From contig CP092877.1 of assembly GCA_030710605.1 (NCBI GenBank), positions 68,504,488 through 68,568,487 on the forward strand: 64,000 bases of DNA, given 5' to 3'. Source of the DNA: Cordylochernes scorpioides. Lineage: Eukaryota; Arthropoda; Arachnida; Pseudoscorpiones; Chernetidae. Position 1 is the first letter of the stretch. Each line of letters begins with the position of its first letter. The translations under genes were made by a program, and so were the position numbers. Below the pieces are notes generated by a model. It did no database searches. It saw only the letters and a program-made list of their open reading frames with translations, and was not told the DNA's origin. Shown here in pieces: positions 1-64,000 of the stretch.

Positions 1-657
1 TCTAGAATTGCGTGGACCGTTATATAGGTTTCTGGATTTCTCCACACGTTCCCGATACTTCTTTTCAAAAGAATCCATTTTCTTGCACACGACAAGATGT
101 TCATCGGTCGTTTTAGGAGGGTTCAGGTAGAACGCGAATGAGTACTCTTTTTTCATTCCTCCAATAACATGTTCAATTTTTGTTTCTTCTTCCATTGCGG
201 GGTCAACCTTGTTACACAACACTAGGATGTCTTCCGCGAACCTGATTGCTGGTTCATTCCAGTGTTGCATTCTGTTGAGCTTCATTCTAAGTTCTTCTTT
301 ATTCGCGTCCAGAGAAAAATCCTGAATGAGGCGGATTTTAATATTTTCCCAACACGTGAAACTAGCTTTGTGCAAATTTAACCAGGTTTTAGCGCTTCCC
401 GTCATGTTCATGGCGGCATAACGGGCGATTATGTAGTCTGCCCAATGGTAGAGGAAACCAATCTCTTCGAGGGATTCTATCCATAGGCGAGGGTCTTCTG
501 TCCCGTCATATTTCGGAATTTCTATATTGGGGTTCAAAGCAACTGGTTCGAAACCAGCATCTCTACCAATTGTTGCACCAAGTTGCAGCTTTGCAGGGTC
601 GTCGACCTTGGTTTCTTCCTTCTTGGTGTTATACACGTTTCCCGAGCGGGTTTCCAT
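1..657 (-). CDS. Ty3/gypsy-type retrotransposon Gag, partial (runs off window)
   Basis: An open frame of 219 codons starts at the ATG at 657-655 and reaches the window edge without a stop. The protein is hydrophilic and looks like the capsid-forming retrotransposon Gag family. It has a Y-D-G-x-E-D-P motif at residues 50-56 followed by LWIESLE (58-64), a GSAKTWL segment (87-93), and WENIKIRLIQDF (103-114), in the usual spacing of that family. No zinc knuckle, protease or reverse transcriptase is visible because the frame leaves the window. In life such proteins package element RNA into cytoplasmic particles. The absence of stops or frameshifts in 657 bases suggests a fairly young copy. The assignment to Ty3/gypsy rather than another LTR group is inference. 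Confidence 0.75.
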   Translation of the reverse strand, partial: METRSGNVYNTKKEETKVDDPAKLQLGATIGRDAGFEPVALNPNIEIPKYDGTEDPRLWIESLEEIGFLYHWADYIIARYAAMNMTGSAKTWLNLHKASFTCWENIKIRLIQDFSLDANKEELRMKLNRMQHWNEPAIRFAEDILVLCNKVDPAMEEETKIEHVIGGMKKEYSFAFYLNPPKTTDEHLVVCKKMDSFEKKYRERVEKSRNLYNGPRNSR

Positions 658-990
658 ATTCAAAGCAAATAAATAAAAGTAAAAGTAAATCAAAATAAAT
701 TACCTTCCAACGTTATTGTGTTTATTTATTCGTGGTCTTCCTCGTAGGTCGTGATCCGCCGTCTTCGTCTAGGTCCTTTCTCGCTCCAATAATCAATCAA
801 GATATATGTACAATAAATATTACAAAAGGAATGAAACTATAAAAAGGAATGATGATAATCTAAATATTCTGTTTTAAATAAATATTAAATATCATAGAAT
901 ATTTTGAATAAATGTAAGACGCATTAAAATTGATGTAACAATATATGAAATATAGTACAATTTGTACTTGGATCAGGTGGATAAATTAAA
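658..990. other. leader of the gag ORF and AT-rich spacer
   Basis: About 120 bases upstream of the gag ATG form a moderately GC-rich leader. On the minus strand, TGGAGCGAGAAAGGAC near 774-789 starts with TGG and could be a primer-binding site, but I cannot match it to a tRNA with confidence. No LTR boundary is recognisable. The remainder is AT-rich with nothing identifiable. Confidence 0.3.
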
Positions 991-1121
991 AAAAAAATGC
1001 ATTTCCTGATCGTGCATCTGAAAGTTTCTGATGGCTTGCGCCATCTATCGGAATAAATGGCGGATAGATGGCGCAAGCCATCAGAAACTTTCAGATGCAC
1101 GATCAGGAAATGCATTTTTTT
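991..1121. repeat. perfect 59-bp inverted repeat (fold-back element)
   Basis: The arms 991-1049 and 1063-1121 are exact reverse complements, separated by a 13-base loop (1050-1062). The arms end in an A7/T7 run. A single diverged arm of the same family (GATAGATGGCGCAAGCCATC) lies at 52517-52578. This looks like a fold-back MITE or the result of inverted duplication of a MITE end. If transcribed it would form a very stable hairpin. Confidence 0.9.
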
Positions 1122-1243
1122 CTTGATATATTTATATAGGTATCTGTAAAAAAGTATAGGAGTATAAATAATAGGACTTATTTTATAAGGATGTGTTTGT
1201 CTGTTCTATTGTCTTCGAGCAACCAAAACTACCATTTGTATAT

Positions 1244-1424
1244 TGTAACAAAGTATTTATTAATTTTATCAACAGAGCGGTCATTTTTATGTTTTTATAT
1301 TTTGCTTCTCTGTAAATTTCCCTCGTGGCTTATCTTTTATTTACCATTCATAGTTTTATCCTTGCCTGAAATAAATTGTTGTCTCCTCCTGAAGTTTTTG
1401 TCTTCCCTAATTTTCGGCGTGGCA
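1244..1424 (+). repeat. left LTR of the TRIM-like element
   Basis: 181 bp, TGTAACAAAG...GGCGTGGCA. It aligns along its full length with 1758-1945. The main differences are a short insertion in the right copy near TTATATCATTAAC and scattered substitutions, so the insertion is not very recent. Confidence 0.8.
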
Positions 1425-1427
1425 TTT

Positions 1428-1445
1428 TGGTGGAGATGCTGGGTA
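1428..1445 (+). promoter_or_regulatory. primer-binding site, tRNA-Ala-like
   Basis: TGGTGGAGATGCTGGGTA lies three bases inside the left LTR. It is complementary to the 3' end of a metazoan tRNA-Ala including CCA, with about one mismatch against the sequence I know for the family. Position and match together support reverse-transcription priming. Confidence 0.65.
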
Positions 1446-1757
1446 AGTTAGGGAAGACAAACTGAAGACCGCCGAGAAAACCTTGAAGACATGGGTGCTG
1501 TGATCTACATTTTCGGAGACTGACTCCAGGATTATACACCGCCGTGTCAAAGCCAAGACTTCCCTCGAAGATGACGATGTCCCTATAGACGATACGACGA
1601 CAAAGCCGCTTCTCACGCCGCAAGAAAAAGGACGCAAAGGTACTAGGGACAAAGTTCCAAGACTTCGATGGAATCCTTGGCAAAAGCACGTAAGATCCAT
1701 GTCAGTATCTACAATAATTGCTAGCTGTGGGTCACAGCTCCCATAGGGAAGAAGCTA

Positions 1758-1945
1758 TGTAACAAAGTATTTATTAATTTTATTATATCATTAACAGAGT
1801 GGTCATTTTTATGTTTTTATATTTAGCTTCTCTGTAAATTTCCCTCGTGTTTATCTTTTGTTTACCATTCATAGTTTTGTCCTTGCCTGAAATAAATTGT
1901 TGTCTCCTCCTGAAGTTTTTGTCTTCCCTAATTTTCCACGTGGCA
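1758..1945 (+). repeat. right LTR of the TRIM-like element
   Basis: 188 bp, starting TGTAACAAAG directly after the purine tract 1744-1753 and ending CACGTGGCA. It is the partner of 1244-1424. Confidence 0.8.
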
Positions 1946-2203
1946 ATATTAAAAATGAGTTCTCGCCAACTTATATTTACAAAGATTTACCAACACTTCT
2001 ATTTACCAACGTTTTACTGATTTGTCTCCTTTGTTTCGTATTGTCATGTAGAAAATGAGGGACGTTCAACTTAAGGACGACAAAAATCTCAATTTATTTT
2101 TATCAAAACAATTGCCTACATATTTATATAGAGAGATATATAACTCAGGTTCCTAAAGTCGCCAACTACAGTTGAACAAATTCTCTGTAAAGGACGGCAC
2201 TTT

Positions 2204-2410
2204 CACTCATAGACGAAACTTAAGGAAGTTGTACCTTTTAGCATGTATATCGGGATTAAGATAATAATTCTGAAAGATATTTGATACACACACATTGATC
2301 TTTTTCGAAGACACACGAGATAACCAAGAATGAGAAAATATTGCTTCTGTCTCCTTTAAAAAATAAAAGGCAGGTTAATTAACGACTTTAAACTTCTTTA
2401 AGATTTTCGC
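2204..2410 (+). mobile_element. MITE-A copy 1 (Tc1/mariner-like)
   Basis: A member of a roughly 205-bp family whose intact copies start CACTCATGGACAAAACTTAA, end with the inverse, and are flanked by TA. The left end here is CACTCATAGACGAAACTTAA and the right terminus is eroded. Confidence 0.75.
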
Positions 2411-2696
2411 AAGTTTAAAATACTTTGTTGTTATTAGAGTCGACTATACAGACAAATATTATCCAATTTGATCTGTAGTGATCATCACTCACAGCTCATC
2501 TGGCAACCATCCGGTAGCTTTCTTGACCTCTTCTAGCCAGCTCATTGAAGGTCTTCTTCTCTTCCATCAAAATTTCCCAACACCAACATTATAGTATTGG
2601 GTCAGCTCATATATCGGGAACTAGGTAAACAACCTAGCATGTAGGATTAAACTATGGAGGGTCAATTGCTGATGATAGCCAGACAAACTTTATATC

Positions 2697-2862
2697 GACT
2701 CATGGACAAAACTTAAGGAAGTTGTACCTTTTACCATGTATCTCGTATATCGAGATTCAGACAAGAACTCTGAAATATATCTGATACACAGTTATTGGAG
2801 ACACACGAGTTAACTAAGTGTGAACAAAATTGCCTCTGTCTCCCTAAAAAGAAAACAGACTA
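2697..2862 (+). mobile_element. MITE-A copy 2, 3' truncated
   Basis: Begins ACTCATGGACAAAACTTAAG and follows the family through the CTCTGTCTCC stretch, then stops near an AT-rich run without the right terminal repeat. Confidence 0.75.
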
Positions 2863-2909
2863 TGATTTTTTATTATTATTGTAAATATTGAGGCTGCCTG
2901 GCCGGCATT

Positions 2910-3186
2910 CATATTTCTTGAGAATAAAGATACTTCGGCCAGTAAATCTTTTTATTACCTTGATGTTTCGACAAAAATCTTTTGTCCTCGTTTTTTTTTG
3001 GTACAATTTTTGTACAAAAATTTTAAATATCGCGTAAGAACGCCCTTGGAACTTTAGAAAGATTTTTAACGCCTTGATAAATGTTTAATTTTTGTTTGCT
3101 CCTGACGAGGACAAAAGATTTTTGTCGAAACGTTGAGGTAATAAAAATATTTACTGGCCGAAGTATCTTCATTCTCAAGAAATATG
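2910..3186. repeat. inverted repeat pair of Penelope-like ends
   Basis: The arms 2910-2990 and 3106-3186 are about 81 bp, near-perfect reverse complements, separated by 115 bp. The right arm contains CTGACGA (3102-3108), a self-complementary GACAAAA/TTTTGTC pair (3110-3116 with 3120-3126) and GAAACG (3127-3132), which is hammerhead-like. Penelope-like elements are known to carry terminal repeats in direct or inverted orientation, which is my basis for this assignment. No coding remnant lies between the arms. Confidence 0.5.
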
Positions 3187-3925
3187 ATTTTTTGATGTCA
3201 AAAAGTCCTGGATGGCGCCTTTCCAAGTTTTGTACAAGAGTGTACAATATCTCAGTAGGCGTAGAGTGAAACCTCCAAAAGAGCGACCACATTGGATAAA
3301 GGACCACCTATCCTTGTAAACATACAAACCGACTTCAACATGACAACGAGAAGCCACATCTAAAAGGTCAATCAATATTTTAAACGTCCCACACACTGTG
3401 ATATCTCAGCCAAGCAGTCAGCCTGATGTATTCTCCATTTGAATCAATAGATGGGAAGGACTACGTCCCTAGAGTATCGGCGGCCATTTTCAGGAATGAA
3501 GAATCCTCACCAGCAGGTATTGTTGAATAATGAGGGGGACGTGAGGCGACTTCCCGCCATTTATTTGCACCTGATAGGAAACACCTGGCCCGCCTGGGTC
3601 ACGTGACGCCAATCATCATCATCATCTCCACGCCATGATATTTGCTTAGCTACATGTAATGAATCGTCACATCTCCACCATTCCCGTACCTTTTGTTGTT
3701 GTTGTTTTCTGGATCGATGTGCGTTAAGATTCATGACATTATGGTGACTTAAGATTGAACCACGAGACCAGAGATTTTCTGGTCTTATATATACATACGG
3801 TATTTAAAAGACAATACCATCGTTAGATGTTATAGCTAATTTAAAAGTGGGCCATATCGCTCGTTGGCGGATCGACACCCTCCTTCCAAGCTCTGTAGAG
3901 GACGAGGTGCCGAAAGACACATATT
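3187..3925. other. unique spacer with E-boxes, no gene seen
   Basis: No ORF or repeat is recognised. A relatively GC-rich patch at 3530-3640 contains CACCTG at 3568-3573 and 3582-3587 and a palindromic GTCACGTGAC at 3598-3607. This could be regulatory but is unsupported beyond the motifs. Confidence 0.25.
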
Positions 3926-3930
3926 AGAAA

Positions 3931-4073
3931 AATATATTGAATATTGATACACAGTGACCATTATTGAAAACACACGAAATAACCAAATGTAAACAAAATT
4001 GCCTCTGTCTCCTTAAATAATAAAAAAAAAAACAGACAACTGACGACATTAAATACTTTTACTTTCTTAAATT
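3931..4073 (+). mobile_element. MITE-A copy 3, 5' truncated
   Basis: Contains the family interior (TTGATACACAGTGACC, then AACAAAATTGCCTCTGTCTC) and a degraded right terminus. The left half is missing. Confidence 0.65.
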
Positions 4074-4107
4074 ATTTTCCGATGAGTAATGTCAAAAGTT
4101 CAGATTT

Positions 4108-4365
4108 ATGAAGTTTGGCGGAGTGGTGTTCACGTCTATTTACGATGACCCGGGATCGATTTTCGCATTGAACACTTTTTTTTTCTGCTTCAATGCCACC
4201 GATTCTTACCCGGGTTCATCATCCCATCAGCAAGTGCACGTAACCAAGCGAGGCACTTTATAAGAGTGCAAAATTCGAAATACACTCTGAATGTATAGAT
4301 ATGTCGTGTACTTGCAGTAAATGGTAGTCGCTAACTATTGGTTATAATGGTCACGTGTACTTGGA
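4108..4365 (+). mobile_element. tRNA-derived SINE, family 1
   Basis: A tRNA-like head with an A-box (TGGCGGAGTGG at 4116-4126) and a degraded B-box (GGGATCGATTTTC near 4153) is followed by a T run and a body ending near CACGTGTACTTGG. Two further copies are on the minus strand at 28380-28660 and 55485-55685. Those copies share the GTAACCAA..GC and CAGTCGCTAACTA body motifs. SINEs are transcribed by RNA polymerase III and mobilised by LINE proteins. Confidence 0.7.
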
Positions 4366-4696
4366 ATATGTAAAAAGGGATTTATGTATATAAAATAAAT
4401 AGAAATACCATTTGAAAACAAAGGTTTTGATGATTAAATTCAATCAAATTCGAAAATAAAATTGAAAACATTTGGAATTTTAAAATCTTAGATCTAAATC
4501 GAGAGTAGATCTTAAATCCAGAACAGACTTTACGTAGCAGTTTTCGATTCCTATATTGGTGATTATATTTGCAGATCTTGGTGTCCAGATGTTTTTATCA
4601 CTGATAGACTACCCTTTGTGAAACTATAATATTATTATCGCTATTCTTTGTTTATATGACAAATTTCTACAGCCACTAAACGAAAGGATGGAAAAT

Positions 4697-4790
4697 AATA
4701 TATTGTGAGAGCTTGGTTCATCAGTGGTGAATCTTTCCAGTGGTTTCACCAATTTGATCAAATCGGTGTATTGGTTGGAGAGATATATTC
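4697..4790 (-). mobile_element. MITE-B fragment
   Basis: A copy of the core of the MITE-B family. On the minus strand it reads TTGGT then GAAA (4752-4744), and later CTGATGA then ACCAA (4724-4713). The flanking pair TTGGT/ACCAA differs from the usual TTGGC/GCCAA but keeps complementarity. Confidence 0.6.
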
Positions 4791-5462
4791 ACCTTTTAAA
4801 ATTCAACAGAAATGATAATTTCATATTTTCACATATAGATAGCCCTAAGTGTCATTTGAAAAAGTTTTGTACTGGGATGGTAACTCAAAATGCATTTCTC
4901 AATGCAATTTTAAAGAGAGAGGTGCCACTTTTAGAACATTTATTTATATACATAAAAATAACGATATAATTAATGGCTCTAAAAATTGTGAGTAAATAAA
5001 TAATTTTAAAACCTAGTTTTTTATAAGGGAAGAAGTAAATATTTAGAAAGAAACATAAATACTTGCTAATTAGTTGTTCATATTAAATCACAATAAAGTA
5101 CGAAATTCATAAATATAAAAGATGATTTTGTTTGTGTTAAACAGAGCAGTAACAATAAAATCATCTTAGGTATTGTTGTATTCTATTTGATATACTGCTC
5201 TATTCAACATACAATCATCTTCCACTTTTAAATTAAAATTACAAAGTAACAAGACATAATCCAAACAAAATTATTCAGACTAAGAATCACTTTCTTCCTA
5301 AACCAATTTCTCCCATTTCCCTTCTTTTAACAAATCTATCACATTCAGAGGAGGCTTAGATAAAATAAATTAGGAAAACGCTTTGAAATATCAAAGAAAC
5401 AAACATCATAGTCAAATCAACAGCGTTTCATCCACTAAAAAGTGACACATCCAGAATAGGAT
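4791..5462. other. AT-rich spacer, nothing recognised
   Basis: No ORF with family resemblance, no repeat shared with the rest of the window, and no RNA gene seen. Confidence 0.3.
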
Positions 5463-5840
5463 CTAACACTTCCTAGACAGTTGTGTTATATTGTATAGAG
5501 ACATCACTTGAGATCTACCATTGTTGACAGCTGCAACAATAAAGTCTGTGTGCCTACAGCCATTGTTGCCCTCAACGATCCCTGACATAGACCTGACGAC
5601 CAAAGATTCACTCAATTGCGCTGGACTCTGAGGACTTATACACGAGGAATAGATCCTCACATCTTGGACCTGCAGGGTTGTTTCATTCCACACCACCGGA
5701 CCTGGATCCACTGATCCCTGTCGGACCTCCCTCCATATGGACCACGTGAGTACCAACGTCAACATCTCACACACGTCACACCAAACACATGGCCACAGTT
5801 TTACATTCGAGCTTTCAATGTAAACATTTATTGAACACAC
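5463..5840 (-). CDS. hypothetical 125-codon ORF, doubtful
   Basis: The longest unexplained ORF in the first 8 kb. It is less AT-rich than its surroundings and ends in a TAG stop at its left side. The predicted protein has no motif I recognise, no clear signal peptide and no neighbours that support it. A GT...AG exon structure could exist inside it, but I cannot define one. It may be a terminal exon, a degenerate element or chance. I list it only because composition and length stand out. Confidence 0.15.
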   Translation of the reverse strand: MCSINVYIESSNVKLWPCVWCDVCEMLTLVLTWSIWREVRQGSVDPGPVVWNETTLQVQDVRIYSSCISPQSPAQLSESLVVRSMSGIVEGNNGCRHTDFIVAAVNNGRSQVMSLYNITQLSRKC

Positions 5841-6450
5841 TAGATAGATGTGCTAAGTCAAACAGGTCCGTCTAGCCTTATTTAACCTAACCTAATGTAA
5901 CTTGGAGTTCCAACTGGATGAGGTATTTCACCACATAACATTTATATCTTTTAAAATCGGATTCTCTCCATTCTATATATCATTCTGTGTGTTTTATATG
6001 TAGAGATACTCAATCAGTTCTCTACTTCAGGAAAAAAATATATGTCTTGTATTTTCAAATATTTTTCTATATACACATCTATATTTTGATCTTTAGTTAA
6101 AAAGAGGAAATATAGTATTCATATCTTTAATAAAACTGACAACTAGCAATGGGGTATATCTAGGAATGCTTATATATAACTAGAAATACCACAATCCACA
6201 GTACGATCTAATGATAACAGAGGTTTGAAATAAGATGGCGATATTCTACCAAAAGATAAGTTTACTTGAACGTAGTTTCTTCCTTAACAAATAATTATTA
6301 GAACATATCCTCTCTTCATAAAATTTGGATCATCACACTAACAATAAACGAAAAATAAAAGTTTTTTATATTATTAGTATACATAGATAAATATAAAAAT
6401 ATCATATTATCAAAATTTATTTTGTCAGTCATCTTAAAAAGGTGAATATA
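5841..6450. other. AT-rich spacer, nothing recognised
   Basis: No gene or repeat identified. The short run AACCTAACCTAA at about 5884 is too small to call telomeric. Confidence 0.3.
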
Positions 6451-7271
6451 CAGTGGTACCTCGACATACGAGTTTAATTCGTTCCGCAACCTTGCTCGTA
6501 TCTTGAATTACTCGTATCTCGAAGCAAATTTCCCCATACAAAACAATTGAACTACCATTAATCCGTTCAAACCTCCAAAATGTCACCCCAGTATTTTTGT
6601 TACGTGGTTTTAAATAATAAAAACGTATTTATAAATATCAAATATTTATTGCTCAAAAACAAAAAGAGAATGTAAAGAAATAAATTAGATATCCTCACTG
6701 GTCTTTGCCTTTTTCGCTACATTTTTCTCACCTTGCTCATGTTTTTCTATAATTTTACGTTTTAATTCAATACTCATCATCTTTTTCTTAGCACTTGACA
6801 TTTTACAAACTTTCTTCCGATCCATGGTTATAAAAATAAATGAACAAAAACTGTAAATGTAAACGCAACACAAAACGCGAACACAAAACACAACTTATCA
6901 CAGCGGAAGCACGCTGCTAACTGATCGTGATGGCGCGACTGCGTGTTACTACCTGTTGTGTTTTAACTTTAAAAGCACACAAAAATATAATAAACTTGAA
7001 TTTGTTTATTCAAGTCTCAAAAAACAAAGCTTTGCATATAGAACAAATAATAATGAAGAAGAAGAAAGAAACATTTTAGGAAAAGCAAAAACAAAACAAA
7101 AGTACTGGTCAAAAAGAAACATTTAAAATAACAGATTAATATCTTCAACACTACCGAACCGAACTCGTATCTCGAATTTCGCTCGTAACTAAAAGCAAAA
7201 AATCACTTGCTCGTCGGCTCGTATCTCGAAAAACTCGTATGTTGGGGCGCTCGTATGTCGAGGTACCACTG
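6451..7271 (-). mobile_element. Tigger/pogo-like DNA transposon, internally deleted
   Basis: The termini are 22-bp inverted repeats, CAGTGGTACCTCGACATACG... at 6451 and its reverse complement at 7250-7271, flanked by TA on both sides. This end sequence and the TA target are typical of the Tigger/pogo branch of Tc1/mariner. At 821 bp it is far shorter than an autonomous element. It keeps only the start of the transposase (minus strand, 6685-6825). Confidence 0.85.
6685..6825 (-). pseudogene. Tigger-like transposase N-terminus, truncated
   Basis: The Met at 6825-6823 opens 46 codons ending in a TAA at 6685. Residues from about 17 on (SIELKRKIIEKHEQGEKNVA) resemble the N-terminal CENP-B/psq helix-turn-helix that binds the terminal repeats. 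The second DNA-binding half and the DDE catalytic domain are missing, so it cannot transpose. A longer upstream Met exists at 6891, but the residues it adds are hydrophobic and not family-like. Assignment rests on one short motif plus the correct terminal repeats. Confidence 0.55.
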
Positions 7272-8905
7272 TATATAGTAGAATATCCATAAATATAATT
7301 CCATGATTCTTAATAATAAAACGTTAATTTTAACGATTTTAAATGCTATATTTATGTATGAATAGTTTTATTTTAAATTTGATCTCTTTTTGAGAGTATA
7401 AAACAATGGATTAAACTAATTTTTGGTTAGAAAAAATTTCATTTTTCCATTATATATAAATATGACCATCCATAATTTTATATTTCTATTGATATATATT
7501 TCAAAATTCATATAATATATAAATTTCAAATCAATATTGAGAAACCCCTAATCCCTATCATAGAATTTGAAGAAAAATACTCATTGATATATTATAATAT
7601 TTTTATTTTTTGAAATTTGACCGTGGGAAAGGTCGATTGGCAATGACACAACGCATAAAACAAATTCAATTAATTAATTCTCTGCTGTGTATGATATGAA
7701 ATAAGAAATAAAAAAGGTTCATTGAATAAAATTTATTTAACAAAACAAAAGAATATATAATAAGAACGATACTGAATAAAAGTATTCCTTTATAAATTCG
7801 AACAAATATGAAGAATTATGATACAGATTCTGATATAATATTCAATATTTAATGAAAACGATAAGATATTGGCGTAAATTTATAGAAGAAAGGAAGAAGT
7901 AATACAAATATTTTAAGATACGTCTGCAAATTTTATTGTGAATTTAAATACGACTATGTTGAAGAATGCAGGTAAGAATTCACCCTGACAATCATACCGA
8001 AGACATTAAACCAGATAAATCCAACTCTTGTATCAATCTCAGATGTCAACTCTGGTGTCTACTGATGAGGGCCACAATGTCAGCTGGACTGACCAAGCTT
8101 CTTCATCACCAAATCTTGATACACCATCATCCAGTCAGAAGTTGGATAAATATCACGTGATGTGAACTGGCCAACTGATTGGTTGGATTGATAGAAATCA
8201 ACATGACGCCAGTTTAGCTTCTTTTAACCCAACCTTAATATTCTTTAAGAAATCTGTTCCACAAATTTCTGCACTAAATTTATCTAACTTTAACCACATC
8301 ACATATTCTATGATAGCAATAATTATAATGGAATGAAAACCTCCATATCTCAATTAAGTGGATTTAATTGAAACGGAGCACCGTTCTGATGACACACCCC
8401 AACAAAAATAATTAGAAGTTTTACAAATAACTTTGAAAAAAGAGTGATAAACAAATTAAGCTAGATTTGAGCATAACATTTAGAGAATTGTGGTTTAAAA
8501 TAATAGAGTTTGTTCTTATTAAACTATCGAGTAAAGTTATATAGGTAAAATAATGAAAGGACTAAATATATGAGAATCATATCATCACAACCTATTCAAT
8601 TTCCTTTTAAAGAAATATAGTGGTTTCAGCCACAAATATTCGAAACTATTTTGAAATTTCTCAAAGATATATCTGGCGTATCTTATTATAAAGCTTGAGG
8701 TAATACTAATGAAATCTAGAGCATGTAGGTTTTCCTGAGGTTTTTTAAGGAAGCTGGTGTCTTGGGTTTGCTGATTAGAGCTACTCCATGATTTGGTTGG
8801 TTTCAACGAAATTGCAACGAGTTTATTTGTTGTTATATTTGGAAGCAAATCCATGAAATTTTCTAATTCAAATCACCAAAATTTAGGTAGCATTAAAAAG
8901 AAAAC

Positions 8906-9187
8906 TTATAAACCGCGTGAATGCCAAGAATAGAAAAGGGACTCGGTGACAATAGCAATCTGTTGACCATAAAGTCTGAATTCTAGGCTGCTGTGTGTAA
9001 CAGACGTTCCAGATGGAGAGCCGTGACTTCCCTGTGTTCCAGCTCTACTAACGGCGTTGTTGCAGGATCTAGCTAGTGTTAGACAGTAGCTATTGACAGC
9101 GGGGCGGGTTTTAGCGCTTACACTCCTGTGATGATCATAGCAGGGGCTGTGGTCATTTACCATTCCACGTTGGGCGGGAGGACCCAT
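8906..9187 (-). CDS. hypothetical 93-codon ORF, duplicated (copy 1)
   Basis: An ORF in the best-conserved block of the duplication. The predicted protein is identical to that of 15945-16226, and the underlying 280 bases are identical or nearly so while flanking DNA has diverged. I recognise no domain. Because the DNA itself is almost unchanged there is no synonymous-substitution signal to prove coding, so a conserved noncoding element or gene conversion fits equally well. Confidence 0.2.
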   Translation of the reverse strand: MGPPAQRGMVNDHSPCYDHHRSVSAKTRPAVNSYCLTLARSCNNAVSRAGTQGSHGSPSGTSVTHSSLEFRLYGQQIAIVTESLFYSWHSRGL

Positions 9188-10949
9188 TACTTTAACCCTG
9201 TGTCACATAACGTGGATTGGTACTCAACTTCTCCTCCGGCAGCTTGGCCCGCTCCACAGACCCAGGACTAGGTACTGATTACTAGTCTGCTGGTTCTGGC
9301 GCAAAACTCCGATGGGAGGCCTCGCGTGTGACGTTAAGTCCGGCTTTCAGCGTTGGCAGTGTCAGCAGTTCTGTCTTCGGTCTCTAGTCCGCTCAATTTT
9401 ACTTTGTTGTCCAATAGTGAACTCAACGAGTTCATCGAGTTGTCGGAATTGGGAAGTTGGGTTCAGGGGTGTGTAGCAATACATGACGGTGTGTATAGTC
9501 TACCTCTAACCCCACCTGTGTTATGTATCTAGATATCACGTGGAGCCCTCACCGTGTCTAGTTAACATTTAGGTAATTGTCTTTCTTTAAGCTCCTTCCT
9601 TAGGTCACCGATTCCCTTCTTTATAACTTGGTTTTTACGCGGTATCAACTATATTTTGAAGTTAATCCTCCCTTTTAAAATAATTTTAAAATAAAAACTT
9701 TATGGTAACTAAAAAAAACAGAGGAAAGTTATCTTTCTAGCTCTGTAACTTCTATGGTGTTCAAAGTGTAGTTCAGGTGGGAAGGTATCTCCATGTTAGG
9801 TGGATGAAGCTATACCTCACGGACTCTCACCCAGCTGATGGACCAATGGGACCAGGTATTGGCGGTGGCACCGGCGAAGGTGGAAACTTATGTAACCAAT
9901 ACTTGAGCTTTCTCGATATAACATAATAGTGGTGTGGCCACAATAATGTCAAATCTGTATAGATAAAAACAGAATGGCCTTTAAGGTAATTTACATTGGG
10001 CAGAAATGTCTGGAACAAGGAGAACCAAAGTGGTTGTTGTAGGTAACTAGTACAATTACTGAATATGTAGGCCTCAAGTATAAAATAATTTCAATATACT
10101 TAGTGTTTTATACTATAATTAAAAATAGACAAAATCTATTAAAAATTTATATATAAAATTAATTCTCTTTTTCGCATAAAGGTTTTTTAAATATAAATTT
10201 CAACCGCGAACTTTCGAGCTCTCGCACTTCAACGGACACAAAAGGTGTTTCTCCAATTAATGTTCCTTTTCTGGATTGGCATCTTATGTTTACATCTTAA
10301 GTGAATACTTTCATCATCTTTTCATTTAATGATATTAAATATGTCGTGATTATATCAAGCTCGACAGCTCGCGAATTAAAGTTAACAAAATGCACTCAAT
10401 ATAATGTTCTATGTTATGTAGAAGACTACAGCGCTACTTCAGTTTGCGAGATTTTTCTGTTCTAGAGACATGCTCGTATTTCAAAACGCTTGTCGTGTAA
10501 AGCAACATTTCCCTTTCCAAATTTTGCTTTGCCTTAACGAAGATTACATTTTTGGTTACTGTATCACTGTAGCTTCTCTTTATCCGCACACAAGAAACAA
10601 TTTTATATTTCTTCTAGAAGAAGTGGACGTTGCTTTGATAGTCTTGTGACTTCATTTGCTGCGTCTAACTCCCTTAATTCATTTTATTCTTCGATATTGT
10701 ACAAATTGCTGATGTTGACTTCTCGCTATATCTGCCATCCACATGTCTCGTTCGTACTTTTCAATCATTTCCCTCTTAACATCCATCGCAATGCTATACT
10801 TCTTTTTAAAAATCTTTCATTTAACTTTCTTCTATGTCTGCCTTTCTGTCCAAATAAATCGTGATACATTTTTTTTAACACACAGAGCACCGAGAAGTCT
10901 GAAATTTGGTACACTTGTAAAACCTAATGGTAAGTTGACAAAACTTTAG

Positions 10950-11589
10950 ACTTCTGGGTTGTCAGGGTGGTTGGAAATAGAATAATTTCCTTTCAAATAT
11001 TGTGATCATTTTTTAAAAAACATAATTATAGAGCACCTAGAAGTATGAGATTTGGAACACCTGTTCAAACCCGATGATATTACAAATTTACAAATTTTCA
11101 TATCTCTTCCCGATCTCTCGGGAATGAACTCATTTCTATTTTTCTTCCAAAAATTTTGTGATCAATTTTTAATATACTTCAGACCAGGTAGAAGTATAAA
11201 TTTTGTACTCTCCTTTAATCCAGATAAGAACGTAAGTATACAAAATACCAGACTTATAGGTGGCCGTGATGGTCTGTAATAGACATATATATGTAGTATA
11301 AAACCTCCCCTTTTACATATACATTGTTTTAAACCAATAAAGCCAACCTACAGACAACCCAGACAGAGGGTAAAGTCCGATCACTTGAGACACCAGCGAC
11401 ATTCCAAGGGGCGACCACACGTCAGTTAACACCTCGGGACTTTTAAGACAGTTGGGGATTGTGTGGGACACGAACAGCCGCCCGGATGTGCCAGTCCTGT
11501 CTCTCTCTCTCTGGTTGCCTGGGTTCCTCTTTCAACTTGTGGTGTGGTTATTTCTCTGCCCCACCTCTTATTACTATATATATATGTAC
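10950..11589 (+). other. copy-1-specific spacer, possible LTR-like promoter segment
   Basis: Absent from copy 2. It contains TATAAAACC near 11299, AATAAAG near 11337 and a moderately GC-rich stretch to 11560 that could be the end of a retroelement. No matching partner repeat is visible, so this is not a firm call. Confidence 0.2.
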
Positions 11590-12830
11590 TGATGAGCCAA
11601 GCCCTCCCAATATATTTTTTCATCGCAGTAAGGACAGTAGAAATTTGTATTATGTATAAAAGAAACATTCGCGCTTTTAAGTCCTTTTATTTTATATGTA
11701 TAGATGGCGCGTTATTGCCTTGTGTTAATTTATGCCTAACTGGCCTTGTCTTTATTGTTTGCTGAAGAGCATTGCTCGAAGCAAATATTTGAATGTAATT
11801 CTACTGTCCTATAAGCTTATGTCCATAGTTTACTTGAAAACCATTTCTAAGATTCCATCCTTCAGTGTAGCATATAAAAGCAGAATGATCCAATACAGTA
11901 TTAGAGCTCTGAGAAGGCGGTCTGGTGGATTAAATTGGCGAAACCGCTGGGAGGGTTCACCACTGATGAGCCAAGCCCTCCCAATATATTTTTTTCATCG
12001 CAGTAAGGACAGTAGAAATTTGTATTATGTATAAAAGAAACATTCGCGCTTTTAAGTCCTTTTATTTTATATGTATAGATGGCGCGTTATTGCCTTGTGT
12101 TAATTTATGCCTAACTGGCCTTGTCTTTATTGTTTGCTGAAGAGCATTGCTCGAAGCAAATATTTGAATGTAATTCTACTGTCCTATAAGCTTATGTCCA
12201 TAGTTTACTTGAAAACCATTTCTAAGATTCCATCCTTCAGTGTAGCATATAAAAGCAGAATGATCCAATACAGTATTAGAGCTCTGAGAAGCGGTCTGGT
12301 GGATTAAATTGGCGAAACCGCTGGAGGGTTCACCACTGATGAGCCAAGCCCTCCCAATATATTTTTTCATCGCAGTAAGGACAGTAGAAATTTGTATTAT
12401 GTTTAAAAGAAACATTCGCGCTTTTAAGTCCTTTTATTTTATATGTATAGATGGCGCGTTATTGCTTTGTGTTAATTTATGCCTAACTGGCCTTGTCTTT
12501 ATTGTTTGCTGAAGAGCATTGCTCGAAGCAAATATTTGAATGTAATTCTACTGTCCTATAAGCTTATGTCCATAGTTTACTTGAAAACCATTTCTAAGAT
12601 TCCATCCTTCAGTGTAGCATATAAAAGCAGAATGATCCAATACAGTATTAGAGCTCTGAGAAGCGGTATGGTGGATTAAATTGGCGAAACCGCTGGGAGG
12701 GTTCACCACTGATGAGCCAAGCCCTCCCAATATATTTTTCATCGCAGTAAGGACTAGAAATTTGTATTATGTTTAAAAGAAACATTCGTGCTTTTAAGTC
12801 CTTTTATTTTATATATATGGTAATATAAAG
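11590..12830 (+). repeat. 374-bp tandem array of MITE-B units (about 3.3 copies)
   Basis: Units begin GATGAGCCAAGCCCTCCC near 11590, 11965, 12338 and 12711. Spacing is 373-375 bp and the units are nearly identical. Each contains the TIR-like AAGGACAGTAGAAATTTG...AAACATTCGCGCTTTTAA, a GATGGCGCG motif, a GAGC/GCTC hairpin and the TTGGC-GAAA...CTGATGA-GCCAA core. Short ORFs across it are frame-shadow artefacts of the repeat. Confidence 0.9.
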
Positions 12831-14262
12831 GGGAAAATAGGATCAGCCGTTTGTGGCGTAGTGAGCGTCTGGCATTCATTAAAAATAAACTGGTAACATG
12901 AAACTAGTGTTATGAATAATTGTGAGGATATTTCCAGAAAATATATAATAATCTAAATTTATTATAATATAAATTCACTATTTTAGCAATTTGAAAAAAA
13001 TATATATATATAATGCATAACACACATAATGCATAACATACATAATAATACATAATTACATATAACATTTAAAGGGAGAAGTGCCTCTTTTGGTACATGA
13101 ATACCATCCTTTCTCAACTTTATGTTGTATGTGTGTGTAGGTAAATTAAACGAGGATTAGCATAATAATTTTAATATTTTTTTCTCATTACCTTTATATC
13201 CATCTTCAATCCAAATATTGCATTTGTCGACTTACGAAATATCTAGACACATTTCTACAGGTCTTACATGGGAAGAGCAACAAATATGAACATTTAAGAA
13301 TTTAGATATACACCGAAGGGAACACCTTCCTAACGAAATAATTGCTATAAAAGCCTTTCTTTCCCATTTTATATTTGGGGATGTCGGGGAATATTGGTTT
13401 TATTCCCAGGTTAAATGCAAATCCCAAATGATACCATTTTAGCTGGCGGAACACTTCAGAGGGAAATGTGTAATTGCGTTTAAAAAAAATTACAACATAG
13501 AAGTGGAGGTGGAGGATTTTTTTTTCCATTATTTCTCTCTAAATAAATTACATTATCGGCGCAAATGCGGCGCTTAAAAAAACCCGTTACTAGAAATGGA
13601 AAATAATAGAGATATACTAACTAAAAATATAAATAAAAAATATACAAAAAAAAATCTATTGTGAGAGAGCGAGCTATATTATAATTTGAATCAAATTTAA
13701 AAGAATTTGACCAGAGTCCTCCGTAAATCTCCCTTCCCTGCTTTAAAATACAATAACCTGACGCCAAAAAGATGGCGGACGCTCGGAAAAAAACTAATAT
13801 ATTTGTAAATAATCAATCATCGAGAAATCTTCCTTCAAAAAAATGAAATTTTTCTCCTACAGAGGGGGCTAGCTGATTTCTCCCTCTTTCTTATCTACTG
13901 GATGTGTAGATACTGTGTAGATACTTGGCTGATACAGCGGTTGGAATGGCCTGGATTGAGGTATTTGTGACATGGGAATTTTTTTTTGTAAATAGCTCTC
14001 TATAAAACATCTTTATAATGTTGTAAATGAAAAACAATTCTCTCTTAGTGAAGAGTTTCTTTTTTTAATCACGACAATACAAGCTTTAGAGCGTAACAAC
14101 CCTTCAACAGGTATAATTACCATACTGAAATTTAAATATCAAACAAATTCATATATATATATATATTTATTAATATAGATATATATGTCAGCAAAAGTAA
14201 CCTAGAAATTATTTGAAAAAAAAAAAAAAGAATATGTAAATAAAATTACGGAAAAGATATTA

Positions 14263-14362
14263 NNNNNNNNNNNNNNNNNNNNNNNNNNNNNNNNNNNNNN
14301 NNNNNNNNNNNNNNNNNNNNNNNNNNNNNNNNNNNNNNNNNNNNNNNNNNNNNNNNNNNNNN
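14263..14362. other. assembly gap (100 N)
   Basis: Exactly 100 N, the conventional size for an unknown gap. It lies at the junction of the two duplication copies. Confidence 0.99.
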
Positions 14363-15944
14363 TAATAACACGTTAATTTTAACGATTTTAAATGCTATAT
14401 TCATATATGACTAGTTTTATTTTAAATTTGATCTATTTTGAGTGTATAAAACAATGGATCAAACTAATTTTTGGTTAGAAAAAAATGATTCTATTATAAA
14501 TATGACCAGCCATAATTTTATATTTCTATAAATATATATTACAAATTCATTTAATATATAAATTTAAAATAAATTTAAGAAATATTAAGAAACTCCAAAT
14601 CCCTATCATAGAATTTGAAGAAAAATACTCATTGATATATTATAATATTTTTATTTTTTGAAATTTGACCGTGAGAAAGGTCGATTGACAATGACAACAC
14701 ATAAAACAAATTCAATTAATTAACTCTCTGCTGTGTATGATAAGAAATAAGAAATATAAAAAGGCCCATTGAATAAAATTTATTTAACGAAACAAAAGAA
14801 TATATAATAAGAACGATACTGAATAAAAGTATTCCTTTATAAATTCGAGCAAATATGAAGAATTATGATACAGATTCTGATATAATATTCAATATTTAAT
14901 GAAAACGATAAAATATTGGTGTAAATTTATAGAAGAAAGGAAGAGGTAATACAAATATTTTAAGATACTTCTGCAAATTTTATTGTGAATTTAAATACGA
15001 CTATGTTGAAGAATGCAGGTAAGAATTCACCCTGACAATTATACCGAAGACATTAAACCAGATAAATTCAACTCTTGTATCAATCTCAGATGTCAACTCT
15101 GGTGTCTACTGATGAGGGCCACAATGTCAGCTGGAGTGCTTCTTGATCACCAAATCTTGATACACCATCAGCCAGTCAGAAGTTGGATAAATATCACGTG
15201 ATGTGAACTGGCCAACTGATTGGTTGGATTGATAGAAATCAACATGACGCCAGTTGAGCTTCTTTTATACCAACCATAAAAGTCTTTAAGAAATCTGTTC
15301 CACAATTCCACTCTATCTAACTTTGACCATATTACATATTCTATGATATCAATAATTATAATGGGATGAAAACCTCCATATCTCAATTAAAGGGATTTAA
15401 TTGAAACGGAGCACCGTTCTGATGACACCCCCCAACAAAAATAATCAAAAGTTTTACAAATAACTTTGAAAAAAGAGTGATTAAGAAACTAAGCTAGATA
15501 TGAGCATAAAATTTAGAAATTTCTGATTTAAAACAATAGAGAGAGTTTGTTCATATTAAACTATCGAGTAAAATTTTATAGAAAAAATAATGAAAGGACT
15601 AAATATATGAGAATCATATTATCACAACATATTCAATTTCCTTTTAAAGAAATATAGTGGTTTCAGCCACAAATATTCTAAACTATTTTGAAATTTCTCA
15701 AAGATATATCTGGCGTATCTTATTATAAAGCTTGAGGTAATACTAATGAAATCTAGAGCATGTAGGTTATCCTGAGGTTTTTGAAGAAAGCTGGTGTCTT
15801 GGGTTTGCTGATTAGAGCTACTCCGTGATTTGGTTGGTTTCAACGAAATTGTAACGAGTTTATTTGTTGTTAGATTTGGAAGCAAATCCTTGAAATTTTC
15901 TAATTCAAATCACCAAAATTTAGGTAGCATTAAAAAACAACAAC

Positions 15945-16226
15945 TTATAAACCGCGTGAATGCCAAGAATAGAAAAGGGACTCGGTGACAATAGCAATCT
16001 GTTGACCATAAAGTCTGAATTCTAGGCTGCTGTGTGTAACAGACGTTCCAGATGGAGAGCCGTGACTTCCCTGTGTTCCAGCTCTACTAACGGCGTTGTT
16101 GCAGGATCTAGCTAGTGTTAGACAGTAGCTATTGACAGCGGGGCGGGTTTTAGCGCTTACACTCCTGTGATGATCATAGCAGGGGCTGTGGTCATTTACC
16201 ATTCCACGTTGGGCGGGAGGACCCAC
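15945..16226 (-). CDS. hypothetical 93-codon ORF, duplicated (copy 2)
   Basis: Encodes the same 93 residues as 8906-9187. See that entry for the reasons to doubt or keep it. No family recognised. Confidence 0.2.
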   Translation of the reverse strand: MGPPAQRGMVNDHSPCYDHHRSVSAKTRPAVNSYCLTLARSCNNAVSRAGTQGSHGSPSGTSVTHSSLEFRLYGQQIAIVTESLFYSWHSRGL

Positions 16227-18404
16227 TACTTTAACCCTGTGTCACATAACGTGGATTGGTACTCAACTTCTCCTCCGGCAGCTTGGCTCGCTCCACAGAC
16301 CCAGGACTAGGTACTGATTACTAGTCTGCTGGTTCTGGTGCAAAACTCCAATGGGAGGCCTCGCGTGTGACGTTAAGTCCGGCTTTCAGCGTTGGCAGTG
16401 TCAGCAGTTCTGTCTTCGGTCTCTAGTCCGCTCAATTTTACTTTGTTGTCCAATAGTGAACTCAACGAGTTCATCGAGTTGTCGGAATTGGGAAGTTGGG
16501 TTCAGGGGTGTAGAGCAATACATGACGGTGTGTATAGCTACCTCTAACCCCCCTCTGTGTTATGTATCAAGGTATCACGTGGAGCCCTCACCGTGTCTAG
16601 TTAACATTTAGGTAAATGTCTTTCTTTAAGCTCCCTCCTTAGGTCACCGAGTCCCTTCTTTATAACTTGGTTTTTACGCGGTATCAACTATATTTTGAAG
16701 TTGATCCTCTCTTTGAAAATAATTTTAAAATAAAAACTTTATGGTGACTAAAAAAAAAAGCTAATGTGCAATAGCAGAGGAAAGTTATCTTTCTAGTCTG
16801 TAATTTCTATGGTGTTTAAAGTGTAGTTCAGGTGGGAAGATATCTCTGGCTCCATGTTAGATGGGCGGAGCTCGGACTCTCACCCAGCTGATGGACCAAT
16901 GGCACTAGGCGGTGGCACCAGCGAAGGTGGAAACTTCTGTGACCAATACTTGAGCTTTCTATATTTAGCATAATAGTGGTGTGGCCACAATAATGTCATA
17001 TCTGTATATGTCACAACAGAATGGCCTTTAAGGTAATTGACATGGGGTAGAAATGTCTGGAACAAGGAGAACCAAAGTGGTTGTTGAAGGTAACTAATAC
17101 AATTACTGAATATGTATGCCTCAAGTATAAAATAATTTCAATATACTTAGTGTTTTATACTATAATTAAAATAGACGAAGTCTATTATAAAATTTATGTA
17201 GAAAATTAATTCTCTTTTTCGCATAAAGGTTTTTTAAATATAAATTTCGACCGCGAACTTTCGAGCTCTCGCTTTTCAACGGACACAGAAGGTGTTTCTC
17301 CAATCAATGTTCCTTTTCTGGATTGGCATCTTATGTTCACATCTTAAGTGAATACTTTCAGTATCTTTCCATTTAATGATATTAAATATGTCATCTTCTG
17401 TGATGGAGATGCATGGAGACATCTGAGGCTCTTCTTTGGACACGACAACAACAACAAATATGTCGTGATTATATCAAGCTCGACAGCTCGCGAATTAAAG
17501 TTAACAAAATACATTTAATATAAAGTTCTATGTTATGTAGAAGACTACAGCGCTACTTCAGTTTGCGATATTTTTCTGTTCTAGAGACATGCTCGTATTT
17601 CAAAACGCTTGTCGTGTAAATCAACATTTCCCATTCCAAATTTTGCTTTGCCTTATCGAAGATTACATTTTTGGTTACTGTATCACTGTAGCTTCTCTTT
17701 ATCCGCACAAGAAACAATTTTATATTTATTCTAGAAGTAGTGGACGTTGCTTTGATAGTGTTGTGACTTCTTTTGCTGCATCTAACTCCCTTAATTATTT
17801 ATTCTTCTTCGATATTGTACAAATCGCTGATGTTGACTTCTCGCTATATCTGTCACCCACATGTCTCGTTCGTGCTTTTCAATCATTTTCTTCTTAAACT
17901 CCATCGCAATACTATCCTTCTTTTTAAAACCTTTGATTGAACTTTCTTCCATGTCTGTCTTTCTGTCCAGATAATTTGTGATCTATTTTTTAACACACAG
18001 AGTACCGAGAAGTCTGAAAATTGGTACACTTGTAAAATCTAATGGTAATTTGACAAAACTTTAGGCATAATAATGTAAAATTATTATAATATGAATTTTT
18101 AATAATTTAGCAATTTGAAAAAATATATATATAATGCATAAATACATAATAATACATAATTACATATAACATTTAAAGGAAGAAGTGCCTCTTTTGGTAC
18201 ATGAATACCATCCTTTCTTAACTTTATGTTGTATGTGTGTGTAGGTAAATTAAATGAGGATTTGCATCATAATTTTAATATTTTTTCTCATTACCTTTAT
18301 GTCCATCTTCAATCCAAATATTGCGCTAGTCGATTTACGATATATCTAGACACATTTCTACAGGTCTTATAGGGGAAGAGCAACAAATATAAACATTTAA
18401 GAAT

Positions 18405-18875
18405 TTAGATATACACCGAAGAGAACACTTTCCTTGCGAAATAATTGCTATAAAAGCCTTTCTTTCCCATTTTATATTTGGGGATGTCGGGGAATATTGG
18501 TTTTATTCCCAGGTTAAATGCAAATCCCAAATGATACCATTTTAGCTGGCGGAACACTTCAGAGGGAAATGTGTAATTGCGTTTTAAAAAAATTACAACA
18601 TAGAAGTGGAGGGTGAGGATTTTTTTTCCATTATTTCTCTCTAAATAAATTACATTATCGGCGCAAATGCGGCGCTTAAAAAAAACCGTTACTAGAAATG
18701 GAAAATAATAGAGATATACTAAACTAACTAAAAATATAAATAAAAAAATATATGAAAAAAAATCTATTGTGAGAGAGCGAGCTATATTATAATTTGAATC
18801 AAATTTAAAAGAATTTGACCAGAGTCCTCCGTAAATCTCCCTTCCCTGCTTTAAAATACAATAACCTGACGCCAA
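18405..18875 (-). CDS. hypothetical 156-codon ORF, doubtful
   Basis: An ORF of copy 2 with a hydrophobic segment near residues 38-66 and a C-terminal half that is also open in copy 1 (13302-13529). In copy 1 the frame is broken upstream by indels, so if this were a gene only one copy is intact. The shared nucleotide block is nearly identical between copies and contains the octamer ATGCAAAT. A conserved noncoding element is at least as likely as a gene. Confidence 0.15.
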   Translation of the reverse strand: MASGYCILKQGREIYGGLWSNSFKFDSNYNIARSLTIDFFSYIFLFIFLVSLVYLYYFPFLVTVFFKRRICADNVIYLERNNGKKILTLHFYVVIFLKRNYTFPSEVFRQLKWYHLGFAFNLGIKPIFPDIPKYKMGKKGFYSNYFARKVFSSVYI

Positions 18876-19244
18876 AAAGATGGCGGACGCTCGGAAAAAA
18901 ACTAATATATTTGTAAATAATCAATCATCGAGAAATCTTCCCTCAAAAAATGAAATTTTTCTCCTACAGAGGGGGCTAGCTGATTTCTCCCTCTTTCTTA
19001 TCTACTGGATGTGTAGATACTGTGTAGATACTTGGCTGATACAGCGGTTGGAATGGCCTGGATTGAGGTATTTGCGACATGAGATTTTTTTGTAAATAGC
19101 TCTCTATAAAACATCTTTATAATGTTATATATAAAAGACAATTCTCTCTGAGTGAAGAGTTTTTAATCACGACAATACAAGCTTTAACAACCCTTCAACA
19201 GGTATAATTACCATACTAAAACTTGAATATCAAACTAATTCATA

Positions 19245-19482
19245 TATTTCTATTCTCTCCTATAACGCGAGTTTTTACAACGCGATTTCGTACAACGCGA
19301 TAAAAAAATTGCGACAAATTTATTTATACAACGCGAATTTTCGTATAACGCGTTATAAAATAAAACAATTTACCCTAACAACATTCGCGTTATACAAGTC
19401 TTATTTCGTACAACGCGAATTCCTATAACGCGATTTTGTACAACACGGAACACATTAATCGCGTTATAGGAGAGTTTACTGT
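19245..19482. mobile_element. fold-back MITE with pogo-like ends
   Basis: Starts near CTCTCCTATAACGCGAG and ends GCGTTATAGGAGAG followed by TTTACTGTA. The interior repeats ACAACGCGA and TATAACGCG motifs several times in both orientations. The right end, CAGTAAACTCTCCTATAACG on the minus strand, resembles the Tigger/pogo type. It is absent from copy 1 of the duplication, so it inserted after duplication or was lost there. Confidence 0.7.
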
Positions 19483-19535
19483 ATATTAATATAGATATAT
19501 ATATGTGAGTAATAGTTATCTAGAAATTATTTGAA

Positions 19536-19752
19536 AAAGAAAGAATATGTAAATAAGATTAAGGTAAAGAGTTTTTTTTTTAATTTTGATTTCGCAAGTT
19601 TTCGAGCAAAACTTATGTTCTTCAACAGGCAAATACTTCTATATTGTACATAGAAGTATTTGCCTGTTGAAGAACATAATTTTGCTCGAAAGCTTGCGAA
19701 AACAAAACTAAAAGAAACTCTTTACCTTAATTTTATTTACATATTCTTTCTT
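19536..19752. repeat. long palindrome with Penelope-like motif
   Basis: Two arms of about 105 bp (AAAGAATATGTAAATA... and its inverse) meet near 19644 with almost no spacer. Each arm carries the motif CTGTTGAAGAAC...GCTCGAAAGCTTG (plus strand 19664-19694; minus strand 19624-19592). The arms differ at a few positions. It resembles inverted terminal repeats of a Penelope-like family. Confidence 0.75.
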
Positions 19753-20101
19753 TTTCACATATATAAATATATATATTATATAAATTTGCTTGATTTCCAA
19801 GTTCTATAGTATCGTATATATATGTATTTGTTTAATTTCCAAGTTTTAGTATCATAATTATACATGTCGAAAGGCTGTTACGCCCAAAATCTTGTATTGT
19901 CGTGATAAAAAAGAAGAAACTCTCCCCTCACACACAGCCGAATGTCTTTTATTTATAATTTTATACAGAGAGATTTATAATATCGTAATAATGCCGTTTC
20001 TTATAATGTTATCTAGCTTATTGCACTTTTAAAATTTCCGTCCCCAAATTGTCTGTATTACTTTCCTGTTTATAACGCTATCTCAATTATATAACGTGTT
20101 C
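19753..20101. other. AT-rich spacer, degraded repeat
   Basis: Contains CGAAAGGCTGTTACGCCC near 19869 and AATCTTGTATTGTCGTGATA, which match the GTATTGTCGTGATTAAAA stretch of the Penelope-like pieces at 14045-14100 and 19150-19200. Otherwise nothing. Confidence 0.35.
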
Positions 20102-20236
20102 TACCAAGTCTCCAGGATAACTTAGTCCTACCAAGTCTCCAGGATAACTTAGTCCTACCAAGACTTCAGAATAACTTAGTCCTACCAAGTCTCCAGGATA
20201 ACTTAGTCCTACCAAGACTTCAGGATAACTTAGTCC
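20102..20236 (+). repeat. 27-bp tandem repeat, 5 units
   Basis: Unit TACCAAGTCTCCAGGATAAC TTAGTCC, five copies with two alternating variants (GTCTCCAGG and GACTTCAGG). A short local array within the presumed intron or downstream part of the agrin-like gene. Confidence 0.9.
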
Positions 20237-21046
20237 TATCCAAGTTGCAGTCTATTCTAACCAAGTTGTGGTAGTAGATGTCTAACAAGACAAAATCTAA
20301 ATAAACGAACTGTTAAATGAATGTCTATTCTACGAGCTAATCTCAGCCAGTTCTATATAAAAAAAAACTTATTAAATGTTTTACCATAATAATATATTAT
20401 GATTAAAGTTCTATAATAATTATAGTAATAACATGATCATCAACATCTCTATTAAAATATACTTATAAAATAATTTCAACAGATATGAGAGATGTAAGCT
20501 TCGATTTCAACATTTTAATTTATTTTTAATTAACAAAGCGCGATAATGAAGTATTTGCGCTTATTACAAAGGATATAAACAAAACAACAAACAAATTGAC
20601 ACTTAGAATTAAATATTTACAAATTTACATGTATTAATCGACGGAGTTAATAAAATTTATATAAACAAAGTGGTTGGTGTAAGAGAGTTAAGTCATTTAT
20701 ATCGGGGAACAATCGATGTCTCATTTATGTAAAGTTAGGACAGTCATAGATAAGGTGGAGAGCAGTTTGTTCAGTTTCTCCACAGGAACTAATTGGAGTT
20801 TCTGAAAAACCTCAACATAGTTTTACCTTCTTGTAAATATTTCGCTACGCCATAGTCAAAACCGTATCTGAAAAGGCTTAAGTAAATATTGAGTTATTTG
20901 GCAAAAACACAAACGGACGAATATCTCCTTGATATATCTAGATGGGAAACTTTTATGGCGGAGAGAGAGACAATTAACATAATTTTATTGACATATTGTC
21001 AATACAGGTAATGAACTACTCGGGGAGCTAATATGTCTCGGCCTAC
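20237..21046. other. spacer downstream of the agrin-like exon
   Basis: AT-rich with no exon or repeat recognised. If the gene continues to the left this is intron. Confidence 0.3.
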
Positions 21047-21259
21047 CTTCACACTCCCCTGGGTGTAGGTCGCGCAGTTCCCGCCAGCTACGGCAGGCCG
21101 TCACCCGCATAGTGCACTCGTTCGTGTAGGTCTTGCCATCGGAGGCGCAAACGGGCCGTATCTCGGCACTACACGCGGCGTTACAGCGGCACAGGGCGTT
21201 GCGGCTCTCGTCCAGCTGGCACGTCTGGTGGCCCGGGCACTCCACGCCCTCGCACGGGT
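21047..21259 (-). CDS. AGRN: agrin-like exon: follistatin/Kazal unit (second)
   Basis: 213 bp, exactly 71 codons. It is bounded on the minus strand by an acceptor AG (21261-21260) and a donor GTAGGC (21046-21041). Both junctions are phase 1, so the exon is symmetric and can be gained or lost without shifting the frame. The translation has ten cysteines in follistatin-domain order: an EGF-like hook starting DPCEGVEC, then a Kazal core with PVCASDGKTYTNEC and a closing GEC. Kazal folds in agrin are extracellular, disulfide-rich modules in a secreted heparan-sulfate proteoglycan. GC content is far above its surroundings. It lies 3.7 kb from the next exon on the same strand. Other follistatin-domain proteins (SPARC, testican, follistatin-like) are possible but usually lack such serial units on separate symmetric exons. 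Confidence 0.75.
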
Positions 21260-21813
21260 CTGGAACACCCACATATCAACACATAACTCCAAGTAGTTTG
21301 ATACCGAGAACTCAATGGAAACGTCACTTTCCTACATTAATTCTAACTCACAAGTCGAGAACTTTATCAGGATCATTATGCGCCTACAAAGAAACACACA
21401 CAAACAAAAATCAAACATCTTCAACCTTAATTATCTGAATTTATTTTGCCAGCAAAAGAACGTTGCATCTTGCTCGAACTTATGGAAGGCACTCGATCCG
21501 TAATTATCCATCTTGAGATGAAGGGGAGGAAATCTTCCACAAAGTTTCTCCAGATCCATAATTCAGCGGTTATTCAATCAGCCACTATGACACTCATGGG
21601 CCCAACAAGACCCTAATGGTCCCAGCTTTCCATTAAAACATCCTCCCGGCTATTAGAGGCTCCGTCGATTCCATAGAAGATCGATGGGCACGAAGGGTTA
21701 GGGCAACACGATTCCATGGACAGCTAATTTTATACGTTTAATTTACCGGAAAGAGATCGGGAATTCTTACTCCTTTTTAAACGTTTTGATGAATTAACCG
21801 ATAGATATTTTGA
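21260..21813. other. intron of the agrin-like gene, no element recognised
   Basis: Ordinary sequence between exon 21047-21259 and MITE-A copy 4. The minus-strand acceptor region just right of 21261 reads TGTGGGTGTTCCAG. Nothing else is identified. Confidence 0.4.
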
Positions 21814-22025
21814 ACTCATGGACAAAACTTAAGGAAGTGAAAAGTCTTTGATGTCCCCAGTTATCTATTTTTTTTTTAATGAGACAGAGGCAATTTTGCT
21901 CACACTTGGTTATCTCGTGTGTTTTCAATAAAGTTCACTGTGTGTAAAAGAGCTTTTAGAGTTATGTCTGAATCCCGATATACATGATAAAAGGTACAAC
22001 TTCCTTAAGTTTTGTCCATGGGTGT
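21814..22025 (-). mobile_element. MITE-A copy 4, near full length
   Basis: Both terminal repeats are present (ACTCATGGACAAAACTTAAG at the left, CTTCCTTAAGTTTTGTCCAT at the right). Oriented opposite to copy 1. Lies in the agrin-like intron. Confidence 0.85.
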
Positions 22026-22687
22026 AAATACTATATGGTTGTGGATGTATATTGTATTCTAACTTGCCATCAAATTGTTCAATTGGTTGCGTTTCGAATA
22101 AAATTTGAAACGATTGTGGTGACGGAGAAAGGAAGACAGAGTAAAGTCTGACGTTCTATTTAGAGTTTCGATTTTGACAGGACTCCTCTTAGAGAAGAGA
22201 TGCCACTCTTCGAGCCGTGATCCAACTATAGCCAAGAAAGAAGTGAAACTTGGGTCAGTTGGACGAAGGAGTTTTACCAGAGAGTTTGATTGGGTAGTTG
22301 GACAATACACTTTATCCAGACGCAGACTCTGCCATTCGAGGCTGCGGCGACCATACGGACCTATATCTGTCCTGCTACACGATCTGTGAGGTCCTCCTTT
22401 TGAAGCTCTCACCTCTTGACTTCACCTGGTCACGACTTCTGTATCATAGCTACATATATGCGCCACTTTAGAAGAAACATAATAGTATGAGAGAGGGGCT
22501 GTTAGTTCAAATCATTGCGAGAATTTATACATAATAAAAACCTCACAATATATTTTAGATTCCGTATTGTGGCTCAATAAATTTTCACTATATATATATA
22601 TAAAGCATTTATATGAGCATATATGCGAATTTGAAACATAAAATTCATAAGCCATTAAGTATGGTGTAAACCAAAACCTATCTACAC
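22026..22687. other. intronic spacer, possible Penelope-like fragment
   Basis: A stretch at 22160-22260 (TTTTGACAGGACTCC..., then AGCCAAGAAAGAAGTG) loosely resembles 45925-46015 next to a hammerhead motif. The similarity is weak and the ORFs here show no family. Confidence 0.2.
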
Positions 22688-23165
22688 TGTTGACTCTGAA
22701 ACAGTCAGCACTATATACACAGAGTTGAAGTTTAAAACTAAGTTGCATATCTCCCCTGTTGACCCTGAAACAGTTAGCACTATATACACAGAGGTAAAGT
22801 TTAAATTAAGTTGCATATCTACGCTGTTGACCCTGAAACAGTCAGCACTATATACACAGAGTTGAAGTTTAAAACTAAGTTGCATATCTACGCTGTTGAC
22901 CCTGAAACAGTCAGCACTATATACACAGAGTTGAAGTTTAAACTAAGTTGCATATCTTCCCTGTTGACCCTGAAACAGTCAGCACTATATACACAGAGTT
23001 AAAGTTTAAACTAAGTTGCATATCTACGCTGTTGACCCTGAAATAGTCAGCGCTTATACACAGAGTTAAAGTTTAAACTAAGGTGCATATTTCCCCTGTT
23101 GACTTTGAAACTCAGCGCTATACACACAGAGTTAGAGTTAAAACTAAGTTGCATATCTCCGAAGT
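22688..23165 (+). repeat. 68-bp tandem repeat, about 7 units, intronic
   Basis: Unit starts CTGTTGACCCTGAAACAGTC and continues AGCACTATATACACAGAG, then AAGTTTAAACTAAGTTGCAT. Units vary by a few bases, and the outer ones are most diverged. Confidence 0.9.
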
Positions 23166-23712
23166 CGACGATTCCTTCTCCCCGCAACACCCCTTCATGA
23201 CGTCACAGGATCATAAAGAAGAAATGCCGTTTCAGACTTAATTAAGGGGCCAGCTGTCATTTTTACAGCCGTAACGGCCCTTTTATTGTCCCGCTGGAAT
23301 TAGGCTTAGCAGTAGTAGTGAGAGAGAGAAGGGTTTATGTGATTTGCATAACGGCTAAGTTGAATGCCTCGTTTAGAAGTGCCGTGATAGTAGATCGATT
23401 GAAATTGTGGAAGACATATTCCGCGATGTCTGTACTGAGATGTTTGGATAAGAAATCTATATATCACTAATCCATAGAGAAATGATAGGAGTCCATGGTT
23501 CAACGCTGTAGTTACCATAGAGTTCCCCATTTTATTCCATGTGCCTCGGTTTCCTATTTTCTGCACCTTTCTTGTTAACCATTAATGGTGCTTTAAAAAA
23601 GCTCTTAAAATCATTATTAGTATTTATCTTATAAGTCTGTTGATAATTTTATTTGAACCTCAATGTTCTTAAATATTGCATGTTATTTTTAATTTAGAAA
23701 ATTTATTAAGTA
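23166..23712. other. intronic unique sequence with CRE and octamer sites
   Basis: Not repeated elsewhere in the window. It holds a full cAMP-response palindrome TGACGTCA (23198-23205) and an octamer ATTTGCAT (23342-23349). These sites alone do not establish function. Confidence 0.25.
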
Positions 23713-23900
23713 TCCTCATGGAAAAAACTTAAGGAAGTTGTACATTTTAGCATGTATATCGGTATTTAGACACAATAACTCGGAAAGATATTTGATATAC
23801 AGTAACGTTTATTGAAGACACGAGATGAACAAGTGTGAACAAAATTGTCTCTGTCTCTCCTATAAAAAAATACGATTAAGTTTTTTTTTCCATGAGTGTA
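23713..23900 (+). mobile_element. MITE-A copy 5
   Basis: Starts CCTCATGGAAAAAACTTAAG and ends TTCCATGAGTG before TA. Interior slightly shortened. Confidence 0.8.
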
Positions 23901-24152
23901 TATTTGAAGTAAGTTAGAAATAATTTTCGAGGTGTTGTTGTTGAGAGAAAGGTAATACTTCAGAGATCTACCGCTAACTTCAAATCAACCCGCGCTATAC
24001 TGGCTGGGCTTCAGTGTCTGGCGAGTTATCAGTACAAACAGACAGAAACTTCTCACCCACTTATGATGGTTTAAAAATCACCGGGTTCGTGGATATCGCA
24101 TAACCGCCTTTGCGAGCGTCAACATGCGATAACCCTCATATTTTAAAATATA

Positions 24153-24355
24153 CACTCATGGACAAAACTTATGGAAGTGGAATGTCTTTAATGACGACGG
24201 TTGTCTCTTTTTTTAAGGAGACAGAAGCAATTTTGTTTACACTTGGTTATCTCGTTTGTTTTCAATAAAATCACTGTAGATCAAATATCTTTTAGAGTTA
24301 TTGTCTGAATCCCGATATACATGTTATAAACTTCCTTAAGTTTTGTCCATGAGTG
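24153..24355 (-). mobile_element. MITE-A copy 6, complete with TA flanks
   Basis: CACTCATGGACAAAACTTAT at the left and CTTAAGTTTTGTCCATGAGTG at the right end, with TA on both sides. This is one of the clearest copies for defining family ends. Confidence 0.9.
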
Positions 24356-24374
24356 TATTTCATGGATATATAAA

Positions 24375-24480
24375 ACTAGCCGAATGACCCGGGCAACGCC
24401 CGTGTTTTACCCGACTGTAGATGTTACAACGGTGATCCTTAGGTCGCTGGTTCAAATCCGGCTCGAGGGATTTTTTAAAA
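24375..24480 (+). mobile_element. tRNA-derived SINE, family 2 (copy 1)
   Basis: Begins ACTAGCCGAATGACCCGGGC, shared with 36852. It then has a tRNA-like T-arm (GCTGG TTCAAAT CCGGC) and a T/A-rich tail. A GC-rich body may continue to about 24590. Confidence 0.55.
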
Positions 24481-24630
24481 AAAATTTATTGGCTGCCGGC
24501 GAGCACGTGACCTCCCTGTGCGCGCGCATCCGTGACAGAGGCCGATGAGGAAAGACGGTCGTGACTATATATAGGGATATCCAATTCAAACTGGAACAGA
24601 GGGTATTTTTTAAAGTAGAGTCTCTGCATT

Positions 24631-24757
24631 GAACATGGCTAAACACGGTCTCTTTCGGAGGTGATCTCTTATCAGATACGGCCAGGCCTAGTTATGGGGA
24701 GTGATTCCATCGAGACCGAGTGTCTGATGACAGACAGGGTTTAGCCATGTTCTAGGC
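24631..24757. repeat. short inverted repeat
   Basis: GAACATGGCTAAAC near 24632 and its exact reverse complement GTTTAGCCATGTTC near 24740 flank a hairpin-poor interior. It may be a small MITE or an RNA hairpin. No second copy seen. Confidence 0.35.
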
Positions 24758-24941
24758 TAAAGTTCCTCATGGCAACTCTACTGTAATACTATAAGGTGTG
24801 CTATAGGTGGTACATGTAGTTGAAAGTCCGTTGTTACAGCACCGCCAATGGAGTCTGGGCGAACACGTTAATTAGGAAGTCTATATATGAGTACTAAGGT
24901 TGAGTAAGTAGGGTAGAGGTTAGGGACTGGCTGCCACCTAC

Positions 24942-25166
24942 CGCAGCGGCCCTGGAAGCGGACCTCGATGGAGCGCATGTCGCGGCATGCCTGTCGCCGC
25001 AGCTCGCACTCGCTGGAGTAGTCGCGGCCGTCCGAGCCGCACACCGGCCGCTGGGGAGGTCCGGCACACCTCGCGGGGCACACACACTCAGCCGAGCGGC
25101 CATCCAGCGTCGCCTTGCACTCGGCGCCGTATAGACACTGCTTGCCTTCGCAGGGGTCCCGCGTAT
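24942..25166 (-). CDS. AGRN: agrin-like exon: follistatin/Kazal unit (first)
   Basis: 225 bp, exactly 75 codons, phase 1 at both ends. The minus-strand acceptor is GTAG (AG at 25168-25167) and the donor is GTAGGT (24941-24936). The translation carries ten cysteines: DPCEGKQC, then ECKATLDG, CVCPARC, PVCGSDGRDYSSEC, a helix ELRRQAC, and a final GRC. The GSDG-x-x-Y-x-x-EC core and the preceding EGF-like hook are the follistatin/Kazal signature, and the linker wording is closest to agrin. It is 5' of the 21047-21259 exon in transcription order. The acceptor's pyrimidine tract is weak, so the exact 5' boundary could differ by a few codons. Earlier exons (NtA or upstream units) were not found in the window. 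Confidence 0.75.
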
Positions 25167-25840
25167 CTACGCACACCGCAGTGTCAACGGACAGATGCCC
25201 AGGAATGTGTTGCTGACAAAGAATATTCAAGTGGTAGTGGGGTGGTTAACTAAACTGTACCAATGGTTAAAAACTTGAATTGAAGCCGTTTTTTTTTTCT
25301 TCAAAATAATATATCTCTTCAATGACTTTCAATCCTTGCGTCAATCCAACCCTACCAGTGCAAGTAAAGAAATGGCACAAGTACACTCTATAACTACATC
25401 TACGTAGATATGTATTTACTCTATACACAGTAGTTGCTAACCCTTCCTTACCTTCCATGATTATCGCAGCTTGTACCAAGTCTACATGGAATAAGTGACA
25501 GCAACAAACTTGCACCGGAATAAGCCGAAGATGGCTTTCAATGGTAAAACATGTTAATCTTTCTCATGTGCCCTTATGCAAATACTGTCCCATATATTGC
25601 CTTAATTGGGATGCTTTTACAGAAAAGAATGATGAGAAGCAACAAGATAACTAGATTTTTTGTAAAGAAATCTTTATAGGATACGCGAAAGTGTCCTCAA
25701 ACATATTCAAGCTGCTTCAAAATCCACAATGGTGTTGGGAGGGGGGTATGTAAATAGGTAAAAGTTGGCGGCCCTATCCCCGCGGCACGGAGTGGATCTA
25801 AGTATCGGGGAGTGAAACCTGATCTCACTGTCGCCAGTTA
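25167..25840. other. intron upstream of the agrin-like exon
   Basis: No recognisable exon or repeat. Confidence 0.3.
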
Positions 25841-25844
25841 AATC

Positions 25845-26475
25845 AGCCTGGATTAATATTCTATTGCGAGACCGAAACTTGCGACGATAAAATATTCAGC
25901 GGGGTGTGTAAATAGGGAGGAGGGGGATGTAAATAAGAGAGAGACTCGAGAGCGCTAATCCGGTAGGCGTTAATTGAAAAGGAGGAAAAAGATGTAATCC
26001 ACGGAGGCGCTGGTTTCTAATCCCCGATCCTAATTGTTTAATAACTCCTGAATATTTATCATTATCATCATCATCGCCGCGCGCTCCCGGAATCGCATTA
26101 GGCCTTTTTCTCCGGGCCGGAAAATAAAAGAACGTGTGTGGTTTGGAAATGAGTCCCTTCAGGCGCACGGCGAGTGCTGTGGATTAGAGGACGTATTACT
26201 TCCGCCATTAGGTTCCAATTGGAATAATCTTTCCGCCCGCTGGACACAGCCCCCCTCTCTCTCTCATTATTAAAGTCGATTTTTATAATTTAATCTTTGC
26301 GGACATGTCTGTGTGTGTGCGGAGTCATCGAGGTTTTATTTCTCTTGGTGTCGAGGTTTTTAACTCTCTCTTCCCTTATTTTTTTCCAGCCAGAGCGCTA
26401 TTTTTCTGCCTAAATAACTTTAATAAGTTTATATTTGGTGGAAATTATGCATTAAAAAAGGAGAGGATTAAAAAA
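25845..26475. promoter_or_regulatory. candidate enhancer: cluster of six TAATCC sites
   Basis: TAATCC or its complement occurs at 25850-25855, 25956-25961, 25995-26000, 26018-26023, 26181-26186 and 26465-26470. This is the core bound by K50 homeodomains such as Otx, Bicoid and Pitx. The 25900-26280 part is GC-richer than its surroundings, unrelated to any repeat in the window, and sits 5' of the two agrin-like exons. Regulatory function is inference from motif density only. Confidence 0.35.
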
Positions 26476-27997
26476 TATATATATTTTTTCTATTAGTTCC
26501 CTTTCCCCCCCGTCTTTTTATCAAACATGGGCCGAGATTGTGAAGCCGTGGAATTGAAGCGAAGACAATTTGTGCCATCTGGGGTTTATCAAAGTGAATT
26601 GTCCTGAGGCCATTGAGATATGCTTATTTTTCTTGTCTTTCTTTTTGGACCACAAATTGGTTCTTGGTTGAGGCTTGATATCATCACTAATGCATTCTAT
26701 TCAGCAATTACACACAAATGCCGGTGGCATTTCTTGGATTTCTATCGTCCTATTCTATCAATAGATTTATAAATCGGACTACCTTGGTGATACTGACATC
26801 AATGTTGATGCATTAAGAAACACTCAACTCACTTTATTTTTATTATATCTTTTATCAAAACAAAGACATTTACATAAATAGTTCGGTGTGCTGATAATCC
26901 TTCGTGGCTAAGGTTATAAAATCATTATTTTTTTTAACGCAACATTGTGAAGATGGTATATACCATACACACACAACGAATGTTATTTTATTTATTACAT
27001 CACAGAATATTGGTTCGTACAAATACCATTCACTATTGCATTTATCTTTTACAACGATCTGTCGATTCTTTATGAATATTTAATAAACCTTTATATAAAA
27101 AGATAATTTCTTCTATAAACCAGCGCTATGGTATTCAGCACAAGTGTTGCTGTTTTCTTCTAAACCGTTTACCACTCGCGGCCATTAAAGATCATACCCG
27201 TATAATAAAATTATAATTAGGGCCTAAAGAAAGTAAACTTCAAAAATCAATTTATATGTTATTAAGCTTTCAAAAGCTCATTAATTAATATTTATTTCAT
27301 TATTTTTGCCCCCGTAGTTTTTCGTTAATTGGGGGGGGAAGGAGACGAAGAGAATTGTGTGTGCATTTAAATTCAGAAAATGAACAAAAAGTTTCGAGAC
27401 TCTCTCCTCCCCCTTATAAATCTATTTTTAAATAATTATAGGCAGTTATTATTTTACTGGAGGATAGAGAAAAACCAATTTTAACCAACTTTGAGGAATT
27501 AATGAACTTTGTGCTGGAAAATATTTTTTGGAGAAATTTCCACGGAGATGGACTTATTAAAGCGGTTGAAGAAAGAATCCTTTGTACTAGGCCTTGCCCC
27601 TGATTAAACTGGTTATCGCTTCCAATTTTTTTTTATAATTATTATTCCCCCAAATTCTTTGTAAATTAAGTAGGTGGCCAGCTTTCTTAATTAGAATTTA
27701 ATTTAATGACTGCACACATCCACACACCTCTCTCTCTCGTTTCTATAACCTTATAAACTTGAGAGAGGAAGAAGAAAAAAATCAAAGATATTCATCGTTC
27801 GGACCTTTTTGTTTTACTTCAGAACTTTTCTCTCTTGTCCTGAAAATAGCTAAGTTATAGAATTTTAATATTTTCAATGAATATTAATTTTCTTTAACGA
27901 AATTAATTTATTTTGACCAGCGGTTTGGTTAAAAGTTTAAAGGTCAACATATCACAATTATTGTGTAGCAGACTCTAAAAATCATCGTTAGTCTTTT
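26476..27997. other. unique AT-rich sequence, no gene seen
   Basis: No transposon family, ORF with family features or RNA gene is recognised in about 1.5 kb. Unusually for this window it is free of visible mobile elements. It is probably intron or upstream region of the agrin-like gene. Confidence 0.3.
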
Positions 27998-28080
27998 TTA
28001 TTATTAACTAGACGCCGACCCGGGCTTCGCCCCGGGATTGACCCATGTGCATATCTACCCGAGTGATATATATTTAGATA
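27998..28080 (+). repeat. GC-rich hairpin of SINE/LINE tail type
   Basis: CCGACCCGGGCTTCGCCCCGGG folds into a strong stem and begins CTAGACGCCGACCC, similar to the CTAGCCGAATGACCCGGGC start of SINE family 2. Probably a fragment of the same class. Confidence 0.4.
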
Positions 28081-28379
28081 AGATTTTTTTTTAAATAATT
28101 GTTTTTACTCAAGGGAATGTTTGTAGTCTAGTACGTTGATATAATCAATCTATCTGAATATTAGGAAAGGTCAGGTATTTTTTTTGTAGGGTGATGCTCT
28201 GAAAAAGAACGCTATACCACTTTATCACTAAACAAATTGGCGAGTCAAAAATAAGCAACCTAAACAATCCATTAGCTTTGCAAGATAAGAACAGAAATAG
28301 ATAAATGCATGCAAAATTTTCAACACAATTCAAAATCTTTAATCCTCATTATTTTTTTATTTTTATTTTTTTGCTTATC

Positions 28380-28660
28380 CCTAGTACACGTGGTACAGGC
28401 CATGATAAGCATGGTGGGTAGTTAGCGACTGCTTTTTACTGTAAGCGCACCACATGTCTACACATGTGAAAGCAGTTCGACTTTGCACTTACAAATGTGC
28501 CAGAGCCCCGTTTGGTTACTTGCACTCGCTGGTGGGGTTGGACTTTTGCAAGAATCGGGGGGCCATTGGAGCATTTTTTTTTTAAACAGAAAAAAGTGTC
28601 CAATGCGGGGATCGAACCCGGGTCGTAGTGGTCGTATTTTGTTTCTATTACATTACATGG
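28380..28660 (-). mobile_element. tRNA-derived SINE, family 1 (copy 2)
   Basis: Minus strand: a B-box region GGGTTCGATCCCCGCATTGG near 28620-28600, then a T run, then the body with GCAAGTAACCAAACGGGGC and CAGTCGCTAACTACCC. The best preserved T-arm of the three family-1 copies. Confidence 0.75.
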
Positions 28661-29199
28661 AATAGTTTTTTTTTTTTTCTAATAAAATTTACTGACCTCT
28701 TTGTTCACTGAAACCGAAACAATGTGTATGTTAGACCACTCTTTGTTCAACCTTACACATTGTTTAGGTCTCTTATTAGGTGCAAGATGTATACTTATGC
28801 TAAAATGGTAATTTGGGTAAACATAGGTAAATTCATGTTGGGCCAGTATTGTTCATCAAGCCAACACAGATATAACATTACGGTATGAAGCAAGTTGTGC
28901 TAAAACTAATATTTCCAATCAAATTATCAAAAAATAACACATACTATGTAATATAAACACATGTATGTAAAATAAACACAATAAAATAACCAATAATTAA
29001 AAACCATAAATTTTTCTAACACAGTATACTTCTTAAGTAAGAATACCTTACCATGAAGGTTTAAAACCCTACACATTGAAACATGTGAAAAATGTAGCAT
29101 GTGTGGTGTATGATGGGCTTGAAGAGAAAATATTTAAAAAATATATTTATTGAAACTTTTGTAATACCACACAAAATATGCATATTTACAGTTACAACT
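28661..29199. other. AT-rich sequence 3' of the Helitron remnant
   Basis: No Helitron CTRR terminus with hairpin could be recognised. The last 46 codons of the frame 29061-29609 run into it but have lost family resemblance. Confidence 0.3.
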
Positions 29200-29682
29200 T
29201 GTCTAGCACCAAAAGATGTCATTTGGAATATAGAGTTATATCTACGGATATGCAGCAAGAAGGACTTCGATAGAGGATGTAGGCCAGAGAGCAAAGAGAA
29301 AATAGGTTCTGGAGGGGACTCAATAGCAGGTAGAGAAACTCTACCTTGTTTACAACAGAGGCCAAAGGGTTCATCTCTAAATCTCAAAGCAGAGCAAAAC
29401 TGGCATACCCGAGACATTTGGCCTATATCGACAGATGAATCAGCTTTATAATCAATATGGGTATTATACTGCAAACCTGAAAACGGCTTGAGTCCAAAGC
29501 TGAATACGCTGAACAGGAACTTGCATAGTTTGTGCAGCTGCGACGCGGGCTTCAGAATACCTAAGACGGCGAAGCGCACGACGCGTCTCACTTTGAAGTG
29601 GTGTCTCAATAGCTATAGCATTCCTATATCTCCTGGAAGCAGCCGTATTCCTACCAATTAAAGGTCGGCTGCGGCGAGGCAT
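29200..29682 (-). pseudogene. Helitron Rep/helicase N-terminal fragment, frameshifted
   Basis: The Met at 29682 opens a basic, Arg-rich stretch (MPRRSRPLIGRNTAASRRYR onward) of the kind that precedes the Rep domain in Helitrons. Near 29480-29500 the frame shifts by one. The second frame continues with IGQMSRVCQFC, ALRFRDE, then CC and GRVSLP, and later IRRYN and TSFGA (29405-29205). This matches the zinc-finger-like region just before the Helitron_like_N domain. The HUH Rep motif and helicase are absent, so the copy is dead. An intron instead of a frameshift is possible but no good GT/AG pair stands out. Confidence 0.65.
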
Positions 29683-29733
29683 ATTCTGAAAAAAAAATAT
29701 TGAGATTAATAACAAAAGCTTAAAAACCAGCAA

Positions 29734-30270
29734 TTTATAAACAAAGCATAAAAAATACCTGTCTTTTTGAGGTAAAAATCAAAATTCCTAAATTTTTTCT
29801 TCAAAATAACCTTCCAGATATGTTAAAAAGATTATAAAAAACTAAAACCATATTATTAAAAAAAAAAGCTAAAAAATTAATGTACAAAACCATTTATCAT
29901 TAAAAAGCCTCAAAATAGACCAACCGCAGGACACGGCAATGAAAAAGCATGCTTTTTTGAGGAAAAAAATAGAAATAATTTTCTAAAATACAAAATACAA
30001 CCCCTATATGTTAAAAAAAAAACTATAAATAATCTAAATATAAAATACTTAATCAAATCAATTAAAATATCTTAAATAAAATTTTGAAAAAGGACCTCAA
30101 AAAGACAAATAAATGAATCTGTTAAAGAAATCCCTCGCTTATTTAAAAATATAAATAACCTATTTTTTAGATACAACCCATATATCTAGAAAATATAATA
30201 AATAAACTGTATTTAAAAGATAAAAGCAATAATTAAAAAACTCCATAAGAAAATTTAAAAAAGGACTTCA
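29734..30270. other. A-rich spacer upstream of the Helitron remnant
   Basis: Very A-rich, with imperfect internal repetition of AAAATA-type words. No gene. Confidence 0.3.
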
Positions 30271-30278
30271 ATAAATAA

Positions 30279-30735
30279 ATACCAAATATTTCGAATTAGA
30301 GCAGTTATTTTAAACGGCGAATTAGATCAGTTATATCTAAAAATGAAAATATATATAAATAAATAAAACATACAAAATATTTCAAGAGCAGTTATTAAGC
30401 TACGCTTGGCATCATAAATGTTCGCATGTAAAGCTATTTCAGGCCTTACATATTTCTAACAACCTTTTTGAAATAGGTTTTTGAAACATGGAAATTGTAA
30501 TACTTCAAATAAATAGAAATAGAGTGAACACAAATAAAACATACCAAATATTTCGAATTAGAGCAGTTATTTTAAACGGCGAATTAGATCAGTTATATCT
30601 AAAAATGAAAATATATATAAATAAATAAAACATACCAAATATTTCAAGAGAAGTTATTTTAAACGACGAATTAGATCAGTTATATCTAAAAATGAAAATA
30701 TATAAATAAATAAAACCTACCAAATATTTCAAATT
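30279..30735 (+). repeat. diffuse direct repeats of about 90 bp
   Basis: CAAATATTTCGAATTAGAGC followed by AGTTATTTTAAACGGCGAATTA and TCAGTTATATCTAAAAATGA recurs from about 30285, 30548, 30640 and 30720 with gaps. It may belong to the Helitron flank. Confidence 0.6.
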
Positions 30736-31314
30736 AGAGCAGTTAGCAAGAAGCGGAAAGTAAACACTTTTGAAAGTATAAATACTTTTACTCTGTTGAA
30801 TTTTTTTGTATTTTATCGATAACAGCAAAGTTATGTATTTTAAAGTTAGGAAAAATATTTTGATGTTAAGCAAAACCTGCTCCATCTCGTTTTACATAAA
30901 TGTTGAAAATTTGGTTGATATTGATGCATTGTAACGAAAGTTTATAGTGATGTACTCTTATGAAATTTGCATTTTATTAATATAGATATCATCATTGCCA
31001 TGATTTTTAATGGGATCCGCTGACCACGCATTTGAAATATAAAATATGATTTTAAGGAGGAGATATTAGAGACAAGGTAAAACTAAACTGGCATGGTCGG
31101 TAAAAAGACGTGTTCGCGAAAGAGCGTTTTACTGCAATTATACATTTAGAAGTATATATATATTTTTTAAAATCTCCAGATTTAAATAGAGCTGTCATAT
31201 ACACCAGGTAAGAACGACAAGTTCAACAAGACAAGTTAACGGGACTGTGATTCGAGCTGTCATCAGTGGGCGGGGCCCCGATAATGTCGGTTTTCCGTGA
31301 CAGCGTCTCTTTAC
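30736..31314. other. spacer before the minisatellite
   Basis: No gene. A GC patch TGGGCGGGGCCCC lies at 31267-31279 immediately before the array. Confidence 0.3.
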
Positions 31315-34300
31315 ATGCTTCTGGGAGGTGTAGATTCTTGCAGCTCTTTTCTACAGCACTCAACATCTGGGAAGCGTAGATTCCTCCAGCTCTTTTTCTA
31401 CAGCACCGAACTTCTGGGAGGCGTTGATTCCTCCAGCTCTGTTTCTACCGCGCTGAACTTCTGGGAGGCGTTGATTCCTCCACTTCTGTTTCTACCGCGC
31501 TGAACTTCTGGGAGTCGTTGATTCCTCCAGCTCTGTTCCTACCGCGCTGAACTTCTGGGAGGCGTTGATTCCTCCAGCTCTGTTACAACCGCGCTGAACT
31601 TCTGGGAGGCGTTGATTCCTCCAGCTCTGTTACTACCGCGCTGAACTTCTGGGAGGCGTTGATTCCTCCAGCTCTGTTTCTACCGCGCTGAACTTCTGGG
31701 AAGCGTTGATTCCTCCAGCTCTGTTTCTACCGCGCTGAACTTCTGGGAGTCGTTGATTCCTCCAGCTCTGTTCCTACCGCGCTGAACTTCTGGGAGGCGT
31801 TGATTCCTCCAGCTCTGTTCCTACCGCGCTGAACTTCTGGGAAGCGTTGATTCCTCCAGCTCTGTTTTTACCGCGCTGAACTTCTGGGAGGCGTTGATTC
31901 CTCCAGCTCTGTTTCTACCGCGCTGAACTTCTGGGAGGCGTTGATTCCTCCAGCTCTGTTTACTACCGCGCTGAACTTCTGGGAGGCGTTGATTCTTTCA
32001 GCTCTGTTTCTACCGCGCTGAACTTCTGGGAGGCGTTGATTCTTTCAGCTCTGTTTCTACCGCGCTGAACTTCTGGGAGGCGTTTATTCTTTCAGCACTG
32101 TTTCTACCGCGCTGAACTTCTGGGAGGCGTTGATTCTTTCAGCTCTGTTTCTACCGCGCTGAACTTCTGGGAGGCGTTGATTCCTCCAGCTCTGTTTCTA
32201 CCGCGCTGAACTTCAGGGAAGCGTTGATTCCTCCAGCTCTGTTTCTACCGCGCTGAACTTCTGGGAGGCGTTGATTCCTCCAGCTCTGTTTCTACCGCGC
32301 TGAACTTCTGGGAGGCGTTGATTCCTCCACTTCTGTTTCTACCGCGCTGAACTTCTGGGAGGCGTTGATTCCTCCACTTCTGTTTCTACCGCGCTGAACT
32401 TCTGGGAGGCGTTGATTCTTTCAGCTCTGTTCCTACCGCGCTGAACTTATGGGAAGCGTTGATTCCTCCAGCTCTGTTTCTACCGCGCTGAACTTCTGGG
32501 AGGCGTTGATTCCTCCAGCTCTGTTTCTACAGCACTGAACTTCTGGGAGGCGTTTATTTCTCCAGCTCTGTTTCTACCGCGCTGAACTTCTGGGGGGCGT
32601 TGATTCCTCCAGCTCTGTTTCTACCGCGCTGAACTTCTGGGAGTCGTTGATTCCTCCAGCTCTGTTCCTACCGCGCTGAACTTCTGGGAGGCGTTGATTC
32701 CTCCAGCTCTGTTACTACCGCGCTGAACTTCTGGGGGGCGTTGATTCCTCCAGCTCTGTTTCTACCGCGCTGAACTTCTGGGAGGCGTTGATTCCTCCAG
32801 CTCTGTTTCTACCGCGCTGAACTTCTGGGAGGCGTTGATTCCTCCAGCTCTGTTTCTACCGCGCTGAACTTCTGGGAGGCGTTGATTCCTCCAGCTCTGT
32901 TTCTACCGCGCTGAACTTCTGGGAGGCGTTGATTCTTTCAGCTCTGTTTCTACCGCGCTGAACTTCTGGGAGGCGTTGATTCTTTCAGCTCTGTTTCTAC
33001 CGCGCTGAACTTCTGGGAGGCGTTGATTCCTCCAGCTCTGTTTCTACCGCGCTGAACTTCTGGGAGGCGTTGATTCCTCCAGCTCTGTTTCTACGGCGCT
33101 GAACTTCTGGGAAGCGTTGATTCCTCCAGCTCTGTTTCTACCGCGCTGAACTTCTGGGAGGCGTTGATTCCTCCAGCTCTGTTTCTACCGCGCTGAACTT
33201 CTGGGAGGCGTTGATTCCTCCAGCTCTGTTTCTACCGCGCTGAACTTCTGGAAAGCGTTGATTCCTCCAGCTCTGTTCCTACCGCGCTGAACTTCTGGGA
33301 GGCGTTGATTCCTCCAGCTCTGTTACAACCGCGCTGAACTTCTGGGAGGCGTTGATTCCTCCAGCTCTGTTACTACCGCGCTGAACTTCTGGGAGGCGTT
33401 GATTCCTCCAGCTCTGTTTCTACCGCGCTGAACTTCTGGGAGGCGTTGATTCCTCCAGCTCTGTTTCTACCGCGCTGAACTTCTGGGAAGCGTTGATTCC
33501 TCCAGCTCTGTTTCTACCGCGCTGAACTTCTGGGAGTCGTTGATTCCTTCAGCTCGTTTCTACCGCGCTGAACTTCTGGGAGGCGTTGATTCCTCCAGCT
33601 CTGTTTCTACCGCGCTGAACTTCTGGGAAGCGTTGATTCCTCCAGCTCTGTTTCTACCGCGCTGAACTTCTGGGAGGCGTTGATTCCTCCAGCTCTGTTT
33701 CTACCGCGCTGAACTTCTGGGAGGCGTTGATTCCTCCACTTCTGTTTCTACCGCGCTGAACTTCTGGGAGGCGTTGATTCTTTCAGCTCTGTTTCTACCG
33801 CGCTGAACTTCTGGGAGGCGTTGATTCTTTCAGCTCTGTTTCTACCGCGCTGAACTTCTGGGAGGCGTTGATTCTTTCAGCTCTGTTCCTACCGCGCTGA
33901 ACTTCTGGGAAGCGTTGATTCCTCCAGCTCTGTTTTCTACCGCGCTGAACTTCTGGGAGGCGTTGATTCCTCCAGCTCTGTTTCTACCGCGCTGAACTTC
34001 TGGGAAGCGTTGATTCCTCCAGCTCTGTTTCTACCGCGCTGAACTTCTGGGAGGCGTTGATTCCTCCATCTCTGTTTCTACAGCACTGAACTTCTGGGAG
34101 GCGTTGATTCCTCCAGCTCTGTTTCTACCGCGCTGAACTTCTGGGGGGCGTTGATTCCTCCAGCTCTGTTTCTACCGCGCTGAACTTCTGGGAGTCGTTG
34201 ATTCCTCCAGCTCTGTTCCTACCGCGCTGAACTTCTGGGAGGCGTTGATTCCTCCAGCTCTGTTACTACCGCGCTGAACTTCTGGGGGGCGTTGATTCCT

Positions 34301-34831
34301 CCAGCTCTGTTACTACCGCGCTGAACTTCTGGGAGGCGTTGATTCCTCCAGCTCTGTTCCTACCGCGCTGAACTTCTGGGAGGCGTTGATTCCTCCAGCT
34401 CTGTTTCTACCGCGCTGAACTTCTGGGAGGCGTTGATTCCTCCAGCTCTGTTTCTACCGCGCTGAACTTCTGGGAGGCGTTGATTCTTTCAGCTCTGTTT
34501 CTACCGCGCTGAACTTCTGGGAGGCGTTGATTCTTTCAGCTCGTTTCTACCGCGCTGAACTTCTGGGAGGCGTTGATTCCTCCAGCTCTGTTTCTACCGC
34601 GCTGAACTTCTGGGAGGCGTTGATTCCTCCAGCTCTGTTTCTACCGCGCTGAACTTCTGGGAAGCGTTGATTCCTCCAGCTCTGTTTCTACCGCGCTGAA
34701 CTTCTGGGAGGCGTTGATTCCTCCAGCTCTGTTACTACCGCGCTGAACTTCTGGGAGGCGTTGATTCCTCCAGCTCTGTTTCTACCGCGCTGAACTTCTG
34801 GGAGGCGTTGATTCCTCCAGCTCTGTTTCTA
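31315..34831 (+). repeat. 47-bp minisatellite, about 75 units
   Basis: Unit: TCTACCGCGCTGAACTTCTG, then GGAGGCGTTGATTCCTCC, then AGCTCTGTT (47 bp). The first units (31315-31400) are diverged, the interior is homogeneous, and the right edge is sharp at TTTCTAGACC. Variant units (TTTCAG, CCACTTCTG, GGGGGGCG, TTACAACC) recur in blocks. The array is GC-rich against AT-rich flanks, with no sustained ORF. Confidence 0.95.
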
Positions 34832-35319
34832 GACCCCTCAACCTCAGGACCAACTTATAGAGTTGGTTATATAACCAGTCTATTCCACGGATGCGGCCAA
34901 AAACGGGATATATGGCGATTGTACATCACGGAAATCTACACCCCCTTTTTTTATATTTATAAATCGCCGAGCCAAGTTATTCGAGACATTCGAGCCATAT
35001 TTAATGATGTGAAAAATGTCTAGCACTGTCTACTGCCTGCCCTTTCTTCTGGACTCAGAAACAACGCAGTTTATATTCTGATGGTAACGACAGAGAGGGC
35101 GGACTTTGTTGTCCAATCAAGGACTGGCATGACCGATATGTCCACTTCTTTCCTAAGTTGTTTGGACAATGTCAACGACCTGTTACACGACCTTTCATGA
35201 ATGCCGCCCTGTTCCAGTGGAGCTTTAATTTGACGTCATTTTAAAGTTACATCAGATGTCATTAAACGTCATCGAGGTACAAGAAATCGAACCATTTAAC
35301 GTACAGTTTTTAAATAATA
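34832..35319. other. unique spacer, no gene seen
   Basis: Moderate GC. TGACGTCA at 35231-35238. A 71-codon ORF at the array edge begins inside the last repeat unit and has no family. Confidence 0.25.
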
Positions 35320-35890
35320 CAATTTCTCCTTCTATACTGAAATGGCAAAATATTAGGAGAGCCTGGCTCATAAGTGACGAACGAGGTGTTGAGGTGTAGC
35401 CAGTTTAATCCACCGCTTTAATATTGTATTTGGTTATTCTGCTTATATATCCTGGACTTTAATTCTTCGTTGTGGTACAGTCATGGACAAAACTTAAAGA
35501 AGTGGAAAGTCTTTGAAGTCGCCAGTTGTCTGTTTTTTTTTTAAGGAGACAGAGGTTGTTCATACTTGGTTATCTCGTATGTCTTCAATAAAGGTCACGG
35601 TGTATCAGATAGCTTGTATATATCCCGATATATATGCTAAAAGGTAAGATTTCTTTAAGCTTTGTTTCCATGAGTGTATTCAATGAGACTATGGACATAT
35701 AATCTCCGAGTAATGTAGGAATCCTATAAATGTACTTTGTCGAGCAATACTCTTCAGCAAACCTTTCCACAGACAAACGCAACAACATCAATTAAACAAG
35801 AGCCATAGTTTCCCATCATAATAAGGACAGTAAGAAGTTATTTTGTTTGAAATCGCTCTAAATGGTTCCATTTCTTGATGGCGTGCTAAT
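35320..35890 (-). mobile_element. MITE-B copy split by MITE-A
   Basis: The left part (35320-35477) and right part (35677-35890) together match the MITE-B unit in reverse: the helix pair CTGGC/GCCAG, GAGCAATACTCTTCAGCAAA near 35743, and AAGGACAGTAAGAA near 35822. MITE-A copy 7 sits between them. Confidence 0.7.
35478..35676 (-). mobile_element. MITE-A copy 7, nested in MITE-B
   Basis: Left end CAGTCATGGACAAAACTTAA, right end TTTCCATGAGTG followed by TA. Inserted in an older MITE-B copy, which orders the two insertions in time. Confidence 0.85.
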
Positions 35891-36851
35891 GCCCTGTAAA
35901 TATGTAGATGTCTGGAATACAATCTCACATTACCTGATGATGATATTGATGTACTTAAAGGTGAACCTCTCCTTTTAAAATACATTAAAACAATATATTA
36001 TGTTCTTCACCCTAGTAGCTGGTGTTATGAAGAAGAGGAAAATAAGGATGTTGAAAAAACTAGAAAGAAAAAGTAAAAAAAAAAAGGTCAGGGTGAAAAG
36101 AATGCCCTCAGCCGCTAAAATGAGCATTGTATTTGGAAAATCTTTCTGAATATATATCCACTTAACGATGATTTTAAACTTTAGTCCACTCTAATTAAAT
36201 ATCTAACAAAAATGAAATATGTCAATTGAATAATGTAGAGAAGTCAATTCTGATTTATCAAAACGACCATATACATACTAAATAGTTTATAATTATTTCA
36301 AACGTACGCGGTTAAACCCATATTGAACAAGGGAGATTTTAAGTCGGCCAGTTTTAATCAGAGATTACGGTAGAAAATTGGATTTCTGTACGAGAACTAA
36401 TTGATGTTGAGTGAAAAACACCTTTCCTCTTCCCAGATCAATTATCTCGACATTCGGTGTGACCTAGAGAGGATAAAATGTAGGTTTGGTGGACGTTGTG
36501 TGTGACCGTCTTCTTTATCTTTTGATTCGATGATGTTCAAATTATACTGGATGTTGCGTTTACACAAGGACCGATATGCAATAGAGATATTTATTTTTAA
36601 TTCTATTATCAGGGAGTTGGGAATTTGTGCACAGTTTTCTTGTAAGGCTATCTAAGAATAACGCTCTCTTAATTAACCTACGGTGATAAAGAAAATATTG
36701 AGATGACTTGGATGATCTGTGGCGAGCCCTCCCAACGGATTTTACAGCTTCACATACTAGACAGCTCTACTTATCTCACAGACTGCAGCATTTAAGACCG
36801 TTTCAGGAATTCAGCAAAGAAAAAAAAAACATCACAAGCTTGTTATTAAAG
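35891..36851. other. AT-rich spacer, nothing recognised
   Basis: No repeat or coding family seen. Confidence 0.3.
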
Positions 36852-37015
36852 ACTAGCCGAATGACCCGGGCAACGCCCGTGTTTTACCCGATTGAATGTT
36901 TTGATTCAAATACTATTTGTTACAATTATAAATTGTGGTCATGTGGCCTAGTGGTCATGGCATCTGCCCGGTAAGCGGAAGGTCGTGGGTTCGATTCCCA
37001 TCCTTTGACACTTTT
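36852..37015 (+). mobile_element. tRNA-Thr-derived SINE, family 2 (copy 2)
   Basis: Starts ACTAGCCGAATGACCCGGGC like 24375. The tRNA-like part has A-box TGGCCTAGTGG, an anticodon stem TCTGC/GCGGA enclosing CCGGTAA (anticodon GGT, Thr), and T-arm GTGGG TTCGATT CCCAT, followed by a T run. Position 33 is C rather than U and the acceptor ends do not pair, so it is not a functional tRNA gene. Confidence 0.65.
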
Positions 37016-38319
37016 TTTTATTTTATCCATTCTGACCAAAATCTATCCGTGAACTTCACACAGTGAACTACAGACAGAATAAGGCAATTATATAAGTAGA
37101 TCATAATTCGGAAGAAAGCTCGAGTTTAATGCTGATCTTGTGTGTAGTTGACGGATTATATGAACAAGAGATATTTCTCTCCTAAATTATATCCGGCTAT
37201 GTGCCGATGATGTGAGAATTAACTGATGTATATCCTAATTCTGGCCTACAGAATACAGTCATCCATCGCTGTATATTCTAATTAAAAAGACATGTGTAGT
37301 TTGATGGATAATTAAAATTAAAAGTTGAATTTCCAAATACACGTTTGATATATCTGAAAGATATTGCTTCGGCGTTGTTCTTGGCTAGAGCACTCCAGGA
37401 AAGTAGTTTCTTTAAATAATTGATTGACTAAGGTTTCTACTATTGCCACTTAAATGTTCTAAATATATATAGCTGTGGAAATTTATAGAAATATTATTGG
37501 GGATGATATTTATGTTAATAAGCATATAAATTTTGGGGACAATAGGAGTATACACAAATATATGTTCCAAGCATTGCTCTCTGCAAACAATTCCCAAAAG
37601 TGCCCATTAGTCATCAATTAAACAGAATGCGCGCCATCTATTGTCAACAATTAAAATGATTGCAACGCTATATTTTAAAACAATTCCAATTCTCGATCAC
37701 ACTATATTTGGCTCACAGACACCTTACGTTCAATTATCTTTCTTTCTTTTCCGGAAGCACACAGATCGGTATAGTTTTACCATCTAACTGAATTGACAGA
37801 ATGATGGAATTGGTCAATGATCTAGCTTGATAAAAAGAAAGGGCATGTCAGTAAGACAGGCAGTCTTTGGAACAGCAGAGTCGAGGGAGAGAGAAATTGT
37901 GGAGAAGACTGCAAAATGGTGAGAACTCGGTCAAACCGTGGCTGCTCCTCCGTGGGTATAACAAATTAATTCTGCGCTCATCTTATCTGGAAAAATGCCA
38001 TCTCTATATCTTCTGGCTCACCATTGAAGAGGACAAGTTTCTGCTATCTGCCTAAAAATACGGGTTTTCACGTATACAAGAGAGTGAAGAGTGGTCCTGG
38101 CGTACACTCTAAAAGCAAATCTGAAAACTTGTTTTCTGAACGTAGAGTTACTGGAGCCAGACTTTTATCTGTCCTCCTGAGTTGGTTGCAAGATGACGAG
38201 ACAAAATAGGCCTTTTTGCTAACCAGAGGCTTTAATTTTCGTTAATTATTCGACGGAAGGTTTCTACCTAAGGACTCTCTAGGTCTGGATATTCATTCGA
38301 CCCCAGGATGTAGCACATA
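37016..38319. other. spacer with a MITE-B scrap, no gene seen
   Basis: GTTCCAAGCATTGCTCTCTG near 37562 matches the MITE-B hairpin. The remainder, including ORFs near 37867-38209, shows nothing I recognise. Confidence 0.3.
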
Positions 38320-38404
38320 CATTCATGGACAAAATTTAAGGAGGTTGTACCTTTTAGCATGTATATCGGGATTCAGATAATAACTCTGAAAGTTATTTGA
38401 TACA
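38320..38404 (+). mobile_element. MITE-A copy 8, left part
   Basis: CATTCATGGACAAAATTTAA to TTATTTGATACA. Interrupted by the copia insertion and resumes at 42777. Confidence 0.85.
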
Positions 38405-38611
38405 TGTTAAAAAATAGGAAGGAGAATGCCGGGAAATTGTCTTTAAAGATAGAAAGTTTTATTAAGTTATGCTGTAATTTTACATAAAGTTAAAGCAGCT
38501 TGCTTTACATACTCCACTACGACAATGATAGAAATAATTTATATACATGGCGGTCAACTGGTCAAAAACAAATAAAAGAAGAGTAGAATGTTGAAATTGA
38601 TTATTCCAACA
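38405..38611 (-). repeat. 3' LTR of the copia element
   Basis: 207 bp, plus-strand ends TGTTAAAAAATAGG and TTATTCCAACA (TG...CA). It differs from the other LTR only by lack of GAGA near 38594. Confidence 0.95.
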
Positions 38612-38624
38612 CCCTCCCTCAATT
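38612..38624 (-). promoter_or_regulatory. polypurine tract of the copia element
   Basis: On the minus strand AATTGAGGGAGGG lies directly before the 3' LTR, the expected plus-strand DNA primer. It starts two bases past the stop codon region of Pol. Confidence 0.85.
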
Positions 38625-38625
38625 T

Positions 38626-41600
38626 CTACATTCCCAATCCAGCAACATGTTTATCATACAAGACTCTTGGCAGACCTTTAGTAAGGATGTCGGCAACATT
38701 TTCCTGGGTTGGTATGTGAACGACCTCGATAAGACCATCGCTGCAAATGCTTCTAATATAATGCCATTTGATGTCAATGTGTTTAGTTCTGGCATGATGG
38801 ACTGGATTTCTCGCCAGCTGTTGAGCGCCCTGGTTATCAGTCTTTAAAACCGTAGGTTCATTCAATAATTCACCAAATCCTATCTCATCCAACAGCGTTC
38901 TAAGATAGACTGCCTCCTTTCCCGCTTCACAAAGTGCTATGTACTCTGATTCCGTGCTCGAAAGAGCGACAGTCTGCTGCTTCTTCGATTCCCAAGCTAT
39001 TGGACCTCTTGCCAAGAAGAAAACAAGTCCCGTTTGAGACTTTCTATCCGCGAGGTTTCCACCCCAATCAGCGTCGACACAACCATAAAGGGTCTCATTA
39101 GTTTTCTCGTAAGTTATTTTCAAACATAAAGTGCCCTTTAGATAGCGGAGGACTCGCTTGGCCGCATTCCAGTGCTGTCTCCTAGGATCATTGCTGAATT
39201 GTCCCAAAGCACTAACCGCATAGGCTATATCAGGCCTTGTCGACACTGAAAGATATATTAACGATCCAATCAGTGATTGGTATTCTTCCTTTTTTACTGG
39301 CTCATTCTCACCCTCTATAGATGAAATCTTTGTTAACTTGGAGTTCGAATCCATGGGTGTAGAAATCGGCTTGGCCTCCTTCATTCTATATTTCGCCAGA
39401 AGTTCTTCAATATATTTCTCTTGATCTATGGATATTGAGCCATCCTTTTCCGTTTGTATTCTTATACCCAAACAATAATTTATCTTTCCAAGATCTTTTA
39501 TTTTGAATATCTTCTTCATACTTTCTTTAAAGGATATCAGCGTGTCTTTTCTTTCAGCTGCAATTATCAAATCATCAACATAGATTGTGACCAGAAGAAC
39601 TCCTTCTTCTCTTTTAATGTAGACACAGTTATCAGTTTTCATCTGTTCTAGGCCCATTTCTTTTAATACTGAATCGAGCTTTGCATGCCAAGTCATTCCA
39701 GCCTGTTTCAGACCATATATAGCCTTCTTTAGTTTACATACCCTTCTTGGATATTTCTTTGACTCGAAATTTTCTGGTTGTGTCATGTAAATTTCTTCTT
39801 TGACATCACCATTCAAGAAGGCAGACTGAACATCCATTTGATGGACCAGCAAATCATATTCAACGGCCAAGGCTAAAACTGTTCTGATCGTACTGTGGCG
39901 TACAACTGGTGCAAAGGTTTCCTCATAATCAATACCGTATTTTTGGGAATAACCTTTTGCTACAAGTCGAGCCTTATACCGTTCAAGAGAACCATCACTA
40001 CTATACTTTCTCCTGAATACCCATTTGCTTCCAATTACGTTTTGGCCCTTAGGGGGATCAACCAGTTCCCAAGTTTTGTTTTCAATCAATGAATCAAACT
40101 CCTCCTTCATTGCTTTCCTCCAAAAATAAGAATCTTTTCCAGACAGCGCTTCCTCTGCGTCTTTTGGATCTGGGGAGTACTTCACTTCTGAAAATTCTTG
40201 CGTGGATAAATTTGCCGTAGGATATTCCTTTCTTGGTCGGCCAGGTTTTCCCGTTCTAATATACCTTGGTCTTCCTCTTCCTATCTGCGAGATGACTTCC
40301 ATTGTTTCTGATGGTTCGCCTAAAAAATCCGAATCAGTTCCGGGCAAAGTGTTTTCATCATCCTGAAGACTTTCCTCCTCCAATGATATATCTACCTTTT
40401 TCTGTGGTATAGCTTCAATTTGCACCACGTCATTCCTAGAGGTAGAGTTTTCAGATTCGAGGAAACGTACATCTCGACTTTTTATCATCATGCCTGTTCC
40501 AGGCTTCCATAATCTGTACGCCTTTGATTCGGGAGAATAGCCAATCAGTCGGTATTCTTCACTGCGAGGAGCGAATTTTCCTCTTCTTGGACGGTTGTCA
40601 ACAGCGAAACATTTACATCCAATAATTCTTAAATGAGAAACGGTTGGTTTTCTTCCTGTAAATATTTCATACGGAGTTCGACTTTCATTAGTTCTTGGGC
40701 ATCTGTTTCTAATGTATGTAGATGTATGCACAAGTTCAGCCCAAAGTGGATCTGGGAGGTTCGCTTGAATTATGAAACATCTGGTCATTTCTACCAGAGT
40801 TCTGTTCGCTCTTTCAGCAACTCCATTTTGTTGCGGAGAATATTCAACTGAGAGCTGATGTCTAATTCCTTCCTCCGATAAATATTCTTTAAAATCTGAA
40901 CTCAAATACTCTGCGGCATTGTCACTTCTGATTGCTTTAATTTTCTTGCCAGTTTGTTTCTCAGCAAATCTTTTAAATAGTTTAAATCCTTTGAAAATTT
41001 CACTTTTTCTTTTCATAACAAAAGTGAATATCATTCGTGAGAAATCGTCAATAAATGTTGCGAAGTACAATGCACCGCCATATGACTTTGTTCTCATCGG
41101 TCCACATATGTCAGAATGAATAAGTTGCAGTGGCTCGGTTGACTTTGTCAGAGAGATTTCTGGGAATGGTAATCGAGTCTGTTTACCCCTAATACAAGTT
41201 TCACAACTTGTTATACTTTTAAATTCACCCTTGGGTAATCCATTAACTAAATTTTCTCTCTGCAATTTCCTAAGGTCATCAAAATTAAGATGACCAAACC
41301 TATTATGCCAAATTTCACTGCTATTTTTGTCTATACATATTCTGGTAAATTGCGTTTTTGCATATTTAGTTTGACGCAGTATGTAAAGTCCGTTTCTTTT
41401 GTAAGCTTCTATGCAAATTTTCCTCAATGGATTCACAATTTCCGCTTTTCCTCTCATAAATTTTACAAAAAATGATTTTTCTGTGCAGGTGCTGACCGAA
41501 ATCAAATTTCCCTTCAGTCCTGGGACAAACAACACATTTTCTAATTTCAATAAAAATGGTTCACCATGTTCGAGAACTTCCAATTGTACCGTTCCTGTAC

Positions 41601-42519
41601 CTAAAGCTTCTATGCTTTGGTCGTTCGCTAATTTAACGGGTATTGGCTCTGTTTCTCTTAAATCTGAAAATGCTGTTCTTAAGCAGCACATGTGTGCAGT
41701 TGCACCGCTATCCAGGCACCACTCGTTAACATCAAGAATATTTTCATCTCGAATTCCTAGAGAAGCAGCCATTCGCGTATTGTTTGTTCTAGAGTTCCTT
41801 TTTGACCAGCAGTCAGCCGCTTTGTGGCCTTTCTTGCCACAGTAATGGCAGTTAAATTTAAAATCCTTCCGAGTTGGTGGTTTAGTGGAATTGGTAGTTT
41901 TTCTTTCTGGATTTCCAAAAAATGCATTCTGTTCTCCAGACGAAGTTCCCTCCATTTCACGTTGTCTTTGATCTTCTTCTATGATCTTGACCTTTAAAGT
42001 TTCAAGTTTTGGGAGCTCATCTCTGGTTTCTATTGCAGTTCTGAATCCTTCGTACGATTCTGGAAGACTACACAACAAGAGTATAACTAAAAAGTCTTCG
42101 GGTACTTGAGCCCCAATTTCACCTAGATTGTCCACTAATGAGGTAAATTTACTCAGGTAATCTTTCAAATCATCATTAGGCCTCATTTTCATCTGTATTA
42201 GCCTTTTGGTTAGGGAAACTCTCGTCGCAGGTCCTTTAGGTCGATAAACTTCTTCTATCTTTTTCCAGGCCTCCTCGGCAGTCTTGCAATTCTTAACATG
42301 AACTAGTTCTGATGGATTCAAGCTCAATACAATTGTAGCAAGAGCCTTCTGATCCTTATTTTGCCAATTAGTAAACTCTTGGTTACCGGGTTCAGGTTTG
42401 ATATTGGCTTCATTCACATAAATCCACAGATCAGAGTGAACAAGAATCATTTGCATTTGAAGCCTCCATGTCTCAAAGTTTTGCTTATTCAACTTCTCAA
42501 TTTGATATAGACTGGACAT
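38626..42519 (-). CDS. copia Gag-Pol polyprotein, full length
   Basis: 1297 residues in one frame, the usual copia layout and length. In order: a Gag domain of the UBN2 type (about 1-200); a zinc knuckle C224-C227-H232-C237; aspartic protease with DSG at 270-272; integrase with the H405/H410...C439/C442 zinc site and catalytic D470, D533, E569 (35 residues between the last two, the DD35E spacing); reverse transcriptase from about 829, with YVDD at 980-983; and RNase H from about 1145, with TDNQG near 1228, ending in a typical copia tail. All catalytic motifs are present and no stop or frameshift interrupts them. The Met at 42519 is the first in frame, 46 bases inside the 5' LTR. Gag and Pol are a single frame as in Drosophila copia, where Gag excess is produced by splicing. 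Whether that happens here is not visible. The product acts in cytoplasmic particles and then in the nucleus at integration. Confidence 0.97.
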   Translation of the reverse strand: MSSLYQIEKLNKQNFETWRLQMQMILVHSDLWIYVNEANIKPEPGNQEFTNWQNKDQKALATIVLSLNPSELVHVKNCKTAEEAWKKIEEVYRPKGPATRVSLTKRLIQMKMRPNDDLKDYLSKFTSLVDNLGEIGAQVPEDFLVILLLCSLPESYEGFRTAIETRDELPKLETLKVKIIEEDQRQREMEGTSSGEQNAFFGNPERKTTNSTKPPTRKDFKFNCHYCGKKGHKAADCWSKRNSRTNNTRMAASLGIRDENILDVNEWCLDSGATAHMCCLRTAFSDLRETEPIPVKLANDQSIEALGTGTVQLEVLEHGEPFLLKLENVLFVPGLKGNLISVSTCTEKSFFVKFMRGKAEIVNPLRKICIEAYKRNGLYILRQTKYAKTQFTRICIDKNSSEIWHNRFGHLNFDDLRKLQRENLVNGLPKGEFKSITSCETCIRGKQTRLPFPEISLTKSTEPLQLIHSDICGPMRTKSYGGALYFATFIDDFSRMIFTFVMKRKSEIFKGFKLFKRFAEKQTGKKIKAIRSDNAAEYLSSDFKEYLSEEGIRHQLSVEYSPQQNGVAERANRTLVEMTRCFIIQANLPDPLWAELVHTSTYIRNRCPRTNESRTPYEIFTGRKPTVSHLRIIGCKCFAVDNRPRRGKFAPRSEEYRLIGYSPESKAYRLWKPGTGMMIKSRDVRFLESENSTSRNDVVQIEAIPQKKVDISLEEESLQDDENTLPGTDSDFLGEPSETMEVISQIGRGRPRYIRTGKPGRPRKEYPTANLSTQEFSEVKYSPDPKDAEEALSGKDSYFWRKAMKEEFDSLIENKTWELVDPPKGQNVIGSKWVFRRKYSSDGSLERYKARLVAKGYSQKYGIDYEETFAPVVRHSTIRTVLALAVEYDLLVHQMDVQSAFLNGDVKEEIYMTQPENFESKKYPRRVCKLKKAIYGLKQAGMTWHAKLDSVLKEMGLEQMKTDNCVYIKREEGVLLVTIYVDDLIIAAERKDTLISFKESMKKIFKIKDLGKINYCLGIRIQTEKDGSISIDQEKYIEELLAKYRMKEAKPISTPMDSNSKLTKISSIEGENEPVKKEEYQSLIGSLIYLSVSTRPDIAYAVSALGQFSNDPRRQHWNAAKRVLRYLKGTLCLKITYEKTNETLYGCVDADWGGNLADRKSQTGLVFFLARGPIAWESKKQQTVALSSTESEYIALCEAGKEAVYLRTLLDEIGFGELLNEPTVLKTDNQGAQQLARNPVHHARTKHIDIKWHYIRSICSDGLIEVVHIPTQENVADILTKGLPRVLYDKHVAGLGM

Positions 42520-42551
42520 GCTTAATTCTTAATTTTCTTAGACAATCAGTC

Positions 42552-42565
42552 CTGGGCCCATAACC
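42552..42565 (-). promoter_or_regulatory. primer-binding site for a tRNA-iMet half-molecule
   Basis: The plus strand reads CTGGGCCCATAACC, identical to the anticodon-arm segment of metazoan initiator tRNA-Met. The element strand is therefore complementary to the interior of the tRNA and abuts the 5' LTR. Drosophila copia primes in this unusual way, using a tRNA-iMet fragment cut in the anticodon loop rather than the CCA end. Confidence 0.85.
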
Positions 42566-42776
42566 TGTTAAAAAATAGGAAGGAGAATGCCGGGAAATTG
42601 TCTTTAAAGATAGAAAGTTTTATTAAGTTATGCTGTAATTTTACATAAAGTTAAAGCAGCTTGCTTTACATACTCCACTACGACAATGATAGAAATAATT
42701 TATATACATGGCGGTCAACTGGTCAAAAACAAATAAAAGAAGAGTAGAATGTTGAGAGAAATTGATTATTCCAACA
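42566..42776 (-). repeat. 5' LTR of the copia element
   Basis: 211 bp, plus-strand ends TGTTAAAAAATAGG and TTATTCCAACA. Carries promoter and start of transcription on the minus strand, though no clear TATA box was assigned. Confidence 0.95.
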
Positions 42777-42915
42777 ATACACAGTGACTTTTATTGAAGA
42801 CACACGAGACAACCAAGTGTGAACAAAATTACCTCTGTCTTCCAAAAAAAAAAAAAAAAACAGACAACCGGAGACAACAAATATTTTCCACTTCCTTAAG
42901 GTTTTTCCATGGGTG
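42777..42915 (+). mobile_element. MITE-A copy 8, right part
   Basis: ATACACAGTGACTTTTATTG onward, ending CTTCCTTAAGG...CCATGGGTG. Joins 38320-38404 across the copia insertion. Confidence 0.85.
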
Positions 42916-43737
42916 AATTCCAAAAATTCCTAAAATGAATCGATACGTTTTATAGTTTAAAACTGCTATAGCGATATATCCGTAAAATCGGGCATCTTAC
43001 ACGTGCACTTCAACTTTTTTTCCCTCTCTAGAAACGTGATGTATGGGAGAATAGGACACGAAAGTGTTATGGAGGAAAATAAAATGTGGAGAGTTATCGG
43101 ATTTTATGCAGGAATGGAAGCGCTACTATAAATATTTTTACTAAAACCGCGGCTAATAAAAAATGAGAAGCTATCCAAAAGTATTAATAAGAATAAAATA
43201 TCGTAACAGTGAAGTGTTTGCAAGAAAATTTCTCGAGTGATGTAAACAACATATAGTAGACTCAGAAGATCGCTCAAGAACAGTGGCAATCAACTTGTGA
43301 TTCATTAGTTTTTCATCGTAGTTCCTACTCGGAAAACACAGGTGGATCTCTCAACAGATGAAGATAATATATATAGAGAGAGTTGTTGGTACAATGCCGT
43401 ATACGACGATGAAACAAAGTTAAGGAAGAACCAGACATGAAAGAGAGAACCAACCATTAAGCAGAGCAGACATACTGTCGAAGGAGTTAAAGGGAGGAGC
43501 ATTACGGTGCCTATTGCCGCTGATTACCGTATTGGTTATCAATGAAACCCCAACTAATTTGGCCGGAACCACAGAATGCACGTCAGGGATCCATTCCAAT
43601 GGCGGTAGAATTATTGCCTTGTCCGACAGCTTCTCTAAGTTGGTGTAAAGTTGGAGACAACTTGTTTAGATTTTTACACTTATTTTAAATATACGTAATT
43701 TAGAATGGGGAAAACATATATATACATATTTAATTAA
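42916..43737. other. spacer, nothing recognised
   Basis: No family-like ORF, repeat or RNA gene. Confidence 0.3.
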
Positions 43738-43992
43738 TTAAATGATGCAACAGGTTTCTAGAGATGAGTTTTTTTTTCTTTTTATTGCAATCTAAAGCTT
43801 TCGGGAATTACCACCCTTCTACAGGAGTACACAAAAATGAATAATGATGAAACGCCTGTTATTGTTCATTTTTGTACTAGGGCGGCAGTATAAGTAGTGG
43901 TAGAAGGGCGGTAATGCCCCAAAGTTTGAGATTGCAATAAAAATGAAAATTAACTCATCTCCAGAAACCTGTTGCATCATTCAATTCATATA
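43738..43992. repeat. inverted repeat pair with Penelope-like motif
   Basis: Arms of about 110 bp. The left is GATGCAACAGGTTTCTAGAG..., and the right ends ...CCAGAAACCTGTTGCATCAT. Both carry CTGTAGAAGGG-like or GGTAGAAGGGCGG words and a GATTGCAATAAAAATGAAAA tail. The arms are diverged by about ten percent, so the structure is old. Confidence 0.65.
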
Positions 43993-44223
43993 CAGGGGAT
44001 TCACTTCTATTTCCATATATGCATATTGACGGAATAATAAGTAAGGGTTATATAGAATTATAATATTTTTAAGATGTCTGTTTACTGAAGAAAATTACTC
44101 TATTATAAAAAGAGAAAGCATCTCGAAATCTAGATGACTCGGGTTAGTGACAAAGCTAGCTTTTTTTATGCAAATTTACTTCGGGAAAATATTGCACCAA
44201 TATTTTGAACATAGAATTAGCTT

Positions 44224-44505
44224 AGTCACATACACAGCTTTATTAAGAGCATAGGTCTTATACAGATTCACCACAGGAAGGAGGCATAGATGGAGCTCCT
44301 ATACTCTAGGCAGTGCAGAACCCAACAACAGCCTTTAGGTCCGACACATGTCCAGTGGCTACACCGTGTATAAGTTAGCGTATCACTGAACAGGCGAGTG
44401 TGGAATCAGCCGCGTTCTAGTCTTCGCTTTCCTCATCCAAGTCGACCACGACATTTGACGATTCTATTAATCTCCTCTGAACGGTTACTGCGGCATTGTA
44501 GAATT
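44224..44505 (-). mobile_element. retroelement 3' end or solo LTR (copy 1)
   Basis: On the minus strand it matches 57105-57400. It begins in a short open frame ending L-D-E-E-S-E-D-stop, then a GCGGCTGATTCCACACTCG stretch, and finally CTGTATAAGACC...CTTAATAAAGC with a polyadenylation signal. The acidic tail before the stop is typical of LTR-element Pol ends, but the family is not resolved. Confidence 0.5.
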
Positions 44506-44509
44506 AGCC

Positions 44510-44690
44510 TAGTTACTTTACCAGTTGAACATTTCTTTGGCAGGTTCTGAAGGTTCCAAGAATCTGACAAAACCAAAGTCTCCAGGTATACATTTGGAAT
44601 TTGTCAAAGCTGAAAGTGTAGCTTTGTCATCGACTGTAGGAGTACAAATTTGTGTCCAGAATTGTTCCGAACACCCGTTATTGAATCATT
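44510..44690 (+). repeat. Penelope-like fragment with decayed hammerhead
   Basis: Aligns with 45695-45860: TTTCTTTGGCAGGTTCTGAAGG matches CTCTTTGGCAGATTGTCAAG, and AAAGTCTCCAGGTATACATT matches the 3' side of the 45765 hammerhead. The CTGA-GA and stem II parts have decayed. Confidence 0.5.
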
Positions 44691-44821
44691 CCCCTTTACA
44701 AATAGAAATATACATCTTCTTAGATGATCTCCCAATGGTGCGGCTATATATTTATATATATTATTCTCATATCGTATTGTGAGATGCAAAAAAAAAAAAA
44801 GATCATTTCGGGATAGAACTA

Positions 44822-45022
44822 CACTCATGGACAAAACTTAAGGAAGTTATACCTTTTAACATGTATATCAGAATTTAGACAATAACCCTGAAAGATATTT
44901 GATACACAGTTGTCTTTATTGAAGACACATCTGATAACCAAGTGTGAGAAAAATTGCTTCTGTCTACTTAAAAAAAAAAGAAAAAAAAGACGACTGGCGA
45001 CATCAAATACTTTCTATGAGTG
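44822..45022 (+). mobile_element. MITE-A copy 9
   Basis: CACTCATGGACAAAACTTAA at the left. The right terminal repeat is shortened to TACTTTCTATGAGTG before TA. Confidence 0.85.
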
Positions 45023-45107
45023 TATTTTAATTTATATAATTGATATATATATTTTAAAACAAAAATAAAGTTTGTCGAAAAAAATATTTATTTAATGAGC
45101 TCTTTAT

Positions 45108-45357
45108 GGACCACATATCAGCTCGACGGTGGCGTTCGAGTGGCGGAAATGGGAACTAAATTTAGCTTAACATTTTTAACGCTCCTATTAAAGCGGGTTT
45201 GACATGAGGGATTGATAATAATACATAGGGAAATTATTAATACAACCTCACTCAACTTATCCTTTAAATTAAATCATAAATAATGCAAATACAATTTTAG
45301 TTCCCACTTTGTCCACGCGAGCGCCACCGTCGAGCTGATATTTGGCCTGTAGTGGAC
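45108..45357. repeat. inverted repeat pair, about 55-bp arms
   Basis: ATCAGCTCGACGGTGGCGTTCG...GGGAACTAAA at 45118-45160 is reversed at 45299-45345 (TAGTTCCCACTTT...CACCGTCGAGCTGAT). Spacer about 140 bp. Probably a fold-back MITE or inverted terminal repeats. Confidence 0.65.
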
Positions 45358-45461
45358 GTTAGAAATATAAACTGTAAACTTGTAAATAAGTAATTGCGTG
45401 ATTTTATAATTAATAAAAAAACTTTGTTGATAAGACACAATTTTTATTATAGAATATAAAC

Positions 45462-45573
45462 ACAAGGTAATAAAACCAAATATAAATAAATAAATAGTGT
45501 CTGAAGATGGTAACAACACTGTTACCGAAACACGTCACACACTATTTATTTGGGTTTGGTTTTATTACCTTGT
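45462..45573 (+). ncRNA. hammerhead-like fold-back, variant core
   Basis: Core: CTGAAGA (45501-45507), one extra T, stem II GGTAACA/TGTTACC (45509-45515 with 45520-45526), GAAA (45527-45530), and a potential AC/GT helix III closing at GTC (45534-45536). The outer helix I is very long: ACAAGGTAATAAAACCAAA and AAATAAATAGTGT (45462-45500) pair with 45537-45573. The extra base between CTGANGA and stem II departs from the consensus, so cleavage is uncertain. Confidence 0.45.
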
Positions 45574-45764
45574 ATTTAAAATACTTTGTTAGTTTTGTAA
45601 TAATGTTTAAAGAATTGTTTCCTGTATATACATATTGTTTCCTTCCGGCAAAATTTCCATCTATATTTTAGCCATAGATATGGCCCAGCCACTTTGCCAG
45701 CTAAACACCTCTTTGGCAGATTGTCAAGATTCCATTAGATCCCGTGTGGATCTCATGGAATAAA

Positions 45765-45819
45765 GTCCGCCCTAGACTGACGAGGGCCATTAGCCCGAAA
45801 ACATGGTCTCTAGGTGGAC
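45765..45819 (+). ncRNA. type I hammerhead ribozyme motif, Penelope-like
   Basis: Helix I: GTCC (45765-45768) with GGAC (45816-45819) and CCTAGA (45771-45776) with TCTAGG (45809-45814), separated by a small internal loop. Core CTGACGA at 45777-45783, stem II GGGC/GCCC (45784-45787 with 45793-45796) and GAAA at 45797-45800. One additional A precedes a 2-bp helix III (AC/GT) that ends at GTC (45806-45808). Predicted cleavage is after 45808. Hammerheads of this open-helix-I type with a minimal helix III are known in Penelope-like elements. The extra A makes activity less certain than at 52383. Confidence 0.6.
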
Positions 45820-46426
45820 GCTTTTCAGTTTGCCAAAGCTGCTGTTGTGGCTTTGTCACCGACCCGAGGCTGCTAGTTGCGGCGACGGTCAATATATGAC
45901 GTCTGGTTTTAGACGTCTATTTTGACGGGAGAGGCGACCCTTGTCTCTTCAGATATTGTTACTGATTACAACAGGAGCCGGTTATCATTGCTAAGAAGAG
46001 ACAAAAGCTGACGGGGTCAAGTTTCGTTATTTAAAAGATAGAAGCGAGTTTTCGGACAATAACCTCCTTCAACAGGCTGCAATACCATAAACTAGAAAAT
46101 AAAGAAATAATATATATTTAGTAATTTACATAAGTAGAAATATTTTACAAAATTATTGATTATTATTTTAATTTTTTGGTGAAATAAAATGTTGCATACA
46201 GATTTGTTATGGACTTTGAAAAGAAAAATAAATAAATAGGATTCTATAAAAGCAGGAATTATGAGATTTTTTCAAACACAGAAGAAAATAAGAGGGAAGT
46301 TCAGAGATTGGGAGATGTCAATGAATGGAGACAGATTGGGAGCTGTTCTGATGGAGATGTGAAGGGAGGTCAGTTAACCGTTGAGTTGTTGAGGTGAAGA
46401 CTTTTAGGAAGAGATACTGTTGTTTC
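45820..46426. other. Penelope-like flank and spacer
   Basis: 45840-45900 (GCTTTGTCACCGACCCG..., GGTCAATATATGACG) recurs in reverse at 61252-61312. A CCTTCAACAGG motif is at 46064-46074. The rest has no assignment. Confidence 0.35.
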
Positions 46427-46690
46427 TTAAATCAGTATAATGTGGCTTGGTGTAGGTTGAATGTGTGGCTTGTACTGAGGATATGTTGGTGTATTTGGGA
46501 TCGGGTGTCTGTTGTTGATACATCTTTGATGATCTGTTAGACGAAGGGAGAGGCCAGTTTCGCCAACATATGAGACGTTACAGTAATTGTATTTTACTGA
46601 GTAGATGGAGCCTGTTTGAAGGAGTGGATCAGGAGGGCAATTTTTACGGATGGGGTTTCTAAGTTTGTGGACAAAATGTTTGGGGGGTTA
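46427..46690 (-). pseudogene. Penelope-like GIY-YIG endonuclease fragment
   Basis: A minus-strand frame between stops, about 87 codons. It contains GSIYSVKYNYC, then SYVGETGLSLRL, then DHQRC. This is the GIY...YVG-x-T...R...H pattern of the GIY-YIG nuclease that forms the C-terminus of Penelope-like proteins and nicks target DNA. The reverse transcriptase part is missing upstream (a TAA precedes the fragment), and downstream residues lose similarity, so it is dead. It lies 0.6 kb from the 45765 hammerhead but on the opposite strand, so they may be different copies or an inverted pair. Confidence 0.55.
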
Positions 46691-46989
46691 TTAAATATAC
46701 TGATATGCCATACTATTTAAAGAGTTTTAGCTATTGCTAAGAGTATGGAATTGAGCTGATAGACCTGTATATATGGGGGCGGCGGGGAATATCCGGGTTG
46801 TAGGTGTGTCTATGGACGAAGTACTTAGGATAAACCATGGCCACTAAATGGTTGTATATACACTTTAAGAAAACGAACTGCTTGTTCTTAACTGCTTATA
46901 TATAAGTTTTTGCAAAGCTGTTCCTTTCTTTTCCCCATTATTTGATACACTGTAAATAACATTGCTGATTACTGGTACTGTTATTCCTG

Positions 46990-47060
46990 TATGAATTTCT
47001 GATCGGAAATTCTGTATAAGACCAAAAGGTCTTAATAAAGCTTTTTGTTGTCATTTCTTT
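46990..47060 (+). repeat. LTR-like 3' terminus scrap
   Basis: CTGTATAAGACC...GGTCTTAATAAAGC matches the ends of 44224-44505 and 57105-57400. Confidence 0.4.
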
Positions 47061-47440
47061 GCTTTATAAACATATATTGGTTGTGTTAATATTGGAGATA
47101 AACTTTCATAGAAAATGTTGGAACAAGTCAACAAAAAACAAACGTGAAAAGTAAACAATCCTTTTTTTTCTTTTCTAAAAAAAAAGGAAGATTTCAATTG
47201 AATAATATCCACACAAGACACGTGTTTTTATTTCTCCCGGATAAAAAACAAGGGAAGTCGAGCGTGCAACTTTCTAATTACACTTCTTCACCGTATCCAG
47301 AGGATTCTTGGCGAAGCACAAAAATAAAGAGAGAAAAAGCCAAAAAAAAAAAAAAAAAAGATTCGAATTTTTTTTTTCCAAACTGAGCCACACAAGAGAC
47401 ATTTTATTTTCTTTTACTTTCACAGAGAGACAGAGAGAGA
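47061..47440. other. spacer with homopolymer runs
   Basis: A and T runs up to about 18. No gene. Confidence 0.3.
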
Positions 47441-47855
47441 GGAAAGTTGTGAGCTCCAGTCATTAATAGGAGCATTTCCCAAATGGGTCCACAGAGCCCA
47501 TCACCACATTTCAAGATGGCGATTGTTTTTAATTCCAAACATAACTCTTTTCCAGCTCGGTCGTTGTTCATGTCATAATTAGGCTTTTTTTTGCTCTCTT
47601 CTCCAACGTCTTTTTTTAAATCCTTGTCATATAAACATTTCCAAGATGACCCTGCGGTAAAACAACAACAACCCGCCTGGAGGCAGCTGAATTCAAAATC
47701 CGCGGTTTGTGCTAAACCAATTTTAGAGAGGAAGCTGCTGACGTCATCGATAGCTATTCATTAGACGACGGTCTCTCCTACTGCTCGGCAATCAAATTTG
47801 GGGGATTTGCCAGCCTCCCAATTATGGAAATCTCCCCCCTCCCTATAAAAAAATA
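47441..47855. other. unique GC-richer block, possible conserved noncoding DNA
   Basis: Not related to any repeat here. It contains TGACGTCA (47739-47746) and AAGATGGCG near 47513. No ORF of note. Confidence 0.25.
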
Positions 47856-48084
47856 GCCAAATATAATACCGTTGACAGTTACATAGATTTTATTTCTACT
47901 ATTCCATGGTCTTTTATTTTTAAATAAATACATTTTTTATTAACATTTTTATATAGAGATGGTAATGTAACTCTGCCTTTTTTTTTCCTACTACACACTA
48001 TATACTTTGAGCTTAGCTGAGAAACGATATACACTCTATATGTATTTTGATTTGTATATTTCGATAGTTATGATTGTGTTGTAT

Positions 48085-48174
48085 TTATTTGTAATTCTAC
48101 TGTCTTAATAACTTATGTCCATAGTTTGCTTAAATACCATACCAAAAATTCAACCCTTCAATGTTGCATATTTA
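48085..48174 (+). mobile_element. MITE-B fragment
   Basis: TGTAATTCTACTGTCTTAAT and AACTTATGTCCATAGTTTGC match the MITE-B unit. Truncated by MITE-A copy 10. Confidence 0.6.
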
Positions 48175-48379
48175 CACTCATGAGCAAAACTTAAGAAAGT
48201 TGTACCTTTTAGCATGTATATCGGTATTCAGACAATAACTCTGAAATATATTTGATACACAATGACCTTTATTGGAGACACAATAGATAACCAAGTTTGA
48301 ACAAAATTGCCTCTGTCTCCTTCAAAAAAAAAAAGAGCGACATCAAAGACTTAACTTCCTCAAATTTTGTCCATGAATG
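48175..48379 (+). mobile_element. MITE-A copy 10, inserted in MITE-B
   Basis: Left end CACTCATGAGCAAAACTTAA, right end CAAATTTTGTCCATGAATG, TA flanks. Confidence 0.85.
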
Positions 48380-48639
48380 TATGTTTAAATTTTATATTAT
48401 AATTATTATATTTTTTGTGCGCCTGTTTTCAAAATAAATTCTCATGACAACGACAGTAAAAATGGATGAGATACAAAAGGTCTCAGGATGACAAAAGCAA
48501 CCACTTCCTATTCATTCTCCATAGAATCAGAGACTAGTTTTTTAATCATCTGTAAGTAAATCAACACCTTTATTAGCGTTCACACCTTTGTCTTAAATAT
48601 TCGTTCCTTGATTTATAAGAATGTCTTTAGAACCAGTTT

Positions 48640-48740
48640 CCTTTTGGTCGTAGAGGTACAGTCTGCACCACGTTGACGAAGGTCAACAGCCCGAAACGCG
48701 TGCTTGGTTGGCTTTTCTAGATATATCAAGGGATGATGTT
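48640..48740 (+). ncRNA. decayed Penelope-like hammerhead copy
   Basis: Aligns with 52365-52465 (TGGTCGTAGAGGTACAG, GCACCACG, AACAGCCCGAAACGCGT). The core is TTGACGA (48673-48679) instead of CTGANGA, stem II has mismatches, and GTC at the cleavage site has become GTG. It should be inactive. Confidence 0.55.
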
Positions 48741-50452
48741 TTTCTGGTTAACATTCTGTGGAATGATATTCAATAAACGAGTAGTTGATATATTGTGGCT
48801 AAGAAATAATGTGATAATTTATATTATTATTTGTATTGAGGTGTAATTTATTTTAATTATTCAATGAAAATACAGCAGAATATAACTATTTATTTTTGAA
48901 ATCATCATAACTTGTTTTCCATAACTTGTTTTCTCAATGTTCTCTAGCTGTAAATTCAGGAAGACACAAATAACAACCACCTTCTCTTAAAATGCCCCAC
49001 CTACCACCTTCATAGGTTCCAAAGAGCCACCCTCCTAGGAATATTTACCTCTAAAGACCTACAGAACCAAGTACAGTATATCTGATAAACTGGATGTCCA
49101 TCATTAGACGTCTCAACCTAGATAGTTGATGACTGTGGTACGTGGTGGCTCCAGGAATCTGGGTTACCTCAAGACATAGATATTTGTAAATCTTTAGTGG
49201 AATTCTAGTCGCTTAGTTGTACTGACGTAACACATAAATAATCCATCATCTAATTTATCTGTCTAGACATTCATTACTACGCTACAGTATATTCTGATAA
49301 ATGGTGTCATCAATGTTCAGTTACAAGATCCAATAAATATTCTGTTATATATATATATTATTTCAAAATGGTTGTACCGTAAAATGTACCGTGTGTATAT
49401 CTAAACAACCCGAAAGTTTAAATCGCCATGTTTCTATATTAAACCTGAAATGTATTTATTAAAATACGACACAGGAAAAGGAAATAAATTCAAACAACAG
49501 CAGCTGTAATACGACTACGTATAACTTGTACGATATAACAACGGCTGCTGGGGAACATTGAAAGCTTCCTCGTAGAAAGAAAACATTGCTGTCACCGTGA
49601 AATACGGCCTTTTTTGGAAGGCAATTTTAAGATCCAGATGTAAAGAAGTTTGCCCCGCACCGTTTGTTTCTGTTATTTGGACTGAGCTAATCGTTTTGTT
49701 CAGGGAACGCCATAAAACAAATGGAGGCCTTCTGAAGTTCGCTCCAACGGGGAAATGATTAGCGCGTGCTAAATAGGCTGAAAATATGTCGTTACCCCCT
49801 TTTCCCGAAATTAATAAGAAAAACAAACTTCTTTTTAGGATGCTAAATGTCGTTTAGGTCAAGCTTAGTAAGGTTGAAAACATAAGTTAATATACACTGC
49901 CTTGTGTAATTTTCTAGAAACTAATAGAGACTTGACACGAAATTGCTGACATTTTGAGAAGAAAGGCAATATAGAATTAGTGTTTAATGTATTATGTCCG
50001 CATCAACTAATAATTTATTCAATTCTGTGAGAATTAAATAAATTATTAGAATTGATGTCGCTGTATTTTTTTCAAACCAACTTCCAACCAACAAATGGAT
50101 CTTTCAAAGTATTATGCCCAATTATAAATCGATAATATTTGCATATTAAAACTTTATACACATATCGTGCATTAATTTACATAGGGAATGCATTTAACAT
50201 TATGTGAACGAAACTTTGTTAAAATATGAAAAAGGATAGTTGTATTTATTGGCAATATCAATAAGTTCCCTGTAAATTGTAGACTGGTTCATTAAAAGTA
50301 AATTTAGCGCCCGCATATTGTTGGCATTTACTGAACTAACTGTACAAATGTCCAACTAACGATTCAACATCAGTAAAGGTGAAACAACCTTACTAATGAT
50401 GATAAAGAATGAGTATCAACACCAGTTTAGGCAAATTCAGACAAAAATCCAA
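48741..50452. other. spacer; hairpin at 50001-50056
   Basis: No gene supported. The minus-strand 103-codon ORF at 49515-49826 lies in a GC-richer, repeat-free patch but has no recognisable domain. 50001-50056 is a near-perfect hairpin (CATCAACTAATAATTTATTC and its inverse). Confidence 0.3.
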
Positions 50453-50495
50453 CCTATATACCGTGGTTTCGGGCTTTGGCCTTCCTCAGTACAGG
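50453..50495 (-). ncRNA. type I hammerhead ribozyme motif, minus strand
   Basis: On the minus strand: helix I CCTGTA (50495-50490) with TATAGG (50458-50453, one G-U), core CTGAGGA (50489-50483), stem II GGC/GCC (50481-50479 with 50474-50472) with an A-C mismatch at its base, GAAA (50470-50467), and helix III ACC/GGT with a 2-base loop. The cleavage triplet is GTA, predicted cut after 50459. All invariant core bases are present. The base-pair mismatch next to the core (10.1/11.1) would probably weaken activity. Confidence 0.55.
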
Positions 50496-50744
50496 GGTAG
50501 TTATTCTCTATCATCACTAGCTAAGTAATTTACTAGGGTGATACACAGTGCATCGTTCTGATGTACAATTAAAGGGAGAGGTGCCTCTTTTGGTGTATAT
50601 ATATTGAACGAATTAACCAGGAAATATCTAGGTTTTATCCGAGTTGAATTTTCCCCGAGGGCATATAGAATAAACAGTTATTTTTTTAATATCATAAAAT
50701 AAATGAAGTTTCCAGGGTTAAGTTTCTTGACAACCTTTTATTTT

Positions 50745-50790
50745 CAAGCTTTCGGACTTGTCAGTCCTTCAACAGGATTATCACTTAACA
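50745..50790 (-). repeat. CTGTTGAAGG...GTCCGAAAGC motif (Penelope-like end)
   Basis: Minus strand: CTGTTGAAGGACT, GACA, AGTCCGAAAGCTTG. GGACT pairs with AGTCC. Same architecture as the hammerhead core, but CTGTTGA replaces CTGANGA. Confidence 0.5.
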
Positions 50791-51368
50791 ATTTAATAAT
50801 AAATACATTTTTATATACATTTTATCTTATACATAGTTTAAATACCTACTATATAATGAGAGAAAAATATTCTACACTATTTCTGTTTGAAAATCAAAAT
50901 ATTTTGAAAATATACGTGCCTGGTGGATGGATGATACGTGCTGGTTGAATGAAAAATCTCGAGAATTCAAATTTATTTTATAAATTCGTGTACTATTGTG
51001 TTATATATACAAGAGTGCCTACTTCAATGGGATTGTATTTTTTTAATAGCACTGAAAGGACATTTTTGGCTCGCAACACACTTAATTAATAAAATTGTGG
51101 GATCAACACATTGAAAATACATTATAGTGTTCGTTTAATAAAGCTGACTTTGAATTCTATGAGATATTCCACGAATACAACATCCAATAGAGCCAAAACA
51201 ACACAAAGCAAACTCAGACACAACCTATTTCCATTTGAACGAAACAATACAAATTTGAGAAAAGGAATAATTCTCTCTGTGCGAAAGAATTTTTCCCATA
51301 AGATGGAAATGGGGAAGACATTACAACCAGAGGTTGTATGCTACTATACATTTTATTTAAAATATATA

Positions 51369-51565
51369 CACTCACATGGACTTAAGGAAATTGTACCTTT
51401 TCGCATGTATATCGGGACAATAACTCTTAAAGATATTACAGTGACCTTTATTGAAGACACACGAGATAACCAAGTGTGAACAAAATTTACTCTGTCCCCT
51501 TCAAACAAACAGTCGACCGGCGACATCACAGACTTTCCATTTCCTAAAGTTTTGTCTATGAGTGT
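51369..51565 (+). mobile_element. MITE-A copy 11
   Basis: CACTCACATGGACTTAAGG at the left (deleted bases) and TTTTGTCTATGAGTG at the right, TA flanks. Confidence 0.8.
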
Positions 51566-52364
51566 ATATTAATAAATAATAACGAGTAATTTATTATATA
51601 AAAAATATAATTTCAGGTTCCTTTTGTTGAACGGCACTTAGTCAATTTGAACTGAAACCTCTGTAATACGATAATGGAATAGACTCGTGATTGATGAACA
51701 ACAACAAGAGGAATTACATAAAAGTGAATCAAGGCAGCACAAAAACTAATTCCTTTAATCCAACATCAATTTACAAAAAGGGATTGATTTAAAAAGAAAA
51801 AAAAAAAAGAAATAATCAGAATTCCCAATTGTACCAGGACGTCCTTCTAAACAAACATCCTATAAGAAATAGTAATAATAAAAACTAACAACATCCGAAG
51901 TAATTACTGATAGTTAAGGCGAGAGAGAGATAGTTAAAACTAGTAGTGAAACGGTCGATTTCATACTATTAATAGCAATGTGTGTAATTTCTGCCCTTGT
52001 GACCTTTCAAATTAACGACCTCATCTTTTTCCACGACTGCTTTAACTATTAAGATTGGATTTCTCCAACTTTTAACTACATTTGTCTCTTTTTTTATAGT
52101 TAGGAATTACGGGTAGGAATTACTAATAGCAAACCTATTTATTGATATAATCATCTCTTTACTATTTTATTTGGGAGGTTAAAAATGAGAGATTTTAACT
52201 CTTCCGGATTGTCTGTTGGTTTGTTTGTGTTGTTTACTAGTTGTCTGTCTGTCTAGAGAAATATTTAATTCTTCTAATGATGATATAGAGGAAGGGTAAT
52301 ATGGAAGATTCAGTACATCTATACCAATTCTTTGGTTCTTTAACATGTATTGATCCGTTTTTTT
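51566..52364. other. AT-rich spacer, nothing recognised
   Basis: No gene or repeat seen. Confidence 0.3.
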
Positions 52365-52382
52365 TTTTGGTCGTAGAGGTAC

Positions 52383-52436
52383 AGCTTGCACCACGCTGAT
52401 GAGGGCCAACAGCCCGAAACGCGTCCGTGGTTAGCT
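52383..52436 (+). ncRNA. hammerhead ribozyme, type I, apparently complete
   Basis: Every invariant element is present in order. Helix I: AGCT (52383-52386) with AGCT (52433-52436), an internal loop TGCA/TT, then CCACG (52391-52395) with CGTGG (52426-52430). Core CTGATGA at 52396-52402. Stem II GGGC/GCCC (52403-52406 with 52412-52415, loop CAACA). GAAA at 52416-52419. Helix III is the minimal palindrome ACGCGT (52419-52424), followed by C52425, so the cleavage triplet is GTC and the predicted cut is between 52425 and 52426. The internal loop in helix I is where natural hammerheads make tertiary contacts with the stem II loop. Minimal helix III and open helix I are characteristic of Penelope-like retroelement hammerheads, which often act as dimers. 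No Penelope ORF is attached here, so it is a solo terminal-repeat remnant. Confidence 0.8.
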
Positions 52437-52516
52437 TTTCTTGATTAATCAAGAATGGGTATTTGGCCAATTCTGGAATAATTAAAAATCAACCAGAATA
52501 CTTGATATTTATTCCG

Positions 52517-52578
52517 ATAGATGGCGCAAGCCATCAGCAACTTTCAGTTGCACGATAAGGAGATGCCTTTTTCTTAAT
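52517..52578 (+). repeat. single arm of the fold-back element of 991-1121
   Basis: GATAGATGGCGCAAGCCATC then CAACTTTCAGTTGCACGATA, about 85 to 90 percent like one arm at 1063-1121. Lies 80 bases downstream of the hammerhead. Confidence 0.75.
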
Positions 52579-53439
52579 ATATATATATATATTAAGAGAA
52601 ACTTGTGAATTAATTAAAACAATATATCAGTGTGGTACGAGACATATTTAGTTCTAACAAACATATCAGTAATTATTTTCAAACATTCAGAACAAAATAA
52701 GTAAAGATACGTTAGGTTTTTAACGAAATAAATAACAAGAACTAATGAGATGCCAAGTAATTTAGCAAATGTACGGACTTTTTAAAATGCCATTTCAATG
52801 ATTATCGAGTTTTATTTATTTCTCAAAGTTTACGGACCATTACTGTAATTTACTCGGCCCACAGCATATCTCCACACGTGGTAAGCACGGAGATATCTCT
52901 TTAGGAGTTTTACACATTATATAGAAATGAAGTTATGGGCGCGATGGGACAGAATGTCAACATTGAATCCTATTTTATAATAAAGAGATTCCGCAAAACT
53001 CCATCGACATATATTTAAACCTTGTAAGCTTTCGAGTCAAATATATTTCTCAGCAATATACCTGTAACATGCTTTGTATTTATTTATGTAAAATATTTAA
53101 TAATTTTTAAAATTTTTATTCATAGTTAGGCAGTCGGCAATACTCTACTTTCTTTTCATTTTTTAATTTTGCATAAGTTTTGTTTATATATTGTGGTTAA
53201 ACTTGTTGTAATTGAATTAAATATTATACTATATATATTATATTTATAAACACAAAGTATTGTGACTATCCCTTATTTCTAAATTGGAAACGTTACAATA
53301 CCTAAACATCCTTACTTTAGATAATAAATAATACTCACGATTTTTTTAATTCTATAAATCATACAAACTCGTTCTCTTGATGTAACTCCTGGAGCGTATT
53401 AAAGGCGCCAACTATCTGAATGAACTTTCTACTGCCCTT
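52579..53439. other. AT-rich spacer, nothing recognised
   Basis: No gene or shared repeat. Confidence 0.3.
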
Positions 53440-53615
53440 ACTGTCTTTTATAAATTACTTAAATATTACTCTAGTGTCCTTACTGCGATTAAATACATAT
53501 TGCGAGAGAGAGTTTGGCTCATCAGTGGTCAACCCTCCCATCGAGTTTCTTAAATTATTTTTTTCATCCCAGTAAGTACAGTAGAAAGTAGATGGCGTGT
53601 TTTGTGTTTACTAAT
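53440..53615 (-). mobile_element. MITE-B fragments, rearranged
   Basis: TTTGGCTCATCAGTGG...AACCCTCCCA (53514-53541) is the reversed core. The following TTTTCATCCCAGTAAGTACAGTAGAA and AGATGGCGTG are in the opposite relation. The helix partner of GCCAA is lost. Confidence 0.5.
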
Positions 53616-53762
53616 TGCATTGGGTAAGAAATCATATAATTTGGAATCACTATTTTTGGCAATGTATTACTTATGTAATATCAAATATCAACTCTACAGA
53701 CCTCTTACTACAATATTATCTCTATGTAAAACATAAGAAATACGTTGCCAAAAGTAAAGATC

Positions 53763-53862
53763 NNNNNNNNNNNNNNNNNNNNNNNNNNNNNNNNNNNNNN
53801 NNNNNNNNNNNNNNNNNNNNNNNNNNNNNNNNNNNNNNNNNNNNNNNNNNNNNNNNNNNNNN
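53763..53862. other. assembly gap (100 N)
   Basis: Exactly 100 N, in or next to MITE-B debris. The following 53885-53925 carries CCTGTAGAAGGGC...GCTGAAAGCG, another Penelope-like motif. Confidence 0.99.
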
Positions 53863-54520
53863 TGGCAAATTATTTAGCGTGTTTTATCCTGTAGAAGGGC
53901 ATTTTGTGCTGAAAGCGAGAGATTTGTGAATTAAAATGTTTTAAAAAAATTTATCCTTGGAAGACTGATGCTTTTACCTTAATACTTGGTACAAGGGGTT
54001 GTTTTATTGAAGTCAACTTTTATATTTACTGTGTTATCACACTTGTTAATAAGTAATTCTAAAATGCCAAGCTATTTCTATCCAAAGTAAAATGTAGAAT
54101 TCCTTCTGAAAACTAGAAAGCTCCGAATTCACACAAGCTCTGGAAATATTGCGAGGAAATTTTAGATAATTGACATTCTAATAATTTCACCTCTAAAATT
54201 TAATAACCCTAAATATTGTCTTTGCTCTTTATTCTTGTGACTAAATGAAAATATTTAGTAAACTTATTTGAACCCATTTCTTAAAAATAAAGAACAATTT
54301 TAGTAAATCTATCAACGGAAGAGACAAAATTTTTGGAAAGGCTTTTTATTATAGAAAATTGTTTTGTTTAGAAAATTGAAGAAAAAATCCAATAATATAC
54401 CCAACACAATGTTTTCACTTTGGATTAAGTAACTCATCTTAAATATGTCATCCCCTACACTTTGGATTGGGGAGTCCAACGTATGGTTCCAATTACACTC
54501 TAAATCTAGAAGAAATGGAA
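53863..54520. other. spacer, mostly unassigned
   Basis: Apart from the short Penelope-like motif at 53885-53925, nothing recognised. Confidence 0.3.
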
Positions 54521-54524
54521 GCAT

Positions 54525-54840
54525 TAAAGCACGAATGTTTCTTTTTAAATTAAAACAAACTTCTACTGTCCTTACCGCGATGAAAAAATATTGGGAGGGA
54601 TTGGCTCATCAGTGGTGAACCCTCCCTGCGGTTTCGCTAAATTTAATCTATCAAACCGCTTCTTAGAGCTCTAATACTGTATTGGGCGATATTTTCTGCC
54701 TATATATGCTGAAATGAAGGGTGGAATCTTAAAAATGGTTTTCAAGAAAAACTATGTACATACGCTTTTAGGACAGTAGAATTATATATAATATTTGTTC
54801 GAGCAATGCTCTTCCGCAAACAATAAGTACAAAACCATCT
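54525..54840 (-). mobile_element. MITE-B copy
   Basis: Starts GCATTAAAGCACGAATGTTTC (TIR), then the reversed core with TTGGC (GCCAA) and TAGC-GAAA (one mismatch in the helix), and GAGCAATGCTCTTCCGCAAA near 54803. Confidence 0.7.
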
Positions 54841-54999
54841 CTGTTCACTTTGGAATTCAATCTGCAGGGATGGTCACTAAATCTAGAAGAGCTGAAATCT
54901 TGGAATTGGTACAATTTGGCCTACAGAAATGATAAAATTGAACAATTCTAATTAAATTAGAATAATACATCAGGTTTGTGGAGATTTATGTACTCCTGT

Positions 55000-55075
55000 A
55001 GAAGGGTCGAGATACCCGAAAGCTTGAGATTACGTTAATAAAAATGAAAATAAACTTATCTCCAGTAATCTGTTT
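55000..55075 (+). repeat. CTGTAGAAGGG...CCCGAAAGCTTGAG motif
   Basis: CTGTAGAAGGGT, CGAGAT, ACCCGAAAGCTTGAGATT: GGGT pairs with ACCC. Same tail (AATAAAAATGAAAATAAACT) as 43738-43992. Confidence 0.5.
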
Positions 55076-55359
55076 AATTTATATCCAGGAGAATTTAAAA
55101 AATAAAGTAAAAATCTTACAAATATGACTTATCTAAGTTAGACCCTTCTTATAAAATTCAAAAATCTCTGTACCATTCGCAAAAATACCAGTCACTCGAA
55201 TACACCATTATATTCATCAACTTGGCGACATCTATAGTTGGAACTTGTCACTAAATTTTAATGAAAATTTTGGGACTATATAATTTTTAAAACCTATTTA
55301 TTACAGACCGTATACTGATAATGATTAAAACATTGAGAAAGGTACACCCTGGCACCCAG
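55076..55359. other. spacer, nothing recognised
   Basis: No feature. Confidence 0.3.
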
Positions 55360-55404
55360 ATTAAACTGGCAAAACCGCTGAGAGGTTCCACCACCGATGA
55401 GCCA
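55360..55404 (+). mobile_element. MITE-B core fragment
   Basis: AGATTAAACTGGCAAAACCG...CACCGATGAGCCATG. It abuts MITE-A copy 12. Confidence 0.5.
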
Positions 55405-55474
55405 TGTGAGAAATTGTCTGAATCCCGATATGCATTCTAAAAAGTACAAATTCCTTAAGTTTTGTCTACGAGTG
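55405..55474 (-). mobile_element. MITE-A copy 12, right end only
   Basis: ATTGTCTGAATCCCGATATG...CTTAAGTTTTGTCTACGAGTG. Confidence 0.7.
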
Positions 55475-55484
55475 TATACACGTG

Positions 55485-55685
55485 ATATACAGGCATGATG
55501 ATAATTATGGGCAGTAGTTAGCGACTGCTATTACTGCAAGTACACCGCATGTCTACACAGGTAGAAAGCAGTTAGACCTTTGCATTTATAAGTGTGCCAG
55601 ATCCCTTTTAGTTACTTGCAATCACTGGTAGGGTTGGACTCTTGAAAGAATCTTGGGTCATTGGAGATATTTAATTTTGTAAACA
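55485..55685 (-). mobile_element. SINE family 1 (copy 3), head lost
   Basis: Matches the body of 28380-28660 (TAGTTAGCGACTGCT, TTTGCATTTATAAGTGTGCC, GTTACTTGCAATCACTGG). The tRNA head is missing. Confidence 0.65.
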
Positions 55686-56243
55686 ATAGAAGAAAACATC
55701 AATAAAGTGTTAAAAAGGTAATTAAAATATCAATGGAATGTTTTAAACAGCGGAAAACAATGTTTAAAGAGATTTAAAATTAAAAATAAAAAAGTGTTTT
55801 TGAAGCGACCAACTCCTAGTGACAACTCCGGAAGACACGGCTCCCCAATTAGGAGCTTGAAGATGGTAATAACTGCCCTAATTACATCTGATAATTAGAT
55901 ATCAATTAAGCTAATTCAGATTCTAATCTGCTTTTCTCAAGTAACCTTTTTGTTGCCCGGAACATTTAGGAAATTGGCTACAAAATAATCTGTCCGTTAT
56001 CAGATTACAAAACGCAGCGTGGGGTAAACCCTCCTGGGATAATGTGGTTTGTTTCTTTTAAATCTCCTCATTTGATACTTATCGAAGTCTTTGGGAGAAA
56101 AAAACAACACGACAACCTCTATTATGCAAATAGCTCCTTTTTTCAAACTAGATTTTTCTATGCAGCTATTTTGTTTTGATATTTTGAAAGAGTTTAGCAA
56201 CTATTTGAAAATAAAGTTGCATATAGCATTGAAGACAAATATA
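55686..56243. other. spacer, nothing recognised
   Basis: No feature beyond short AT-rich runs. Confidence 0.3.
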
Positions 56244-56449
56244 CGAATGGACAAAACTTAAGGAAGTGGAAAGTGTCTTTGATATCGTCGGTCGTCTGTT
56301 TTTTTGAAGGAGACATGAGGCAATTTCGTTCACACTTGGTTATCTAGTATGTCTTCAATAAAGGTCACTGTAATATCTTTCAGAGTTATTGTCTGAATCC
56401 CGATATACATGCTGAAAGGTGCAACTTCCTTAAGTTTTGTCCATGAGTG
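56244..56449 (-). mobile_element. MITE-A copy 13
   Basis: CGAATGGACAAAACTTAAGG at the left and CTTAAGTTTTGTCCATGAGTG at the right. Confidence 0.85.
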
Positions 56450-57104
56450 TAAGTAACATTGCTGTAGGTTCCATTGCCATTTTATTGCTGAAAAAACGAT
56501 AAAGATTTCGTAGGATCTCTTTTCATCTAATTCTATTACGGGAGCTTTCAAGATGCTAAATTTGGTGCACAAAGAAATGATTGGTCTTATATAAGTGAAG
56601 CGTCATATAAATGCTTATTTATATAGTTGCATATACCTTATTGATGCATATTTACGTGAAATATTTTATCATTTAGAATAACTCGTCGGATTAAGTTTTA
56701 GAAGTACCTATATTGACAAATACTTTGTGTGTTGAGACATTCAAGTATAAAATGAAATATGTTGAAGATAAAATTACTAAATGTGGTGGAAATGATTCTT
56801 TGTCTAGTATTGACTGGTCTCCAAGTATTATGCTGCGTATCATTAAGCCTAATATTTGAGAAATCTTCTAAGGGTATATGACATAAACAGATCTGTTATG
56901 TCTATAAGTATAGTGTAAGGGCTAGCTAAGCAATAATAGGCTTGGATATATGTATTGGATATATGCATATAATATTTTGTTGCTTTTGCTTAAAGAAACA
57001 TGGAGAAAATAACTCTTGGGTAACTTATCCTTGTCTCAATCCGATAGTCAGCAAATATATAACTGTATGAATACAATGATGTTTGATCAAGGTCTTTGGT
57101 TTAT
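56450..57104. other. spacer, nothing recognised
   Basis: No gene or shared repeat seen. Confidence 0.3.
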
Positions 57105-57400
57105 ATAAATTCTACAAGGCCGCAGTCACCGTTCGGAGGATATAAATGGATTCGCCGAATGTTGTGTGCCATTTGGATGAAGAAAGCGAAGACTAGAACA
57201 CGGCTGATTCCACACTCTCCTTTCAGTGATACGCTAACCTTGACGTACGGTGACTCGTATGTACGGTGGTCACTGAACTTACGTCGGACATGGAGGCTGT
57301 TTTTGGTTTCTGTGCTGCTTGGAGTATAGGAACTCTATCTATGCTTACTTTCCTGCGGTGAATCTGTATAAGACCGGTGGTCTCAATAAATAAAGCAGTA
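57105..57400 (+). mobile_element. retroelement 3' end or solo LTR (copy 2)
   Basis: Plus-strand partner of 44224-44505: a short frame ending D-E-E-S-E-D-stop at about 57199, CGGCTGATTCCACACTCTCC, then CTGTATAAGACC...CTCAATAAATAAAGC. An alternative 77-codon frame overlaps it and is not believed. Confidence 0.5.
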
Positions 57401-57431
57401 TGTATATGTGGATATGTATAAATATATAGAA

Positions 57432-57800
57432 AATTAGAGCATTAAAACACGAATGTTTCTTTTACCCATAAAACAAACTTTCTACTGTCCTTAATGCGAT
57501 GAAAAAATATATTGGGAGAGCTTGGCTCATCAGTGGTGAACCTTCTAGCGGTGTTTCGCCAATTTAATCTACCAGAACGCTTCTTTATAGCTCTAATACT
57601 GTATTGGACGATTCTTCTTATATATGCTGGGTGTGCACTGAAAGGTGGAATCTCAGAAATGGCTTCAAGCAAACTATGGACATAAGATTTTTTTAAAGGT
57701 ATAATTACATATAAAGAACAGTAGAGAGAACTTTTGTTTTATTTGTAAAAGAAACTTTCGCGTTTTAACGCTTTCATGTTCTATATATAGATGGCGCGTT
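57432..57800 (-). mobile_element. MITE-B copy with both terminal repeats
   Basis: The left TIR (AGCATTAAAACACGAATGTT, TCTTTTACCCATAAAACAAA) is inverted at 57712-57775 (GTTTTATTTGTAAAAGAAAC, TTTCGCGTTTTAACGCT). This shows the family has TIRs of about 55 bp. The core on the minus strand is TTGGC-GAAA...CTGATGA-GCCAA. Confidence 0.75.
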
Positions 57801-58514
57801 ATTGCTTTATATATGTAAATATGTAAATTGAAAGAAACTCTTTGTCACGGCAATAATTCGTATTTCGAAAAATCTGGTGTGATCTAACAGCCATTTGATA
57901 TGGAATATATATTATCCACTTTAACAAAATAATATAATTGAATTATCTAGGGGGGGGGAGAATATATATGCAAATTGATTTAGGAGGCTAACACACACCC
58001 AGAGTCTACGAATGTAGACCCTATCTACCAGCTTCGATGCTACTGTGACTCAAGTGTCGCCTCTCCATAATAAGAAGAGATTTCATTAATTCTAATTGGT
58101 CGTAAATGGAGAGGCCTCGAGCCAGCCAATAGCAGCGACCGCCTAATCTCTTCATCTTTTAAAAGCTCCCGGGCGAAAAGGAAAACACAGCAAACTCAGC
58201 CGTTACTAGGATTTAGCTACTGGCCACGCGGAGTGATTCTCAACACTGATGTTGAAACTTTGATATGCACATCACGGAGTTTTGTTTAAGTCAACAATAT
58301 ATATTAGGCTTGATGTATTGTTATGGAGTCTACTTAACTCAAACGTCGTAATAACGGGAAACAGTTTTATGGCTTTTTATTTATATAGGAAATTCACAAC
58401 ACGCTTCTCCCCTTTCAGCTGTAGCAACTAAGTCAGCTTGACGGGAAAAAAAACACATATTCAAAGTTAAGTTGTTAACATCAACCAATCTGCGTCTCTG
58501 AAAATATGTAAATA
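57801..58514. promoter_or_regulatory. unique block with possible promoter elements
   Basis: Around 58130-58200 there is CAGCCAATAGC (CCAAT box), CTTTTAAAAGC about 25 bases later, and CTCAGCCGTTAC about 35 bases further on. The spacing is promoter-like, but no gene follows that I can recognise. Weak evidence. Confidence 0.2.
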
Positions 58515-58726
58515 CACTTATGGACAAAACTTAAGAAAGTTGTATCCTTTAGCATGTATATCGGGATTTTGACAATAACTCTGAAAGATATTACAGTGAC
58601 CTTTATTGAAGACAAACGAGATAACCAAGTGTAAAGTAAATTGCCTCTGTCTCCCCCCCCCCCCGAAAAAAAAAAAAAACGGGCGACTTAAAAGATTTTC
58701 CACTTTCTTGAATTTTGTCCATGAGT
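58515..58726 (+). mobile_element. MITE-A copy 14
   Basis: CACTTATGGACAAAACTTAA at the left and GAATTTTGTCCATGAGTA at the right. A C12 run followed by an A run lies inside. Confidence 0.85.
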
Positions 58727-60470
58727 ATAAATGTTTCAGTCATGTATTGTACATAAGCAAATTCTCAACTTTCAATACCTTATTCGGATATTCAACATTC
58801 TTTTCAGAGCTGCGTCAAGTCAAAATATCTTTGTGGCAAATATTTTCTAGAAATATGTATAAAAAGTAAAGAAATGTAAAAAAGGCGCGTGTTACTACAA
58901 TATGTTTTGTAACTGGCATGCTAAATTCTAAATGAAATGTTCCTTTTCTTGGTATATTTCAACCGCGATGAATTATTATCAGACCAAACCTTAAAAATAA
59001 AATAGCTCTAAATAACAATTAATTAATTGCTTCATTATTGCGTGCCAATTAATCCCAATAAAAAATAAATTCGAAGAAAAAATAGAAAGTCAGAGAGTAG
59101 TAGAAAAAAAAACAGTAACCGATTAATTTCAGGAAAAGGGAAGAGTAAAATTAGGGAAGTAAAATATAGGAAAAATTGGGGAAATTGTTCTTAACTAAAT
59201 GTGGCTATTCTGGATTAATAAATGGGCTTAGAACACCATGGTCAATGGTCCGTTTAAAATAAAACTATTTAGAAACCATCACAGAACTTTGAAATGGCTT
59301 TCTATATACAACGCTTCTATATACCATCCATGTCCTATCTTTCTCAGAGAATTCTGTTGAACATTTACACAAGAATATATATATATTTATTTTATATAAT
59401 AAACAAGCAAAGAACATTTAAGGAAATAAATATACAGAGGAAATTGCACTTTTATATAGTGTCAATTATATAAACACCTCCAAACAATTTGTTCTTACTC
59501 AAATCGTTCCATTTACATTCCAAAATGATAATAACTCTGTACAAAGTTTTAGAAACCGAGTGGTAGAGCTCATAGAGTATTAAAAAGGTAGAGTATATCT
59601 ACACCTAAGATCTAACTACAATTTAGAATCGTTACTATGTAAATTGTTACCATGTTTATCTACACGATAAGTCACTTTGGTATCAATAGAGCATGGGTAC
59701 TACCAGAACATGGTGGAAGTTAATACAGAGTATCCCATGCTATAAATGTAGTAGCAGGTAGAGTTTTCAATCCTCCAATGTCCTTACGCTCTTATTTGAA
59801 GCTTTAATATCATTAAGAAATATATTTTACGGCGTTTCCTTAGAATCACACGTTCCCTGAAAAGTATATCGAAGATCATTACGCATTGAACTCTGCTAGT
59901 GACCCAAGTATCTAGAATAAAGTTCATAGATTTTCATCAATTTGAAAAGAAGAATTCTAACATAAAGCTTCGAATTTCAAACGCTGTTGGATTTCTGCAG
60001 AAACTTATCCTTTGGTAACGACTATCTGTATTCATCACCTTGCATAGGAGTAAGTGAAAAGCCTTTCTCTATGGCACTAATCTACTCTTCGGAAATTCAG
60101 TTAGCATCCAGCTTATGTCCTCGCTCAGTTTACAATAAACTAGATTTTACTTCATCAAGGAAGCCATGTTCTAGCATCAGATCCCAACCATGGCCTATGC
60201 TCTGTAGGATATCGTCAAAAAGACCATTGATTAGGACAAACACCCTGAATCCTTCCCTCTATCTGTCTGTTTACTCACCTTTTAAAAGCTTTTCTCTCAG
60301 AAATCTTATAATGGCACTGTTGAAGTGGTTCTACTTGCTAAATGGAGGACTTGGTGTATTTTATATTTAATTGTAGATAAAGAGTTTATTGTGGAGAGAC
60401 TCACACTCTTTCAGACTTTCGTTTTTATTTTTTGTAAAGTACCCGTTTAAGAGGCGGTAGATCATGTGAT
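58727..60470. other. AT-rich spacer, possible dead coding remnant
   Basis: No convincing gene. The plus-strand ORF at 59987-60370 and interrupted minus-strand frames opposite it have no family I recognise. Confidence 0.25.
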
Positions 60471-60474
60471 ATGT

Positions 60475-60610
60475 TACTGTATCTTTCTTGATAAATCCAC
60501 CCATTAATTTTTCCATTGCAGTAAAGACAGTAGAAATTGTTTTATTTTTAAAAAGAATCAAACGGGTCTATAATAGGTTCGTATTTTGATAACAGATGGC
60601 GCGCTGACGC
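60475..60610 (+). mobile_element. MITE-B fragment
   Basis: TTTCCATTGCAGTAAAGACAGTAGAAATTG and later AACAGATGGCGCGC match the MITE-B end. Confidence 0.55.
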
Positions 60611-61251
60611 ATCATAAATATATTTACCCTTTGAACTGTGTCTTTGTATAAATAATTTTAGACGTTGAAGAATAGTTTTCTTCAATATTCTTTTTTGAAT
60701 ATTTTCCTTGTATTCTCTTTGCCCTCTCATTATAGCATCAATTTAGATTCTGATGGAAATTCCTGAAAGAATTGTGCTTCCCTGTCTTGTCTTGAACTGG
60801 ATTAAATTTTTGGGAGATACTGGGTAGATGTTGTACATAGTTGGTTAGTGATGATGTGTGTTGAGTTCGAATTAGGGATGAAATTAGTTAATGATGGTTA
60901 AGTGATCGAGATGATAGGGTCGATGATAGGTAAAGGCTGGTGATTGACTGACCTGCCCTCCTGAGTTTCTGATAGAAAATATGTTAATTTATAGAGCTGC
61001 TATTGCCGACCATCTATGCTTTAGCACACAAAGGTTGAAGAAAAATTTTCATATCAACTCAAATGCTTCTTAATAAAGCACAAATAAGGTGAAAATACAT
61101 ATTATCAAATAAAATAAAAGTAAAAAGGGCTTTACAATATAGCGCATTTGAAAACTCCTTTAGACATATTTTATCTATATTATACCTATTTACATACCTT
61201 TTTAGTTTAGTTTATAAAATAAAGACATCTCTCCTGTCGGACCTCAAGACT
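60611..61251. other. spacer, nothing recognised
   Basis: No gene or repeat. Confidence 0.3.
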
Positions 61252-61312
61252 AGACGCCATCTATTGACCGTTGTGAAAACTAGCGACCGCGGGCTAGTGA
61301 CAAAACCACAAC
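61252..61312 (-). repeat. Penelope-like fragment at the array edge
   Basis: CGCCATCTATTGACCGTTGT...GCTAGTGACAAAACCACAAC is the reverse of 45840-45900 next to a hammerhead motif. The minisatellite begins directly at its end. Confidence 0.5.
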
Positions 61313-61314
61313 AT

Positions 61315-63489
61315 GACAATGGCGAGGACTGTCTTGGGAGCGGTGTACGGACATCCGAGCTATGTGGCAGACAATGGCGAGGAGTATCCTGGGAGCGGTG
61401 TACGGACATCCGAGCTATGTGGCAGACAATGGCGAGGAGTATCCTGGGAGCGGTGTACGGACATCCGAGCTATGTGGCAGACAATGGCGAGGAGTATCCT
61501 GGGAGCGGTGTACGGACATCCGAGCTATGTGGCAGACAATGGCGAGCAGTATCCTGGGAGCGGTGTACGGACATCCGAGCTATGTGGCAGACAATGGCGA
61601 GGACTGTCCTGGGAGCGGTGTACGGACATCCGAGCTATGTGGCAGACAATGGCGAGGAGTATCCTGGGAGCGGTGTACGGACATCCGAGCTATGTGGCAG
61701 ACAATGGCGAGGACTGTCCTGGGAGCGGTGTACGGACATCCGAGCTATGTGGCAGACAATGGCGAGGACTGTCCTGGGAGCGGTGTACGGACATCCGAGC
61801 TATGTGGCAGACAATGGCGAGGAGTATCCTGGGAGCGGTGTACGGACATCCGAGCTATGTGGCAGACAATGGCGAGGACTGTCCTGGGAGCGGTGTACGG
61901 ACATCCGAGCTATGTGGCAGGCAATGGCGAGGACTGTCCTGGGAGCGGTGTACGGACATCCGAGCTATGTGGCAGACAATGGCGAGGACTGTCCTGGGAG
62001 CGGTGTACGGACATCCGAGCTATGTGGCAGACAATGGCGAGGACTGTCCTGGGAGCGGTGTACGGACATCCGAGCTATGTGGCAGACAATGGCGAGGACT
62101 GTCCTGGGAGCGGTGTACGGACATCCGAGCTATGTGGCAGACAATGGCGAGGACTGTCCTGGGAGCGGTGTACGGACATCCGAGCTATGTGGCAGACAAT
62201 GGCGAGGAGTATCCTGGGAGCGGTGTACGGACATCCGAGCTATGTGGCAGACAATGGCGAGCAGTATCTTGGGAGCGGTGTACGGACATCCGAGCTATGT
62301 GGCAGACAATGGCGAGGACTGTCCTGGGAGCGGTGTACGGACATCCGAGCTATGTGGCAGACAATGGCGAGGAGTATCCTGGGAGCGGTGTACGGACATC
62401 CGAGCTATGTGGCAGACAATGGCGAGGACTGTCCTGGGAGCGGTGTACGGACATCCGAGCTATGTGGCAGACAATGGCGAGGAGTATCCTGGGAGCGGTG
62501 TACGGACATCCGAGCTATGTGGCAGACAATGGCGAGCAGTATCCTGGGAGCGGTGTACGGACATCCGAGCTATGTGGCAGACAATGGCGAGGACTGTCCT
62601 GGGAGCGGTGTACGGACATCCGAGCTATGTGGCAGACAATGGCGAGGACTGTCCTGGGAGCGGTGTACGGACATCCGAGCTATGTGGCAGACAATGGCGA
62701 GGACTGTCCTGGGAGCGGTGTACGGACATCCGAGCTATGTGGCAGACAATGGCGAGGACTGTCCTGGGAGCGGTGTGCGGACATCCGAGCTATGTGGCAG
62801 ACAATGGCGAGGACTGTCCTGGGAGCGGTGTACGGACATCCGAGCTATGTGGCAGACAATGGCGAGGAGTATCCTGGGAGCGGTGTACGGACATCCGAGC
62901 TATGTGGCAGACAATGGCGAGGACTGTCCTTGGAGCGGTGTACGGACATCCGAGCTATGTGGCAGACAATGGCGAGCAGTATCCTGGGAGCGGTGTACGG
63001 ACATCCGAGCTATGTGGCAGACAATGGCGAGGACTGTCCTGGGAGCGGTGTACGGACATCCGAGCTATGTGGCAGACAATGGCGAGGACTGTCCTGGGAG
63101 CGGTGTACGGACATCCGAGCTATGTGGCAGACAATGGCGAGGAGTATCCTGGGAGCGGTGTACGGACATCCGAGCTATGTGGCAGACAATGGCGAGGACT
63201 GTCCTGGGAGCGGTGTACGGACATCCGAGCTATGTGGCAGACAATGGCGAGGAGTATCCTGGGAGCGGTGTACGGACATCCGAGCTATGTGGCAGACAAT
63301 GGCGAGGACTGTCCTGGGAGCGGTGTACGGACATCCGAGCTATGTGGCAGACAATGGCGAGGACTGTCCTGGGAGCGGTGTACGGACATCCGAGCTATGT
63401 GGCAGACAATGGCGAGGACTGTCCTGGGAGCGGTGTACGGACATCCGAGCTATGTGGCAGACAATGGCGAGGAGTATCCTGGGAGCGGT
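61315..63489 (+). repeat. 55-bp minisatellite, exactly 40 in-register units
   Basis: Unit GGCGAGGACTGTCCTGGGAG, CGGTGTACGGACATCCGAGC, TATGTGGCAGACAAT. Unit starts fall at 61321 + 55n through 63466 with no indel. Three main variants occur: GGACTGTCCTG, GGAGTATCCTG and GCAGTATCCTG. No stop trinucleotide exists on the plus strand, so all three frames are open for over 700 codons. These are repeat artefacts, not genes. Confidence 0.97.
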
Positions 63490-64000
63490 ATAATCTAATT
63501 GGCATATCCTCTGCCGCTCCAGGGCGCCCAAACACGGGCTGGCTAACCTGATTACGACATCGATCACATCGCGCCGGCAGTCGTCGCTTTAAAACTGCCG
63601 CGTATTGCTGCGGTGTCTGGGACATACCTTCACCGCTAATGTTTCACTTTCTGCTACCTGGCCTACTTGGCAGGGTGGAGACGGAGTAGAGCTCAAGGTA
63701 CATCAAGTCAGAATGCCTAACTCAGCACTCTAGTGCTGTTTTTATGCTTAAATCTCGGACTATAATGTGGGCAGTTAGTGACCTCTTTTCTTCTAAGTGA
63801 AATAAATGCAAAGGCAGTTCAATGTTGGCACTTCAAGAATTCCGTTAGGCAAGTCAATGGTAGGCTTGGACCTGTATAAGATTGCGCCACCTTAAAGTAA
63901 TTTATTTTGCTAAATAATAAAATAAAAGTTCTATGTAAGACTGGATTACAGGTCCTTGATGCTGATAGCATAAACTGCCTTTCTAGCTTAGAATCTCATG
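63490..64000. other. unique sequence after the minisatellite
   Basis: GC-moderate to 63640, then AT-rich. No gene, repeat or RNA recognised. Confidence 0.3.

What the first reader, a model, noticed from the sequence alone, without database searches (positions are those of the whole stretch)
52383..52436. Apparently complete hammerhead ribozyme with helix I tertiary-contact loop
Seen: all invariant core bases (CTGATGA, GAAA, GTC), a perfect 4-bp stem II, 5+4 bp helix I around an internal loop, and the minimal ACGCGT helix III. Known: Penelope-like elements carry type I hammerheads with very short helix III that work best as dimers. Inferred: this solo copy can still self-cleave between 52425 and 52426 if transcribed.
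Basis: partly seen in the sequence, partly recalled or inferred. Interest (0 to 1): 0.75.

Follow-up and report, generated by a model that had tools for sequence, protein, structure and literature searches.

The report
Retrozymes with two hammerhead ribozyme types
The spotted sequence is a well-preserved self-cleaving-RNA motif from a small jumping RNA element of an animal genome, and the same window holds a second, far more abundant element whose ribozyme has its pieces in a scrambled order that the paper describing it did not find in the genome of any known organism.

Summary
The motif at 52383-52436 is real: an intact type I hammerhead, cleavage predicted between 52425 and 52426. It is not a solo Penelope-element copy. 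It sits in a 231-bp truncated monomer (52362-52592) of a ~340-bp non-LTR retrozyme that stands in tandem elsewhere in the same 2.6-Gb genome. Of 34 aligned copies, 28 keep the core, and pairing survives changes on both sides. As such it is a new member of a known kind.

The larger result lies outside the given coordinates. The 372-bp array at 11588-12818 carries hammerhead blocks in the order S-G-C, a non-circular, pseudoknotted permutation which its discoverers did not find in genomes of known organisms. Three copies fit in the window, none in 160 simulated windows. The genome holds 45,104 exact matches to joined G and C blocks, 0 in the control.

Both families often insert as head-to-head inverted multimers whose outer ends lie at two fixed sites (10 of 11 SGC pairs, 11 of 19 type I pairs), some with short target duplications. 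Penelope-like elements are published to do this, which suggests what moves retrozymes. Cleavage was not tested.

The parts
52362..52592 (+). Truncated monomer (231 bp) of a ~340-bp type I hammerhead retrozyme; 3' end CTTAAT followed by (TA)n
   Evidence: Genome matches end at these borders; full tandem units in L154 and L126
52383..52436 (+). Type I (block order C-G-S) hammerhead ribozyme; predicted cleavage 52425/52426, H17 = C
   Evidence: Sequence; descriptor against null; covariation over 34 copies, 25 distinct
48642..48730 (+). Decayed copy of the same ribozyme region: C3 changed to T, C17 to G, a mismatch in helix I and one in stem II
   Evidence: 86.5% identity; alignment; core check
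990..1138 (.). Head-to-head inverted pair of 5'-truncated pieces of the same retrozyme, both with the 3' end outward
   Evidence: BLAST of the window 51700-53200 query to 1058-990 and 1063-1138; sequence
45757..45827 (+). Related type I hammerhead, core CTGACGA at 45777; helix I pairs, helix III has an A.G mismatch next to A15.1:U16.1
   Evidence: pairs read by eye
50443..50511 (-). Related type I hammerhead, core CTGAGGA at 50489, H17 = A; first pair of stem II is A.C
   Evidence: pairs read by eye
45470..45585 (+). Minimal hammerhead-like motif in a long hairpin, core CTGAAGA at 45501, of the kind recalled for Penelope-like elements (label recalled, not tested)
   Evidence: read by eye, not found by the strict descriptor
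3085..3160 (+). Minimal hammerhead-like motif, core CTGACGA at 3102, with ACGT as zero-loop helix III (label recalled, not tested)
   Evidence: read by eye, not found by the strict descriptor
11588..12818 (+). Tandem array of 3.3 units of a 372-bp retrozyme-like repeat with a type-SGC hammerhead; one direction only, 3' end at u152
11917..11982 (+). Type-SGC hammerhead, unit 1 (predicted cleavage 11922/11923)
   Evidence: descriptor
12291..12355 (+). Type-SGC hammerhead, unit 2 (predicted cleavage 12296/12297)
   Evidence: descriptor
12663..12728 (+). Type-SGC hammerhead, unit 3, H17 = A (predicted cleavage 12668/12669)
   Evidence: descriptor
57422..57808 (.). Diverged SGC-family insertion: head-to-head pair, 57422-57710 (-) and 57714-57808 (+)
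54498..54832 (-). Diverged SGC-family copy with ribozyme region, stem I weakened
4693..4759 (-). Diverged SGC-family fragment; stem II ACC:GGT against GCC:GGC in the array, a compensated pair; S block decayed
35308..35453 (-). Diverged SGC-family fragment, core broken; stem II GCCAG:CTGGC, a compensated pair
53444..53587 (.). SGC-family fragments, 53444-53538 (-) and 53559-53587 (+)
55359..55404 (+). SGC-family fragment with decayed blocks

Best explanation
The window carries two families of non-autonomous, non-coding retrozymes. The given motif is the type I hammerhead of family 1 (unit ~340 bp), in a single truncated copy. Family 2 (unit 372 bp, array 11588-12818) carries a hammerhead whose three blocks stand in the order S-G-C: two hairpins (stem III, and a stem bridging I and II) whose loops pair with each other by stems I and II. 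In both families, transcripts of tandem units are predicted to cut themselves once per unit. The monomers are predicted to be circularised by a host ligase, and the circles to be copied by a reverse transcriptase primed from both 3' ends of a staggered AT-rich target break, starting at either of two fixed internal sites. This gives head-to-head inverted multimers in which one arm is longer by about 32 bp (SGC) or 46 bp (type I), sometimes flanked by short target duplications. Such an enzyme matches the published behaviour of Penelope-like elements. Shown here: the motifs, the tandem units, the pattern counts, the preferred ends, the inverted pairs, and part of the target duplications. Inferred: cleavage, circularisation, and the identity of the enzyme.
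For: Family 1: intact core and stems; 28 of 34 aligned copies keep the core and H17 (the copies are best-scoring ones plus two from the window); 97.8% of cells paired, 17 cells with changes on both sides against 3.5 in shuffles, covariation score reached by 0 of 500 shuffles; tandem units. Family 2: 3 descriptor hits against 0 in 160 simulated windows; folding gives the two predicted hairpins with some extra inner pairs, z = -2.99; 149 genome matches from 40 of 2763 candidates scored; 45,104 matches to joined G and C blocks with 0 in the reversed control, and 41,707 to joined S and G blocks with 0 in control; the fifth stem II pair is U-A in 48 of 48 rows with U, and C-G in 49 of 52 rows with C, of the 100 rows listed. 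Integration: 10 of 11 distinct SGC inverted pairs end at u145-153 on one side and u173-184 on the other; 11 of 19 type I pairs end at u208-230 and u258-266 (ranges set after seeing the ends); target duplications of 7 bp or more in 7 of 11 SGC pairs (8% in re-paired control) and 4 of 19 type I pairs (7% in control). The Anolis Penelope-like enzyme cuts and extends both strands at AT-rich sites and starts at two RNA sites, the stretch between them being the 30-40 bp 'tail' of genomic copies (PMC11167929, main text). Rotifer Penelope copies show inverted, most often head-to-head repeats, an optional 31-bp tail and, where present, 8-10 bp duplications (PMC3846280, passages).
Against: No cleavage, RNA or circle was observed. 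No Rfam family reaches its gathering score at either site, and no hammerhead family appears at all for the array. Type I: the number of pairs changed on both sides (4) is reached by 25 of 500 shuffles, and further pair types (10) by 198 of 500. SGC covariation is modest: on 21 copies, score 0.163 against 0.134 +/- 0.011 in shuffles (5 of 500 reach it), a one-column slide scores 0.152, pairs changed on both sides (9) are reached by 159 of 500, only 79% of cells pair (77.5% in shuffles), and 12 of the 21 have a broken core base. The stem II change is essentially one ancestral event between two subfamilies; at the first stem II pair the same 100 rows show only wobbles and mismatches, no compensated change. 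In the second subfamily stem I has an A opposite C at its fifth pair. Lower variation of the ribozyme in 33 young units (7/2211 cells against 79/10098, p = 0.016) is not significant once the 12 columns fixed by my own selection of units are left out (p = 0.07; variable sites p = 0.69). 8 of 19 type I pairs do not fit the two-end rule, and 3 of the 4 type I duplications of 7 bp or more are plain TA repeats. No Penelope-like reverse transcriptase was looked for genome-wide. The 52383 copy is a single truncated monomer, and the window's SGC array runs in one direction only.
Confidence: 0.83

Rival explanations
1. The 52383 motif is the hammerhead of a pseudo-LTR of a Penelope-like element.
For: Short palindromic helix III; Penelope-like elements carry minimal type I hammerheads (PMC7229834 section 3); insertions of the family carry a Penelope-type signature.
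Against: The repeat unit is ~340 bp, too short for a reverse transcriptase, and stands in tandem; neither of the two open frames of 100 aa or more at 48.5-52.7 kb has a Pfam match.
Confidence: 0.06
2. The motif is a single domesticated hammerhead in a host transcript, like the amniote HH9 ribozyme.
For: Best Rfam hit is HH9 at 26.5 bits, below the gathering score.
Against: It is one of many near-identical dispersed copies; HH9 gives 54 matches at E up to 1 in the genome, none above its cut-off, and at least one of those taken as loci (L126) is a tandem repeat.
Confidence: 0.02
3. The 372-bp array is a plain satellite and its S-G-C hammerhead is a coincidence of three short motifs.
For: No cleavage data; Rfam does not see it; covariation on 21 copies is modest; lower variation of the ribozyme is not significant after correction.
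Against: Four stems of 5-7 pairs close in the published SGC topology, with 0 hits in 160 simulated windows; compensated changes in stems II and III in some diverged copies and in stem II between two subfamilies; the same insertion signature as the type I retrozyme.
Confidence: 0.1
4. The SGC repeat works as an ordinary nested hammerhead assembled from blocks of neighbouring units in a multimer.
For: From the sequence, blocks of successive units could be taken in canonical order (inference).
Against: It would need loops of about 300 nt, while all four stems can close locally within about 66 nt, including the bridging stem.
Confidence: 0.05
5. The inverted pairs and tandem arrays arise by template jumping, self-priming or recombination between neighbouring copies, not by priming from both target ends on a circle.
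For: Penelope inverted repeats were earlier put down to self-priming (PMC3846280 passages); 8 of 19 type I pairs break the two-end rule; tandem DNA can also grow by unequal exchange.
Against: 10 of 11 SGC pairs have one arm at each of two fixed ends, and 7 of 11 have target duplications of 7 bp or more.
Confidence: 0.27

Closest known systems
Metazoan non-LTR retrozymes with type I hammerheads (Cervera and de la Pena 2020, PMC7229834; sections 3, 13, 14, 15 and 17 read)
   Same: Non-coding tandem units of 150-450 bp, low G+C, one type I hammerhead per unit, dispersed copies; the given motif's family fits on these.
   Different: The 52383 copy is a truncated monomer. The 372-bp family carries an SGC hammerhead instead of type I. 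The inverted-pair ends described here are not in the sections read.
Type-SGC hammerhead ribozymes / HRIMA-1 (Eckert et al. 2023, PMC10085705; sections 4 and 12-17 and the first part of the discussion read)
   Same: Block order S-G-C, short linker between stems I and II (AAA here), a further stem joining the other sides of stems I and II, all core bases, stem III hairpin.
   Different: They report almost all their motifs as exclusive to metatranscriptomes and none in genomes of known organisms but one GCS candidate; here the SGC form is in tens of thousands of genomic copies inside a retrozyme. Stem I is 7 pairs here (9 with end wobbles).
Penelope-like elements (Frangieh et al. 2024, PMC11167929, main text read; rotifer Penelope, PMC3846280, passages seen)
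   Same: Two reverse-transcription start sites about 30-40 nt apart, head-to-head inverted arms with an optional tail on one, AT-rich targets, 8-10 bp duplications where present.
   Different: The retrozymes encode no protein and are ~340-372 bp; the distance between ends is 32 bp (SGC) and 46 bp (type I).
Hammerhead_HH9 (RF02275)
   Same: Type I hammerhead layout; best Rfam hit at 52380-52445.
   Different: Score half the gathering score; different helix III and loops.

Membership tests
Type I (CGS) hammerhead ribozyme | CUGANGA, GAAA and UH core with three stems in this order | tested here: met
Type I (CGS) hammerhead ribozyme | Covariation in the stems | tested here: met
   17 cells with changes on both sides against 3.5 in shuffles, score reached by 0 of 500; but 4 pairs with such a change is reached by 25 of 500 and further pair types by 198 of 500
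Type I (CGS) hammerhead ribozyme | Rfam covariance model at or above gathering score (a practical test, not part of the definition) | tested here: not met
   HH9 26.5 bits against 52. Membership is claimed from core, stems and covariation, not from this score
Type I (CGS) hammerhead ribozyme | Self-cleavage | not testable with these tools
   needs in vitro transcription
Metazoan non-LTR retrozyme (52383 family) | Tandem non-coding units of 150-450 bp with one type I hammerhead each | tested here: met
   L154 338/339 bp, L126 350-351 bp; the window copy itself is a truncated monomer
Metazoan non-LTR retrozyme (52383 family) | Expression as linear and circular RNA of unit length | not testable with these tools
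   no RNA data
Penelope-like element (52383 locus) | Reverse transcriptase (with GIY-YIG endonuclease in EN+ kinds) in the element | tested here: not met
   Pfam scan of 21 of the 29 open frames of 100 aa or more in the window, both of those at 48.5-52.7 kb included: the only reverse transcriptase is in the Copia element at 38626-42528.
Type-SGC hammerhead ribozyme (array 11588-12818) | Blocks in order S-G-C with stems I, II, III and the I-II bridging stem | tested here: met
   window unit 3 has 6, 7, 5 and 7 pairs in III, I, II and bridge
Type-SGC hammerhead ribozyme (array 11588-12818) | Covariation in the stems | tested here: inconclusive
   positive but modest on 21 copies; clear at the fifth stem II pair between two subfamilies, essentially one event, and absent at the first pair in the same rows
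Type-SGC hammerhead ribozyme (array 11588-12818) | Self-cleavage at the predicted site | not testable with these tools
   needs in vitro transcription
Penelope-type integration (how both families insert) | Inverted head-to-head arms, one with a tail, fixed internal 3' ends, short target duplications | tested here: met
   SGC family: 10 of 11 pairs for the ends, 7 of 11 for duplications of 7 bp or more. Type I family weaker: 11 of 19 and 4 of 19
Penelope-type integration (how both families insert) | A Penelope-like enzyme in this genome that acts on them | not tested
   no genome-wide search for the enzyme was made

The most novel reading that the evidence does not exclude
An animal genome carries a retrozyme family of tens of thousands of copies that is processed by a non-circularly permuted, pseudoknotted type-SGC hammerhead, so this permutation is a working part of a genomic mobile element. 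Two retrozyme families with ribozymes of different topology, and no detected common ancestry of their units, are copied from RNA circles by the same kind of Penelope-like machine, which starts at two fixed sites and uses both ends of the target break as primers.
Probability: 0.63. Interest if true: 0.88.

Novelty: new variant of a known kind. Interest (0 to 1): 0.77.

Why it matters
The given motif alone is an ordinary new member of a known kind. The window around it makes two open questions testable. First, whether the scrambled S-G-C hammerhead, which its discoverers did not find in genomes of known organisms, has a home and a role: here it has both a host genome and a mobile element, with 45,104 exact block matches. 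Second, which enzyme moves retrozymes: Penelope-like elements were named as a strong candidate (PMC7229834 discussion), and the fixed ends, inverted arms and target duplications found here are the published Penelope signature. It also gives natural material, two subfamilies and many copies, for structural and kinetic work on a pseudoknotted hammerhead.

Tried and rejected
Rejected: chance; Penelope pseudo-LTR for 52383; HH9-like host ribozyme. SGC descriptor hits in viral contigs L118, L024 and L081: by eye L024 and L081 are ordinary type II (GSC) hammerheads with a chance S-like stretch; L118 is a weak match not followed further. The patterns found nothing in viral or bacterial/archaeal contigs. 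The 374-nt monomer folded as a circle is not unusually stable (z = -0.58). The two retrozyme units share no clear similarity (best stretch 18 bp, E = 0.026), so descent of one from the other is not supported. Alignment A4 had wrong strands for 21 rows and was replaced by A5. A5 holds two window copies and 32 of the 38 loci L121-L158; left out were L124, L129, L131, L132, L147 and L156. A6 holds 21 copies, drawn mainly from the 45 distinct SGC sequences and chosen for divergence. MAFFT misaligned the S block of the distant type I motifs in A2, so their pairs were read by eye. The lower variation of the SGC ribozyme was withdrawn as evidence after correction for my selection of units. Literature: searches showed type-SGC hammerheads in one held paper only; most subscription papers are not held, so absence from print is not shown.

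Full report
What was checked. Rfam gives no hit at gathering score in the window except a tRNA. In a permissive search the best hit is Hammerhead_HH9 at 52380-52445, 26.5 bits against a gathering score of 52 (the same hit at E = 0.003 in 8 kb). A stem-aware descriptor finds one site in the window, exactly this one, against 0.05 and 0.03 per simulated window. Free energy alone says little (z = -0.71).

Not solo. A second copy lies at 48642-48730 (86.5% identity), but with C3 and C17 changed and pairs lost. Two more distant type I cores lie at 45777 (+) and 50489 (-); their helix I strands differ from those of 52396 but still pair, while each has one mismatch elsewhere (read by eye). In the whole genome (2.62 Gb, 24 contigs, species not named), 116 bases around the motif give 42 matches, the window copy included, from 40 of 542 candidates scored; 30 are held as loci.

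What carries it. Comparing the loci shows that the window copy covers 231 bp (52362-52592) of a unit of about 340 bp. The unit stands head to tail in L154 (starts 338 and 339 bp apart) and, in a ~80% identical subfamily, four times in L126 (350-351 bp apart, the last cut by the locus end). This is the build of a metazoan non-LTR retrozyme (PMC7229834). In 34 aligned ribozymes (25 distinct), 28 keep all core bases with A, C or U at position 17. Structure counts: 97.8% of cells paired, against 92.2% in shuffles; 17 cells with changes on both sides against 3.5; covariation score 0.174 against 0.072, reached by 0 of 500 shuffles; slid versions pair at most 41%. Against this, the number of pairs with a change on both sides (4) is reached by 25 of 500 shuffles, and further pair types (10) by 198 of 500. 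The copies are best-scoring ones, so the share of intact cores in the whole family is not known.

The second ribozyme. Reading all CTGANGA sites showed that the 372-bp array carries GCGGU-C / UGGUGGAUU-AAA-UUGGC-GAAA-CCGC / GGGAGGG-UUCACCA-CUGAUGA-GCCAA-G-CCCUCCC: the S, G and C blocks of a hammerhead in that order. This is the type-SGC permutation of Eckert et al. (PMC10085705), including the short linker and the stem joining the outer sides of stems I and II. The descriptor finds three copies in the window and none in 160 simulated windows. Folding without pseudoknots gives the two expected hairpins, with some extra inner pairs. Eckert et al. [quoted passage not shown]

Its abundance. The unit gives 149 matches from 40 of 2763 candidates, the full-length ones at 97-100% identity. 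Pattern counts in the whole genome, each with 0 in the reversed control, are: 25,275 for one subfamily's G and C blocks, 41,707 for S plus G, 45,104 for G plus C with stem II partly open. These are counts of exact matches, not of working ribozymes. Of 100 listed rows, all 48 with U at the fifth stem II position have A opposite, and 49 of 52 with C have G (3 have A). At the first stem II position the same rows show 5 wobbles and 8 mismatches (counted by eye) and no compensated change. Among 21 chosen copies, 19 of them diverged, pairing is 79% and covariation modest: score 0.163 against 0.134 (5 of 500 shuffles reach it), 12 of 21 with a broken core base. In 33 full young units the ribozyme has 7 differences in 2211 cells against 79 in 10,098 elsewhere (p = 0.016); but my script had picked units with intact CTGATGA and GAAAC, and without those 12 columns the difference is not significant (p = 0.07).

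How both insert. Runs of up to 5.4 units cross the ribozyme's own cut site, so the template was probably a circle or an uncut multimer, unless tandem DNA grew later by unequal exchange. Many insertions are head-to-head pairs: 19 pairs in the 30 type I loci L129-L158 and 11 distinct pairs in the 30 SGC loci L161-L190, which cover 18 sites. A further SGC pair (L162/L163, ends u148 and u179) was cut by the locus ends and is not counted. The window's own SGC array and several others run one way only (L161, L165, L169, L177, L182, L185). In the SGC family 10 of 11 pairs have one outer end at u145-153 and the other at u173-184 (the exception is L186, 178 and 202). In the type I family 11 of 19 pairs have u208-230 and u258-266; the 8 that do not are L140, L141, L143, L144, L145, L148, L149 and L158 (253 and 209), and L140/L145 and L144/L148 look like copies of one event each. 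The ranges were set after seeing the ends. Target duplications of 7 bp or more occur in 7 of 11 and 4 of 19 pairs, against 8% and 7% when flanks are re-paired at random; 3 of the 4 in type I are plain TA repeats. Penelope-like elements do this: two start sites with a 30-40 bp tail between them, both strands cut and extended, AT-rich sites (PMC11167929), inverted, mostly head-to-head repeats, an optional 31-bp tail on one of them and 8-10 bp duplications where present (PMC3846280 passages). I take this as the best evidence that a Penelope-like enzyme moves both retrozymes; the enzyme itself was not searched for genome-wide.

What is shown and what is inferred. Shown: motifs, stems, tandem units, pattern counts, preferred ends, inverted arms. 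Inferred: cleavage, circles, enzyme, present-day activity. The 52383 copy is truncated and single, so its own transcript could at most cut itself once. The given finding is ordinary in kind; the window around it is not.

Noticed in passing
window 11588-12818: 372-bp tandem array with type-SGC (non-circularly permuted) hammerheads; treated in the report as the main new result.
   Followed up: yes
window 990-1138: Palindromic repeat that is a head-to-head pair of retrozyme 3' ends.
   Followed up: partly
window 45501 and 3102: Two minimal hammerhead-like motifs in long hairpins, of the kind recalled for Penelope-like elements; not tested further.
   Followed up: no
window 8062 and 15109: Two similar stretches with CTGATGAGGGCCACAATGTCAGC but no GAAA block, perhaps hammerhead relics in a repeat.
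   Followed up: no
window 38626-42528 (-): A 1300-aa open frame of a Copia-type LTR retrotransposon with gag, integrase and reverse transcriptase Pfam domains.
   Followed up: partly
window 1-699 (-): Frame with weak Ty3/Gypsy-type gag matches, cut by the window edge.
   Followed up: no
window 24871-25245 (-): Frame with a Kazal-type serine protease inhibitor domain, probably an exon.
   Followed up: no
window 31318-34831 and 61315-63489: Long minisatellites: 74.8 copies of a 47-bp unit and 39.5 copies of a 55-bp unit, the latter open in three frames over about 730-800 aa.
   Followed up: no
window 45111-45345: Inverted repeat with sub-threshold matches on both strands to RF02625 (WsnRNA46), more likely a small inverted-repeat transposon.
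   Followed up: no
window 12297-12668, unit positions about 324-331: A TATAAAAG box starts about 49 nt before the SGC cleavage site in the unit and could be an internal promoter.
   Followed up: no
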